Assembly (NCBI GenBank): GCA_947487205.1
Contig: CANKVU010000017.1
Span: forward strand, 55,895 to 119,894
Source: an uncultured Paracoccaceae bacterium
GTDB lineage: Bacteria; Pseudomonadota; Alphaproteobacteria; Rhodobacterales; Rhodobacteraceae
Reading direction: 5' to 3'
DNA length: 64,000 nt
The stretch's first letter is position 1. Each line of letters opens with the position of its first letter. Shown here in pieces: positions 1-64,000 of this stretch. Position numbers and translations under genes: made by a program. Under the pieces are notes generated by a model that had not been told where the DNA came from, ran no database searches, and saw only the letters and a program-made list of their open reading frames with translations.

Positions 1-361
1 CTGAGCCGGTACCGAGATCGAGGACCCGGTCGAACGGTCCGGCGAGCCCCATGCTGACAAGGGTCTCGGTGTCGGGCCGGGGATCGAGCACGTCGGGCGT
101 AATGCGAAAGCTGTGGCGCCAGAACCCCCGGAATCCGATGATGCGGGAAACCGGCTCCCCCGCCGCCCTGCGCTCCAGCACGGCCGCGTAAGTTTCCCGC
201 AGGGCATCGTCGGAATGCGCGTCCTCGGCCAGCCTGTGCAGGGCCTCGCGGGGCAGGCCCGCGGCATGGGCCAGAAGGATCCGTGCCTCTCGACCGGGAT
301 CAGGCACATGGGCGAGCCGTTGCCTCCCCTCGGAAAGGAGGTCGCGGAGGGGGTCGCTCAT
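1..361 (-). CDS. prmC: Peptide chain release factor N5-glutamine methyltransferase, N-terminal part (truncated by window edge)
   Basis: Reverse-complement reading from ATG at 361 gives [44 protein letters not shown]...[31 protein letters not shown]...VLDLGTGS, typical PrmC/HemK; start overlaps the prfA stop. Confidence 0.93.
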
Positions 362-1407
362 CCCTCCATCTCGGCCAGGCGGGCGGCCTGGTCCTCGGCG
401 ACGAGGGCGTCGATCACCTCGGACAGGTCGCCCTGCATCACCTGGTCGAGCTTGTAGAGCGTGAGGTTGATGCGGTGATCGGTCAGGCGCCCCTGGGGAA
501 AGTTGTAGGTACGGATCCGCTCGGAGCGGTCGCCCGAGCCGACCTGCGCCTTGCGGGCATCGGCGCGCTCCGTCGCGGCCTTGCGCCGTTCCATGTCGAA
601 CAGGCGCGCCCGAAGGACATCCATGGCGATTTCGCGGTTCCGATGCTGGGATTTCTCGGAGGATGTGACGACGAGGCCGGTCGGAACGTGGGTGATCCGC
701 ACGGCCGAATCGGTCGTGTTGACATGCTGGCCACCGGCCCCGCTCGACCGCATCGTATCGATGCGCAGGTCGTTCGGATCGATGCGGAGGTCGACCTCCT
801 GCGCCTCCGGCAGGACCGCGACGGTCGCGGCGGAGGTATGGATGCGGCCGCCAGATTCCGTCGCCGGGACGCGCTGGACCCGGTGGACGCCGGATTCGAA
901 CTTCAATCGCGCAAAGACGCCGTCGCCCTTCACGTTGGCGACGAGCTCCTTGAGGCCGCCGAGCTCGGTCTCCTGCCGCTCGACCACGTCGAAGCGCCAC
1001 CCCTGCCCTTCGGCGAAGCGCTGGTACATCCGCATGAGGTCGCCGGCAAAGAGCGCCGCCTCCTCGCCGCCGGTTCCGGGACGGATCTCGAGGATGGCGG
1101 GCCGGGAATCTGCGACGTCGCGGGGCAGGAGCGCGCGACGCAGCTGTTGCTCCAGATCCGCGCGACAATCTTCCAACCGGGGCAGCTCTTCCTCTGCCAG
1201 CGGCCGCATCTCGGGGTCGTCGAGCATCGCACGGGCCTGCGCGATCTCGGCGTTGAGCGCACGCCAGTCGCGCGCGGCCTCCACCACCGGACGGAGTTCG
1301 GCGTATTCGCGCCCCTGCCGGGCGAGATCGCCGCCGCCCTCGGACATCGCCGCCTCGAGATACTCGAACCGGGCGATGATCTGATCCAGTCGCTCTTCGG
1401 GAACCAT
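358..1407 (-). CDS. prfA: Peptide chain release factor 1
   Basis: [25 protein letters not shown]...[18 protein letters not shown]...[27 protein letters not shown] motif present. ORF can extend to 1425. Confidence 0.97.
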
Positions 1408-1560
1408 GGCGCCGTCATGCCACAATGCCCGCCCCGGTCAAGCCATCGCACCGGCCTGCCGTCGCGGCGGCACTGGACCATCCCGCGATCCCCTGCAAAA
1501 CTCCGCGACAGGAGAGCCGGACGCCACGATCCGGCAAGACACCTGACAGGGAACAGCTCG

Positions 1561-3132
1561 ATGATCTACCGAACCTCGCTCGCGGCCTCGGCCCTCCTTC
1601 TGGGGATGGTGGGGGCGGCCCACGCGCAGCAGACGCTCGTCTATTGCTCAGAAGGCAGCCCCGAGGGATTCGATCCCGCGCTCTATACCGCCGGCACCAC
1701 CTTCGACGCCTCGTCCCACACCGTCTACAACCAGCTTGCCGAGTTCGAGACGGGCACCACCAACGTGGTCCCGGGCCTGGCCGAAAGCTGGGAGGTATCC
1801 GACGACGGGACGAGCTATACGTTCACCCTGCGCGAGGGCGTACAGTTCCACTCCAACGACCAATTCACCCCATCGCGGCCGATGAACGCCGACGACGTGA
1901 TCTACACGTTCGAGCGGCAGCAGGGCGAAGGATCGTGGGAATACTACAACGCCATGTCGATGCCCGACCTGATCGAATCGATCGAGAAGGTCGACGACAT
2001 GACGGTCCGGTTCAATTTGACACGCCCCGAGGCGCCGTTCATCGCCAACATGGCCATGGATTTCGCCTCCATCGTGTCGAAGGAATACGCCGACCAGATG
2101 GAGGAGGCGGGAACGCCCGGCGCCTTGAACCAGCGTCCCATCGGCACCGGTCCCTTCGTGTTCGAGGATTATCAGACCGACGCGGTCATCCGATACATCA
2201 AGAACGAGGATTACTGGAAGGAGGGCGAGCCGAAGGTCGACAACCTCGTCTTTGCCATCACGCCCGACGCGAGCGTGCGTCTGCAGCGCCTGCAGGCGGG
2301 CGAATGCCACGTCATGCCCTACCCCAACCCGGCCGACATCGACTCGATCCAGTCCAACACCGACCTCGAGATGCTCCAGCAGGAGGGGCTAAACGTTGGC
2401 TATCTCGCATACAACACCACGCAGGAGCCCTTCGACGATCCGCAGGTCCGCCGTGCCCTGAACATGGCGATCGACAAGGAGGGGATCATCGACGTGATCT
2501 TCCAGGGTTACGGCGAGATCGCCAAGAACCCGATCCCGCCGACCATGTGGGGATACAACGACAGCATCGAGGACGACCCCTACGACCCCGAGCAGGCGCG
2601 CCAGATGCTGGCCGATGCGGGCGTCGAGGATCTCTCGATGCGGATCTGGGCGATGCCGGTCCAGCGCCCCTACAACCCCAACGCGCGGCGCATGGCCGAG
2701 CTGATCCAAGAGGACTTTTCCGAGGTCGGGGTGGATGTGGAGATCGTCTCTTATGAATGGGGCGAGTATCTTGAGCGCAGCCGGGCCGAGGACCGCGACG
2801 GCGCGGTGCTGCTGGGCTGGACCGGGGACAATGGCGACCCGGACAACTTCCTCGCCGTGCTCCTGGGCTGCGACGCGGTCGGCAACTCTAACCGCGCGCA
2901 ATGGTGCAACGAGGAGTTCGACGGCCTGGTGCAGGAGGCCAAGACGATTTCCGATCAGTCGGAACGCGCCAAGCTCTACGAAGAGGCGCAAGTTGTCTTC
3001 AAGGATCAGGCACCCTGGGCAACGATCGCCCATTCCGTCGTGTTCATGCCGATCCGGTCCGAGGTCGAGGGTTACATCATCCACCCGCTGGGCGGGCATC
3101 TGTTCGACACCGTGTCCCTGAACCAGGAGTGA
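1561..3132 (+). CDS. dppA: ABC transporter periplasmic peptide-binding protein (DppA-like)
   Basis: Signal peptide MIYRTSLAASALLLGMVGAAHAQ followed by SBP family 5 sequence; followed by dppB/C/D/F-like genes. Confidence 0.93.
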   Translation: MIYRTSLAASALLLGMVGAAHAQQTLVYCSEGSPEGFDPALYTAGTTFDASSHTVYNQLAEFETGTTNVVPGLAESWEVSDDGTSYTFTLREGVQFHSNDQFTPSRPMNADDVIYTFERQQGEGSWEYYNAMSMPDLIESIEKVDDMTVRFNLTRPEAPFIANMAMDFASIVSKEYADQMEEAGTPGALNQRPIGTGPFVFEDYQTDAVIRYIKNEDYWKEGEPKVDNLVFAITPDASVRLQRLQAGECHVMPYPNPADIDSIQSNTDLEMLQQEGLNVGYLAYNTTQEPFDDPQVRRALNMAIDKEGIIDVIFQGYGEIAKNPIPPTMWGYNDSIEDDPYDPEQARQMLADAGVEDLSMRIWAMPVQRPYNPNARRMAELIQEDFSEVGVDVEIVSYEWGEYLERSRAEDRDGAVLLGWTGDNGDPDNFLAVLLGCDAVGNSNRAQWCNEEFDGLVQEAKTISDQSERAKLYEEAQVVFKDQAPWATIAHSVVFMPIRSEVEGYIIHPLGGHLFDTVSLNQE

Positions 3133-3138
3133 CGTCCA

Positions 3139-3170
3139 CCGGCCGGACCCCCACGACGGGGCCCGGCCGG
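3139..3170 (+). terminator. Intercistronic hairpin downstream of dppA (attenuator/3'-stabiliser)
   Basis: CCGGCCGGaCCCC(C)-ACGAC-GGGGcCCGGCCGG near-perfect inverted repeat just after the dppA stop, no T-tract. Confidence 0.55.
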
Positions 3171-3264
3171 ATGCCCGGGGCGGAGGGGCTTGCACCCGCA
3201 TGATCCCCGCCCTACCCGGAGCCGTCCTTCCTGCCCCAGCCAAGACCGAGCCAAGGGTGATCCG

Positions 3265-4272
3265 ATGCTAAAGTTCGCGCTATCCCGGCTGGGGACCTTC
3301 GTTCCGACGTTCCTCGGCGTGGCGCTGATCTCCTTCGCGTTCATCCGCGTGCTGCCCGGTGACCCGATCATCGTGATGGCCGGCGAGCGGGGGTTGAGCG
3401 AGGCCAGATACGAGGAGTTGCGCCAGCAATACGGGTTCAACGACCCGCTCTGGGTGCAGTTCTGGGATTATCTGACGGGAATCCTGCGTGGCGACCTCGG
3501 CGAGAGCTTCGTGACCAATCGGCCCGTCTGGGACGAGTTCTTCTCCCTCTTCCCCGCAACGGTAGAGCTGTCGCTCTGCGCGATCATAATCGCCATCGCC
3601 CTCGGGATTCCCGCAGGTGTGATCGCAGCGGTGAATCGCGGCAAGTTCTTCGACCGGGCGCTGATGTCCACCGCGCTGATCGGCTATTCGATGCCGATCT
3701 TCTGGTGGGCCCTGCTGCTCATCATCGTCTTCTCGGGAAACCTGGGCTGGACGCCGGTATCGGGGCGAATCGGACTTCTCTATTATTTCGACGACGTGAC
3801 CGGCTTCATGCTGATCGACTCGCTCCTCTCTGGGCAGGACGGTGCCTTCGGAAGCGCGGTCAGCCACCTGATCCTGCCCTCGATCGCATTGTCGACCATC
3901 CCGCTCGCGGTCATCGCGCGCCAGACGCGTTCGGCCATGCTGGAGGTCCTGTCGGAGGACTATATCCGCACCGCGCGGGCCAAGGGCCTGTCGCCCGGTC
4001 GGGTCAACGGCGTGCACGCGTTGCGCAACGCGATGATCCCGGTCATCACCGTAATCGGGCTCAGCGTGGGCACGCTGCTCGCCGGGGCGATCCTGACCGA
4101 AACGATCTTCTCGTGGCCGGGGATAGGCAAGTGGATGGTCGATTCGATCTTTCGCCGGGATTACCCGGTCGTTCAGGGGGGCCTCCTGATGATCGCGGTG
4201 ATCGTCATGATCGTGAACCTGTTCGTCGACCTCATGTACGGTCTCATCAATCCAAAGATCAGGAAGCGTTGA
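3265..4272 (+). CDS. dppB: Dipeptide ABC transporter permease DppB
   Basis: MLKFALSRLGTFVPTFLGVALISFAFIRVLPGDPI..., BPD_transp_1 type permease. Confidence 0.93.
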   Translation: MLKFALSRLGTFVPTFLGVALISFAFIRVLPGDPIIVMAGERGLSEARYEELRQQYGFNDPLWVQFWDYLTGILRGDLGESFVTNRPVWDEFFSLFPATVELSLCAIIIAIALGIPAGVIAAVNRGKFFDRALMSTALIGYSMPIFWWALLLIIVFSGNLGWTPVSGRIGLLYYFDDVTGFMLIDSLLSGQDGAFGSAVSHLILPSIALSTIPLAVIARQTRSAMLEVLSEDYIRTARAKGLSPGRVNGVHALRNAMIPVITVIGLSVGTLLAGAILTETIFSWPGIGKWMVDSIFRRDYPVVQGGLLMIAVIVMIVNLFVDLMYGLINPKIRKR

Positions 4273-4273
4273 G

Positions 4274-5188
4274 ATGGCCGACGCCTCATCCCAGACCGGC
4301 AAGTCCCTCGCCGGCGTGGATCGCCGCCCGGGGCGATTGAAGGAATTCTGGTCCTATTTCAGCGAAAACCGCGGCGCCGTCTTTGGGCTCTACGTCTTTG
4401 CGGCGTTCCTCATCGTGGCGGTCTTCGCCCCGCTCCTGGCGCCCTACGACCCCTCCACCCAGTTTCGGGGCCACACCCTGCAACCACCGGTGTGGCAGGC
4501 GGGGGGCGAATGGGCCTTCCCCTTGGGCACCGACGCCGTGGGCCGCGACATGCTTTCGCGGTTGATCCATGGGGCGCGGTTCTCGTTCTTCGTGGGCATC
4601 GTGGTGGTGGTCGTGGCGGCGAGCGGCGGCATCGTCGTCGGATTGCTCGCGGGCTTCGCGCCGAAATGGCTCGACACGCTGATCATGCGATTGATGGACA
4701 TCATCCTCGCCTTCCCGTCGCTGCTCCTGGCGCTGGTGCTGGTGGCGGTTCTGGGGCCGACGCTCCTGAACGCGATGATCGCCATCGCCCTCGTATTGCA
4801 ACCGCATTACGTTCGACTGACACGCGCCAGCGTGCTCGCGGAGCGATCCAAGGATTATGTCGTGGCCTCGCGCGTCGCGGGCGCGGGGCGGGCCCGGCTG
4901 ATGTTCATCACAGTGTTGCCGAACTGCCTTGCGCCGATCATCGTCCAGGCGGCGCTGTCCTTCTCGACCGCGATCCTCGACGCCGCGGCGTTGGGCTTCC
5001 TTGGCATGGGCGCACAGCCGCCAACGCCCGAATGGGGGACGATGCTGGCCGATGCACGCGAATTCGTCCTGCGGGCCTGGTGGGTTGTGACCTTTCCAGG
5101 CCTCGCCATCCTGATCACGGTCCTGGCCATCAATCTCATGGGCGACGGGTTGCGTGACGCTCTTGATCCAAAACTGAAGCGGAGCTGA
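4274..5188 (+). CDS. dppC: Dipeptide ABC transporter permease DppC
   Basis: LGTDAVGRDMLSRLIHGARFSFFVG...; EAA-loop region; adjacent to dppB. Confidence 0.93.
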   Translation: MADASSQTGKSLAGVDRRPGRLKEFWSYFSENRGAVFGLYVFAAFLIVAVFAPLLAPYDPSTQFRGHTLQPPVWQAGGEWAFPLGTDAVGRDMLSRLIHGARFSFFVGIVVVVVAASGGIVVGLLAGFAPKWLDTLIMRLMDIILAFPSLLLALVLVAVLGPTLLNAMIAIALVLQPHYVRLTRASVLAERSKDYVVASRVAGAGRARLMFITVLPNCLAPIIVQAALSFSTAILDAAALGFLGMGAQPPTPEWGTMLADAREFVLRAWWVVTFPGLAILITVLAINLMGDGLRDALDPKLKRS

Positions 5189-5191
5189 CCG

Positions 5192-6499
5192 ATGCTGAGA
5201 GTTCTCTCCCGCCCGCTGACGGGATTGGTTGAAAAGTACCTCCCCGACCCGTTCGTCCTTGTCGTCGTGCTGACCCTGATCACGATGGGAAGTGCGATCG
5301 TGTTCCAGGGCACCGGGCCGACCGAGGTTCTGCGCATGTGGGGCGACGGTTTCTGGTCGCTGCTGTCGTTTTCGATGCAGATGCTGTTCGTGCTGGTCTC
5401 GGGCTTCATGATGGCCTCGACCCCGCCGGTGAAACGCCTTTTGTCCTGGCTGGCCGGACGCGCTTCATCTCCCGGCGGCGCCATCGTGATGGTGAGCCTC
5501 GTCAGCCTCGCGGCCAGCTGGCTCAACTGGGGCTTCGGCCTGGTGGTCGGCGCGCTCTTCGCCAAGGAGATGGCGCGACAGATCCGCGTCGATTACCGCC
5601 TGCTGATTGCCTCGGCCTATTCCGGCTTCCTGATCTGGCACGGCGGGATATCCGGTTCGATCCCGCTGTCGGTCGCCACGGAAGGGCACCCCTTCGTGGA
5701 CCAGATCGGGATCATCCCGACATCTGAGACGATCTTCTCGTTCTACAACCTCGCCATCGTGGCCGCGCTCGTCGTCGTCATCCCGCTCGTGAACCGCGCG
5801 ATGATGCCGCCGGAAGAGCGGATGGTGACGGTCGACCCCGATCTTCTGCGCGAAGAGAGCGATGAGGACCCGGGCGAGACGACACCCGCCGACTGGCTGG
5901 AAACGTCGCCGATCCTGTCATGGCTCGTGGGCATCGCCGGTGCGGCGTTCCTCGTGATCCATTTCGCCGGCGGCGGCGGCCTGTCGCTCGACATCGTCAA
6001 CTTCACCTTCCTGACCCTCGCGATCCTGCTGCACGGCACACCCCGCCGGCTGCTGCGCAGCCTCGACGAGGGCATCAAGGGCGGCGCCGGGATCGTCATC
6101 CAGTTCCCGTTCTACGCGGGCATCATGGGGATCATGACGGCCAGCGGTCTGGCCGCCTCCATGTCGGAAGGGCTGGTCTCGCTCGCCAACGAGTTCACCT
6201 TCCCGTTCTGGACCTTCCTGTCGGCGGGGATCGTCAACTTCTTCGTCCCCTCCGGGGGCGGACAATGGGCGGTTCAGGCACCGATCATCATGCCGGCGGC
6301 CGACTCGATCGGCATCGACCAGGCGCGCGCCGCCATGGCCGTGGCGTGGGGCGATGCATGGACGAACATGATCCAGCCGTTCTGGGCGCTGCCGCTCCTC
6401 GGGATCGCGGGCCTGCGCGCACGGGACATGATGGGTTTCTGCGTCGTGCATCTGCTCATCGGCGGGGTGATCATCACACTGGGACTGACGTTGCTATGA
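5192..6499 (+). CDS. AtoE-like short-chain fatty acid transporter family permease
   Basis: [33 protein letters not shown]...[20 protein letters not shown]...[22 protein letters not shown], characteristic of AtoE/SCFA transporter family; overlaps dppD start. Confidence 0.88.
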
Positions 6500-7473
6500 G
6501 CCTGCTGAGAATCCGTAACCTCTCGGTTACCTTTACCACGGCGGGCGGCGCGTTCCGCGCCGTCGACAAGGTCGACGTGGACGTCGATAGCGGGGAGATC
6601 CTGGCCATCGTGGGCGAGAGCGGGTCCGGCAAGTCGGTTTCGATGCTCGCCGCGATGGGCCTGCTGCCCTGGACTGCGACGGTGACGGCCGACGAGATGA
6701 GCTTCGACGGGCAGGATCTGCGGCAGCTGACCGGCAAGGCGCGGCGGCGGCTGATCGGAAACCAGCTGGCGATGATATTCCAGGAGCCGATGTCGTCGCT
6801 GAACCCGTGCTTCACCGCCGGCTTCCAGATCCGCGAGGCACTGAGGAAGCATACCGACCTGGATCGAAAGGCGCGCCACGCCCGATGCGTGGAATTGTTC
6901 GAGATGGTCGGGATTCCCGATCCGGAACGGCGCCTTGCCGCGTTTCCCCACCAGCTTTCCGGGGGGATGAACCAGCGGGTGATGATCGCCATGGCGATCT
7001 CGTGTCGACCGCGCCTGCTGATCGCGGACGAGCCCACCACCGCGCTTGATGTCACCATCCAAGCCCAGATCCTGGACCTTCTGGTGAACCTCCAACGGGA
7101 AACGGGGATGGGTCTGATCCTCATTACCCACGACATGGGCGTGGTGGCGGAAACCGCGGAACGCGTGGCCGTCCAATATGCCGGCCAGAAGGTGGAGGAC
7201 CAGCCGGTCCGCAATCTTTTCGACAGCCCGCACCACCCCTACACGGCCGCGCTCCTCGCCGCCCTGCCCGAACGCGCGACCGAGGCCCGCCTGCCGACCA
7301 TTCCAGGCGTCGTCCCCGGGCAGCACGACCGCCCCGCCGGGTGCCTCTTCTCGCCCCGCTGCCGCTATGCCGACGACCGGTGCCGCAACGTCGTACCGCC
7401 GGTGCAGCCGGACGCGCTCGGGCGCGCGCTCTGCCATTATCCGCTCAACGCACCGGAGGAGGCACGGGCATGA
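6496..7473 (+). CDS. dppD: Dipeptide ABC transporter ATP-binding protein DppD
   Basis: Walker A GESGSGKS, signature [15 protein letters not shown], Walker [13 protein letters not shown]; oligopeptide transporter C-terminal Cys motif. Confidence 0.93.
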
Positions 7474-7549
7474 AAGACGCTGCGACAGCGCGTTCCGAAA
7501 CGGGCCTTCGGCCTATCGGCGACCCGGAGCGACGCGGGTGGGCCGTAAC

Positions 7550-8503
7550 ATGAGCCCGGTCATCGAGGCCCGCGACCTCGGTCGTGATTACGAGGTCGGC
7601 GGCGGCCTATTCTCGGAACCCGGGATCGTGCGTGCGGTCGCCGCCACCTCTTTCGCCGTCGATGCGGGGCGGACGCTTGCGGTCGTGGGCGAGTCGGGGT
7701 GCGGGAAATCGACCCTCGCGCGTCTCGTGACCATGATCGAGGAGCCGACCTCGGGTTCCTTCGCCATCGACGGGGTCGAGGTGACGCCGGCCAGGTGGGC
7801 CGAGCTCAGGACCGATGTCCAGATCGTGTTCCAGGATCCCTACGGGTCCCTGAACCTTCGCCAGCGGGTCGGTCAGATCCTTGAGGAACCACTGAAGATC
7901 AACCGCCCCAAGCTGTCCCGGAAGGAACGGCAGGAACGGGGGCGGGAGATGATGCGCCTCGTCGGCCTCCGAGACGAGCATTACGACCGTTATCCGCACA
8001 TGTTCTCGGGCGGCCAGCGCCAGCGGGTGGCCGTTGCCCGGGCCCTGATGCTGGAGCCGAAGCTCCTCGTGCTCGACGAGCCCGTCTCGGCACTTGACCT
8101 GTCGATCCAGAGCCAGATCCTGAACCTCCTGAACGAGTTGCAGGAGAAGATGGACCTCGCCTATCTCTTCATCTCTCACGACCTGTCTGTCGTGCGGCAT
8201 GTGGCCGACGACATTCTGGTGATGTATCTGGGGCGGCCCGTCGAGTTCGGCCCTAAGGACGAGGTGTTCGACGCACCGCGGCACCCCTATACAAAAGCGC
8301 TGATCTCGGCCACGCCCTCCGCGAACCCCGAAGGCCGGCGCGAGCGCATCAAGCTGACGGGCGAAATTCCCTCTCCGCTCGCCGTCCCGCCCGGATGCCC
8401 CTTCGCGCCGCGTTGCTGGAAGGCGCAACAGAAATGCCGCGACGAACGCCCCGCGATGACCGGCCACCCCCACCCGGCCGCCTGCTTCTTTCCCGAGAAC
8501 TAA
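7550..8503 (+). CDS. dppF: Dipeptide ABC transporter ATP-binding protein DppF
   Basis: Walker A GESGCGKS, FSGGQRQRVAVARAL, LLVLDEPVSALD. Confidence 0.93.
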   Translation: MSPVIEARDLGRDYEVGGGLFSEPGIVRAVAATSFAVDAGRTLAVVGESGCGKSTLARLVTMIEEPTSGSFAIDGVEVTPARWAELRTDVQIVFQDPYGSLNLRQRVGQILEEPLKINRPKLSRKERQERGREMMRLVGLRDEHYDRYPHMFSGGQRQRVAVARALMLEPKLLVLDEPVSALDLSIQSQILNLLNELQEKMDLAYLFISHDLSVVRHVADDILVMYLGRPVEFGPKDEVFDAPRHPYTKALISATPSANPEGRRERIKLTGEIPSPLAVPPGCPFAPRCWKAQQKCRDERPAMTGHPHPAACFFPEN

Positions 8504-8518
8504 ACTTGCCATCCGCAT

Positions 8519-8541
8519 CCCCCGCCCGGCATGGTCGGGGG
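8519..8541 (+). terminator. Possible hairpin after dppF
   Basis: CCCCCG-N11-CGGGGG inverted repeat between dppF stop and the dehydratase start; no T-tract. Confidence 0.35.
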
Positions 8542-8564
8542 CCGGAGAAGGAAAGGATTTCCCG

Positions 8565-10346
8565 ATGAGCGATACACGCGCGAACCGTCGCTTCCGGTCC
8601 CAGGAATGGTTCGATAACCCGAACAATCCGGGGATGACGGCGCTCTACCTCGAAAGATACCAGAACCAGACGTTCACGTGCGAGGAATTGCAAAGCGACC
8701 GGCCCGTCATCGGCATTGCCAATTCCGGCTCCGATCTCGCGCCGTGCAACAAGATCCACGTCTTCCTGATGGACCGGATCAAGGCCGGGATCCGCGACGG
8801 CGGCGGCATTCCCATGGAATTCCCCGTCCACCCGATCCAGGAGACGGGCAAGCGCCCCACCGCGGCGCTCGACCGGAACCTGACCTATCTGGGGTTGGTG
8901 GAGGTTCTGCACGGCTATCCGATCGACGGGGTGGTGCTGACCACGGGCTGTGACAAGACCACGCCGGCCATGCTGATGGGGGCGGCGACCACCGACCTGC
9001 CGGCCATCGCCTTGAATGGCGGGCCGATGACCGACGGCTGGTGGAAGGGCAAGCGCGCCGGATCCGGTACCGTGATCTGGGAAAGCCGGCGACTGCTGGC
9101 CGAAGGCAAGATCGATTACGACGAGTTCATGGAGCGGGCCTGCCACTCGGCCCCGTCGCTCGGCCATTGCAACACGATGGGTACCGCCTCGACGATGAAC
9201 GCATTGGCCGAGGCGCTGGGCATGACGCTGACCGGCGCCTCGGCGATTCCAGCCCCCTTCCGGGAGCGGATGGCCATGGCCTACGAGACGGGCCGCCGCA
9301 TCGTCGGCATGGTGCTGGAGGATCTGCGCCCCTCGTCCATCATGACACGGCAGGCCTTCGAGAACGCCATCGTCGTGAACTCTGCCATCGGGGGGTCTAC
9401 CAACGCTCCGCCGCACCTCGCGGCCGTGGCCCGGCACGTGGGCGTGGAGCTCGACATCCATGAATGGGAGACGATCGGTCACGACGTGCCCTTGATGGTC
9501 AACATGCAACCTGCCGGGGAATACCTCGGAGAAAGCTTCTTTCGCGCCGGTGGCGTCCCGGCCGTGATGGGCGAGTTGCGCAAGGCCGGCCGGCTGCACG
9601 ACGCGCCGATGACCGCCACGGGCCGAACCATGGGCGATAACCTGGACGGCTGGGAAAGCCGCGACACCGATGTGGTGACGACCTATGACGCGCCGCTGCG
9701 AAAGAACGCGGGCTTCAAGGTGATCTCCGGCAACCTGTTCGATTCCGCGCTGATGAAGTCCTCGGTCATCTCCGAGGGATTCCGGCAGCGATACCTGTCC
9801 GAGCCGGGGCGCGAGGGGATCTACGAGGCGCGGGCCGTCGTGTTCGAGGGGCCGGAGGATTATCACGACCGAATCAACGACCCCGGTCTGGAGATCGACG
9901 ACCGCACGATCCTGTTCATCCGCGGCGTGGGCTGCGTCGGATATCCCGGTTCGGCCGAGGTAGTGAACATGCTTCCCCCCGACGCCGTGGTGAAGGAGGG
10001 GATTTCCCATCTGCCGACGGTCGGCGACGGCCGGCAATCCGGCACGTCCGAAAGCCCGTCGATCCTGAACGCGTCCCCCGAGGCCGCGGTCGGTGGCGGC
10101 CTCGCCTTCCTTAAAACCGGGGACCGGGTGCGACTGGATCTCAACGCGTCCCGCATGGACGCGCTGGTCGACGAGGCCGAATGGCAGGCCCGAAAGGACG
10201 CCTGGACCCCGCCCGACCTGATCAACGAAACCCCATGGCAGGAGATCTACCGCACCCATGTCGGCCAGCTCGGGCGAGGCGGCTGCCTGGAACTGGCGAC
10301 GGCCTATCACAAGACCTCCGCCACGCTGCCGCGCGACAACCACTGA
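8565..10346 (+). CDS. IlvD/Edd family dehydratase (sugar-acid dehydratase-like, e.g. L-arabinonate/D-xylonate)
   Basis: CDKTTPAMLMGA, NSGSDLAPCNKIH, GHCNTMGTASTMN and GCVGYPGSAEVVNM motifs of the IlvD/Edd family. Confidence 0.92.
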   Translation: MSDTRANRRFRSQEWFDNPNNPGMTALYLERYQNQTFTCEELQSDRPVIGIANSGSDLAPCNKIHVFLMDRIKAGIRDGGGIPMEFPVHPIQETGKRPTAALDRNLTYLGLVEVLHGYPIDGVVLTTGCDKTTPAMLMGAATTDLPAIALNGGPMTDGWWKGKRAGSGTVIWESRRLLAEGKIDYDEFMERACHSAPSLGHCNTMGTASTMNALAEALGMTLTGASAIPAPFRERMAMAYETGRRIVGMVLEDLRPSSIMTRQAFENAIVVNSAIGGSTNAPPHLAAVARHVGVELDIHEWETIGHDVPLMVNMQPAGEYLGESFFRAGGVPAVMGELRKAGRLHDAPMTATGRTMGDNLDGWESRDTDVVTTYDAPLRKNAGFKVISGNLFDSALMKSSVISEGFRQRYLSEPGREGIYEARAVVFEGPEDYHDRINDPGLEIDDRTILFIRGVGCVGYPGSAEVVNMLPPDAVVKEGISHLPTVGDGRQSGTSESPSILNASPEAAVGGGLAFLKTGDRVRLDLNASRMDALVDEAEWQARKDAWTPPDLINETPWQEIYRTHVGQLGRGGCLELATAYHKTSATLPRDNH

Positions 10347-11056
10347 CCGGAGCCGGGCCGGGTACCGGCCCCCGTTCCCTCTTCGCCGGTGGTGGCGATC
10401 CAGTTCCTGATCCGCGCGCCATACGCCCCCAAAACAGGTTTCCGTGGGGCCGCACGCGGCCAAAACCCTAGCATGGCGGTTTTACCTTGCGGATCTACCG
10501 AAACCGGCAGTGCAGCCGAGACCGGGAAGATCAGTGAGCCTTCCGATCGAAGGCTCGACCAATGAAGGGACCGGCCAATTCCGGTTCATATGCATCAGTC
10601 GGCTCGCCGCGACGACGGGCGCGTGCGCAGGCGGCAGGCCGAAAAGCGCCGTGATCGTCAGGCAGGCACGGATGGTGTAGCCGGGACAATCCGACGTTGC
10701 CTTTTTTGCGCGAGGCCCCGGTGTGTCAGGCCATGCCGGGGTCGAGCTGGATCGTCAGCGATCCGAGGGCACAATGGCGTGTAGCAGAACGAGTAGTTCG
10801 GCGACGGAAGGAGGTGGTGTCAGGCCTCGACACGCCGCCCACCATGTCGACGGACTCGTCATGCAGATCCCGGTGGGCCTTGGACAACGCCATCACGACC
10901 GCACGGGATCCGGCGTTCCAGTCATCCCGGTGCGCCCATGGGTCTGCCATTCGCCCCCACCTGAGCCAGCCGAGACGCCCGGCGCACAAACGTGTTCCTT
11001 GCAGACCAGCTCGAGTGTGCCGTCACCACGACTGCTAGAAACGCCTGGGGAAAGTA

Positions 11057-11133
11057 TGGCGGTCGCACTAGGATTCGAACCTAGGGCCTTCGCCTTCGGA
11101 GGGCGACGCTCTATCCAGCTGAGCTATGCGACC
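11057..11133 (-). tRNA. tRNA-Arg (anticodon CCG)
   Basis: Reverse complement GGTCGCATAGCTCAGCTGGATAGAGCGTCGCCCTCCGAAGGCGAAGGCCCTAGGTTCGAATCCTAGTGCGACCGCCA folds as a cloverleaf; anticodon loop CTCCGAA; encoded CCA. Confidence 0.96.
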
Positions 11134-11186
11134 TTACGGCGCCTTCCCTAGCGGGGTTTGGCACCGACGACAACCGCGAAACCGCC

Positions 11187-12407
11187 TCAGGCGAAGAGGT
11201 CGTGGCAGAGTTCCAGCGCATCGACGAGCACGTCGACCTCGGCGCGGGTGTTGTAGAGCCCAAACGAGGCGCGGCAGGTCGCGGTCAGGCCGAGATGATC
11301 CATCAAGGGACCGGCGCAATGGTGCCCCGCCCGGACCGCCACGCCCTTCTTGTCAAGCACGGTGGAGATGTCGTGGGCATGGGCCGCCCCTTCGAGCGTG
11401 AACGAAAAGATCGCCCCCTTGCCCGGGGCATCGCCCTGCATGGTCAGCCAGTTGAGGCCAAAGAGGCGCTCGCGCGCATAGTCACGCAGGTCCGCCTCGT
11501 GCGCGGAAATCGCCTCCATCCCCAAGCCGGTCATGTAGTCGAGCGCCGCCCCGAGGCCGATCTGGGCGACGATCCCGGGCGTTCCGGCCTCGAATTTCAT
11601 CGGCGCCTCGGCGTACTCGACGCGGTCGCGATGCACTTCGCGAATCATGTCGCCGCCGCCCATGAAGGGGCGCATCTCGGCCAGTCGCTGGGGGTGGACA
11701 TAGATCGCACCGGACCCGGAAGGGCCGTAAAGCTTGTGTCCCGTGATGGCATAGAAATCGCAACCGATCGCGTCCACGTCGATGGGCAGGTGCACGGCGG
11801 CCTGGCTTCCGTCGACCAAGGTGGCCACGCCCCGCTCGCGCGCGGCCGCGCAGATCGCGGCCACGTCGACCACCGTCCCCAGCACGTTCGACATGTGGGT
11901 GATTGCCACCAGCTTTGTGCGTGGCCCTATGGCGTCGATCACCTTCTGCGGATCGAGGCTGCCATCCGCCTCGGGTTCGACCCATCGCAGGGCCACGCCC
12001 TGACGTTCGCGCAGGAAGTGCCACGGGACGATGTTGGCATGGTGTTCCATTACCGAAAGGACGATCTCGTCGCCGGCCTCCATCTTTGGCATGGCCCAGC
12101 CATAGGCCACCATGTTGATCCCCTCGGTGGTGCCGGTGTTCATGATCACCGATTCGGCATCCGTCGCGCCGAGGAACGCCGCGATCCGGCCCCGGACCGC
12201 CTCGTACTTCTCCGTCGAGAGGGTCGACAGCGTGTGCAGCCCCCGGTGCACGTTCGAATATTCCTCGGCATAGGCGCGCCGGATCGTCTCCAGCACCGCC
12301 TGCGGCTTCTGCGCCGAGGCGCCATTGTCGAGGTAGACCAGCGGCTTGCCGTTCACCTCGCGCGACAGGATGGGGAAGTCCTGCCGGACCTGTTCCACGT
12401 CGTACAT
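11187..12407 (-). CDS. sufS: Cysteine desulfurase SufS
   Basis: MYDVEQVRQDFPILSREVNGKPLVYLDNGASAQKP...VHRGLHTLS...AITGHKLYGPSG...RAGHHCAGPLM. Confidence 0.96.
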   Translation of the reverse strand: MYDVEQVRQDFPILSREVNGKPLVYLDNGASAQKPQAVLETIRRAYAEEYSNVHRGLHTLSTLSTEKYEAVRGRIAAFLGATDAESVIMNTGTTEGINMVAYGWAMPKMEAGDEIVLSVMEHHANIVPWHFLRERQGVALRWVEPEADGSLDPQKVIDAIGPRTKLVAITHMSNVLGTVVDVAAICAAARERGVATLVDGSQAAVHLPIDVDAIGCDFYAITGHKLYGPSGSGAIYVHPQRLAEMRPFMGGGDMIREVHRDRVEYAEAPMKFEAGTPGIVAQIGLGAALDYMTGLGMEAISAHEADLRDYARERLFGLNWLTMQGDAPGKGAIFSFTLEGAAHAHDISTVLDKKGVAVRAGHHCAGPLMDHLGLTATCRASFGLYNTRAEVDVLVDALELCHDLFA

Positions 12408-12416
12408 GACGCCTCC

Positions 12417-13010
12417 TTACCGCGGGACGGTGACGCCCGCGAGGGTGAGAAGGAAAGAGAGACCAAGCGCCACACCCATCAGGATGAAGAGGATCATGGC
12501 GAAGACCCGGCCCTTGGAGTCGAAGCCGTGCAGCTCGGTCACGAAGGCCGTGAGGAGGTAGAGGAACACTGCCACCCCCGCGAGCACGATCAGCGCCGCA
12601 CCGACGGGAAACACGAGGAGGACGGCACTCTGGACGATCTGGAGGCAGACCATGACGAATTGCAGCCATGCCACCGCCAGCACGGCGCCGTCGAGATCGC
12701 CCGTCCCGCCCATCATCCGCCCGACGCGGTCGATCAGCAGCACCGACAGGGCGAGGATCGCGAACTGAATGCCGACGAAGGCCAGGGGGCTCAGAAAGGC
12801 CTGCCCCGCCGGCCCGCCGAGCGCGGCGGCGAGGACCATGTTCACGATCTCGGCCAGGATCACCGACACGATGACCACCGCCGCTAGCGCCTGCCACAGC
12901 ACGTCGCGCGGCAGGCTGAGCGCCCGCAATTCCGCGAAGACCGGGCGCGGTTCCCGCACCGTCCGGACGGCCAGTCGGACCAGTCCCCCGAGGGATGTCA
13001 GTTCACTCAT
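12417..13010 (-). CDS. YIP1-family membrane protein
   Basis: Multi-TM 197 aa protein MSELTSLGGLVRLAVRTVREPRPVFAELRALSLPRD...; position within the suf cluster. Confidence 0.75.
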   Translation of the reverse strand: MSELTSLGGLVRLAVRTVREPRPVFAELRALSLPRDVLWQALAAVVIVSVILAEIVNMVLAAALGGPAGQAFLSPLAFVGIQFAILALSVLLIDRVGRMMGGTGDLDGAVLAVAWLQFVMVCLQIVQSAVLLVFPVGAALIVLAGVAVFLYLLTAFVTELHGFDSKGRVFAMILFILMGVALGLSFLLTLAGVTVPR

Positions 13011-13489
13011 CCGCGCTCCACGTGTCGAAGTCCGCCGGCCCAGATCAGGACGAAGGCAAGAAGAGCCGCGATGCCCACGAAGTCGAGCACCGGCCCCGGG
13101 CCCATGAACCCCGCCACGAGCCCCCAGACCAGCCAGAGCGGCGCGGCAGCGAGCAGCGCCCAGAAGAGGGCCATTCGCGCCTCGGTGTACGTGGCGCGGC
13201 CGCCGAGCCGGCGCGCCACCCAATGGCTGATCCCGGCAAAGCCGTAAAGGACGAGCGGCGCGATCAAGATCCACCCCATCAGCGCGCCGGCCAGCAGCAT
13301 GTCGAGATCCTGTCCGGTCAGGAAACTTTCGCGGGAGAGCCGCGGCCATTGCGCCACGAAGATCAAGAAACAGGCCAGCATGCAGGTCGCGAGCGCCCGC
13401 GCCTCGGCCCGATCGGCCGCGCCCAGCCGGCGGCGCAGGATCGCGCCCGGCCGCCGGTAGCTCGCCGCGATGTCCCCCGCCAGCGCCAC
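13007..13489 (-). CDS. Second small YIP1-like membrane protein (GTG start inferred)
   Basis: VALAGDIAASYRRPGAILRRRLGAADRAEARALATCMLACFLIFVAQWPRLSRE...; ATGA overlap with the downstream YIP1 gene. Confidence 0.7.
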   Translation of the reverse strand: MALAGDIAASYRRPGAILRRRLGAADRAEARALATCMLACFLIFVAQWPRLSRESFLTGQDLDMLLAGALMGWILIAPLVLYGFAGISHWVARRLGGRATYTEARMALFWALLAAAPLWLVWGLVAGFMGPGPVLDFVGIAALLAFVLIWAGGLRHVERG

Positions 13490-13490
13490 G

Positions 13491-14789
13491 TCAGTCCGCG
13501 TGCCGGTCGAGCCAGTTCTCCAGTCGCTGGCGCAATGCCTCGGCGATCTGCTCGTCCTCGATCTCGGCCAGCGTTTCGGCGAGGAAGGCCAGCACCAGAA
13601 GGTCGGTGGCCCGCCGCTCGGGCACCCCTCGGGCGCGCAGGTAGAACAGCATGTCGTCGTCGATCGCCCCCGTGGTGGAGCCGTGCGAGCAGGCCACGTC
13701 GTCGGCATAGATCTCCAGCTCGGGCTTGGCGAGGAACTGGCTGTCGCCATCGAGAAGGAGCGCCTGGCTGATCTGGTAGCCGTCGGTCTTCTGCGCGCCG
13801 GGCCTGACGAGGATCTTGCCCTGAAAGACCCCGAGCGCGCCGTTCTTGAGAACCTTCTTGAAAACCTGGCGGCTTTCGCAATTGACCGCGTCGTGCGTCA
13901 CGAAGACGGTATCATCGTGGTGCATGGGCGCGATGCGGCCGTCGCCGATGGCCGCACCGGCCACGTGGGCCACGGCGTCGTCGCCCTGGAACTCCACCAC
14001 GTGCTCGTTGCGCGTCAGCGCGCCGTTGAGGCTGAGCGTGAACGACTTGAAGACCGACCGCGCGCCGAGCCGGGCAAAAGTATGGGTGTTGGCGCGCCGC
14101 TCGCGGTTGCGCCCTTGGGAGCGAACGTGGTGCAGCGTGCCGCCCCCGGCGATGTCGGCCTCCATCACGGTGTTGAACCGCGCGCCGACGGCGCCGGTTT
14201 CCAGAACCGTGACCGAGGCGCTGTCATCGACCTTGACCACGTGATGCAGGATCGGGTCGCTGGCGGCGTCCTCGTGGAGGTAGGCTATGTTGATCGGCCT
14301 CGCCGCCCGCCCCGTGGCGTGGATCAGGATCCCATCCGTGGCGAAGGCGGTGTTGAGGGCGGCAAAGGGCCGCGTGACCGGGTCCTGCCCGCGAGCCTCC
14401 AGCTGGCCATAGACCTCGCGTGCCCAGTGGATGTCGGCGTCCTGCACCGCGCCCAGTCGCGAGATCTCGACCCCCTCGAGCGCCAGTTCGTCGGAGGCGT
14501 CGGCGTCGAAGACCCCGTCACGGAACACCACGGTCAGAGCCGGAAGGTCCTCATAGAGCGGCGGCTCGTCGCTTTCGTCCATCGGCTCCGCGCGCGGCGG
14601 CTCGACCGCGTTCAGGTCGGCCGGTCGGGTGAAGCGCCAGTATTCGTCACGCGGGGCCGGCAGGCCGGTCGCGTTCAACCGCGAGAGCGCATCGGCGCGC
14701 GCCGCCCGGGTCCATCCGCCCTCCGCCGGCAGGCTCAGCGCCGAAACCCGCGCATGGGTCGCGTCCTGTTTCTGCTCCGGCAGCGCCAT
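13491..14789 (-). CDS. sufD: Fe-S cluster assembly protein SufD
   Basis: PAPRDEYWRFTRPADLNAV...CSHGSTTGAIDDDMLFYLRARGVPERRATDLLVLAFLAE, SufD family. Confidence 0.95.
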   Translation of the reverse strand: MALPEQKQDATHARVSALSLPAEGGWTRAARADALSRLNATGLPAPRDEYWRFTRPADLNAVEPPRAEPMDESDEPPLYEDLPALTVVFRDGVFDADASDELALEGVEISRLGAVQDADIHWAREVYGQLEARGQDPVTRPFAALNTAFATDGILIHATGRAARPINIAYLHEDAASDPILHHVVKVDDSASVTVLETGAVGARFNTVMEADIAGGGTLHHVRSQGRNRERRANTHTFARLGARSVFKSFTLSLNGALTRNEHVVEFQGDDAVAHVAGAAIGDGRIAPMHHDDTVFVTHDAVNCESRQVFKKVLKNGALGVFQGKILVRPGAQKTDGYQISQALLLDGDSQFLAKPELEIYADDVACSHGSTTGAIDDDMLFYLRARGVPERRATDLLVLAFLAETLAEIEDEQIAEALRQRLENWLDRHAD

Positions 14790-15544
14790 CACGCGTTCTC
14801 CTTCAGGATGTCGGTGTAGCCGTTCTTCTCGACCTCGAGGGCCAGGTCCGGTCCGCCGGTCTTCACGATGCGGCCGTCGGACATGATATGCACTACGTCG
14901 GGCTGGATGTGGTCGAGAAGCCGCTGGTAATGGGTGATGACGAGGAAGCCGCGATCCGGCGCACGCAGGGCGTTCACGCCATTGGCCACCAGCTTCATCG
15001 CATCCACGTCGAGGCCGCTGTCGGTCTCGTCCATGATGCAGAGCTTTGGTGCCAGCATCGCCATCTGCAGGATTTCGTTGCGCTTCTTCTCCCCGCCCGA
15101 GAAGCCGACATTGACGGGCCGCTTCAGCATGTCCGCGTCGATCTGCATCTCCTTGGCCTTGGCGCGAACCTCCTTGAGGAAGTCGGCCGAGGACATCTCG
15201 GCCTCCCCGCGGGCCTTGCGCTGGGCGTTCACTGCCGTCCGCATGAAGGTCATGTTGCCGACGCCGGGGATCTCGACAGGATACTGGAAGGCCAGGAACA
15301 TGCCGGCCGCGGCCCGCTCCTCGGGCTCCATTTCGAGGATATCCTGACCCAGAAGCGTCGCCTCGCCCTCTGTCACCTCATAGCCCTCGCGCCCCGACAG
15401 GACATAGGACAGGGTCGACTTGCCCGAGCCGTTCGGCCCCATAATCGCATGGACCTTGCCGGCCTCGACCGTCAGGTCGACTCCTTTCAGGATCTGCTTA
15501 TCCTCTTCCTCCAGCTTCACGTGCAGGTTCTTGATCTCAAGCAT
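14789..15544 (-). CDS. sufC: Fe-S cluster assembly ATPase SufC
   Basis: MLEIKNLHVKLEEEDKQILKGVDLTVEAGKVHAIMGPNGSGKSTLSYVLSGREGYEVTEG... Confidence 0.97.
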   Translation of the reverse strand: MLEIKNLHVKLEEEDKQILKGVDLTVEAGKVHAIMGPNGSGKSTLSYVLSGREGYEVTEGEATLLGQDILEMEPEERAAAGMFLAFQYPVEIPGVGNMTFMRTAVNAQRKARGEAEMSSADFLKEVRAKAKEMQIDADMLKRPVNVGFSGGEKKRNEILQMAMLAPKLCIMDETDSGLDVDAMKLVANGVNALRAPDRGFLVITHYQRLLDHIQPDVVHIMSDGRIVKTGGPDLALEVEKNGYTDILKENA

Positions 15545-15656
15545 TCGACTTTCCTTTCAGCGCGTTGCCGCGCGTCTTTCCGATCTTGGGCGAAGGAGAG
15601 CCAACCGCCCCCCGCGCCGCGCATCAATCATTTGCCCACACCCCGGCGGGCCCGTG

Positions 15657-16001
15657 TCAGTCGAGGGTCACGGCGGTTCCGGACGCGGACACCATCAGCA
15701 TTCCGCTCTCCTTGCCCACCACCTCGTAATCGAGATCGACGCCGACGACGGCCTGCGCGCCCGCGTCGCGGGCCCGGTCCTCCATCTCGCGCAGCGCCAT
15801 CTCCCGCGCCTCGTTGAGGCTCTTCTCGTAGGCGCCGGACCGCCCACCGATGATGTCCCGGATACCGGCGAACATGTCCCGGAAGACGTTGGCGCCGAGG
15901 ATCGCCTCGCCAACCACGATCCCCTTGTAAGCGGTGATCCGGCGCCCCTCCACCGACTGGGTTGTCGTGACGATCATCTCGGATTTCGACCAGAAGCTCA
16001 T
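15657..16001 (-). CDS. YbjQ/UPF0145 family protein
   Basis: [93 protein letters not shown]. Confidence 0.9.
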
Positions 16002-16201
16002 TTCTTCCTCCTGAACATCAATCGCCCGGCGATCCAGCCCAGGACCGCCGACACCGCCACGACGACGAGCAGCCGGGGCATCGGATCTCCCAGCCACCAT
16101 TCGAGGCTGGCGATCATCCCCAGCGCAACGCCGGCGCCCACCACCAGGCGCACGAAGAAGCGGGCGCGTTCGGGCGCACGGATCGGGTCCAGCTCACCCA
16201 A
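15998..16201 (-). CDS. Small membrane protein
   Basis: 67 aa with two hydrophobic segments; ATGA overlap with the downstream YbjQ-like gene. Confidence 0.6.
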
Positions 16202-16204
16202 GGC

Positions 16205-16552
16205 TCACCCCCTGAACACCAGCGCCGCCCCGCAGGCGATGAGCGCGAACCCCGCAACAGTGGTCCAGCTTGGTGGCTCGTCGAGGTACCAAGCGGAAAA
16301 GCCGGCGAAGACGATCAGCGTTATCACCTCCTGGATGGTCTTCAACTGGGCGGGCGTATAAACGGCCGCTCCGATCCGGTTGGCCGGCACCGCCAGCCAG
16401 TACTCGAAGAACGCGATCCCCCAGCTGACCATCACGACCAGGACGAGGGGCGCCGCCGGATGTTTCAGATGGCCGTACCACGCAAACGTCATGAAGACGT
16501 TCGACGCGCAAAGCATCACCACCGGAAGCGCGGCCTGTATCGCGGGCGTCAT
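16205..16552 (-). CDS. DMT/DUF486 family small membrane protein
   Basis: MTPAIQAALPVVMLCASNVFMTFAWYGHLK...SWGIAFFEYWLAVPANRIG...YTPAQLKTIQEVITL. Confidence 0.88.
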   Translation of the reverse strand: MTPAIQAALPVVMLCASNVFMTFAWYGHLKHPAAPLVLVVMVSWGIAFFEYWLAVPANRIGAAVYTPAQLKTIQEVITLIVFAGFSAWYLDEPPSWTTVAGFALIACGAALVFRG

Positions 16553-16559
16553 TGGTCAC

Positions 16560-18131
<1,572 letters not shown>

Positions 18132-18145
18132 CTGTCGTCTCCTTC

Positions 18146-19195
18146 TCAGGCGGCGCGCGCCCGCTGCTTGTGCCATTGCCGGAGCCAGCATTCCGCGAAG
18201 CGGCTCACGTCCTCGTCCGTTGTCCCGGGCCCCATGGAAATCCGGATCGCCGATCCGGCCGAGACATCGTCCAATCCCATCGCGGCCAGAACGCCCGATC
18301 CGCGGAGCTTGCCGCTGGAACAGGCCGATCCGGCCGAGACCGCGAACCCCGCGAGGTCCATCTGCATCACCTGGGTCTCCCCCTTCCAGCCGGGCGAGAC
18401 GATCAGGCTCGTATTGGGCAGGCGCGGCCCTCCTCTACCTGGGCAGATAAGACCCGAGGCGCCCTTCATCAACGCGTCTTCGAGCGCGTCGCGGCGCCGC
18501 GCCACGGCGTCCCATGTCCCCGCCGCCAGATCCCGCGCCGCCGCTTCGGCCGCGGCGCCGAAGCCCGCGATGGCGGCCACGTTCTCCGTTCCGGCGCGGC
18601 GGCCCATCTCCTGGCCGCCGCCGCGGGACCGCGCCGCGAGGTCCAGGCCCCGCTTCAGCAACAGCGCGCCCACGCCCTTGGGTCCACCGATCTTGTGGGC
18701 GGAGACGAAGGCCATGTCGGCCCCTGACCAGTCAAAGGCAAAGGGCACCTTGCCGAAGGCCTGCGTGGCATCCACCACCGCCAGCCCCGCGGGGAGCGCC
18801 TGGAGGACGCCCGTTTCGGAATTGGCCGCCTGGAGCGCGCTGGCGGCGGGTTCGGATACCGTCACCCGCCCCCCGGAATCGACCGGCAGCACCGGATCGC
18901 ACCAGGCCAGCACCGCCTCGTGCTCCACCGGCGCGCAGACGAGCCCCCGTCCCGCGCAAGCCAAAGCCGCGGCCTCCGTCGCCCCCGACACGAAGACGAC
19001 ATCCGCCGCCCCCGCGCCGGTAGCCTCCGCCACCTGGCCCCGTGCCCGCTCCACCGCTTGCCGCGCCGCGCGGCCTTCGGCATGGATCGAGGACGGGTTG
19101 CCGACCAGGTCGAGCGCCGCCACCATCGCCGCCCGCGCCTCAGCGCGAAGGGGAGCGGTGGCGTTGCGGTCGAAATATGTGCGCGCGTGCTTCAT
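18146..19195 (-). CDS. Cysteine desulfurase (NifS/IscS-type)
   Basis: [28 protein letters not shown]...[20 protein letters not shown]...[19 protein letters not shown]. Confidence 0.93.
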
Positions 19196-19250
19196 CCTTT
19201 GGCGAATACCCTCCTGGGGCTCCGGGGGCGAAAGCACCCCGGTACGGCGG

Positions 19251-19712
19251 TCAGGCTTCGTCGACCACCTCGAACAGCGACGGCACCGCCGGACACGGCG
19301 CGAGAGTATTGCCCACCACGTCCGACAGCCGAGTCTGGTGCAGGAAGACGTAGACCTGCGCCGACAACCCCTCCCACAATCGATTGTTGAGGGATTGCGC
19401 CTTGGTTCCCGACAGCCCGCCCTTGGCTCCGGCGCCGGTCTCCAGCGCCGAGACGCTTTCATCCACCGCGCCGAGAACGTCCGAGACCCGGATCTCCGAG
19501 GGCCGTCGGGCCAGCCGGTAGCCCCCCCCGGGCCCCCGCACCGACATCACCAGCCCGGCCCGACGCAACTTGACGAAGAGTTGTTCCAGGTAAGGTAAGG
19601 ACACGTTCTGCCGCCGCGATAGGTCAGACAGGGACGTGAGCGCACCCTCTGGCTGCAGCGCCAGATCGGTGAGCGCCACCATCGCGTAGCGTCCCTTGGT
19701 GCTCAGCTTCAT
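19251..19712 (-). CDS. iscR: Rrf2-family transcriptional regulator, IscR-like
   Basis: MKLSTKGRYAMVALTDLALQPEGALTSLSDLSRRQNVSLPYLEQLFVKLRRAGLVMSVRGPGGGYRLAR; first gene of the suf cluster. Confidence 0.93.
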   Translation of the reverse strand: MKLSTKGRYAMVALTDLALQPEGALTSLSDLSRRQNVSLPYLEQLFVKLRRAGLVMSVRGPGGGYRLARRPSEIRVSDVLGAVDESVSALETGAGAKGGLSGTKAQSLNNRLWEGLSAQVYVFLHQTRLSDVVGNTLAPCPAVPSLFEVVDEA

Positions 19713-19806
19713 GCGATCTCGCACCCCCTCCGGCCAAGAGTTGACGGCGCCGCGCGGCGCGGCTACCTCCACACGTCGATCGCGGGCGTAGGGCCCGCGC
19801 CCTTAA

Positions 19807-19823
19807 TTTAGAATGGCTCTAGG
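19807..19823. promoter_or_regulatory. ICE-like (Irr) palindrome in the iscR/hydrolase divergent intergenic region
   Basis: TTTAGAA-TGG-CTCTAGG compared with the ICE consensus TTTAGAA-N3-TTCTAAA: left half exact, 4/7 in the right half. Confidence 0.55.
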
Positions 19824-19900
19824 GTGTGCGACCGGCGCCGTCAATATCGGCGCCCCGGTCGCGGCGCTCTCAGGCGACGAAAAGGACGAGGCTCCCCACG

Positions 19901-20554
19901 ATGCCAGAGGTGATTTTCCCCGGTCCCGAAGGTCGGCTCGAGGGGCGCTACCACCCGCAGCGCAAGCCCGACGCCCCGATCGCGATCATCCTTCATCCGC
20001 ACCCGCAATTCGGCGGCACGATGAACAACCGGGTCGTTTACAACCTGCATTACGCGTTCTTCGAACTGGGCTTCACGGTGCTGCGGTTCAACTTCCGCGG
20101 CGTGGGCCGCAGCCAGGGCGAATACGACCAGGGCGTAGGCGAGCTGTCGGATGCCGCCGCCGCGCTGGATTACCTTCAATCGATGAATTCGAACGCCAAG
20201 CATTGCTGGGTCGCGGGGTTCTCGTTCGGGGCGTGGATCGGGATGCAGCTACTGATGCGCCGCCCCGAGATCACCGGCTTCGTCTCGGTCAGCCCGCCGG
20301 CGAACATGTACGATTTCTCGTTCCTGGCACCCTGTCCGTCCTCGGGGCTGATGCTGAACGGAACCGCGGACCGCGTCGCGCCGCCGAGGGACACCCACAA
20401 CCTCGTCGGCAAGCTGCAGGAGCAGAAGGGAATCACCGTCACCCACGAAGAGATCGAGGGCGCGGGTCATTTCTTCGAGGATCCGCATATGGAGCCGATG
20501 ATTGGCCATGTGCAGGATTACGTGCGCCGCCGGCTGACCGAAACGACGCGCTGA
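19901..20554 (+). CDS. Alpha/beta hydrolase
   Basis: MPEVIFPGPEGRLEGRYHPQRKPDAPIAIILHPHPQFGGTMNNRVVYNL...GFSFGAWIGMQ; divergent from iscR. Confidence 0.9.
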   Translation: MPEVIFPGPEGRLEGRYHPQRKPDAPIAIILHPHPQFGGTMNNRVVYNLHYAFFELGFTVLRFNFRGVGRSQGEYDQGVGELSDAAAALDYLQSMNSNAKHCWVAGFSFGAWIGMQLLMRRPEITGFVSVSPPANMYDFSFLAPCPSSGLMLNGTADRVAPPRDTHNLVGKLQEQKGITVTHEEIEGAGHFFEDPHMEPMIGHVQDYVRRRLTETTR

Positions 20555-20559
20555 GCGAG

Positions 20560-21304
20560 ACGGCACGGCTTGGCGCGGCGCCCCCGGGACCCACGCTCCG
20601 CCGCGCGACAGACGCATCCGCACGTCGGCGACGGCGAAATCCGCGGGCGGGTGGAACGCCGTCCACCGCCCCTTGGGCAGCCGAGTCCCACCAAGGAAGG
20701 TGTGGTTGCTGGACCCCTTGCCGCCGCCGTATTCTAGGATCTGCCAACCGCCGACCTTCTGCCGGATGACCGCGTGGCGACCAGAGATGCGTTCCTCGCG
20801 ATCGAGCACGGTGTCGCACCATGTCGGGTCCCGACCGATCCGGATCACCCCCTGGGCATCGAAGCCCGCCAGCCGTTCGAGTGTGTGGCTCTTGCCGCCG
20901 TAATGGCCCGACAGGACCTCGATCCGCCAGCCGCGGGTGGCGGCGAGGCGCCCCGGCGCCAGGGGCGAATACCAGACGAGGTCGGCTGCCGCGTCGTAGC
21001 GCGCCGCGCGCCGCAGGCCCAGCCCGCCGGTCCCCAGGGACAGGATCTTGCCGACCGCGCGCCGCACCACCTGGCGGGCCGTCGGACGCCCCCCGTCGCG
21101 GGCGCGCAGTTCCAGCATTAGGCACGCGCGGCCGAAGCTGCGGCCACCCAGGAGCAGTTCGCACAGCGTCCAATACAGGATCAGCAGGACCCCGAACCCG
21201 AGTAGACCGAACAGCAGGCCCACCGCCTGCGCCACCTCCGCGATCGTGGCGATACCCTTCGCGCTGGTCCGCCACGGCCGACTGCACGGCCAGGCTGGAG
21301 GCAT
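20560..21304 (-). CDS. RDD-like transmembrane segment plus FHA domain protein (boundaries uncertain)
   Basis: VGLLFGLLGFGVLLILYWTLCELLLGGRSFGRACLMLELRARDGGRPTARQVVRRAVGKIL (RDD-like), then VIRIGRDPTWCDTVLDREERISGRHAVIRQKVGGWQILEYGGGKGSSNHTFLGG (FHA). The open frame runs to 20249 without a stop and the N-terminus is ambiguous. Confidence 0.65.
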
Positions 21305-22124
21305 GGTCAAGCGTGGCGGTGATGCCCGGACGCCCCTGAGCGACATCACGAGCGCCACGCGGTTCGAGGTACCGCCCTTCGACCCGGCGACCATGGCGCC
21401 GTCAGCCGACCGGTTCACGGTCGCGCGGCTTGCCGTGGCAGGGCTGTCGATCACCTCGGCCGAGCAGACCGAGCGCCTGAAGGAGGATCTCGACCGATTG
21501 GCCGGCATCGACCCGAACCTGACGAGCGTCGCGTCAGAGGCCGAGATCGGCGCCATCCTCGACGATTTGGGGGCGCTGATGGACACCGCCCAGAGTCGGC
21601 AGAAGCTGGGGCTGATCCGCGACACGGTCACCACCGCCCCCGCCGACCGCAACGCCCAGCGCGACCGCTCCATCCGGCTGATCCTCGAATCCGGGACGCT
21701 GATCTGCGACCAAGTGGTGCAGCGGCTGCTGAACGCGCTCGCCATCAACGCGATCCTGCAGAACTACGCCGACCTCGAAGGCGAGGCGCGCAACTCGGGG
21801 GACGCGGCGCTGCTCGACGAGCTGGAGATCGCGCGGGCAGAGGCCGCGCAGAGCCTGCAGAAGCTGGAGGCACAGATGCGAACCGAGCTGGGAGAATACG
21901 CCAATCTCGTCGAGGGGCTGGGCGACGATTACTCCTTGCCGCTGCTGAAGCGTCACGCCGCCTTCGTGGCGGGTGACGTGGATGCGCGGGGGCCGCGCCG
22001 CGCCGCCTGCCTCGACGCGCTCGAAAATCACCTGGAGATCCGGGCGATGGACGGTTTCGTCGATGCCGACACGCTGGAGGGCGACCTGCGCGAAATCGCC
22101 ATCGAGCGGGGGTCGAACCAATGA
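21303..22124 (+). CDS. Uncharacterised protein of a kinase/FHA/vWA locus (start 21303 or 21393)
   Basis: Coherent ORF ...SITSAEQTERLKEDLDRLAGIDPNLTSVASEAEIGAILDDLGALMDTAQSRQKLGLIRDTV...; no family recognised. Confidence 0.6.
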   Translation: MVKRGGDARTPLSDITSATRFEVPPFDPATMAPSADRFTVARLAVAGLSITSAEQTERLKEDLDRLAGIDPNLTSVASEAEIGAILDDLGALMDTAQSRQKLGLIRDTVTTAPADRNAQRDRSIRLILESGTLICDQVVQRLLNALAINAILQNYADLEGEARNSGDAALLDELEIARAEAAQSLQKLEAQMRTELGEYANLVEGLGDDYSLPLLKRHAAFVAGDVDARGPRRAACLDALENHLEIRAMDGFVDADTLEGDLREIAIERGSNQ

Positions 22125-22173
22125 GCGCTCCGAGCCGCCGCCCCGTCCCGAATCCACGCCATGAGGTCACGCC

Positions 22174-23510
22174 GTGAACGCCGTCACAGACAGTCTGAAA
22201 CCGGGCGTCGTCGTCCAGGACACCTACCGGATCGACGCCCTTCTGGGCGAGGGGGGCATGGGGGCCACGTTCGCGGGGCGCAACCTGGCGACCGACCACC
22301 CGGTAGCGATCAAGGTCATTTCGGCCGCCTTCGCGGGCAATTCCCGCGCCGTCGAGCTTTTCCGGCGCGAGGCGAACCTGCTGCGCACCATCCAGCACGA
22401 GGCGGTGGTGCGTTACGAGACGACGCTACTCGACCGCGAGGGGCGGCTCTATCTGGTGATGGAGAAGCTCGACGGCCATCCGCTGTCGCATTACGTCCAG
22501 CGCGGCGCGCGGTTGTCGCCCGAGTTTACCTTGCGGCTTGGAGGCCGGCTGGCGTCGGGGCTCGACGCCATCGCATCGGTGGGGACCGTCCATCGCGACA
22601 TCGCGCCGGACAACATCTTCGTGCCCGACGGCGACATCCAGGAGGCCAAGCTGATCGATTTCGGGCTCGCCTCTAACACGATCGGAACCGAAAAATCGAT
22701 TCTCGGTGACGATTTCGCCGGCAAGTTCAGCTATTGCGCGCCCGAGCAGCTGGGCGTGGTCGACGCCCCCGTCAGCCCGAGGACGGACGCCTACGCGCTG
22801 GGCCTCGTGCTGATGAAGGTGGCAGGCTTCCCCGTTCCGGGCGAGGGCAAGGGCGCGGGTGCGGCGCGGCGCGCCGATATCGAGATCCCCGGCGACCTGG
22901 CGGGGCCGGCGCTCGGCCACGTGCTGTGGCAACTTTTGCGCGCCGACCCCGAAGCTCGGCCGAGTCCGATCACCCCGGCCTTCGAGCGCGCCCTGACATC
23001 CGGCGCCCCCCCGCCGGACCCGGTGGCGCGCCGAACGGAACACCGGGTGCGGGACCCGCAGGCACAAGCACATCGCGACGGCGCCTCCCGCTCCTCGCGG
23101 CGGGGGGCGCGGCTGAGGTAGCCGCGCTCGGCGCGCTTGCGTTCCTCCTTCTGGGCCCGGACCAAGTGCCAGAGGGGGCCGCGCTCGACCAAGGCCGGAT
23201 GTGCGAGGCAGCACTCGGGGCCGACGACCCCCTGGCCGAGGTGCGCGCGCTGGTGGCGGCAGGCGATCCCGATTCCCTGAACGGCGCCCTGGCTGCCCTT
23301 CTGGCCATGGGGCGCGACGAAACCCGCCCCGATCCGGTTCGCATCGAGGCGCTGACGATGGCCGCGCGCATGTCGGACCCGCAAACCTTTGATCCCGGCG
23401 CCTCGCCCTTCGCCGAACCCGACGGCGGCATGGCGCGCCGGCTCTATCTCGGCGCGGCGGAGCTCGGCTCCGAGGATGCCCGCCGCGCTGCCGCCAGACT
23501 GGAGGAGTGA
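22174..23510 (+). CDS. Membrane Ser/Thr protein kinase, ORF interrupted by an apparent -1 frameshift at a C7 tract (kinase frame 22174-23121; TM/C-terminal frame continues to 23510)
   Basis: LLGEGGMGATFAG glycine loop, AIKVI, HRDIAPDN, DFGLAS, APEQL kinase motifs. After C7 at 23006-23012 the coherent sequence continues in another frame: AGPGGAPNGTPGAGPAGTSTSRRRLPLLAAGGAAEVAALGALAFLLLG...YLGAAELGSEDARRAAARLEE*. Confidence 0.8.
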
Positions 23511-23515
23511 CGCCC

Positions 23516-25507
23516 ATGTTCCGCCCAACCCTCTCCCTTGCCATCGCCATGTCTCTCGCCCTCGGGACCGCCCTGCCCGCCCAGACGCGCGAGCCGATGA
23601 TCATGGAGGGCAAGGACACGCTCTATCACCGGGTGCTGATCCGCGACGCGACCCGGCGCCACGACGCCCCGGATGGCACCGCCGGAGCGCGCGTGGCCCC
23701 GCTCCAACCGCTTTTCGTCTATGCCGAGGACGGCGACTGGATGCAGGTCGGGGTGGACAATCGCGGCACCGACCTGTTCTGGATCCCGGCCGCCGCCTCG
23801 GTCGCGTGGCGCCAGAACATCGTCGCCACTTTCGAGGGCTCGGAAAATGTCGGGCGGGTGCTGTTCTTCGCCGACGAGGATGCCGCTTACGACACCGTCG
23901 AGAGCGAGGATCCCGCCCGGTCCGCCGCCGCCCTGCGCGATTCCGCCCGCGCCGCCGAGGAGGGCGGCCCCCCGTCGGAGCAGGTGGTCGCGCTCGGCCC
24001 CCGCGCCACGCCCGACCTGCGCCAGAACCTCTATGTGATGCCGATCCTCGAAAGCGAAGAGGCGGTGCTCGAATCGACCGGCGCCTACGTGAACCTGCTG
24101 AAGGTCGCGGTCGCACGCGCCGATGCCGGTGTGGAACCAGATCCAGAGATGTCCGGCGCGATCGAGGAGGCGCCCGTCGCGCTGCCTGACGTCGACCGGG
24201 AGGACTTCCGAGCCGCCGTCGTCTTCGTGGTCGACACCACCGTATCGATGCAGCCCTACATCACCGGTACCCGCGACGCGCTGGAGGAGGTCTGGCGTAG
24301 CTTCTCGGGCCGCGACCTGGGCGAGGCGGTGTCGTTCGGGCTGATCGGCTACCGGGACAGTCTCGTCGCGGCACCGGGGCTGGGCTATGACGTACGTACC
24401 TTCGTGTCGCTGCAGGACGGGACCGATCCCGGGGCTTTCCTGTCAGGCATCGAGGCAATGACCGAGGCGGAGGAAACGAGCCGCAACTTCCGCGAGGACA
24501 GCTATGCGGCCATCGACCACGCCCTGCGCGATCTGGACTGGTCGGACTATGGCGCCCGCTACATCGTCCTGGTCACCGATGCCGGCCCGCGCGAGGCAGG
24601 CGACGAGTACAGCGCGACGGGGCTGACTGCGCGGGCCCTCAACTCCCTGGTCAAGGAACGCCTGAACGCCGCGCTGGCCGTCATGCACCTCAAGACCCCG
24701 CAGGGAGGGGCCGACCATGCCAGCGCCGAGGCCGCCTATCGCGATCTCGCCGGGCAGGCGAACCAGGCCGCGCTCTACTTCCCCGTCGAGGGCGGCGATC
24801 CGGTCGCCTATCGGGACGCGGCGCGCAAGCTGGGCGGGCTGGTCGTGGACCAGGTCCTGTCGTTCCGCGGCGACGACGGCGTGACCGACGGCCGGTCGGC
24901 GATCGAGGAACAGGCCGCCGAGGAGGAAGCGGATCGGATGACCCGGGCCGTGCGCTCGGCCGGGCGGACGATGCAGCTGGCCTATCTGGGGCGCGAAGGC
25001 GGCGCCGAGGCCCCCGACGTGTTCGAGGCCTATGTCGCCGACCGCGATTTCGACCGACCCGGGCTGAAACCCCTTTCGATCCGCCTGTTGCTGTCGAAGC
25101 GCGAGCTGTCTGACCTCGACGAGGCGTTGAAAATCATCATTCGCAAGGGCGAGGAGAACATCCTGTCGGCGGACCAGATGTTCGGTCAGGTCCTGGCCGC
25201 AGCCGCCGACATGAGCCGCCGGCCCGACCGGGTCGCGCGCAACGCCGACACCACCCTGGCCGAAGCCGTCTCGGTCGCCGAGATGCTGGACGGGCTCCCC
25301 TACCAGTCGCGGATCATGTCGGTGACGGAGGAGGACTGGATCTCCATGTCGATCTCCGAGCAGCAGACGATCATGTCAGGCCTCATGGACAAGGTGGAGC
25401 TCTACGCGCGGTTCAACGAAACCACGGACCAGTGGGTGGATTATCTGGGGACCGGCGCCACGGCCGAGGCGCTGCTCTATCCCATGCGGCTCGACGATTT
25501 GCCCTGA
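23516..25507 (+). CDS. Secreted/periplasmic von Willebrand factor A-domain protein
   Basis: Signal peptide MFRPTLSLAIAMSLALGTALPAQ; VVFVVDTTVSMQPYITGTRDALEEVW...SFGLIGYRDS...IVLVTDAGPREAGD. Confidence 0.85.
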   Translation: MFRPTLSLAIAMSLALGTALPAQTREPMIMEGKDTLYHRVLIRDATRRHDAPDGTAGARVAPLQPLFVYAEDGDWMQVGVDNRGTDLFWIPAAASVAWRQNIVATFEGSENVGRVLFFADEDAAYDTVESEDPARSAAALRDSARAAEEGGPPSEQVVALGPRATPDLRQNLYVMPILESEEAVLESTGAYVNLLKVAVARADAGVEPDPEMSGAIEEAPVALPDVDREDFRAAVVFVVDTTVSMQPYITGTRDALEEVWRSFSGRDLGEAVSFGLIGYRDSLVAAPGLGYDVRTFVSLQDGTDPGAFLSGIEAMTEAEETSRNFREDSYAAIDHALRDLDWSDYGARYIVLVTDAGPREAGDEYSATGLTARALNSLVKERLNAALAVMHLKTPQGGADHASAEAAYRDLAGQANQAALYFPVEGGDPVAYRDAARKLGGLVVDQVLSFRGDDGVTDGRSAIEEQAAEEEADRMTRAVRSAGRTMQLAYLGREGGAEAPDVFEAYVADRDFDRPGLKPLSIRLLLSKRELSDLDEALKIIIRKGEENILSADQMFGQVLAAAADMSRRPDRVARNADTTLAEAVSVAEMLDGLPYQSRIMSVTEEDWISMSISEQQTIMSGLMDKVELYARFNETTDQWVDYLGTGATAEALLYPMRLDDLP

Positions 25508-25619
25508 CGGGCGGGGCGGTCCGGAACGGGTCCGGGCGCGCGGACGTTCCGGGGCGAACGCACCCGGGGTAATGGCGGCGCGCCTGCTAGCCCCTGCGCC
25601 CGTCGCACGGAAAGGCCGC

Positions 25620-26591
25620 ATGATGTCGCTTGCCCCTTACGTCCGCATCCTTGCCCGCGGCCAGGGCCGCGCCCGGTCGATGGAGTTCGACGAGGCCCGC
25701 GCCGCGATGGCACTGATGCTGGGCGATGAGGCCGATCCCGAGGCCGTCGGCGCGATCCTGATGCTGATGCGGATGAAAGGCGAGACAGCCGCCGAGATCG
25801 CGGGCTTCGCCGCCTCAGCCTGCGATACCCTGCCGCGCTTCGGGATCGCGCCCGGGCTCGATTGGCCCAGCTATGCGGCCGGGCGGTCTCGCGGCCTGCC
25901 GTGGTTCCTGCTGTCGGCACGATTGGTCGCCGCCGCAGGCATCCCGGTCCTTCTCCATGGCTGGAACAGCCACCACGGGCCGGGGGCGTCGGTCCGCGCG
26001 GCACTGCCGGCGCTAGGGATCGCCCAGGCCGGATCGGTGGCGCAGGCCGACGCGGCGGTGGAAGCGGACGGCATCGCTTATCTCCCGCTTGAGGTGCTGT
26101 CGCCGCGAATCATGGCGCTTCTGAGGCTCCGCGACGTGCTGGGATTACGATCCTGCATCAACACGGTCTGCCGGATGTTGAATCCCGGCCGGGCGCCTGC
26201 TGCCGTGCAGGGCGTGTTCCACCCGCCCTACCGCGAATTGCAGGCCGATGCCGGACGGCTTCTGGGACTGACGCGGCTGACTGTCCTGAAGGGCGGTGGC
26301 GGAGAGTTCGAGCACCATCCCGCCAAGGATATCGCCACGTTCGGCCTGCGCGACGCCCTGCCCTGGACAGGACTGACCGGTCGAGAGGTGGCCGCGCATC
26401 GCCGCCTCGCCGACGCGCCGTCGGACCCCGCGGCGCTGGCGGGATTATGGAGCGGGACCCGGCCCGACGCCTTCGCCGAGGCGATCGTGGTCTCGACCGC
26501 AGCCCTGGCGCTCGACACGGCGGGACATGAATCGCCCGAATCCGTGGCCCGCGCGCTCTGGGATCGCCGTCCGCGCCGCCTTGCGGCCTGA
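25620..26591 (+). CDS. Glycosyl transferase family 3 / TrpD-like (YbiB-type) protein
   Basis: MMSLAPYVRILARGQGRARSMEFDEARAAMALMLGDEADPEAVGAILMLMRMKGETAAEIAGFAASA...VLLHGWNSHHGPGASVRAALPALG...VLKGGGGEFEHHPAK. Confidence 0.85.
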   Translation: MMSLAPYVRILARGQGRARSMEFDEARAAMALMLGDEADPEAVGAILMLMRMKGETAAEIAGFAASACDTLPRFGIAPGLDWPSYAAGRSRGLPWFLLSARLVAAAGIPVLLHGWNSHHGPGASVRAALPALGIAQAGSVAQADAAVEADGIAYLPLEVLSPRIMALLRLRDVLGLRSCINTVCRMLNPGRAPAAVQGVFHPPYRELQADAGRLLGLTRLTVLKGGGGEFEHHPAKDIATFGLRDALPWTGLTGREVAAHRRLADAPSDPAALAGLWSGTRPDAFAEAIVVSTAALALDTAGHESPESVARALWDRRPRRLAA

Positions 26592-26704
26592 CGGAGCGCG
26601 CCTCCCAGCCCCGGGAGTAGCGCGGGGCGGGAACGGCGCAGGCAGGCTACGCATTTTGCACTCGTGACCGCTCAAGGCGACGGCCAAGTCGAGGACCCTG
26701 TTAG

Positions 26705-28036
26705 ATGGTGAAGAGCAAGAAGACCGCGAAGACCAAGACGATCTGCGTGATCGGTAACGATCCGTTCAACGACGGGTTCATCCGGCAGATTCCCGAGGCG
26801 GAGGAGTGGAGGATCGTCACAGTGCTTGACCACGATGATGTCCAACCGGCGGACGGGAGCATCGATTTCGACGCCCTGTTCGCCCGCGCGCGCGAAGAGA
26901 TCGCCGCCCTCGACCCGCCGGCCGACGCCATCGTCGGCCATCTCGACTTTCCCGTGACCTCGCTCGTCGCCCTCCTCAACCGCGAATTCGGGCTGCGCGG
27001 GGCTTCTCCCGAGGCGGTGGCGCGCTGCGAGCACAAGTACTGGATGCGCGAGATCCAGCGCCGCGTGTTTCCCGAAGCCACGCCCGCCGTCACCCCGATC
27101 AACCCCTTCGATCCGCAGGGCGCGCGGGAGGCCGCGCCGGACTTTCCGTTCTGGCTGAAGCCCGTGAAGGGCCATTCGTCGAAGCTCGGCTTCCTCGTCC
27201 GGGGTCCCGAGGACCTCGACGGGGCGCTGCACGAATGCCGGCTAGTGATCCATCAGCACGGCGAACCGTTCAACCGGTTCCTCGCCCGGCTGGATCCCGA
27301 TTGCGGCGTGCCGCGCGACGTGGACGGCAATTATGCTGTGGCCGAGGAATTGATCTCGGCGCCCCGCCTCTTCACCCTTGAGGGTCTCGTGCATCGCGGC
27401 GAGACGCATGTTGTCGGCGTCGTGGAATCGCTGAAGGGCGGAAAGAGCTCGGTCAGCTTTTCCCGCTACCAGTACCCTTCGGACATCCCGGCCGAAACGG
27501 TGGAGGCGGCGCGCGGCACGGCCGCGGCGCTCCTGTCGGAATTCGAGTTCGACGCAGGCCCGTTCAACGCGGAATTCTTCTGGGACGAAGCCGCGGAGGC
27601 GCTGCGCTTGCTAGAGATCAACCCCCGCCTGTCGAAATCCCACACGCCGCTCTTTCACATCGTTGACGGGGCAAGCCACCACCGGCAGGCCATCCAGCTG
27701 GCCCTGGGACGCAAGCCGAAGATGCCGCAGGGCGGGGGCCACAGCGCCGTCGCCGCGAAGTTCATGATCCGCTCCGAGGAGGCAGACGGGATCGTCAAGG
27801 GTGTGCCGAGCGAAGCGCAATTGGCGGAACTGCGCGCCCTTGTGCCCGATTTCGCCGCGCAGATCCTGGTGCGGGAGGGGCAGCGCCTGTCCGCGCTGGC
27901 CGATCAGGACAGCTATTCCTACGAACTGGCCGATCTCTTCATCGGCGCCGACAGTATCGGCACGATCGAGGATACCTATCTGCGTTGCCGCCACTCCCTC
28001 GATTTCCTGATCAAGCCGATCCCGGAGGAAATGTGA
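26705..28036 (+). CDS. ATP-grasp family protein
   Basis: FWLKPVKGHSSKLGFLV ... FDAGPFNAEFFWDEAAEALRLLEINPRLSKSHTPLF, ATP-grasp core. Confidence 0.85.
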   Translation: MVKSKKTAKTKTICVIGNDPFNDGFIRQIPEAEEWRIVTVLDHDDVQPADGSIDFDALFARAREEIAALDPPADAIVGHLDFPVTSLVALLNREFGLRGASPEAVARCEHKYWMREIQRRVFPEATPAVTPINPFDPQGAREAAPDFPFWLKPVKGHSSKLGFLVRGPEDLDGALHECRLVIHQHGEPFNRFLARLDPDCGVPRDVDGNYAVAEELISAPRLFTLEGLVHRGETHVVGVVESLKGGKSSVSFSRYQYPSDIPAETVEAARGTAAALLSEFEFDAGPFNAEFFWDEAAEALRLLEINPRLSKSHTPLFHIVDGASHHRQAIQLALGRKPKMPQGGGHSAVAAKFMIRSEEADGIVKGVPSEAQLAELRALVPDFAAQILVREGQRLSALADQDSYSYELADLFIGADSIGTIEDTYLRCRHSLDFLIKPIPEEM

Positions 28037-30051
28037 CGGAACCGAGCGCCCAGCCCCCGCACGAAATCGCGGTCGAGGAACATGTCCGCATCCCGGTAAC
28101 CGACGGGCTGCACCTGTCAGCCAGGATCTGGCGGCCCCGGCATGGGCGCCCCGTCCCCGCGATCCTCGAATACATCCCCTATCGAAAGCGGTTCGGGACC
28201 CGGGTACGCGACGCCCATACTCACCCCTGGCTGGCCGGTCACGGCTATGCCTGCATAAGGCTCGACATCCGCGGATCGGGAGAGAGCGAGGGCGTACTGC
28301 TCGACGAATACCTGCAAAGCGAGCTCGACGACGGCGTCGCGGCGCTTGAATGGATCGCCGCGCAGGAATGGTGCGACGGTAATATCGGCATGGTCGGCAT
28401 TTCCTGGGGCGGGTTCAACGGGCTGCAGATCGCGGCGATGCAGCCCCCCGCGCTGAAGGCGATCATCACCGTGTCGTCGACCGATGACCGATATTCCGAC
28501 GACATTCACCACATGGGCGGCACGCTTCTGGGCGACAACCTCTCCTGGTCGGGGGTGATGTTCGCCTACAATTCGCTGCCGCCCGATCCCGCCCTGGTGG
28601 GCGATGCCTGGCGGGACATGTGGGCCGAGCGGCTGGAGGCGAACCGCCCCTGGCTGGGCGAATGGCTGCGCCATCAGCGGCGCGACGCCTATTGGCGGCA
28701 CGGATCGGTCTGCGAGGATTACGCCGCGATCCGGATCCCCGTCTTCGCCGTCTCGGGCTGGACCGACGGCTATACCAATTCGGTGTTTCGACTGATGCGG
28801 AACCTGAAGGGGCCGCGAAAAGGTCTGGTTGGGCCATGGGGGCACATCTATCCGCATTTCGGACGCCCCGGCCCCGCCATCGACTTCCTTCCCGAGATGC
28901 TGCGCTGGTGGGACCGCTGGCTGAAGGGGATCGAGACCGGCGTCGAGCAGGACCCACTGATCTGCGCCTGGATGCAAGACAGCGTCCCGCCCAACCCCGA
29001 ATACGACGAGCGTCCCGGGCGCTGGGTGGCCGAGGCGGCCTGGCCGTCGCTGCGCATCCGGCCCCTGGAACTGGTGCTTGCCCCCGACCGGCATCTGGTG
29101 CCGCCGGGCGACACGGTGGAAACGCGGGGCCTCGACGTGCAATCCCCGGTCACCTCGGGGCTCGCCTCTGGCAAGTGGTGCTCCTACGCGAATGCGCCCG
29201 ATCTTGCCGGCGACCAACGCATCGACGACGGCACCGGGCTCGTCTTCCAGACCGCGCCGCTGAAGGACCGGCTGGAGATGCTGGGCGCCCCGGAAGTGCA
29301 CCTGACCCTGTCCTCGGATCGCCCCGTCGCGTTCGTCGCCGTTCGCTTGTCGGCCATGCGGCCCGACCACCGCGTCACGCGGTTGAGCTACGGCCTTCTG
29401 AACCTCACCCATCGCGACAGCCGCCAGCACCCCGAGCCACTGGAGCCTGGACGACGCTATCGCGTGCGGGTGGCGATGAACGACATTGCCGAGGCCGTCC
29501 CGGCCGGCCATCGCCTGCGGCTGACCATCTCCACCGTGTACTGGCCGCTGGCGTGGACCCCGCCCGAGCCGGTGAAGCTGACGGTCCTGACCGGAGAAAG
29601 CCGCCTTATCCTCCCGCAACGGCCGATCCCTGCGGATGACGGTGCGCCCGCCTTCGGCCCCGCCCGGCGCGCGGCGAGCCCGCCATTCACGTCCCTCGCC
29701 CCACCGGACCACCGCTGGCTGGTCAAGCACGACCTCGGAGCGCAGATCTCGGAACTGGAGGTGATCGACGATCGCGGCGTGGTGCGCCATGACGACATCG
29801 ACCTGACGGTGGGCGCGCACGGCGTCGAACGCTACACCGCCCGGCCGGATGATTTCGCTTCCGCCACGGGAGAGGTGGAGTGGCACTATACCCTGTCGCG
29901 CGACACCTGGTCGATCAGCACCCGGACGCGCACGCGACTCACCTCGGACGCCGAGAACTACTACCTCGACGCCGAGCAGGACGCCCATGAGGGCAGCCGC
30001 CGAGTGTCGTCCCGGAACTGGCGTGAAGTGATCCCCCGCGATCACAACTGA
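28033..30051 (+). CDS. CocE/NonD family hydrolase (X-Pro dipeptidyl-peptidase S15 fold)
   Basis: AILEYIPYRKR...RLDIRGSGESEG...VGISWGGFNGLQIAAMQPPALKAII...GWTDGYTNSVFRLMRNLKGPRKGLVGPWGH; start overlaps the ATP-grasp stop. Confidence 0.92.
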   Translation: MTEPSAQPPHEIAVEEHVRIPVTDGLHLSARIWRPRHGRPVPAILEYIPYRKRFGTRVRDAHTHPWLAGHGYACIRLDIRGSGESEGVLLDEYLQSELDDGVAALEWIAAQEWCDGNIGMVGISWGGFNGLQIAAMQPPALKAIITVSSTDDRYSDDIHHMGGTLLGDNLSWSGVMFAYNSLPPDPALVGDAWRDMWAERLEANRPWLGEWLRHQRRDAYWRHGSVCEDYAAIRIPVFAVSGWTDGYTNSVFRLMRNLKGPRKGLVGPWGHIYPHFGRPGPAIDFLPEMLRWWDRWLKGIETGVEQDPLICAWMQDSVPPNPEYDERPGRWVAEAAWPSLRIRPLELVLAPDRHLVPPGDTVETRGLDVQSPVTSGLASGKWCSYANAPDLAGDQRIDDGTGLVFQTAPLKDRLEMLGAPEVHLTLSSDRPVAFVAVRLSAMRPDHRVTRLSYGLLNLTHRDSRQHPEPLEPGRRYRVRVAMNDIAEAVPAGHRLRLTISTVYWPLAWTPPEPVKLTVLTGESRLILPQRPIPADDGAPAFGPARRAASPPFTSLAPPDHRWLVKHDLGAQISELEVIDDRGVVRHDDIDLTVGAHGVERYTARPDDFASATGEVEWHYTLSRDTWSISTRTRTRLTSDAENYYLDAEQDAHEGSRRVSSRNWREVIPRDHN

Positions 30052-30238
30052 GCGAGAGGTGCACCCGCCGGTTGTTATCCCCACACGCTGCGGCTGAATG
30101 GCGTCCCGATCTGGGCAGGGTTCCGCCAGCGGCGCAGGCGCGGCGCTTGCCGTCCCACCGCCGTCGGCTAACCTGCGCCTTATCCGGACGGAGCGGGCCC
30201 CTGCGCGCGCCGCCGGTCGAAGTGATGGAGTTCCGGAC

Positions 30239-30508
30239 ATGACACGTAAGACCAAGTTCTGCACCGCCGCGGCCTCGGCCGGCCGAGTTGCACCCCTGGC
30301 CGCCGCCGCCCTGGCTCTGCCCGGGATGGCCCAGGCCTATGTGGGACCCGGCGCAGGGTTGACGGCGATCGGGACGATGCTGGCGCTCGCCGCCGCGCTC
30401 GTCCTCGCCGTGGTCGGATTCGTGTGGTATCCGGTCAAGCGCCTGCTGCGTCGGCGAAACGCGGCGTCGGGCAAGGGATCGTCGGTCGCCGAGCAAGCCG
30501 GGGAATGA
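30239..30508 (+). CDS. Small membrane protein with YVGPGAGL motif
   Basis: MTRKTKFCTAAASAGRVAPLAAAALALPGMAQAYVGPGAGLTAIGTMLALAAALVLAVVGFVWYPVKRLLRRRN; 89 aa, ATGA overlap with the next gene. Confidence 0.75.
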   Translation: MTRKTKFCTAAASAGRVAPLAAAALALPGMAQAYVGPGAGLTAIGTMLALAAALVLAVVGFVWYPVKRLLRRRNAASGKGSSVAEQAGE

Positions 30509-31992
30509 GCCTCGTCGCCCTGGCGCTGGGGCTTCTGGCCTTCGTCGCCATCCTGCACGCGTTCCGCGCGCCACAGGTTGCCTCGCGCATCGTCTCCACC
30601 GCGCAAGACTCGATCGGGGTCATGGCCGATGCCGACCTTTCGGAGGAAGAGAAGGAGCGCCGCATCCGGGCGGCCTCCCTGCGCCTGTTCGGTGCCTTCT
30701 TCACCATTGCGGGGATCGGGCTGGCCGCGCTGGCGGCGCCCGCGGTGATCCTGTGGGTGGGCGCGCGACTCGGCCTTTACGATCTGGAGGGGGCGATCTC
30801 CGTCGCGACCGGCTGGCCGTTCCTCGCCACTTCCACCCTCGCGGCGATCGCGATCTGGGTCTTGCTGGCGCGACGCGACGCCCCGAACGCCACCGCTCCC
30901 GGGTCGGACGAGGTGCCCTATTCAGCGCTCGACAAGGCGCTTCATGCCTATGCTTTCGCCTCGCCACGGCGACAGCGCCGGCTTGGCGAAATTGAAAGCC
31001 GGATCTATCGCCGGCGCATCGACATGGACCGCGCCACGCGCCCCGTCTTCGTCACGTCGCTGCCTCGCGCAGGCACCACGATCCTGCTCAACGCCTTGTC
31101 AGACCTGCCGGAATTCGCCTCGGCCACGTATCGGCACATGCCGTTCACGCTCTCTCCGCTCCTCTGGGGTGGCTTTTCGGGTGCGTTCCGCAAGGCCGGC
31201 GAACGGTCCGAACGCGCCCACGGCGACGGCATCGAGGTGGATTTCGACAGCCCCGAGGCCTTCGAGGAAATGCTCTGGATGGCCTTCTGGCCAGGCCATT
31301 ATACGCTGGACCGCATTCTGCCATGGTCGGCCAGAGACCGATCCGCCGAATTCGAGCGGTTCTTTCGCACGCACATGGCCAAGATCGTGTCCACGAAGGG
31401 CGGGGCCACGCGCTACCTGTCCAAGAACAACGCCAACGTGGCGCGGCTCGACCTGCTCGGCACGGCTTTTCCGGACGCCGTCACGCTGATCCCTTTGCGC
31501 GACCCGCGCGCACAGGTGGCCTCGCTCCTGCGCCAGCATACGCGGTTCTCGCGCCTCCATGCACGCGAGCCCTTCGCGCGGCAATACATGGAGGGGCTCG
31601 GCCATTTCGAGTTCGGCGGCGCATTGAAACCCATCGCGTTCGAGGGGTTCGACGAAGATCCGGCCGCAGCCGGGACGGCGGATTTCTGGTTGCGCTACTG
31701 GATCGCCGCCTACGAGACGGTGCTCGACAGCGCGGGAGCGGGGGCGGTCATCGTCGACCACGACGCGCTCTGCCACGATCCCGCGCGCCACCTGCCTTTG
31801 GTAGCCGAGGCGGTCGGCAGCGCCGCCCCCGACCGGCTTTCCGCGATGGCCGGCCGGTTTCGCCCACCCGCCGCGGCGCCGGACCTGCCGGGGGCCAGCC
31901 CCGCCCTTCTCGCCCGGGCCGGCGAGATGCATGCCGCGCTCGGCCGCCGTGCCCTCCGCCCCGAGGCGCGTTCCGGGAGGGTCTCGGCATGA
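30505..31992 (+). CDS. Membrane-anchored sulfotransferase family protein
   Basis: N-terminal TM segments then PVFVTSLPRAGTTILLNALSDLPEFASATYRHMPF (PAPS 5'-phosphosulfate-binding-like loop) and FPDAVTLIPLRDPRAQVASLLRQH. Confidence 0.85.
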   Translation: MSLVALALGLLAFVAILHAFRAPQVASRIVSTAQDSIGVMADADLSEEEKERRIRAASLRLFGAFFTIAGIGLAALAAPAVILWVGARLGLYDLEGAISVATGWPFLATSTLAAIAIWVLLARRDAPNATAPGSDEVPYSALDKALHAYAFASPRRQRRLGEIESRIYRRRIDMDRATRPVFVTSLPRAGTTILLNALSDLPEFASATYRHMPFTLSPLLWGGFSGAFRKAGERSERAHGDGIEVDFDSPEAFEEMLWMAFWPGHYTLDRILPWSARDRSAEFERFFRTHMAKIVSTKGGATRYLSKNNANVARLDLLGTAFPDAVTLIPLRDPRAQVASLLRQHTRFSRLHAREPFARQYMEGLGHFEFGGALKPIAFEGFDEDPAAAGTADFWLRYWIAAYETVLDSAGAGAVIVDHDALCHDPARHLPLVAEAVGSAAPDRLSAMAGRFRPPAAAPDLPGASPALLARAGEMHAALGRRALRPEARSGRVSA

Positions 31993-33305
31993 GGCGCGGC
32001 ACCTCCGACCGGCTGGCGCTCGGCGGCTACATCGCCTCGATTGCGGTGATCTGCGTGGTCTACGGCACGGTGTCGTCGTGGTGGGGTTGGTTCCCCGCCC
32101 CGCAGCTCGGCCTGGCACACCGCACGATGCTGGAGCTAAAGGCGAATTGGCGCAACGACTTGGCGCTGGAACCCACGCGCCACCTTGTCGCCCCTGACGA
32201 CAGTGGAGCCGCACCCGACCCCGACCGCGGCTTCGCGTTGCTGGCCCCCGAACGGGTGGCGCCGGGCTATGTCCTCGTCGCCGGTCTGAGCGATGACCAG
32301 GAGACATCCGTTCACGTGGTCCGGCTCTTCGACGCCGCCGGCGACGAGTTGCATCGCTGGCCCATCCGCTACGGTCTGCTCGACACCGAACGCAAGCCGC
32401 AGAACGTGATGCTGCACGGCATGGAGGTGTTCCCCGACGGATCGCTCGTGGTGACCTTCGACAGCGGCAGCGCCGTCGCGCGGATCGATGCCTGCGGCGA
32501 GCCGATGTGGTCCCGGTCCGGCAAATACCATCATTCCATGACCAACGACGGACAGGGACGCCTTCTGACTTGGCGCGACGAGGTGGTGGTTTGGCTCGAC
32601 CCCGAGACGGGCGAAGAAGTCCACACGCTGGATCTGAAAACCATAATCAACGCGCAGGACGGGTTGCAGCAGGGGTATTTCGACATTCGCACCCGTACGC
32701 CCGAGATCGCCGGGCGGGACCTGGCCTATCTGGAGGACCCGTTCCACCCCAACGACGCCGAGGCGCTTACCCCCGCCATGGCCGACGCCTTCCCGATGTT
32801 CAAGGCGGGCGACGTGCTGATCAGCCTGCGGGAGCTGAATCTCATCGCGGTGGTCGATCCGGAGGACGGGACCATGAAATGGTGGCGCCACGGCCCCTGG
32901 ATGAAGCAGCATGATCCCGATTTCCAGCCTGACGGGACGATCACCGTCTTCGATAATGGCACCGGGACCGGCGGTTCCAAGATTCGTCGGATCGACCCCG
33001 CCGACGACAGCCTGTCCGTTGATTACGCGGGGAGCACGAACGCGCCCTTCTACACCTGGCGGCGCGGCAAGCATCAGATCCTGCCGAACGGCAACCTCCT
33101 GCTGACCGAGGCCGAGCACGGACGCGTTTTCGAGGCGGCTCCGGACGGCGAGATCGTGTGGGATCGCCACATGGCCTGGGATGCGGAGTTGAACCTGATC
33201 GTGACGGAGGCGCGTCATGTCGATCCCGATTTCTTCGACGGCGGGCCGCCGACCTGCGTGACGGAGATCTCGTCAGACGCGCCGGACGCCGCGCCGAGCC
33301 TCTGA
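31989..33305 (+). CDS. Arylsulfotransferase (ASST)-like protein
   Basis: N-terminal TM anchor; HGMEVFPDGSLVVTFDSGSAVARIDACGEPMWSRSGKYHHSMTNDGQGRLLTW...HPNDAEALTP...KHQILPNGNLLLTEAEHGRVFEAAPDGEIVW repeats typical of ASST beta-propellers. Confidence 0.83.
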   Translation: MRRGTSDRLALGGYIASIAVICVVYGTVSSWWGWFPAPQLGLAHRTMLELKANWRNDLALEPTRHLVAPDDSGAAPDPDRGFALLAPERVAPGYVLVAGLSDDQETSVHVVRLFDAAGDELHRWPIRYGLLDTERKPQNVMLHGMEVFPDGSLVVTFDSGSAVARIDACGEPMWSRSGKYHHSMTNDGQGRLLTWRDEVVVWLDPETGEEVHTLDLKTIINAQDGLQQGYFDIRTRTPEIAGRDLAYLEDPFHPNDAEALTPAMADAFPMFKAGDVLISLRELNLIAVVDPEDGTMKWWRHGPWMKQHDPDFQPDGTITVFDNGTGTGGSKIRRIDPADDSLSVDYAGSTNAPFYTWRRGKHQILPNGNLLLTEAEHGRVFEAAPDGEIVWDRHMAWDAELNLIVTEARHVDPDFFDGGPPTCVTEISSDAPDAAPSL

Positions 33306-34091
33306 CACCGCCCGTCGCCGGGCCCGGTCGTCGCACCGTTGCTGCGATTGCCCACTGGCCCGACCGTCCACACCTATCACCCCGTCCGGACGGCCCCATG
33401 ACGCGCGGGCCCTCCATCGGCATCGATCCCCACTCCCGGACACGCTGCGCGCGAGTTCACCTGTTTTAGGCCAGGCCGGGATCAGACATGGTCCGCCAAC
33501 CGGGATGTCAGCCGGTAAGGCCATAAACCCTCTTGGCTATCTGAGGCACCGCGGGCACGCAGCGCACGACGCCCCACCCGCAAGACAGAGCGCGGAAGGC
33601 TCTAAGACGATTTAAATTGAAGCTTTGCAGTCGATGCTCCCGCCCACGGATCCTGACGGCGTCATCTATGCCGTGATCGATCTGGAGGAGCACGCGGTGG
33701 GCGCAGCGATGAGGACGAGGAAGCGCGTGCTGAAAACCAATTTCAGGAAAGAAAACTTCCAAGTTTCTCCTTAGAGCGGGACGGTTTGCTCGCATCAAGC
33801 TTCATCTCGGACGTGACTGGCCTCGCTCCTGTCCGCTTCGGCTACCTTCATGGTGCCGACGATGACGCTCCATCATGGGGCCAAACGGGCAATGCACCGC
33901 GAGCGCTGCCCGTCTAGGTGCGCCCGAAGCGGCCCCTGGAATGTATCGGTATGATCGAGCCACCGGGCCGAGCCGGACTGCACACGCCGCTCACCGCGAG
34001 ACGCGGCTGAGATCGTGGACTTCGCAAAATTGAGGAAGGCTCAATGACGCCGAGAACACCTCGCAGGATGTCAGCAAGGCTCTGAATCATA

Positions 34092-34166
34092 TGGTGGGCG
34101 GTACTGGGATCGAACCAGTGACCCCTTCGGTGTGAACGAAGTGCTCTACCGCTGAGCTAACCGCCC
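34092..34166 (-). tRNA. tRNA-Val (anticodon CAC)
   Basis: Reverse complement GGGCGGTTAGCTCAGCGGTAGAGCACTTCGTTCACACCGAAGGGGTCACTGGTTCGATCCCAGTACCGCCCACCA; anticodon loop TTCACAC; encoded CCA. Confidence 0.96.
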
Positions 34167-34411
34167 GGTGACGGCTCGTTTAGCCGCGACGTCCGGGTTC
34201 TGCAAGGCCCTGTGTCAGGCGAATTGAACGTCCCGCGCAAGGATCACCTTCGTATTGGATCCTCTGCCCAGGGGGTCTGCCGGACGGCCCTGATCCCGAG
34301 ACGCGGAACAGGTATCGTGGCTCGAAATCTTGCTTGGTGGCCCCGCGAAAAATCTCACCCTCGTCGACTTACCGGTTCTGCCCTGCCTTTTGCGACGCGG
34401 GAACTGGATGC

Positions 34412-35228
34412 GACCCCGCGCATCGCGGTCATTTCTGCCTTGGCTCGTGAACGGACACTGCTTCAGCAGAATGCGGAGGTGCACGCAGTCTACCGGCTCA
34501 CCGACCACGATTATCTCACCGGGCGAATCGTGGATCGCGATGTTCTGCTGGTCCTGTCCAGCATGTCGATGGCGGCGATGATTACCTGGATAGCGCTCGA
34601 AAGGTTCGACGTGACGGCGCTCGTGCTTTCCAGGATTGCCGGAGGCGTCGATCTTGCACACGACATAGGTGACGTAATCGTGGCCGCGCAACGGGGTCAA
34701 TATCTCCGACGCGATCATGGCGCGGGAAACCGAGGAAGGCTTCTCTATCCCTACCTAGACGGTGCCGGACTTTCCCAGCTTCGGGAGGAGATTCGTCCGC
34801 AATCAGGAGGTATCACACAAGGGATCGGATCGTGTTGAAGAACGGTGCCGGTTCCCGGTCGATCGCAGACTTCGGGCGACCTCGCGGCCCGTTGCAGACG
34901 GGATCTCGCTGCCCCGCTGCACCTCGGGCGAGTAGTGCAGGTCGGAACATCGCAAGGTCATCCTGAACGAGAGCGGCGTTTCCGGCGCGGCGTTCGTCAA
35001 CAACGGCCATCAGAGGGAATAGGTGCTCGACGCGTTCGATGCCCGCGCCTTCGACATGGAAAGCGTGGCGGTCGCTCGTATCACTGACGCCATCAGCGTT
35101 TCGTTCACCGCCTTCAGCGGCTTGGCGGGCAAGGGCAGGCGGGTCAAAGAAGTGGAGACCAGCATGGGCCTCGAAGCCGCGAACAGCGCTATCATTTTGC
35201 GGACATTCCTGTCCGGATTGCAACGTGG
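34412..35228 (+). pseudogene. Degenerate phosphorylase-superfamily (5'-methylthioadenosine/SAH nucleosidase-like) gene
   Basis: Fragments in order on + strand in different frames: PRIAVISALARERTLLQ...VLLVLSSMSMAAMITWIALERFDVTALVLSRIAGGVDLAHDIGDVIVAAQRGQYL / IMARETEEGFSIPT / FVRNQEV / RCRFPVD / RKVILNESGVSGAAFVNN / VLDAFDARAFDMESVAVARITDA; in-frame TAG at 34933 and 35020. Confidence 0.82.
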
Positions 35229-35292
35229 ACCCATTTTATCCTACTTTTCAGGGGCCTTGCCGTCCAACCGTAATGTAAAACTAGAACTCCGA

Positions 35293-36177
35293 TTATGGTG
35301 CGACGGGCGGGGTTCTGATTTTCTTGCGCGCCTCGCGGATCGAGATCGCCACGACGGAACCGATGATGATCGCACCACCGGCGAGGACAAAAGCGTCCAC
35401 CGATTCTCCGAAGAGTGCCCAGCCGAGCAGCGTTGCCCAGACGAGTTGAAGGAACGTCACGGGCTGCGTGACGGTGATCGGCGCGCATTTGAAGGCGAGC
35501 GTCATCGTGAAATGCCCGGTCGTGGCGAGGGTGGCGACCAGGAACAGCCAAGCGACCTCTTCCCATGTCGGCCAGACCCAGACGGCCACGGCGAAGGGGG
35601 CGAGCGCCACCGTCACCCAGATCGACAGCATTGCAACCACGACCGTGGGCGGGACCTCGTCCGACATCACCTTGGCGATCAGGTAGGAACACGCAAAGAG
35701 GATCGCCGTCCCCATCATCGCCAGGTGGCCGGGCGACACCTCCCGAAAGCCGGGGCGCAGGATGAGGAGGACGCCCGCGAGCGCGACCAGAATCGCGGTG
35801 ATCCTGGGCCAGGAAATGCGCTCGCCCAGAAACAGGGCCGCCCCGAGGCTGACATAGACGGGAGAAAGGTAGTTCAGCGCCGTCACCTCCGCGATCGGGA
35901 TCTGGGTCATGGCGAAGAACCAGAGAATGACACCGACACCGTGAAGGGCACCACGGACGACGAAGAATCCGAGCCGGCGGCGGTTACGGAAGCCGTCCAA
36001 GACCGGACGCGCGAGCGGCAGCAGAAAGACCAAACCGAGCAGGTAGCGCAGGAAGGCGGCTTCGGGCGCGGGAACCCGGTCGCCGAGATGCTTTACGCCG
36101 GCCGTGACGGCGACGAACATCATGCCGGTCACGAGCATCCACCAGGCGCCGGCGATGGGGCGTGCGGGGCGGATCAC
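35293..36177 (-). CDS. EamA/DMT family transporter (GTG start)
   Basis: RPARPIAGAWWMLVTGMMFVAVTAGVKHLGDRVPAPEAAFLRYLLGLVFLLPL...ALNYLSPVYVSLGAALFLGER. Confidence 0.92.
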   Translation of the reverse strand: MIRPARPIAGAWWMLVTGMMFVAVTAGVKHLGDRVPAPEAAFLRYLLGLVFLLPLARPVLDGFRNRRRLGFFVVRGALHGVGVILWFFAMTQIPIAEVTALNYLSPVYVSLGAALFLGERISWPRITAILVALAGVLLILRPGFREVSPGHLAMMGTAILFACSYLIAKVMSDEVPPTVVVAMLSIWVTVALAPFAVAVWVWPTWEEVAWLFLVATLATTGHFTMTLAFKCAPITVTQPVTFLQLVWATLLGWALFGESVDAFVLAGGAIIIGSVVAISIREARKKIRTPPVAP

Positions 36178-36770
36178 GAAACGACCAGCATGACGGCCAG
36201 GCCCCACATGGTCGTGCCGACAACCGCATCGAGACCCCTCCAGGCCGCTGGCCGCGCAAAGACCGGAGAGAGCAACCGCGCCCCGGAGCCGAGCGCCGTG
36301 AAGAACACGAAGGAGGCCAGCACGGCCCCTGCCCCGAACAGCGCGGGCACGGGATAGGTGCTGCTCACCGAGCCGAGAAGGACAACGGTGTCGAGATAGA
36401 CATGGGGGTTCGCCCAGGTGAGCAGGAGACAGGTCAGGATGGCGGCGCGGCGCGTTCCCGTCGCCCGTCCCTTCGCGTCGAGCGTTTCGCCGCCGCGGAG
36501 CGCGTTGCGGAACGCGAGCGCCCCGTAGACCGCGAGGAACGCCGCCCCGCCCCAAGTCATCACCGGTGCGATCCAGGGCGCGGCCTCCACCAGCCAGCCG
36601 AACCCGGCGACGCCCGCCGCGATCAGCACCGCGTCCGACAGGGCGCAGGTCAGCACCACCGAACCGACATGGGCGCGCCGGAGGCCCTGGCGCAGGACGA
36701 AGGCGTTCTGCGCGCCGATGGCGAGGATGAGTGAGAGGCCGAGCGCGAAGCCGGGCAGAAAGGACGACAT
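36174..36770 (-). CDS. LysE/ArgO family exporter
   Basis: MSSFLPGFALGLSLILAIGAQNAFVLRQGLRRAHVGSVVLTCALSDAVLI...LLLTWANPHVYLDTVVLLG. Confidence 0.94.
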   Translation of the reverse strand: MSSFLPGFALGLSLILAIGAQNAFVLRQGLRRAHVGSVVLTCALSDAVLIAAGVAGFGWLVEAAPWIAPVMTWGGAAFLAVYGALAFRNALRGGETLDAKGRATGTRRAAILTCLLLTWANPHVYLDTVVLLGSVSSTYPVPALFGAGAVLASFVFFTALGSGARLLSPVFARPAAWRGLDAVVGTTMWGLAVMLVVS

Positions 36771-36870
36771 GGCGCCGGCTTACGCGGCGGTCCCGGCGGC
36801 GTCCAGAGGTCCGGGAATTGTAACGGGGGGCGTAAGTTCCTAGCTTGCGGGTGGCAAGGAGGAATGTGTC

Positions 36871-37143
36871 ATGGCAGGCGGATGGACCCGCGACGGCGCG
36901 GTGAACGAACAGATCGAGGCATCGGTCGCGGATGAGTTGCAGCGGTTGCGGACCCGGCGCGGCCCGGGCGGGCGTCCGTCGCGCGAGCATTGTGCCGAGT
37001 GCGACGAGCCGATCCCCGAGCGGCGGCGTGCGGCGATTCCCGGCGTCCAGCTCTGCGTCGAATGTCAGTCGGCCCGCGACGGGTCGTACAATCCGTCGAC
37101 GGGCATCAATCGGCGCGGCTCCAAGGACAGTCAGTTGAAGTGA
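36871..37143 (+). CDS. DksA/TraR C4-type zinc finger protein
   Basis: HCAECDEPIPERRRAAIPGVQLCVECQSARD with CxxC-x17-CxxC. Confidence 0.9.
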   Translation: MAGGWTRDGAVNEQIEASVADELQRLRTRRGPGGRPSREHCAECDEPIPERRRAAIPGVQLCVECQSARDGSYNPSTGINRRGSKDSQLK

Positions 37144-37188
37144 CCCGCATGCGGGGGCGCGTGACGGATCGTGTCGCGTGGCGCGGGG

Positions 37189-37929
37189 TCAGAGTTGCGC
37201 CATCACCTCGTCGGAGGTCTCGAAATTCGCGGTGACGTTCTGCACGTCATCATCGTCGTCGAGGGCGTCCATCAGCTTCATCAGCTTCTGCATCCCCTCC
37301 AGATCGAGCTCGGTCGTGTTCTGGGGGCACCAGACCAGCTTGGTGGACTGGGATTCGCCCAGATGCTCCTCGAGCGCGGTCGACACGTCGCCCAGGTCCG
37401 TGTCGGCACACCAGATCACGTGCCCGTCCTCCGTGCTCTCGACATCCTCCGCACCCGCCTCGATCGCTGCCATCATCACGTCGTCATAGGAGCCGGCCTC
37501 GGGCGGATAGACGATCTGCCCCTTGCGGTCGAACATGAACGAGACGCTGCCCGTCTCGCCCAGGTTGCCCCCGTTCTTGGAGAAGGTCGACCGCACCGTC
37601 GATGCCGTCCGGTTGCGATTGTCCGTCATCGCCTCGACGATCACGGCGACGCCGCCCGGGCCGTAGCCCTCGTAGCGGATCTCCTCGTAATTCTCGGAAT
37701 CGCCGCCCTGCGATTTCTTGATGGCGCGGTCGATCACGTCCTTGGGGACGGATTGCGTCTTGGCCTCCTTCACGGCGAGGCGGAGGCGGGGATTCTTGTC
37801 GGGATCGGGGTCGCCCATCTTGGCGGCGACGGTGATCTCCTTCGCCAGCTTCGAGAACAGCTTGGAACGCGCCGCATCCTGGCGCCCCTTGCGGTGCTGG
37901 ATGTTCGCCCACTTGGAATGGCCGGCCAT
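37189..37929 (-). CDS. YebC/PmpR family regulatory protein
   Basis: [39 protein letters not shown]...[23 protein letters not shown]. Confidence 0.97.
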
Positions 37930-38002
37930 GGGTCTTCTCCCGGGAATGTCGTGCGGATCGGGCGGGATATACGCGCTACTCCCCCCGTTTCGCAAGAGTG
38001 TG

Positions 38003-39388
38003 TCAGGCTTCGCCGTCCACGGAGGGAAGGCGCGCAGGGTCGAAATCGGGGCCTGGATCGAGTTGGACGGCGCCCCGTCCCATTCGCACCTGCACCCCGG
38101 CCTCGGCCAGGCGGGCCTTCAGCGCGTCGACATGGGAGAAGTCCCGGCTTTCCTGTGCCGCGTCGCGGAGCCGGCTCAGGCGGCGTTCCAGGGGCGAAAG
38201 GTCCACCGCCCGGGCCCAGGCGCCCAGCCCGTCCTCGAGCAGCCCCAAGAGACGGGCGGAAGCTAAAAGCGTGCCTGGCCGTTCCGCCCCCGCCGCAACG
38301 GCCGTGGCGAGACGGTGCAGGATCGCCAGAGCGCCGGCCGTGTTCAGATCGTCGGCGAGGGCCTCGACCACCTCGGGGTCGGGATCGCCCGGGACGGCCT
38401 TGGCCGTCAGGTCGCGCCAACGCCTCAGGGCCGCCGTCGCCGCGCGGACCTTGTCCCCGGTCCAGTCGGTCGGCTTGCGGTAATGTGCGGTCATCAGGAC
38501 GTGGCGGATCACCTCCCCCGGAATGCCCTCGTCCAGCTTGTCGCGGACAGTGAAGAAGTTGCCCAGGGACTTTGACATCTTGCGCCCCTCGACCTGCAGC
38601 ATCTCGTTGTGCAGCCAGTAGCGGGCCATGGCGGCGCCGCCATGGGCGCAGGCGGATTGGGCGATCTCGTTCTCGTGGTGGGGGAACATCAGGTCGCCGC
38701 CGCCACCGTGGATGTCGAAGGTTTCTCCCAGGAGGGCGCCGGCCATGGCGGAGCATTCGATGTGCCAGCCGGGGCGCCCGCGGCCCCAGGGGCTGTCCCA
38801 GCCGGGGGTGCCGGGTTCGGCGGGCTTCCACAGGACGAAATCCATCGGGTCGCGCTTGTAGGGGGCGACCTCGACGCGGGCTCCGGCGATCATGTCCTCG
38901 ATCGAGCGGCCCGACAGGCGCCCGTAGGCATCGAACGTGCCCACGGAGAAGAGCACGTGCCCCTGGGCCGCGTAGGCATGGCCGCCGGCGATCAGATCGG
39001 TGATCATCGCGATCATGCCCGGAATGTGGCCGGTGGCGCGGGGCATCTCGGTCGGGGTGAGACAGCCGAGCGCGGCCATGTCCTCCACATACCACGCGGT
39101 GGTCTCGGCGGTGATGTCAGAGATCTCGCGCCCGGTCTCAGCGGCGCGCGCGTTGATCTTGTCGTCCACGTCGGTGATGTTGCGGACATAGGTCACGCAT
39201 GTCTCACCGTAGACGTGGCGCAGAAGCCGGTAGAGCGTGTCAAAGACGCAGGCCGAGCGCGCATTCCCCATATGCGCCCGGTCATAGACGGTCGGTCCGC
39301 AGACATACATCCGCACGCTGCGGGGATCGAGAGGGACGAAGTCCTCCTTCGCTCGCGCGGCGCTGTTGGTCAGCTGGATCGTCGTCAT
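38003..39388 (-). CDS. cysS: Cysteinyl-tRNA synthetase
   Basis: [35 protein letters not shown]...[11 protein letters not shown]...KMSKSLGNF. Confidence 0.97.
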
Positions 39389-39469
39389 CGCGAGGTCCCT
39401 TTCCGGCCCGTCGAGCGTCGTGTCGCAAGATCGGGCGGGATCGGCAAGCCGGGAACGAAAAGGGGCCGG

Positions 39470-39494
39470 CAGAGCCGGCCCCTTCCCGTACAGT
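39470..39494 (-). terminator. Rho-independent terminator of the outer-membrane protein gene
   Basis: On minus strand GGGGCCGGC-TCT-GCCGGCCCC followed by TTTTCGTT; perfect 9 bp stem, just downstream of the stop at 39508. Confidence 0.85.
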
Positions 39495-39507
39495 CGATCC
39501 GGATGGA

Positions 39508-40212
39508 TCAGAACTGGTAGCCGACGCGCACCTGAGCGGTGGTGGCTTCGAAGTCGATGCCGGTATCGTCGAAATCATCCCACTGGTGGTACAGCACTTC
39601 GCCACCCAGGGTGATGTTGGAGCGGAACTGGTAGTCCACGCCCGCGCCGACGACGTAGCCGGTGTCGGAGAAGTCTTCGCCGAAGATCTCGGCATCGGCA
39701 TAGGCCGCACCGACCACACCGTAGATGAGCGCGCTACCGGCGTCGTAGCCGGCGCGGAGCTTCAGGCGGTGAATGGCGTCGATCGAGGCGCCACCGTCTT
39801 CGTCCAGCGCATCGCTCACGCCTTCGTCGAAGACGTCGAGCGGGCTATCGTCGTCGAAGTCGAGGTTGGCGGCGTTCAGGTCGAGTTCACCGCCGACGAC
39901 GAACGTGCCGAAGTCGTACTGGTAACCACCGTAGATGCCGCCGAGGGCGCCATCGCCGTCGATGTCGATGTCGAAATCGTCGTCATCATCGCTGCCGAAG
40001 TCGAAATCGTCATCCTCGAGATCGACGTTGCCGTCGGCGTCGACGGCACCGTAGCCGAGCGAGGCACCGGCATAGCCACCGGTCCAGTCGGTCGACATGA
40101 CGGGCGCGGCGGGCGCCATCACGAGGGGTTCGGACGGGGCCGGGGCAACGCCACCGGCATGAGCGGCCCCGGCGATCAGCGCACCGGCGGCGGTCATGGT
40201 CATGAATTTCAT
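39508..40212 (-). CDS. Outer membrane beta-barrel protein with acidic Asp-rich segment
   Basis: Signal peptide [32 protein letters not shown]..., C-terminal F ([11 protein letters not shown]); acidic stretch [25 protein letters not shown]. Confidence 0.85.
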
Positions 40213-40423
40213 TTTCTGCTCCTTTGTCACAGATCTTGTTTTCTGCATCGCGGCCAACGGCCCGCTCTCCGACTGTCCCGGACAGTGGCCCGATGACGCG
40301 TGATCGCTGCCGAGGTTCCATTACCCACCGAGTTCGTCCGCGACAGCGAAAACGGCACTTTTCAACCTCGGCGATGCACTGCCGACCACTTTCGCGGCAC
40401 GGCCTCAACACACATGGATGTGA

Positions 40424-42235
40424 TCAATCTGCGGCCTTCTCCTCGAGCTCCAGCCACTCGGTCTCTGCACGTTCGAGTTGCGCCTGGCGCTGGACCAGCG
40501 CATCGGTCGCCTTCTGGAACTTCACCGGCTCGCGCGCATACATCTCTGGGTCGCCAAGCAACTGTTCGAGTTTGGAAATTTCGGCCTGCAAGCGATCCAT
40601 CTCCGACGGCAGCGCCTTCAGCCTGTGCGCCTCGGTGAAGGTGAGGCGGGCGGGTTCCGACGCATCGCGGGGCTGCGAGGCCTGTGGTTTTTTCGCCGCG
40701 GTTCCCTGAATTCCGGGATCGGCCTCCACCGGCTTCTGCGCCTGATAATCGCTCCATCCCCCGGCGTAGACCGTGACCCGACCGCCGCCCTCGAACGCTA
40801 CGGTCTGGGTCGCCACACGGTCAAGAAAATCTCGATCGTGGCTCACGAGCAACACCGTACCGTCATACTCGCCGAGCAGGTCCTGGAGAAGGTCGAGCGT
40901 CTCCACGTCCAGGTCGTTGGTCGGCTCGTCCAGGACGAGCACATTGGAGGAGCTTGCCATGATCCGGGCGAGCAGGAGCCGAGCCTTCTCGCCGCCCGAA
41001 AGCGACCGGACGGGGGCCCGGGCCTGATCCTCGGAGAACAGGAAATCCTTGAGGTACCCCACGACGTGGCGGGGCTGCCCGCGCACCATCACCTGGTCGG
41101 CATTGCCCGAGACCCGCATCCCGGCGCTCCCCGTCAAAGTCTCCCACAGGCTCATATCGGGATCGAGCTGGGCCCGCGCCTGGTCGAAAACCGAGATCTC
41201 GAGGTTCGTGCCGTGCCGGACCTGACCGCTATCGGGCGGGATTTCCCCGGTCAGGATCTTCAGGAGCGTGGTCTTTCCCACGCCGTTGGGCCCGACGAAG
41301 GCGATCCTGTCGCCCCGGGAAACCCGGATCGAGAAGGGCTCGAGAATGGCATGATCGCCATAGGATTTGGCAATCCGGTGCGCCTCGATGACCCGCTTCC
41401 CGGATTGGGGTCCCGCCACCAGCTCCATCGCGGCGGTCCCCTGACGGCGGGTCATGTCGGCGCGCTCCTGGCGCATGTTCTCGAGGTTCCTGACCCGCCC
41501 CTGGTTGCGCTTGCGCCGCGCGCTGATCCCTTCCACCGCCCAGCGCGCCTCGGCCTTGATCCGGCGATCCAGCTTGTGGCGGTCGCGATCCTCCTCCGCC
41601 CAGACGGTATCGCGCCAATCCTCGAACGTCTCGAAGCCGCGCTCGTTGCGGCGGACGGCGCCACGGTCGATCCAAAGGGTGGCCCGTGTCAGGTTGCGCA
41701 GGAAGGCCCGGTCGTGGCTGATCAGGACGAACCCCGCGCGGGTTCGCTTCAGCTGATCCTCCAGCCAGGCGATCGCCTCGATATCGAGGTGGTTCGTCGG
41801 CTCGTCGAGGAGCATCAGTTCGGGCGCCTCGGCCAAGAGCTTGGCGAGCGCGGCGCGGCGCCGCTCGCCGCCCGAGGCGGTGGCGGGGTCTCCGTCCGGG
41901 TCGAACTTCAGGCCTTCGGCGACCATTTCCACCTTGTAGCGCTCGGCGGGGTCGAGCTCCGAGACGGCGAAATCGCCGAGGGTGGCGAACCCGTCCATCA
42001 CCGGGTCCTGCTCCATGTAGCCGACCGTCGTCCCGGGAGAGAGGACCCGCTCGCCCTCGTCGGGCTCCACCAGGCCGGCCATGACCTTCATCAGGGTCGA
42101 TTTGCCCGATCCGTTGCGCCCCACGAGGGCGACGCGGTCGCCGGGATGCACGACGAGGTCGAGATCGGAGAATACGGGATCACCCCCAAAGGTGAGCGAA
42201 AGCCCGTTGAGTTGCAGAAGAGGTGTGCGTGCCAT
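40424..42235 (-). CDS. ABC-F family ATP-binding protein (Uup-like)
   Basis: Two ABC domains (GRNGSGKST, GPNGVGKTT; SGGERRRAALAKLLAEAPELMLLDEPTNHLD, LSGGEKARLLLARIM) and C-terminal coiled coil. Confidence 0.93.
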   Translation of the reverse strand: MARTPLLQLNGLSLTFGGDPVFSDLDLVVHPGDRVALVGRNGSGKSTLMKVMAGLVEPDEGERVLSPGTTVGYMEQDPVMDGFATLGDFAVSELDPAERYKVEMVAEGLKFDPDGDPATASGGERRRAALAKLLAEAPELMLLDEPTNHLDIEAIAWLEDQLKRTRAGFVLISHDRAFLRNLTRATLWIDRGAVRRNERGFETFEDWRDTVWAEEDRDRHKLDRRIKAEARWAVEGISARRKRNQGRVRNLENMRQERADMTRRQGTAAMELVAGPQSGKRVIEAHRIAKSYGDHAILEPFSIRVSRGDRIAFVGPNGVGKTTLLKILTGEIPPDSGQVRHGTNLEISVFDQARAQLDPDMSLWETLTGSAGMRVSGNADQVMVRGQPRHVVGYLKDFLFSEDQARAPVRSLSGGEKARLLLARIMASSSNVLVLDEPTNDLDVETLDLLQDLLGEYDGTVLLVSHDRDFLDRVATQTVAFEGGGRVTVYAGGWSDYQAQKPVEADPGIQGTAAKKPQASQPRDASEPARLTFTEAHRLKALPSEMDRLQAEISKLEQLLGDPEMYAREPVKFQKATDALVQRQAQLERAETEWLELEEKAAD

Positions 42236-42294
42236 ATCCGCGACGTAGAGGGCGGCGCTCTGTCCATCAAGCCGCGTCGTACCGGGACTTCGCC

Positions 42295-43023
42295 CTATTC
42301 GGCGTTCGCCCGCAAGAGGCGGCGCCTGGCGGCGGGGATCGCCTTCACCTCGACCCCGGTGAAGACGTGGATCGTGTCCATCTCCTCGTCGATGACCGCA
42401 TGGTCCGAAACCCGTCCGCCCATGCCGAGATAGGTGCGCAGGAGCGGCGGCATCGTCGCCATGGCGCGGCGTGGATCGGCCGCGCCGGCGCCCGCCTCGG
42501 ACAAGGACAGGCGGCGCGGCGCCTTGGCCCGCGGCCGCCACATGGAGGGCGCGACATGGCGCTCGTGGAGGAACGCGAAAGCCTCGCCATAGGCCGTCCA
42601 GTCGGTGCCGCCGAACGAGGCGCAACCGAAGAGCATCCCCGCGCGCGCCTCATCCACGATCCGCGTCAGCGCGGCCCAGGCCAGGCGCAGGATGTCGGGG
42701 TCGTGCCGATCGGGGTGGATGCAGAACCGCCCGAGTTCCACCATCGGCACGGCCAGATGGGCCAGGGGCGTGAGGTCGTAGACCGCCGCCGAATAGCTTC
42801 GCCCGGCCTCGTTCCCGTGGGACAGCGTCGCGATGCGGAACGTGGCGACGGCGGCCCCTGTGCCGACCTCCTCGATCAGGATGTGCCGACACAGCGCGTC
42901 ATGCGCGTCACCCCCCGCCCGGTCGGCGCGGAATGCCGCAGCGCGCAACGCCATGACGCGGTCGAAACGGATCGGGTCGCGGACCTCCACCGCGCGATAC
43001 CGGCCCTTCGAAAGGAGTGTCAT
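42295..43023 (-). CDS. olsB: L-ornithine N-alpha-acyltransferase-like (OlsB family) GNAT protein
   Basis: VMALRAAAFRA...ATFRIATLSHGNEAGRSYSAAVYDLTPLAHLAVPMVELGRFCIHPDRHDPDILRLAWAALTRIVDEARAGMLFGCASFGGTD. Confidence 0.85.
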   Translation of the reverse strand: MTLLSKGRYRAVEVRDPIRFDRVMALRAAAFRADRAGGDAHDALCRHILIEEVGTGAAVATFRIATLSHGNEAGRSYSAAVYDLTPLAHLAVPMVELGRFCIHPDRHDPDILRLAWAALTRIVDEARAGMLFGCASFGGTDWTAYGEAFAFLHERHVAPSMWRPRAKAPRRLSLSEAGAGAADPRRAMATMPPLLRTYLGMGGRVSDHAVIDEEMDTIHVFTGVEVKAIPAARRRLLRANAE

Positions 43024-43054
43024 GGTAGGCTCCGGGTCTTTATGGGCACGCCTG

Positions 43055-43093
43055 TCCTCCTATGTATCGGGCTGGAGACAAGAAGGAACCGTC
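43055..43093 (+). promoter_or_regulatory. Shared motif copy 1 (upstream of msrB): TCCTCCTATGTATC-N13-GAAGGAACCGTC
   Basis: Same two words with the same 13-nt spacer as at 58348-58386. Confidence 0.45.
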
Positions 43094-43124
43094 GCGACGG
43101 CTCCACCCCGTAATTCTCGAGGAC

Positions 43125-43520
43125 ATGATGGAAAAGATCACCAAATCCGACGCGGAATGGCGCGAAGAGCTTTCCGACCTGGCATACAAGGTGACGCGCA
43201 AGCACGGCACCGAGCGGGCGGGAACGCACGAGGATTTCCCCCACGCCCCCGGCACTTACAATTGCGTCTGCTGCGGCCTGCCCGTCTTCGACCAGGCGCA
43301 CAAGTTCGACTCCGGTACCGGGTGGCCGTCGTTCTACCAGCCGGCCACGCAGGAGAACGTGGAGACGTGCGAGGACCGCAAGCTGTTCATGAAGCGCACC
43401 GAAGTGCATTGCGCCCGCTGCGAGGCGCATCTGGGCCACGTCTTCCCTGACGGGCCGGACCCGACCGGATTGCGCTATTGCATCAACGGCGTGGCGCTCG
43501 AGTTCGACGCCAAGGAATAA
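43125..43520 (+). CDS. msrB: Peptide-methionine (R)-S-oxide reductase
   Basis: NCVCCGLPVFDQAHKFDSGTGWPSFYQPA...EVHCARCEAHLGHVFPDGPDPTGLRYCINGVALEF. Confidence 0.96.
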   Translation: MMEKITKSDAEWREELSDLAYKVTRKHGTERAGTHEDFPHAPGTYNCVCCGLPVFDQAHKFDSGTGWPSFYQPATQENVETCEDRKLFMKRTEVHCARCEAHLGHVFPDGPDPTGLRYCINGVALEFDAKE

Positions 43521-43685
43521 CCGGGAGCGGCGCGTCTCTCGCCATTTCCTGATCCGCGAGGCCCATGGATGGCGACGCCTAGATCTTGGTCCCTTGGCCT
43601 CAGCCGGCGTCGCGGGACGCGACGGGAATGGTGGACGGCAGGCATCTGCGGTCCATCTGACCGATGGACAAGGGACGGAGTGATC

Positions 43686-44576
43686 ATGAACCCAGACTGG
43701 ATTGCGGTCGACTGGGGCACGTCGCGACTGCGCGCCTGGGCCATGGAAGGGACGCGTGCCATGGCCGAGGCTTCCTCGGACGCGGGAATGGGTGGCCTTT
43801 CCCGGGAGGGATTCGGTCCCGCGCTGGACAGCCTGCTGTCGGAATGGGACCCTGCCCCCGAAACGCCCGTCATCGCCTGCGGCATGGTGGGCGCCCGCCA
43901 GGGCTGGGTCGAGGCGCCCTACCGCGCGGTTCCGTGCGCCCCGGTGGACGGGCCGTTCACCCGCGTGAGGGAGAGCGCCCGGCCGGTCCACATCGTCCCC
44001 GGTTTGCGGCAGGACCGCCCGGCGGCCGACGTGATGCGCGGCGAGGAAACGCAGATCGCCGGGTTCCTGGCGCTGAACCCGAACTTCGACGGGACGCTAT
44101 GCCTGCCCGGCAGCCACACCAAGTGGGTCCAGGTTTCCGCCGGCGAGGTGATCTCGTTCCAGACCGCGATGACCGGAGAGTTGTTCGCCGCGCTCCGGAA
44201 CCACACCGTCCTGTCGCATACTCTGACAGATGATTGGGACGACGCGACATTCGTCGAGGCCGTGGCGGACGGAATGAGCCGCCCCGAGGCGCTGGCGCAT
44301 CGGCTTTTCAACCTCCGCGCGCGAGCCCTTCTTGAGGAGGGCGTCGGGGCCGGCGCGACCTCACGGGCATCGGGCCTTCTTGTGGGCGCGGAGCTCGCCC
44401 ATGCCCGCCCGTATTGGCTGGGCATGCCGGTGGCCATCATCGGCGCGCCGGCATTGTCGGCCCGCTATGGCGCCGCGCTCCGCGCCCAGGCGGTGGAGGC
44501 GACCGTGGCGCGGGACAGCGCCTGCACGCTGGCGGGCCTCTCCGCGGCCCGCACGATCCTGGGGGGAACCACATGA
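43686..44576 (+). CDS. dgoK: 2-dehydro-3-deoxygalactonokinase
   Basis: MNPDWIAVDWGTSRLRAWAMEG...IACGMVGARQGWVEAPY...CLPGSHTKWVQVSAGEVISFQTAMTGELFAALR. Confidence 0.93.
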   Translation: MNPDWIAVDWGTSRLRAWAMEGTRAMAEASSDAGMGGLSREGFGPALDSLLSEWDPAPETPVIACGMVGARQGWVEAPYRAVPCAPVDGPFTRVRESARPVHIVPGLRQDRPAADVMRGEETQIAGFLALNPNFDGTLCLPGSHTKWVQVSAGEVISFQTAMTGELFAALRNHTVLSHTLTDDWDDATFVEAVADGMSRPEALAHRLFNLRARALLEEGVGAGATSRASGLLVGAELAHARPYWLGMPVAIIGAPALSARYGAALRAQAVEATVARDSACTLAGLSAARTILGGTT

Positions 44577-45175
44577 GAGAGATCATTGCCATCCTGCGCG
44601 GCATCGATCCGACCGAGGCCGTCGATGTCGCCGGCACCTTGATAGAGGCCGGCATCACGCGGATCGAGGTGCCGCTGAATTCCCCCTCGCCCTTCGCCTC
44701 GATCGAGGCGATGGCCGAGGCGCACGGGGCAGTGGCTCAGATCGGCGCCGGCACCGTCCTCGGCGTCGAGGACGTGCGGAAGGTGCGCGATTGCGGGGGG
44801 CAGATGGTTGTGTCCCCGAATTGTGATCCGGAGGTCATCGAAGCCACGCGCGCCGCGGGAATGGATAGCTATCCGGGCGTCCTGACCCCGACCGAGTGCT
44901 TCGCCGCGCTGAAGGCCGGTGCCACGGCATTGAAGGTCTTCCCCGCCTTCCAGATGGGCATCGACGGGCTGAAGGCGCTGCGCGCGGTCCTGCCGGTGGA
45001 GACGCGGGTCTACATGGTGGGCGGCGTGGGGCCGGATGGATTCCGCGACTGGCTTGCGGCCGGCGCGGCGGGCTTCGGCATCGGCACGAGCCTCTACCGC
45101 CCCGGCGATGCCCCCGATGACGTGGCTCCGCGCGCGGCACGGATGGTCGCGGCATGGGACGCGGCCCAAGCATGA
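44573..45175 (+). CDS. dgoA: 2-dehydro-3-deoxy-6-phosphogalactonate aldolase
   Basis: IIAILRGIDPTEAVDVAGTLIEAGITRIEVPLNSP...IGAGTVLGVEDV...PGVLTPTECFAALKAGATALKVFPA. Confidence 0.93.
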   Translation: MREIIAILRGIDPTEAVDVAGTLIEAGITRIEVPLNSPSPFASIEAMAEAHGAVAQIGAGTVLGVEDVRKVRDCGGQMVVSPNCDPEVIEATRAAGMDSYPGVLTPTECFAALKAGATALKVFPAFQMGIDGLKALRAVLPVETRVYMVGGVGPDGFRDWLAAGAAGFGIGTSLYRPGDAPDDVAPRAARMVAAWDAAQA

Positions 45176-46032
45176 AGGTGACCGTCCACGACACCACGCG
45201 ATGCCTCCTGGGGGAGGGGCCGCTCTGGCACCCCGAGCGGGAGGCGTTCCTGTGGTGCGACATCCTCTCGCGCCGCATCCTGTCGCGCGAAGGCGGTGCC
45301 CTGCGGGACTGGAGCTTCGACCGGTTCGTGTCCTGCATGGGATGGGTCGATGGCGACCGGGTCCTCGTCGCGACCGAAACCGACCTTACGCTCCTTACCC
45401 TGTCCTCCGGCGCGACGGAGAGCGTCGCGACCCTTGAATCCGACGATCCGTCGACCCGGTCGAACGACGGCCGGGCAGACCCGTTCGGTGGATTCTGGGT
45501 CAGCACGATGGGTGTCGACAAGTCGGAGGGGGCGGGTGCCATCTACCGGTTCCACGGCGGAAAGCTGACATGCCTCCGGTCCGGCCTGACCATCCCGAAC
45601 GCGATCTGCTTTTCCCCGGACGGGCGGCATGCCTTCTTCACCGACACGCCGACCCGGGTCGTGATGCGCTGGGCGCTGGATTCCGACGGCTGGCCCGATG
45701 GCGAACCCGAGCCCTTCGTGGACGAGACCGCCGAGGGGCATCGCCCCGACGGCGCTGTCTGCGACGCAGACGGCCAGCTCTGGGTATCGCATTGGGGGTC
45801 GAGCAGGGTCGCGGTCTACGACGCCCAGGGGCAACTCCGGCGCGAGGTGGGGCTGCCGGCGACGCAGGCCACCTGCCCGGCCTTCGGCGGGCCGGATCTG
45901 TCGACGCTTTACTGCACGACCGCGGCCGTCGGTCTGTCCGAAGAGGAACTGACGCGGAACCCCGCCCATGGCCTGACATTCGCCATCGAGGATGCCGGGC
46001 GGGGGCAGGCCGAGCACAGGGTGATCCTGTGA
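45172..46032 (+). CDS. SMP-30/gluconolactonase family sugar lactonase
   Basis: CLLGEGPLWHPEREAFLWCDIL...RSNDGRADPFGGFWVSTMG...IPNAICFSPDGRHAFFTDT...RPDGAVCDADGQLWVSHWG. Confidence 0.93.
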   Translation: MKVTVHDTTRCLLGEGPLWHPEREAFLWCDILSRRILSREGGALRDWSFDRFVSCMGWVDGDRVLVATETDLTLLTLSSGATESVATLESDDPSTRSNDGRADPFGGFWVSTMGVDKSEGAGAIYRFHGGKLTCLRSGLTIPNAICFSPDGRHAFFTDTPTRVVMRWALDSDGWPDGEPEPFVDETAEGHRPDGAVCDADGQLWVSHWGSSRVAVYDAQGQLRREVGLPATQATCPAFGGPDLSTLYCTTAAVGLSEEELTRNPAHGLTFAIEDAGRGQAEHRVIL

Positions 46033-47042
46033 CCGATCCCGTCGCGATCGGCGCCCTGCCCGATGGACGCCGGGTGCGAGCCGTCACGCTGGACAACGGC
46101 CGCCTGCGCGTGACCGTGTGGGACCATGGCGCGCGCTTGCACGACGTGCGAATGGCGGGACATGGCTTCTCGCTTGTTCTCGGGGGTCGTGAGCCCGAAG
46201 TTTATGGGTCCCTGTTGTCCACCTTTGGGGCGATCATCGGACCCGTCGCGAACCGGATCCGCAATGCCAGATTCGAGATCGACGGAACGGTCTATCAGGT
46301 GGAAGCCGGGACGAACGGCCATTGCCTGCATTCGGAATCCGCCGGCCTGCACGGCAAGATATGGGAAATCGCCGAGATCCTGCCGGACGCCGTGACCCTG
46401 GCCCTCGACCTGCCGCACGGCGAGGGCGGGTTTCCCGGGAACCGCCATGTGCGCGCGCGCTATGCCCTCGACGGTGCGACCCTGCGGCTGGACCTGTCCG
46501 CCACCACGGACCGGGCCACACCGATGGGCCTGACCCACCATCCCTATTGGACGATGCAGGATCCCGAAAGCTGGGGCGGACAAACCTTGTGGATCGACGC
46601 GGCGCACTATCTCCCGGTGGACGACGAGACGATCCCCACCGGCGAGATCGCACCGGTCGGTGATACGGGCTACGATTTCCGCACCCCGCGGTGGCTGGAC
46701 CCGGACACAGTGCCGCCCCTCGACCACAATTTCTGCCTCGCGCAGGCACCGCGCAACCTGACCCCCTGCCTGCGCCTGACGGGCCCCGAGACAGGCTTGA
46801 CGCTCGAGATCGCGACCACGGCGCCCGGGTTGCAGGTGTTCGACATGCGGCCCTTCTCCATCGAGGACGAGCCGACCCTGCATGGCCATCCCTACCCGGC
46901 CGGGGCCGCTTTGGCGATGGAGCCGCAGATGTGGCCCGACGCCCTGGGCCGGTCGGACTGGCCGGGCATCGTCCTGCGCCCCGGGGACACCTGGCGGCTT
47001 GCGGCGGAGTACCGCCTTACGGCCGGGGATCAGGTGCGCTGA
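46029..47042 (+). CDS. galM: Aldose 1-epimerase family protein (GTG start)
   Basis: GAIIGPVANRIRNARFEIDG...LHSESAGLHGKIWEI...THHPYWTM...DHNFCLAQ; GTGA overlap with the lactonase gene. Confidence 0.9.
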   Translation: MTDPVAIGALPDGRRVRAVTLDNGRLRVTVWDHGARLHDVRMAGHGFSLVLGGREPEVYGSLLSTFGAIIGPVANRIRNARFEIDGTVYQVEAGTNGHCLHSESAGLHGKIWEIAEILPDAVTLALDLPHGEGGFPGNRHVRARYALDGATLRLDLSATTDRATPMGLTHHPYWTMQDPESWGGQTLWIDAAHYLPVDDETIPTGEIAPVGDTGYDFRTPRWLDPDTVPPLDHNFCLAQAPRNLTPCLRLTGPETGLTLEIATTAPGLQVFDMRPFSIEDEPTLHGHPYPAGAALAMEPQMWPDALGRSDWPGIVLRPGDTWRLAAEYRLTAGDQVR

Positions 47043-47767
47043 GCCACCGCGACGATCGCGGTCTCGATCAGGGTCAGGCAATCGGGGCTGGAAAAGCGGT
47101 GATCGGCGCCATTGACCAGGGTCAGCCGAACATCGCCGTGCAGATGATCGAGCAGCCGGAGGGCCGTCTCCCGCGTCACGTCGGCGTCCTCGGTTCCCTG
47201 CAGCAGCCGAACCCGGCCGAGCCGCGGCGGAGGACGGCGCAGAACGAGGTGCCCGCGCCCGTCCTCGATCAGACGCTGCGTGATGACGTAAGGGGCCCCG
47301 TACTCGCTGGGAAGCGCCACGCGGCCCTCCTGCGTGAGGGTCTCGCGTTGCGCCGCGTCGAAACCCGCCCACATGCTGTCCTCGGTGAAATCTGGCGCCG
47401 CGGCGATGCCGACGAACCCCGCCACCCGGTCGAGCCGGTGGGCGACCAGGAGCCCGATCCATCCCCCCATGGACGAGCCGACGAGTACAACGGGTCCGTC
47501 TGTCAGCGCCTCGATCGCGGACGCGGCATCGCGGGCCCAATCGCCGATGGCGCCCTCCTCGAAGGTTCCGGAACTCTGCCCGTGGCCGGAATAGTCGAAC
47601 CGGAGGAAGGCGCGACCGGTCCTCGCGGCCCACGCGTCGAGGTGGACGGCCTTGGTACCCTCCATGTCGGACTTGAACCCCCCGAGGAACACGATCCAGG
47701 GTCCCTGCCCCGGCCGGCGGTGATAGGCGATGCAACGACCATCTGCGGTGACGAGGAATTCGGTCAT
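47030..47767 (-). CDS. Alpha/beta hydrolase
   Basis: [43 protein letters not shown]...[16 protein letters not shown]; 13-nt convergent overlap with galM. Confidence 0.92.
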
Positions 47768-47924
47768 GGGACGGACCGTCGCGGCGTTGCCCGTCCGCGT
47801 CAAGCAAGATGGAGCGGCCGGCCGGCCGATCCGGTTGACAGGATCGGACCGCTCGGCCATGTGCCAAGCGACATACTTGCAACCGGGCGTTCCGTGGGCG
47901 CCGAACCGACGAGGAGAGTGGCCG

Positions 47925-49871
47925 ATGGCCCCAATTTCCCTGACATTTCCCGACGGCAACGCGCGCGAATTCGATGCCGGCGTGACCCCCGCCGAGGTCG
48001 CGGCCTCGGTCTCGAAATCCCTGTCGAAGAAGGCGATATCGGCCAGCGTGGACGGACGCCATTGGGACCTGCAGTGGCCCATCGAGGCAGATGCGGCAAT
48101 CGCGATCCACACCTTCGACGACGATGCCGCGGCCTACGAGCTGATCCGCCACGACCTGGCGCATATCATGGCCCGCGCGGTGCAGGAGATCTGGCCAGAC
48201 GTGAGGGTCACGATCGGCCCGGTCATCGCCAATGGCTGGTACTACGATTTCGACCGGGAAGAGCCCTTTACGCCCGAGGATCTGACCCGGATCGAGAAAA
48301 CCATGAAGGAGATCATCGCCCGGCGCGATCCAGTCACGACCGAGGTGTGGGACCGGGCGCGCGCGATCGCGCATTACGAGGCCCGGAGCGAACCCTACAA
48401 GGTCGAACTGATCGAGGCGATCCCCGGGAACGAGCCCCTGCGGATGTATTGGCACGGGGACTGGCAGGACCTGTGCCGCGGTCCGCACCTGCAGCATACC
48501 GGCCAGGTGCCCGGCGACGCGTTCAAGCTGATGTCGGTGGCCGGCGCGTATTGGCGCGGCGATTCCACCCGGCCGATGCTGCAGCGGATCTATGGCGTGG
48601 GGTTCCGCACCAAGAAGGAGCTCGACGCCCACCTGACGATGCTGGAGGAGGCCGCCAGGCGCGACCACCGACGGCTCGGCCGGGAGATGGACCTGTTCCA
48701 CATGCAGGAGGAGGCCCCGGGGCAGGTATTCTGGCATCCGAACGGCTGGTCGATCTATGTCGCCCTGCAGGATTACATGCGTCGCCGCCAGCGCGCTCAC
48801 GGCTATGTGGAGGTGAACACCCCCCAGGTCGTGGACCGAAAGCTGTGGGAAGCGTCGGGCCATTGGGAGAAGTACCAGGAGAACATGTTCATCGTCGAAG
48901 TCGACGAGGACCATGCCCGCGAGAAGGCCGTGAACGCCCTGAAACCCATGAACTGCCCCTGCCATGTGCAGGTCTACAACCAGGGTCTCAAATCCTATCG
49001 GGACCTGCCCTTGCGGATGGCGGAATTCGGGTCGTGCAACCGCTATGAGCCCTCCGGCGCCCTTCACGGGATCATGCGTGTCCGCGGCTTCACCCAGGAC
49101 GACGCCCATGTCTTCTGCGAGGAAAGCCAGATCGAGGCGGAAACCAAGCGTTTCATCGACATGCTGGCCGGGATCTATCGCGACCTCGGATTCGAGCGGT
49201 TCAGGGTCAAGTTCTCCGACCGTCCCGAGACCCGTTCGGGTTCGGACGAGGTCTGGGACAAGGCTGAGCAGGCCCTGAAGGACGCGACCGAGGCGGCGGG
49301 CTGCGCCTTCGAGCTGAATCCGGGCGAGGGCGCCTTCTACGGCCCGAAGCTGGAATTCGTCCTGACCGACGCGATCGGCCGCGACTGGCAATGCGGCACG
49401 CTGCAAGTCGATTTCGTCCTCCCCGACCGTCTCGACGCGACTTATATCGGTCGCGACGGCGCACGGCACCGACCCGTCATGCTGCACAGGGCGATCCTGG
49501 GAAGTTTCGAGCGCTTCATCGGGATCCTAGTCGAGGATTCCGCCGGCCGCCTGCCCTTGTGGCTGGCACCCCGGCAGGCGGTTGTGGCCACGATCGTGTC
49601 CGATGCCGACGCGTATGCCGAGGATGTCGTTGCCCACCTTCGGAAGGCCGGGTTGAGGGTCGACGCGGATACCCGCAACGAGAAGATCAATTACAAGGTG
49701 CGCGAGCATTCCATGGGCAAGGTTCCCGCGATCCTTGCCGTGGGCGCGCGCGAGGTGGCCGAGGGTACCGTGGCCCTCCGGCGGCTGGGCGAAAAGCACC
49801 AGCGTACCATGCCCCTCGACGAGGCGGTGGCCGATCTCGCGCGCGAAGCCACCCCGCCGGATCTGCGCTAA
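47925..49871 (+). CDS. thrS: Threonyl-tRNA synthetase
   Basis: TGS domain then [38 protein letters not shown]...[29 protein letters not shown]. Confidence 0.97.
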
Positions 49872-50194
49872 CTCAGAAGGTCTGTCTGCACCTCGGGGCC
49901 CCATCCGAGGTGCAGCTTATCCCTGGTCTCAATCACCGGGCGCTTCATCAGCGCCGGATGCGACCGGAGAAGCGCGACGGGATCGCCCGATTGCTCATCC
50001 ACCGACAGCTTGCGCCACGTCGTGGAGCGTCGATTGAGCAGCTTTTCGCCGAAAGCATCGTGGAACCGGTCAGCCGTGCCGTGTGCAAACCCGTCCCGCC
50101 GCAGGTCGTGCAGGCGAACCTCATATCCACGTTTTTCCAACGCGATCAGCGCTTTCCGGCAGGTGTCGCAGTTCTTCAGGCCGTACAGGACCAT
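49868..50194 (-). CDS. ArsC/Spx-family reductase-like protein
   Basis: [35 protein letters not shown]...[12 protein letters not shown]...[13 protein letters not shown]. Confidence 0.9.
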
Positions 50195-50367
50195 ATTCCT
50201 TCCCTTCTTCCGTCGTTAAGACTTTGCTTGATTTATCGTCCAGCTTCGCTTCAGGATTTGGGTGTCAATCTTTCCGTGGCGCCGCTTTTGACGAGATGCC
50301 TGACTTGGAAGACCCTGGCTGCACTAAGCCGCACGCGCGGCAAGACGATGACTATCGGAGATCAGGT

Positions 50368-50574
50368 ATGCCCACCGGCACCGTGAAATGGTTCAACACC
50401 ACCAAAGGCTACGGCTTCATTGCGCCCGATTCGGGTGGAAAGGACGTATTTGTCCACATCTCGGCAGTCGAACGCGCGGGGCTGACCGGCCTCGCCGACA
50501 ACCAGAAGATCAGCTACGAACTGATCTCGGGCCGCGACGGACGCGAGTCCGCAGGGGAGCTGCAACCGCTCTGA
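50368..50574 (+). CDS. Cold-shock protein
   Basis: MPTGTVKWFNTTKGYGFIAPDSGGKDVFVHISAVERAGL, CSD RNP motifs. Confidence 0.96.
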   Translation: MPTGTVKWFNTTKGYGFIAPDSGGKDVFVHISAVERAGLTGLADNQKISYELISGRDGRESAGELQPL

Positions 50575-50636
50575 TCCGCCCTCGGCGGACACCTTCCACG
50601 AGGCCAGCGCCACCACGCGGGCCTTCTTGTTCCCAA

Positions 50637-51032
50637 TCAAGATGCCAGGCGCAGCATCACCGCGACGCCCGCCCAGGCCGCAAATCCGGTCAGCACCGTT
50701 CCCCACGCGGTGTCCAACGCGACCATGGTCCACGACCAGTCCCGCATCACGGACATCGACGTGAATTCGTAGGTCCCGTACGCCATCGCACCGATCACGG
50801 CCCCCTTCAGCGCGGCTTCGAGCGGGTTGCCGGCAAGCATGGCCGGGCCCGAAACCAGCCAGACCAGACCGGCTACATAGGCCAGATAGAACGCTGCCGC
50901 TGGCAGGACGAGGGGCGCATCGCGCATCGCATCGCCCAGATGGCGCTCGAAAACCGGCTGCATGACCAGTTTCAGGACGACCGCATCCAGCACGAGGAAG
51001 ATGACGGCCGTAAGAAGGTAGAGGGGGAACAT
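50637..51032 (-). CDS. DUF2177 family membrane protein
   Basis: MFPLYLLTAVIFLVLDAVVLKLVMQPVFERHLGDAMRDAPLVLPAAAFYLAYVAGLVWLVSGPAM...GAMAYGTYEFTSMSVMRDWSW. Confidence 0.85.
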   Translation of the reverse strand: MFPLYLLTAVIFLVLDAVVLKLVMQPVFERHLGDAMRDAPLVLPAAAFYLAYVAGLVWLVSGPAMLAGNPLEAALKGAVIGAMAYGTYEFTSMSVMRDWSWTMVALDTAWGTVLTGFAAWAGVAVMLRLAS

Positions 51033-51125
51033 GGCTACTCCGTCCGGGATATCGGAAGCAACCTAGCGTGGATCGCGGCAGGGCTAGTGCCGAGACGCGC
51101 GGCCGGGCCGCTGCCACGACGCAAG

Positions 51126-51154
51126 AGCCCGCCGCGCGGGGGGCGCGGCGGGCT
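51126..51154 (-). terminator. Hairpin terminator downstream of lon
   Basis: AGCCCGCCGCGC-ggggg-GCGCGGCGGGCT, perfect 12 bp stem; weak T-tract. Confidence 0.65.
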
Positions 51155-51183
51155 GTGCAATCAAGGAGAACGGTACCGCCGCC

Positions 51184-53589
51184 TTAGTGCGGCAGGCTTG
51201 CCGCGTTCTCGGCAGCCGCGGAGCGGGCCGCGCGTTCTGCATCGGCGGCCTCCTGCGCGGCTTCGTCCCACTCGACGGGTTCCGGCTCCCGTACGAGGGC
51301 GTATTTCAGCACCTCGTTCACATGACCGACGGGGATGATCTCCAGCCCCTCCTTCACGTTGTCCGGAATATCGGCGAGATCCTTCTGGTTCTCTTGCGGG
51401 ATGAGCACCGTCTTGATCCCGCCGCGCAATGCCGCGAGAAGCTTCTCCTTCAAGCCACCGATCGGCAGAGCGTTGCCCCGCAGGGTCACCTCGCCAGTCA
51501 TGGCGATGTCCTTGCGCACGGGGATCTGGGTCAGCACCGACACGATCGACGTTACCATGGCCAGCCCGGCGGACGGGCCGTCCTTCGGCGTCGCCCCCTC
51601 GGGGACGTGGACGTGGATGTCCAGCGTGTCGAACTTGGGCGGCTTCACCCCAATTCTGGGACTGATCGAGCGAACGAAGCTGGACGCGGCATCGATCGAT
51701 TCCTTCATCACGTCGCCGAGCGTCCCGGTGGTCTTCATCCGTCCCTTGCCCGGAAGGCGCAGGGCCTCGATGTGGAGAAGCTCGCCACCGACCGACGTGT
51801 AGGCCAGGCCGGTCACCGCGCCGATCTGATCCTCTTCTTCCGCCAGACCGTACCGGTGCTTGGGCACACCGAGATAGTCCGAGAGGTTCTCTGGCGTGAT
51901 CGTGACCTTCTCCGCCTCCTTCTTCACGATCTGGGTAGTCGCCTTGCGGGCGAGCTTCGCCAATTCGCGCTCCAGATTACGGACGCCCGCCTCGCGGGTA
52001 TAGGTCCGGATCACCTGATACAAAGCCTCGTCCGTGATCTCGAACTCACCCTTCTTCAAGCCGTGGTTCTTGATCTGCTTTCCGATCAGGTGGCGCCGGG
52101 CGATCTCGGCCTTCTCGTCCTCGGTGTAGCCGGCGAGCGGAATGATCTCCATCCGGTCGAGAAGCGGACCGGGCATGTTGTAGGAGTTCGCCGTGGTCAG
52201 GAACATCACGTTCGAGAGGTCGTATTCCACCTCTAGGTAATGATCGACGAAGGTCGAATTCTGCTCGGGGTCGAGCACCTCAAGCATTGCCGACGCCGGG
52301 TCGCCGCGGAAATCCTGCCCCATCTTGTCGATTTCATCCAACAGAATGAGCGGATTGGTCGTCTTTGCCTTCTTCAATGCCTGGATGATCTTGCCCGGCA
52401 TCGACCCGATATAGGTCCGGCGGTGGCCGCGGATTTCGCTTTCGTCGCGCACGCCGCCGAGCGAGATGCGGATGAATTCGCGTCCCGTTGCCCGAGCGAC
52501 CGATTTGCCGAGAGAGGTCTTGCCGACGCCCGGCGGCCCGACGAGGCACATGATCGGCCCCTTCAGCTTCTTCGAGCGCTGCTGGACCGCAAGATACTCG
52601 ACGATCCGTTCCTTCACCTTCTCGAGGCTGTAATGATCGTCGTCGAGCACTTTCTGCGCCCGGCCCAGATCCTTCTTGACGCGGGACTTGGTGCCCCACG
52701 GGATCGAGAGCATCCAGTCGAGGTAGTTGCGCACTACCGTCGCCTCGGCGGACATGGGCGACATGTTCTTGAGCTTCTTCAGCTCCGCCTCGGCCTTGTC
52801 CCGCGCCTCCTTCGACAGCTTCGTCTCGGAAATGCGCTTCTCCAGTTCGGCGACTTCACCCTCGCCGTCCTCTCCGTCACCCAGCTCCTTCTGGATCGCC
52901 TTCATCTGCTCGTTGAGATAATATTCGCGCTGCGTCCGCTCCATCTGGGACTTCACGCGCGTCTTGATCTTCTTCTCGACCTGCAGGACCGAGACTTCGC
53001 CCTGCATCAGGCCATAGACCCGTTCGAGCCGCTCGGCGATCTCCAGAGTCTCCAGCAGCTCCTGCTTCTGGCGCACCTCGACACCCAGATGGCCCGCCAC
53101 GAGATCGGCCAGCTTCGCGGGATCGCGGGTCTCGCCCACGGCGGCAAGCGCTTCCTCGGGGATATTCTTCTTCACCTTGGCGTAGCGCTCGAATTCCTCG
53201 CCCACAGACCGGAGAAGCGCGTTCACGGTATCCTCTTCGCCCATCGTCTCGACGAGCTCCTCGGCCTCGGCCTCGAAGAACGACTCGTTCTCGACGTATC
53301 CGGTAATCCGGACGCGCGCGCGCCCCTCGACCAGAACCTTCACGGTCCCGTCGGGCAGTTTCAGCAGCTGAAGGACGTTGGCCAGAACGCCGGTACGATA
53401 GATGCCGTCCGTATCGGGGTCGTCGACGCCGGGATCCACCTGGCTCGCCAGCAGAATCTGCTTGTCGTCGGCCATCACCTCCTCGAGCGCGCGCACCGAC
53501 CGTTCCCGGCCCACGAAGAGAGGGACGATCATGTGCGGGAATACGACGATGTCGCGCAGCGGCAGGACGGGATGGGTATGCTCGGTCAT
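51184..53589 (-). CDS. lon: ATP-dependent protease Lon
   Basis: [36 protein letters not shown]...[20 protein letters not shown]...[22 protein letters not shown]. Confidence 0.98.
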
Positions 53590-53831
53590 CTCATTATCCT
53601 TGTTGCAAGGGCGCCTCGGTCCCGCTCGGCGGCGACGCAATCGGCCCTTCGGTACAGCGATCATGTGGTAGGCGGACTGAGCCGGTTCAACCTCGCGCGA
53701 TCTCCTCGCTCGTCAGTGTGGAGCGGAGCGCGGCGATGGGCAAGCGCGTCGGGCCATCGTCGCGCCGGCGTCGCGACCGCGGGCCTCGGCCGGGCGCGTC
53801 GGACTCGTCAATGAGCCCGCAATCTCACGGC

Positions 53832-54959
53832 TCAAAGCGGGGGGATGTCGCCCTCGGTCCGGCGAGCATGGAACCCGCGTTCCCAATCGGCGAACCGCCC
53901 CTCCGCGATGGCCGCCCGCATCCCCTGCATGAGTTCCTGGAAATAGTGCAGGTTGTGCCAGGTCAGCAGCATTCCGGAGATCATTTCTCCAGCGCGAAAG
54001 ACGTGGTGGAGATAGGCGCGTGAATACGACCGACATGCCGGACAGGTGCATGTCTCGTCCAGCGGGCGGGGGTCGTCGGCGTGGCGGGCATTCTTCAGGT
54101 TCACCTGTCCCGCGCGGGTCCAGGCCTGCCCGGTCCGGCCAGACCGCGACGGCAGGACGCAATCCATCATGTCGATGCCGCGCTTCACGGCGCCCACGAT
54201 GTCGTCGGGCTTGCCCACACCCATGAGGTATCGCGGCCGGTCGACGGGCAGCATGTCGCATGCATGGTCGAGAACCCCGAACATCGCCTCCTGCCCCTCG
54301 CCCACGGCAAGGCCGCCGACCGCATATCCGTCGAACCCGATCCGGGTCAGCGCCGCGGCGCTTTCCTCGCGCAGTTCGCGGGTGACGCCGCCCTGCTGGA
54401 TGCCGAAGAGGGCGTGTCCGGGGCGGTCGCCGAAGGCGGCGCGCGACCGTTCGGCCCAGCGCATCGACAGGCGCATGGATTGAGCGACCCGGGCCTCGTC
54501 GGCCGGAAGCGCCGGACATTCGTCGAAGGCCATCACGATGTCGGCGCCCAGAAGGCGCTGGATCTCCATCGAGCGTTCAGGCGTCAGGTGGTGGCGCGAC
54601 CCATCGATGTGGCTGCGAAAGGTCACGCCCTCTTCGGTCAGCTTGCGCAGGTCGGCCAGGCTCATGACCTGGAACCCGCCCGAATCTGTCAGGATCGGCC
54701 GGTTCCAGTTCATGAACCGGTGCAAGCCGCCCAGCCGCGCGATCCGTTCCGCCCCGGGGCGCAGCATCAGATGGTACGTATTTCCCAACACGATGTCGGC
54801 ACCCGTCTCGCGCACGTTCTCGGGCAGCATCGCCTTGACCGTTCCGGCCGTGCCGACCGGCATGAACGCCGGGGTCCGCACCTCGCCGTTCGGGGTGGAG
54901 ATGAGCCCCGTCCGGGCGGAGCCGTCGGTGCCGTGGAGAGTGAAGCTGAACCGGTCCAT
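53832..54959 (-). CDS. tgt: tRNA-guanine transglycosylase
   Basis: [44 protein letters not shown]...[13 protein letters not shown]...[14 protein letters not shown]; CxCxxC zinc site. Start could also be 54968. Confidence 0.97.
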
Positions 54960-55198
54960 CGGTGTCATCTGGCCGAATGGCGCACCGCTGGCAAGCGCGA
55001 GCCCCTCCCCGGCATCGGTCGCCGTGACGATCGGCCCCAACACCCCCGTGGTCCTGTCCGCCGCCCGCCATGCACCGCTTGCCAGAGCCGAAGAGCGGGC
55101 CCCCGGACAATCTGCTCCGCATCTATGCGGGCGCCAGACCTTTTGCCTTCGCCGCCGGTCCGTGGCACATGAGCGCCGGTGTCGAAGAGGAGAGTGCC

Positions 55199-56602
55199 AT
55201 GACCGAGCCCCTGCGCCTGGGCTGGGAGGAATGGGTCGCCCTGCCCGATCTTGGGCTGCCCGCGCTCAAGGCGAAGATCGATACCGGTGCGAAGACATCG
55301 GCGCTCCACGCTTTCGAGATCGAGCCGTTCGGCCCCGCCGCGCGGCCCAAGGTCCGCTTCCTCATGTATCCGGTTCCGAACCGGCCGGACCTTGCGATCC
55401 CGTGTTCGGCGCCGGTGCTCGACCGGCGCGAAGTGATCTCGTCGAACGGCGAGGCCGAACTGCGCTATGTCATCGAGACGCGGATGAAGATGGGCGACCG
55501 CATCTGGCCGGCCGAGGTCACACTGACCGATCGCGGCTCCATGCAGTACCGGATGCTGATCGGGCGCCAGGGCATTCCCGACGACGCGGTCGTCGCGCCG
55601 CAGGACAGTTTCTGTCAGCCGCAAATCGGCTACGACGTCTATACCACCACGCGGGTCCGGGAAGTCGCACCGGATCGGGCGCTCCGCATCGCCGTGTTGA
55701 GCCGGGAGGCCAGCAACTACTCCACCCGCCGCCTGGTGGAAGAAGGCGAGGCGCGCGGTCACACCGTCGAGGTGATCGACACGCTGCGCTGCTACATGAC
55801 CCTCAATCCGCTGGCGCCGGACATCCATTACGACGGCAAGCGCCTGCCGCGCTACGACGCGGTGATCCCGCGTGTCGGCGCCTCGATCACCCCCTACGGC
55901 ACCGCGATCGTGCGTCAGTTCGAGACGATCGGGACCTGGGCCCTGAACGGGTCCGCCGGAATCACGGCGAGCCGGGACAAGCTTCATGCCCACCAGATCC
56001 TCGCGCGGCAGAAGATCGGCATGCCGGTCACCGCCTTCGCCTCCTCCCCCAAGGACACGACGAACCTGATCGGGATCGTCGGATCGGTGCCCCTGATCGT
56101 GAAGCTGCTGGAATCCACGCAGGGCAAGGGCGTGGTTCTCGCCGAGACGAAACAGGCGGCCGAAAGCGTGATCGACGCCTTCCGCGGCCTTCGCGCGAAC
56201 TTTCTCGTCCAACAATTCGTCAAGGAGGCCAACGGCGAAGACATACGCTGCATCGTCATGGGCGGCCGGGTGGAGGCCTCGATCAAGCGTACCGCCGCAC
56301 CGGGGGAGTTCCGGTCGAACCTGCACATGGGCGGCAGCGCAGCGCCCGCCAGGATCACGAAGCTGGAGCGGGAGACGGCGATCCGGGCGGCCCGTGCCTT
56401 CGGGCTGGGATTCGCGGGCGTCGACCTCCTGCGGTCCGCCGACGGACCGAAGGTGCTCGAGGTCAATTCCTCCCCCGGTCTCGAAGGCGCCGAAAAGGCC
56501 AGCGGCAAGAACCTCTGCGCCGCGCTCTACGACATGATAGAGAAACGCGTCCGCCCCGCACCGGCGCGAAAGTCCCGGCGCAGCCGCAGCCCCGCGGTCT
56601 GA
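55199..56602 (+). CDS. Fusion of RimB-like (ATP-dependent zinc protease family) and RimK-like ATP-grasp glutamate ligase
   Basis: N-term [39 protein letters not shown]... (Zn_protease family), C-term [39 protein letters not shown]...[18 protein letters not shown]...[28 protein letters not shown] (RimK). Confidence 0.9.
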
Positions 56603-56666
56603 TCCCGCGGCCTCCGTTCCCATCGGCGCGCGGGACGCCGCGACCTCAGGTACCGGATACACCGCC

Positions 56667-58325
56667 ATGACGTTGCTGAGATTCGCGATCGCCTGCCTCG
56701 TCTGCCTGCTGGCAGCCCCGCCCCTGGGCGCTCAGGATGCGGGGGGCTCTCCGCCGGGCACCTATTTTCCCGCGCCCGTACTCAACGCCGGGCTGGGGCA
56801 GCGACCCGACCGGGTGGATCTCGCCACCCCCCAGGGCGCGATCGAAAGCTTCCTGGACGCGATCGAGCGCGACGACGCGCGGGCCGCCGCTCATGTCCTG
56901 AACCTCAACGAATTGCCGCCCGACGCACAGGCGGAGCGGGGACCGGAGCTCGCCCGGCAGCTTGCCACGGTGCTCCACCGTCGCGCGGTCCTGAGCTGGC
57001 GTACCCTTCTCGAACGGCCCGACGCGCTCGACGCGCGGCAGAGCAGCTCGGTCGCCATGGCCGGAGAGCCGCGCCGCTCGATCCTCCTCGGGGTTCTCGA
57101 CGAAGGCGCACGGGAAGCGGCAATCCGCCTCAACCGGGTCCGCCCGGAGGGAGAAGAGCCCGTCTGGGTCTTCTCGGAACGCACCGTCGCGCAGATCCCG
57201 GCGCTCGACGAACGCTACGGGCCCACGGTGTTGGAGCGCGCCCTGCCCGACTGGACGACGGAGCCGACGCGCCTCGGTCCCAGCCTGTGGACCGCGGCCG
57301 GTTTCCCGGTGATCGTCCTCGCATCCTGGGCCACGGGCTGGATCACGTGGCGGATCTTCCACTGGCTTTACGCCCGCGCAGAACGCTACTGGATACGGGT
57401 GGCGCTCGAATCGGTCCGCTGGCCCTCGATCATCGTCGCCTCGACCTCCATGATCCTGTTCCTGTCGCTCGACGTCTTCGCTGTCTCGGGCCCGGTCGCC
57501 TCGATCCTGACGCCGACGATCCTTGTCGGGTATGTCGTCGCGGTGATGATGTTCGGCATGTCGGCGCTCGATACCGCGCTGAATCGAATCGTGACGTTCG
57601 ATTCCGGGCGCCTGGCCGATCCCGAGAATTCCACCGTCCGCACGCAGGCGACGCTGATGACCGCGGCGCGGCGGGCGCTGATCGTGGCCGGCGTGATCGT
57701 CGGGGCGAGCATCGTGCTGGCCTCGGCCAACATCTATCGCTCGCTGGGCTTCTCCCTCCTGGCCTCGGCGGGGGCGGTGACGCTAATTCTGGGCTTTGCC
57801 GCGCGGCACGTGCTGGGCAACATCCTCGCCTCGCTGCAAATCGCGATCAACCGCTCCGCCCGGATCGGCGACCGCATCGTCTTCGAAGGCGATTTCGTCA
57901 CCGTCGAGCGCATCCATTTCACCTACATCCAGCTCAAGACGATGAAGGACAACCGGCTCGTCGTGCCCGTGAGCACCTTCGTGCAGGACAAGTTCGAGAA
58001 CTGGTCCATGGAGGACGGCGGCATGACCTGCCACGTCCCGATGACCTTCGCGCAGACGGCGGATCTGGACGTGATGGAGTCTCGCTTCTTCGACCTCGTC
58101 GAGCAGGAGCCGCTCATTCCCGACAAGACCACCGCCAGCATGTGGGTGATGTCGCAGGATGCCCTGGGGGTGAAGGTCCGCTTCCAGTTCCGCGTGGAAT
58201 CGCCTGCGGAAACCTGGACCACCGAGCGCCGCCTTCAGCGGCGGCTGCAACGGGCCGCGCAGGAACTGGCCCAAGAGAGCGGCACGCCCATCCTTCCCCA
58301 GGCGGCGGCGAATGCCGATGGTTGA
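56667..58325 (+). CDS. MscS-family mechanosensitive ion channel with periplasmic N-terminal domain
   Basis: Signal peptide, then TMs and ASAGAVTLILGFAARHVLGNILASLQIAINRSARIGDRIVFEGDFVTVERIHFTYIQLKTMKDNRLVVPVSTF. Confidence 0.92.
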   Translation: MTLLRFAIACLVCLLAAPPLGAQDAGGSPPGTYFPAPVLNAGLGQRPDRVDLATPQGAIESFLDAIERDDARAAAHVLNLNELPPDAQAERGPELARQLATVLHRRAVLSWRTLLERPDALDARQSSSVAMAGEPRRSILLGVLDEGAREAAIRLNRVRPEGEEPVWVFSERTVAQIPALDERYGPTVLERALPDWTTEPTRLGPSLWTAAGFPVIVLASWATGWITWRIFHWLYARAERYWIRVALESVRWPSIIVASTSMILFLSLDVFAVSGPVASILTPTILVGYVVAVMMFGMSALDTALNRIVTFDSGRLADPENSTVRTQATLMTAARRALIVAGVIVGASIVLASANIYRSLGFSLLASAGAVTLILGFAARHVLGNILASLQIAINRSARIGDRIVFEGDFVTVERIHFTYIQLKTMKDNRLVVPVSTFVQDKFENWSMEDGGMTCHVPMTFAQTADLDVMESRFFDLVEQEPLIPDKTTASMWVMSQDALGVKVRFQFRVESPAETWTTERRLQRRLQRAAQELAQESGTPILPQAAANADG

Positions 58326-58347
58326 GGCTCTGGACGCGGCAGGTGCG

Positions 58348-58386
58348 TCTTCTTATGTATCTTGTGGCCATTCTGAAGGAACCGTC
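58348..58386 (+). promoter_or_regulatory. Shared motif copy 2 (upstream of sufT): TCTTCTTATGTATC-N13-GAAGGAACCGTC
   Basis: Matches the msrB upstream copy with an identical 13-nt spacer; here GAAGGA also acts as SD immediately before ATG. Confidence 0.45.
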
Positions 58387-58746
58387 ATGTCCCAGACAGA
58401 CCAGCTCGAGGGCGCGCCGCTGATCAAGCCGTCCTCAACCGACCACCCTTTGCACGAGCAGGTGGTCGAGGCATGCCGCTCGGTCTACGACCCCGAGATC
58501 CCGGTCAATATCTACGATCTGGGCCTCGTCTACACGATCGAGATCAGCGCCGAGAACGACGTCGACGTGACGATGACCCTGACCGCCCCGGGATGCCCGG
58601 TCGCCGGGGAAATGCCGGGATGGGTGGCCGAGGCGATCGAGCCCCTGCCGGGCGTGCGGCAGGTCGACGTGCAGATCACCTGGGACCCGCCCTGGGGCAT
58701 GGACATGATGACCGACGAGGCGCGGCTGGAACTGGGCTTCATGTGA
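58387..58746 (+). CDS. sufT: SUF system Fe-S cluster assembly protein SufT-like (DUF59/MIP18 family)
   Basis: VVEACRSVYDPEIPVNIYDLGLVYTIEISAENDVDVTMTLTAPGCPVAGEMPGWV...VDVQITWDPPWGMDMMTDEARLELGFM. Confidence 0.92.
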   Translation: MSQTDQLEGAPLIKPSSTDHPLHEQVVEACRSVYDPEIPVNIYDLGLVYTIEISAENDVDVTMTLTAPGCPVAGEMPGWVAEAIEPLPGVRQVDVQITWDPPWGMDMMTDEARLELGFM

Positions 58747-58786
58747 TCCCCACGCGCCCCGGTGCGCGACAGGGAAGGCCGTCGAG

Positions 58787-58819
58787 GGGGCGGCGCGGAG
58801 CGATCCGCGCCGCCCCTTT
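58787..58819 (+). terminator. Rho-independent terminator downstream of sufT
   Basis: GGGGCGGCGCGGA-GCGA-TCCGCGCCGCCCC-TTT: perfect 13 bp stem with a GNRA-type loop. Confidence 0.85.
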
Positions 58820-58949
58820 GCGTGTCGGAACACCGGCCGCTCCGGACCGGCTTGCCGCGGCGTGTCATCGCGCCGTAACCCTTCGGTCACGGAACCGAGA
58901 TCCGTCCGGCCCATGGCTGATCGGGTCGATACTCAGAAAGGAGTTCTTC

Positions 58950-60161
58950 ATGCCGATCCGCATCCTGCTACTTCCGGCTGCGTTGCTCGCCGCCGCCCCG
59001 GCCCTCGCCCAAGAGGGCGGAGTGGATTACGGGCCGCGACCCGGATACCTCGTGGGCAAGCTCGAGGACGGATCCCTCAAGGACGAACTCATGTCGTGCC
59101 TGGGACAATCCGGGAGCCCGACGAAGTTCTCCATCGGCCATCGCGGCGCGCCGCTCATGTTCCCCGAGCATACCGAGGAGTCGAACCGGGCCGCCGCCAC
59201 GATGGGGGCCGGCATCCTGGAATGCGACGTGACCTTTACCTCCGACCGGGAACTGGTCTGCCGCCACGCGCAGAACGACCTGCACACGACGACGAACATC
59301 CTGACGACCGACCTCGCCCGGAAATGCACGACACCCTTCTCTCCCGCCGGGGACGGGGCGGATGCGACGGCCGAGTGCCGCACCTCGGACGTCACGCTCG
59401 ACGAGTTTCTTACCCTCGTGCCCAAGATGGACAGCTTCGATGCCGCAGCGACCACGGCAGAGGATTTCCAGGGCGGCGTCGCCCCGTGGCGGACCACGCT
59501 CTATTCAGACGGCGCACACCTTCTGACCCATGCCGGGTCGATCGAACTCTTCGACAGCCTCGGAGCCGATTTCACGCCCGAACTGAAGGCGCCGGCGGTC
59601 GAGATGCCGTTCGACGGCTACAGCCAGGAGGCTTACGCCCAGGCCCTTATCGACGAGTACAAGCAGGCCGGAATCGACCCATCCCGCGTCTGGCCGCAGA
59701 GCTTCGCGCTGGAGGATGTCCGCTACTGGATCGAGAACGAGCCCGAATTCGGCCGGCAGGCCGTCTATCTGATGGACGAGGACGAAACGGTCAAGGGCTA
59801 CGATCCGAACGATCCCGACACCTGGCCCCAGCCCATGGCCGAGTTGAAGGAGATGGGGGTGAACTACATCGCGCCCCCGATCTGGATGCTGCTGACGCTG
59901 GAGGAGGGGCGGATGGTTCCTTCGGCGCTGGCCAGGGAGGCCAAGGCGGCGGGGCTGGAGATGATCGCCTGGTCGCTCGAGCGGTCCGGGCCGCTGACGG
60001 ATGGCGGCGGCTGGTACTTCCAGTCCGTCTCGGAGGTTATCGACGGCGCCGAGGATTACCTCAACGTCGCCGATGTCCTGGCCCAGGATGTTGGCGTTTC
60101 AGGCATCTTCTCGGACTGGCCGTCCACGGTCACCTTCTACGCCAATTGCAAGGGGCTCTGA
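58950..60161 (+). CDS. Periplasmic glycerophosphodiester phosphodiesterase family protein
   Basis: Signal peptide MPIRILLLPAALLAAAPALAQ; SIGHRGAPLMFPEHTEESNRAAATMGAGILECDVTFTSDRELVCRHA. Confidence 0.92.
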   Translation: MPIRILLLPAALLAAAPALAQEGGVDYGPRPGYLVGKLEDGSLKDELMSCLGQSGSPTKFSIGHRGAPLMFPEHTEESNRAAATMGAGILECDVTFTSDRELVCRHAQNDLHTTTNILTTDLARKCTTPFSPAGDGADATAECRTSDVTLDEFLTLVPKMDSFDAAATTAEDFQGGVAPWRTTLYSDGAHLLTHAGSIELFDSLGADFTPELKAPAVEMPFDGYSQEAYAQALIDEYKQAGIDPSRVWPQSFALEDVRYWIENEPEFGRQAVYLMDEDETVKGYDPNDPDTWPQPMAELKEMGVNYIAPPIWMLLTLEEGRMVPSALAREAKAAGLEMIAWSLERSGPLTDGGGWYFQSVSEVIDGAEDYLNVADVLAQDVGVSGIFSDWPSTVTFYANCKGL

Positions 60162-60217
60162 TCGCCCGCCTTTGCATATGCGGCGGGCGGCCCTGCGACC
60201 GCCCGTTCGCTTGACTC

Positions 60218-61024
60218 TTATCCTTTCAGGAAATCGACCAGGTCGCGGTTGAGCATTTCGGCATGGGTCGCCGTCAGGCCATGCGGAGCGCCGTCGTATT
60301 CCTTCAACGTGGATTTCCGGATCGCGGCGGCGGCGGCGCGGCCCGACGTGTCGATCGGGACGATATCGTCCCCCGTGCCGTGTACGACCAGCGTGGGTAT
60401 GTCGAACTTCTCGACGTCCGGGCGCAGATCGGTGTGTCCGAAGGCGTCGATGCAATCCAGCGTCGCCTTCGGAGACGCCATCATCGCCATGTTCCACGTC
60501 CAGTCGAGCGTCGCCTCCCCGGCCTTGCCGCCATAGAAGCCCGGGAAAAAATCCTTCATGAAGCCCGGCCGGTCTTTCCTGATGCCGTCCTTCATCTGCC
60601 CGAACACGCTCTCGTCGACACCATTCTTGTTGTCGCCGGTCTTCTTCATGAACGGCGCGATCGACGAAACCAGCACCGCCTGGCGCAACTTGGCCGTCCC
60701 GTGGCGGCCGATGAAGCGCGCGACCTCGCCCCCGCCCATCGAAAACCCGCAGATCGTCGCGTCCCGCAGGTCGAGAGCCGTGATGACGCTGTTCAGGTCG
60801 TCGGCCATCGTGTCGTAATCGTATCCCTGGAACGGCTGGCCCGACCGTCCGAAGCCACGCCGGTCATAAGCGATGACGCGAAAGCCCGCCTCGGTCAGCG
60901 CGAGCGCCTGATGTTCCCAGCTGTCGGCGTTCAGCGGCCACCCGTGGATCAGCACCACCGGGCGGCCCTGCCCCCAATCCTTGACGTAGAGTTCGGTCTT
61001 GTCCGCGGTCTGAACGATGGGCAT
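60218..61024 (-). CDS. Alpha/beta hydrolase (non-heme chloroperoxidase-like)
   Basis: [77 protein letters not shown]...[17 protein letters not shown]. Confidence 0.94.
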
Positions 61025-61191
61025 CGGTCTGCTCCTTCCCTTCGGGTCGGACCACCAACACCGTAGCCGGGGCGCCGTTCCGTCGCGGGCCGGTCCGGCG
61101 CCCGGCGCGGGACGCAGCGCCGGACCGGCTTGGCAAATCCGGCATGGGCTGTCACAGACGCGGTCGTCTCGACCACGAGGGAAGAACGGCG

Positions 61192-61911
61192 ATGATCCTC
61201 TATCCGGCGATCGACCTGAAGGACGGCCAATGCGTGCGCCTGCTCCGGGGCGACATGAACGCGGCCACCGTCTTTGGCGAGGACCCGGCCGCGCAGGCGA
61301 CGACGTTCCAGAATGCGGGCTGCGAATGGCTGCACCTCGTCGATCTGAACGGGGCCTTCGCGGGCCGTCCCGTGAACGGCGCCGCGGTCGAGGCGATCCT
61401 TGCGCGGGTCGATGTCCCCGCCCAGCTCGGCGGCGGCATCCGAGACATGGAGACGATCGAGGCGTGGCTCGACAAGGGCCTGGCAAGGGTGATCCTCGGC
61501 ACCGTCGCGGTGGAGGATCCCGCGCTCGTGCGCCGTGCCGCGCGGGCCCATCCGGGCCGCATCGCCGTCGGACTCGATGCGCGGGCTGGCAAGGTCGCAA
61601 CGCGCGGCTGGGCGGAGGCGACCGATCGCGACGCGCTCGACATCGCGCGGGAGTTCGAAGACGCGGGCGTGGCCGCCATCATCTATACCGACATCGACCG
61701 CGACGGCGCCATGGGAGGGCCGAATGTTCCGGCGACGGAGGCGCTCGCCCGGGCCGTCTCGATCCCCGTCATCGCCAGCGGCGGCGTCTCCTCCCTCGAC
61801 GATCTGGTCACTCTCCGCGATACCGGCGTCATCGCCGGCGCGATCTCCGGCCGTGCGCTCTATGACGGGGCGCTGGACCTGGGGTCTGCCCTCGCGGCGC
61901 TGCGCCGCTAG
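61192..61911 (+). CDS. hisA: Phosphoribosylformimino-5-aminoimidazole carboxamide ribotide isomerase
   Basis: [29 protein letters not shown]...[15 protein letters not shown]...[14 protein letters not shown]. Confidence 0.97.
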
Positions 61912-62051
61912 CCCGCCGCTCCTGTGGACCTTCGCAGTCCCCAGAAATGTCCGCGATCCAGGCCCCCAACCCAGTTCGTCGCGGCGGAAAGTCATCGCGG
62001 GAACACCGTCTTCCTCTTCCCCCTCGGGCACGCCCGCGATACGACCGCTCC

Positions 62052-62813
62052 ATGCTGAAGACCCGCATCATCCCCTGCCTCGACGTGGCCGACGGCCGCG
62101 TGGTCAAGGGCATCAACTTCGTGGACCTTCGCGATGCCGGCGACCCGGTGGAGGCCGCAAAGGCCTATGACGCGGCTGGCGCGGACGAGCTCTGCTTCCT
62201 CGACATCCATGCCACGCACGAGAACCGCGGGACGATGTTCGACCTGGCCCGCCGCACGGCCGAGCATTGCTTCATGCCGCTGACGGTGGGGGGCGGCGTC
62301 CGCACGCCGGACGACGTGCGCAATCTGCTGCTCGCCGGCGCCGACAAGGTCAGCTTCAATTCCGCGGCGGTCGCTGATCCCGATGTCGTCGCGCGCGCCG
62401 CCGCCCGGTTCGGCGCGCAGTGCATCGTGGTGGCCATCGACGCCAAGACCGTCGCCCCGGGGAGGTGGGAGATCTTCACGCATGGGGGCCGGAGACCCAC
62501 CGGCATCGACGCGGTGCAGTTCGCGCAGACCGTGGTCGCCAAGGGCGCCGGAGAGCTCCTGCTGACATCGATGGACCGCGATGGCACACGGTCGGGATTC
62601 AACCTGCCCCTTACCCGGGCGATCTCGGACGCCGTTCCGGTGCCCGTCATCGCCTCGGGTGGCGTCGGAACCCTCGACCACCTGGTCGAGGGCGTGCAGG
62701 AGGGCGGCGCCTCGGCGGTGCTGGCCGCCTCGATCTTCCACTTTGGCGAATTCACCATCGCGGAGGCGAAGGCGCACATGGCCAGTGCCGGCATTCCCGT
62801 GAGGCCCGCATGA
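62052..62813 (+). CDS. hisF: Imidazole glycerol phosphate synthase cyclase subunit
   Basis: [52 protein letters not shown]...[31 protein letters not shown]. Confidence 0.98.
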
Positions 62814-63124
62814 GCGACCGTGCCCTCGATCGCCTTGCCGCCACGATCGCCCGGCGCCGCGATGCCGCGCCGGGGTCGAGCTGGACGGCGACCCTGTTGG
62901 CCAGTGGACCGGAGAAATGCGCCGAAAAGTTTGGCGAAGAGGCGATAGAGGCGGTGATCGAGGCGGTCCGGGGCGACCGCGTGCGGCTGACGGCCGAGGC
63001 GGCCGATGTCCTCTACCATCTGCTGGTCATGTGCGCGTCCCGCGGCGTGTCGTTGGCCGAAATCGAGCGGGAACTGTCCCGACGGGAAGGGGAATCGGGC
63101 CTGTCGGAGAAGGCCCGACGCTAG
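62810..63124 (+). CDS. hisE: Phosphoribosyl-ATP pyrophosphatase
   Basis: [48 protein letters not shown]...[11 protein letters not shown]. Confidence 0.96.
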
Positions 63125-63768
63125 GCGAGCAGCGCCTCCACCACGCCGGGCAACGTATCGGCCGTCGCATTCGGCACCTGCATGACCGCGGAATAGGGCG
63201 TTCCCCGATCGACATATCCCGCCTGCAAGCCGGCGGACAGGGCGCCTTGGCAATCCCAGGCATGACAGGCAACCAGCGCCATCTGTTCCGGCGCCACGCC
63301 CGCGGCGTTCGCGGCATAGGTATAGACCCGCTCTCGCGGCTTCCACATGCCGATCTCGTCGATCGAGATGCTCCGCACCACGAACTCCGACAGTCCGTTG
63401 CGATTCAACAGGGTTTCGGTCACATCCGGATCGCCGTTCGTCAGGCAGAAGGCGGGCACGCCGCGGCGGCGCAGCAGCTCGAACGTCGGGCGCACATCGT
63501 CATGGGCCGTCAACTCGGGAAACCCTTCGAACACCACGTCCTGGTCGGGGCCGGGCACGCCCATCTGACCCAGCGTCGCGGCCGCGACCTCCCGGAAGGG
63601 CTTGTAGATCCCCACCGTGTCGAGCGCGAAGGCGTCGCGCAGAAGGGCGGCGAAGAATGGTTCCAGATCCCCTTCGCGAAGTCCGATCCGCGCCAGTCGT
63701 GGACGCAGAGGCTCAAGGGGAAAGAGCGTTTCGATCACGTCGAAGGCGACGGCTTTCGGTGCGGGCAT
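63121..63768 (-). CDS. HAD superfamily (type II haloacid dehalogenase-like) hydrolase
   Basis: [25 protein letters not shown]...[20 protein letters not shown]...[36 protein letters not shown]. Confidence 0.92.
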
Positions 63769-63829
63769 GACATCCTCCTGTCGGCGGGAACGCCCGGATC
63801 GGGCGCCCGTTCCGCGGGCGGCGTGCGTC

Positions 63830-64000
63830 TCAGGCGGTGCGCGCCTGCCGCGCCGCCTTGAGGCGGGCGAAATCGTCCCCGGCGTGGTAGCTCGACCGGG
63901 TGAGGGGGGTGGCGGAGACCATCAGGAAGCCCTTGCCCCAGGCGGCCGCCTCGTATCCGGCGAATTCCGCCGGCGTCACGTAGCGATCGACCGCGTGGTG
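63830..64000 (-). CDS. lipA: Lipoyl synthase, C-terminal part (truncated by window edge)
   Basis: Reverse complement reads [56 protein letters not shown], the LipA C-terminus. Confidence 0.92.

Follow-up and report, generated by a model that had tools for sequence, protein, structure and literature searches.

Apparent remnant of a T6SS-independent TagQRST/PpkA-like threonine-phosphorylation locus in an uncultured Paracoccaceae bacterium

Introduction

In Pseudomonas aeruginosa, attack is sensed by TagQRST, and the kinase PpkA is activated by TagR, probably via the periplasmic domain of the kinase; Fha1 is then phosphorylated by PpkA, a step that PppA reverses (PMC6082577, PMC3224232). TagQRST has been described as restricted to Pseudomonas (PMC6082577). 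The T6SS of Serratia uses a PpkA-RtkS input, in which the periplasmic domain of PpkA is of a distinct kind and TagQRST is missing; compared by description, it resembles the loci treated below in that a periplasmic protein feeds a PpkA-type kinase (PMC6082577). TagQRST/PpkA genes have also been reported beside SrfABC in T6SS-free, host-associated Deltaproteobacteria (PMC3608642).

Here we analyze a stretch of 64,000 nucleotides (the window) from the end of contig C17 of an uncultured Paracoccaceae bacterium, the genome of which is a draft of 82 contigs with a completeness of 99.8%. A preliminary description of the window had pointed to four neighboring genes, encoding an RDD-FHA membrane protein, an unrecognized protein, a membrane Ser/Thr kinase, and a secreted vWA protein, and had proposed that together they form a T6SS-free phosphosignaling module of the PpkA/Fha kind, as a candidate for an undescribed system. 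We find that this proposal holds for an intact locus in 12 relatives, while the copy in the window is an apparent remnant of it.

Results

The four visible genes. Pfam searches recover the FHA domain on the minus strand (E = 1.3e-8), the RDD part of the same ORF falling under the cut-off (E = 3e-4), as well as the Ser/Thr kinase domain (Pkinase, E = 1.8e-32) and the vWA protein, which has a signal-peptide-like start and matches PF00092 just under the curated cut-off (E = 8e-5). The protein left unrecognized is instead a TagR-like protein reduced to its C-terminal half and corresponds to residues 235 to 526 of the 530-amino-acid orthologue of Litoreibacter roseus (55% identity). The kinase gene does encode a kinase domain, but it is not one intact membrane kinase, as its TM and C-terminal part lies in another frame. 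The arrangement of the four genes is not a matter of chance, because orthologues of all four occur together in one conserved locus of relatives. The locus is adjoined by ordinary Suf iron-sulfur cluster genes (window positions 14789 to 19772), with SufC-, SufB-, cysteine-desulfurase-, and Rrf2-regulator-like ORFs.

An intact locus in relatives. Among 298 family genomes, 28 carry a homologue of the vWA protein, that of the window being one of them. Two of the homologues are close (63% identity in L. roseus and 56% in another), and the rest share 29 to 38%. A scan of named genomes with the single vWA sequence gave no match, and one with a three-sequence alignment of the close homologues gave 11 loci, in Roseovarius, Litoreibacter, Ruegeria, Cereibacter johrii, Natronohydrobacter, and several MAGs, a group that we call type B. 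Adding one further genome (G051) and counting L. roseus a single time gives 12 type-B relatives (Rhodobacteraceae/Roseobacteraceae). A core of kinase 1, trypsin-TM-FHA, TagT, TagS, TagR, kinase 2, and vWA genes is present in 11 of them; in the twelfth (L095), the locus is cut by a contig end, and kinase 2 and vWA are visible.

Six relatives were read further upstream, and they share a locus of ~15 genes in essentially the same order: RDD-FHA (minus strand), a 188-amino-acid membrane protein (minus strand; undetected in one of the six), TagQ-like lipoprotein, coiled-coil lipoprotein, vWA-TM-FHA, FHA, PP2C, kinase 1, trypsin-TM-FHA, TagT, TagS, TagR, a small TM protein, kinase 2-TM, and vWA. Pfam, from which the domain names are taken (TM placement was read from sequence), finds FHA in four proteins of the intact loci, Pkinase in two, and VWA in two, together with PP2C, Trypsin_2, ABC_tran, FGE-sulfatase, and Gly-zipper/Rick_17kDa_Anti. 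The PP2C gene is present in the loci of these six relatives, and the same six carry the TagQ lipoprotein, assigned by domain (Gly-zipper/Rick_17kDa_Anti) and position only. RDD-FHA orthologues (33 to 43% identity) occur in 8 of the 12 relatives, and the genome of the closest relative (L088) is without one. In the vWA tree, type B forms one clade (100/100) and the sequences from T6SS loci another, and the window sequence groups with that of L088; the deeper joins are unsure, since some branches are long.

Damage to the window copy. Set against the intact loci, the four visible genes are only the two ends of a locus of ~15 genes rather than the whole module that they had been taken for, and the kinase, FHA, and TagR genes among them are damaged (Table 1).

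Table 1. Features of the locus in the window (positions are those of the window)
Feature	Position	Strand	Remark
RDD-FHA membrane protein remnant	20603..21234	-	Orthologue-matching part of ORF 20249-21304
Junction at which the truncated RDD-FHA and TagR-like genes meet head to head	21211..21234		Homology limits: RDD-FHA homology detected up to 21211, TagR homology begins at 21234
TagR-like protein, C-terminal half only	21234..22124	+	Includes ORF 21303-22124
Kinase 2 (PpkA-N-like), complete Ser/Thr kinase domain	22174..23121	+	End of ORF is out of frame
Frame break in kinase 2	23001..23166	+	Linker before TM segment; C7 run nearby at 23006-23012
Kinase 2, TM segment and periplasmic C-terminal (Sel1-like) part	23025..23510	+	Separate frame
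Secreted vWA protein, homologue of PpkA periplasmic C-terminal region	23516..25507	+	Intact ORF

Alignment of the ends shows that the RDD-FHA ORF lacks an N-terminal stretch of ~40 residues that its orthologues have, and that it has lost the native stop, so that it runs ~117 codons beyond their common C-terminus, antisense to a neighboring hydrolase gene. The N-terminal half of TagR is nowhere in the window genome. In the L. roseus orthologue, Pfam places an FGE-sulfatase (SUMF1-like) domain at residues 138 to 267 (E = 2e-18), and this FGE/SUMF1 core lies mostly within the half that the window has lost. Support for the FGE assignment comes from Pfam and from searching PDB sequences with a profile; the AlphaFold models of TagR and vWA are poor (mean pLDDT of 59), and that of TagR is reliable only in its C-terminal part, where long helices are predicted with a pLDDT of about 90 from residue ~390. 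Searching the PDB for folds similar to the TagR model returned no match at E <= 0.001, nor did the vWA profile match any PDB chain.

In kinase 2, the catalytic motifs are kept in an alignment with 10 orthologues (K in VAIKV, HRD in HRDIAPDN, and DFG), and the kinase domain is 58% identical to that of L. roseus. Matches to the orthologues then change frame, GC content by codon position shifts too, and the TM/C-terminal part continues with 44% identity to residues 336 to 449 of the orthologue. The vWA gene is intact; its product has a DTTxS (MIDAS-like) motif and is 48 to 67% identical over its full length to 11 orthologues.

Judged by these homology limits, the truncated RDD-FHA and TagR genes are the two limits of a segment that is present in relatives and missing from the window, a segment that measures about 11 kb on L. 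roseus and about 10.5 kb on a Ruegeria locus. A deletion would have removed TagQ through mid-TagR together with the 5' end of RDD-FHA, and kinase 2 would have been frameshifted; one internal deletion, as a single event, would account for the structure of the window. The TagQ-like lipoprotein and PP2C genes are absent from the window locus. Single searches of the whole genome for each of TagS, the TagR N-terminal half, further FHA domains, and a kinase-1 orthologue found none of these parts elsewhere, and gave 1 FHA match and 2 Ser/Thr kinase matches. The second of these kinases (G000 C19:74784-75497, L118) is a PP2C-kinase fusion flanked by a formate/nitrite-transporter-like gene and by cyanase- and nitrite-reductase-like genes; its fusion architecture and different gene context led us to reject it as the lost kinase 1.

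We accordingly read the region, with a probability of roughly three in four, as what is left of a threonine-phosphorylation locus that is independent of T6SS and homologous to the TagQRST-PpkA-PppA-Fha pathway. The copy might instead be intact in reality, the deletion and frameshift being errors of sequencing or assembly in a strain with a full type-B locus. The frame break near a homopolymer (C7), the fragmentation of the draft assembly into 82 contigs, and a vWA gene without acceleration would all suit such an artifact; we nevertheless consider it unlikely, given that one FHA domain, half of TagR, no TagS, and no kinase-1 orthologue are found on any contig, that the RDD-FHA stop is lost too, and that the contig is continuous across the junction. 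The pathway in the window genome is probably dead, since ~11 kb are deleted and kinase 2 is frameshifted, and yet the vWA gene and the soluble kinase domain could still be expressed. The end branch of the vWA gene measures 0.20 in the window against 0.38 in its sister and gives no sign of relaxed selection; a branch no longer than that of the sister implies that the decay is recent or that the vWA gene is still kept. The intact, conserved vWA gene and the intact catalytic motifs of the kinase also lend something to the notion that the remnant has been repurposed, with the kinase domain in soluble form, the secreted vWA protein, and what remains of the FHA protein acting as a reduced module. 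We regard this as improbable: the kinase and its membrane/periplasmic part lie in separate frames, RDD-FHA is without its N-terminus and native stop, TagR is without most of the FGE core, TagS is gone, and the reduced gene set is seen in none of the relatives.

Relation to T6SS. A phylum-wide search with the vWA profile returned fused kinase-vWA ORFs of about 1,000 amino acids in six genomes of one family (E of about 1e-135). Five of these loci were read, and they hold PP2C, PpkA (kinase-vWA), TagT, TagS, and TagR, the order of these genes in Pseudomonas-type T6SS loci; the three read gene by gene carry a glycine-zipper lipoprotein gene and adjoining TssK-, TssL-, TssM-, and TagF-like ORFs (recognized from sequence), and one has TssB/TssC matches as well. 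Type-B vWA, TagR, TagS, and TagT are 29 to 40% identical to their T6SS-locus counterparts (E down to 1e-100), with vWA at 32 to 33% over its full length (E of about 1e-98), TagR at E of about 1e-47, and TagS at E of about 1e-48. Because the T6SS loci carry the matching set of PP2C, kinase-vWA, TagT, TagS, and TagR, this likeness is one of homology.

The VipB/TssC sheath gene, found in 71 of the 298 genomes of the family, has no match in any of the 13 type-B genomes, that is, the 12 relatives and the entire window genome, the latter bearing out the preliminary observation of separate parts without T6SS genes. The type-B genes do not, then, always sit inside a T6SS locus; zero in 12 has a p of about 0.04, and the firm point is the lack of linkage to T6SS and not a depletion of it. 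A displaced regulatory arm of a T6SS located elsewhere in the window genome would explain the homology to the T6SS threonine-phosphorylation genes and would fit the existence of SrfABC-linked cousins (type A, below) in genomes enriched for T6SS (13 of 22). We hold this to be highly improbable: a T6SS elsewhere in the window genome is rejected on the VipB/TssC result, which is the same for the 12 type-B relatives, and the T6SS loci of two type-A genomes in Rhodobacteraceae (L110/L111 of G107 and L112 of G188) lack matches to vWA, TagR, TagS, and the kinases over the 36 and 20 kb that were read.

Other settings of the vWA-TagTSR core. In type A, SrfB, SrfC, and a TM protein replacing the kinase accompany the core in about 22 genomes of the family, in other Proteobacteria, and on Klebsiella-type plasmids; a vWA homologue is found on 114 Klebsiella plasmids at about 34% identity over its full length. 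One such cluster (L120, NZ_CP043934.1, positions 3164 to 20019) reads SrfA-SrfB-SrfC-vWA-TagT-TagS-TagR, the Srf names being those of the deposited annotation, and is preceded by glycine-zipper and "tellurite resistance domain" genes. In type-A loci (e.g., L065), the TM protein that precedes vWA resembles kinase 2 in its C-terminal part, as if the cytoplasmic head of a kinase 2-like transducer had been swapped. T6SS is found in 13 of the 22 type-A genomes against 58 of the other 276 (Fisher p of about 2e-4, uncorrected for phylogeny), the SrfB/SrfC and T6SS loci lying far apart or on separate contigs. A further arrangement, type C, occurs in the genus of the window (L109 of G308, positions 7774 to 19899), where vWA-TagT-TagS-TagR stands with MotA/ExbB-like and TolR-like ORFs (names from sequence), small secreted coiled-coil proteins, a glycine-zipper lipoprotein, and a trypsin-like ORF.

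Discussion

Type B and the Pseudomonas H1-T6SS pathway have in common a homologous kinase, a vWA periplasmic part, TagT, TagS, and TagR in that order, PP2C, and a glycine-zipper lipoprotein. The differences between them lie in the T6SS sheath gene, which is absent from type-B genomes; in PpkA, whose kinase, TM segment, and periplasmic vWA domain are found in type B as two adjacent genes, kinase-TM and vWA, the kinase gene being frameshifted in the window; in the second kinase of type B; and in its four FHA proteins, among them trypsin-TM-FHA and vWA-TM-FHA, with architectures unlike the cytoplasmic Fha1. TagR (FGE-like) and the TagT/TagS ABC genes are present in 11 relatives, while the window retains only the C-terminal half of TagR and has no TagS. 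At the level of homology, the loci described here contradict the restriction of TagQRST to Pseudomonas (PMC6082577). With the SrfABC loci (PMC3608642; Rhodobacteraceae, Klebsiella plasmids), type B shares a vWA-TagT-TagS-TagR core away from T6SS genes; it differs in that kinases, PP2C, and FHA proteins take the place held by SrfB, SrfC, and a TM protein in type A, and it is a clade apart from type A in the vWA tree. SrfB and SrfC have no match in the type-B loci or in positions 8001 to 38000 of the window.

By homology, an intact type-B locus would be expected to detect an envelope event through TagQRST and the vWA protein and to signal via kinase 2. The TagQ-like lipoprotein, the TagR-like FGE protein, and the TagST ABC complex would sense the disturbance of the envelope, and the secreted vWA protein would relay it to the periplasmic domain of kinase 2, the pair amounting to a PpkA split in two genes. 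Kinases 1 and 2 would then phosphorylate threonines, PP2C would undo the phosphorylation, and the four FHA proteins would read the phosphothreonine mark, so that the RDD-FHA protein, previously put forward as the reader, is probably not the sole one. Two of the FHA proteins cross the membrane once and carry a trypsin-like or vWA domain in the periplasm, which favors inside-out control; the domains make a periplasmic protease or binding module, and not a contractile weapon, the likely output. In this scheme, sensing, phosphorylation, and output are all deduced from domains.

As to novelty, the claim of an undescribed system has to be narrowed, for TagQRST/PpkA without T6SS is known (PMC3608642); of the type-B version with its kinases, phosphatase, and multiple FHA proteins, we found no description in the literature searched, which left most subscription journals outside its coverage. 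The presence of TagQRST homologues in T6SS-free bacteria implies that the kinase pathway for damage sensing is modular and can serve other outputs. We tentatively propose, at somewhat less than even odds, that envelope sensing of the TagQRST/PpkA type is a portable unit with at least four settings (T6SS, SrfABC, FHA/protease, and ExbB/TolR-like), and that type B is an undescribed stand-alone phosphothreonine system in which FHA proteins would control, upon envelope attack, both a periplasmic protease and a vWA protein. What TagQRST and the vWA protein sense, and what they control without a weapon, thereby becomes testable. The window itself is a case of module decay, and it warns against taking four visible genes for a complete system.
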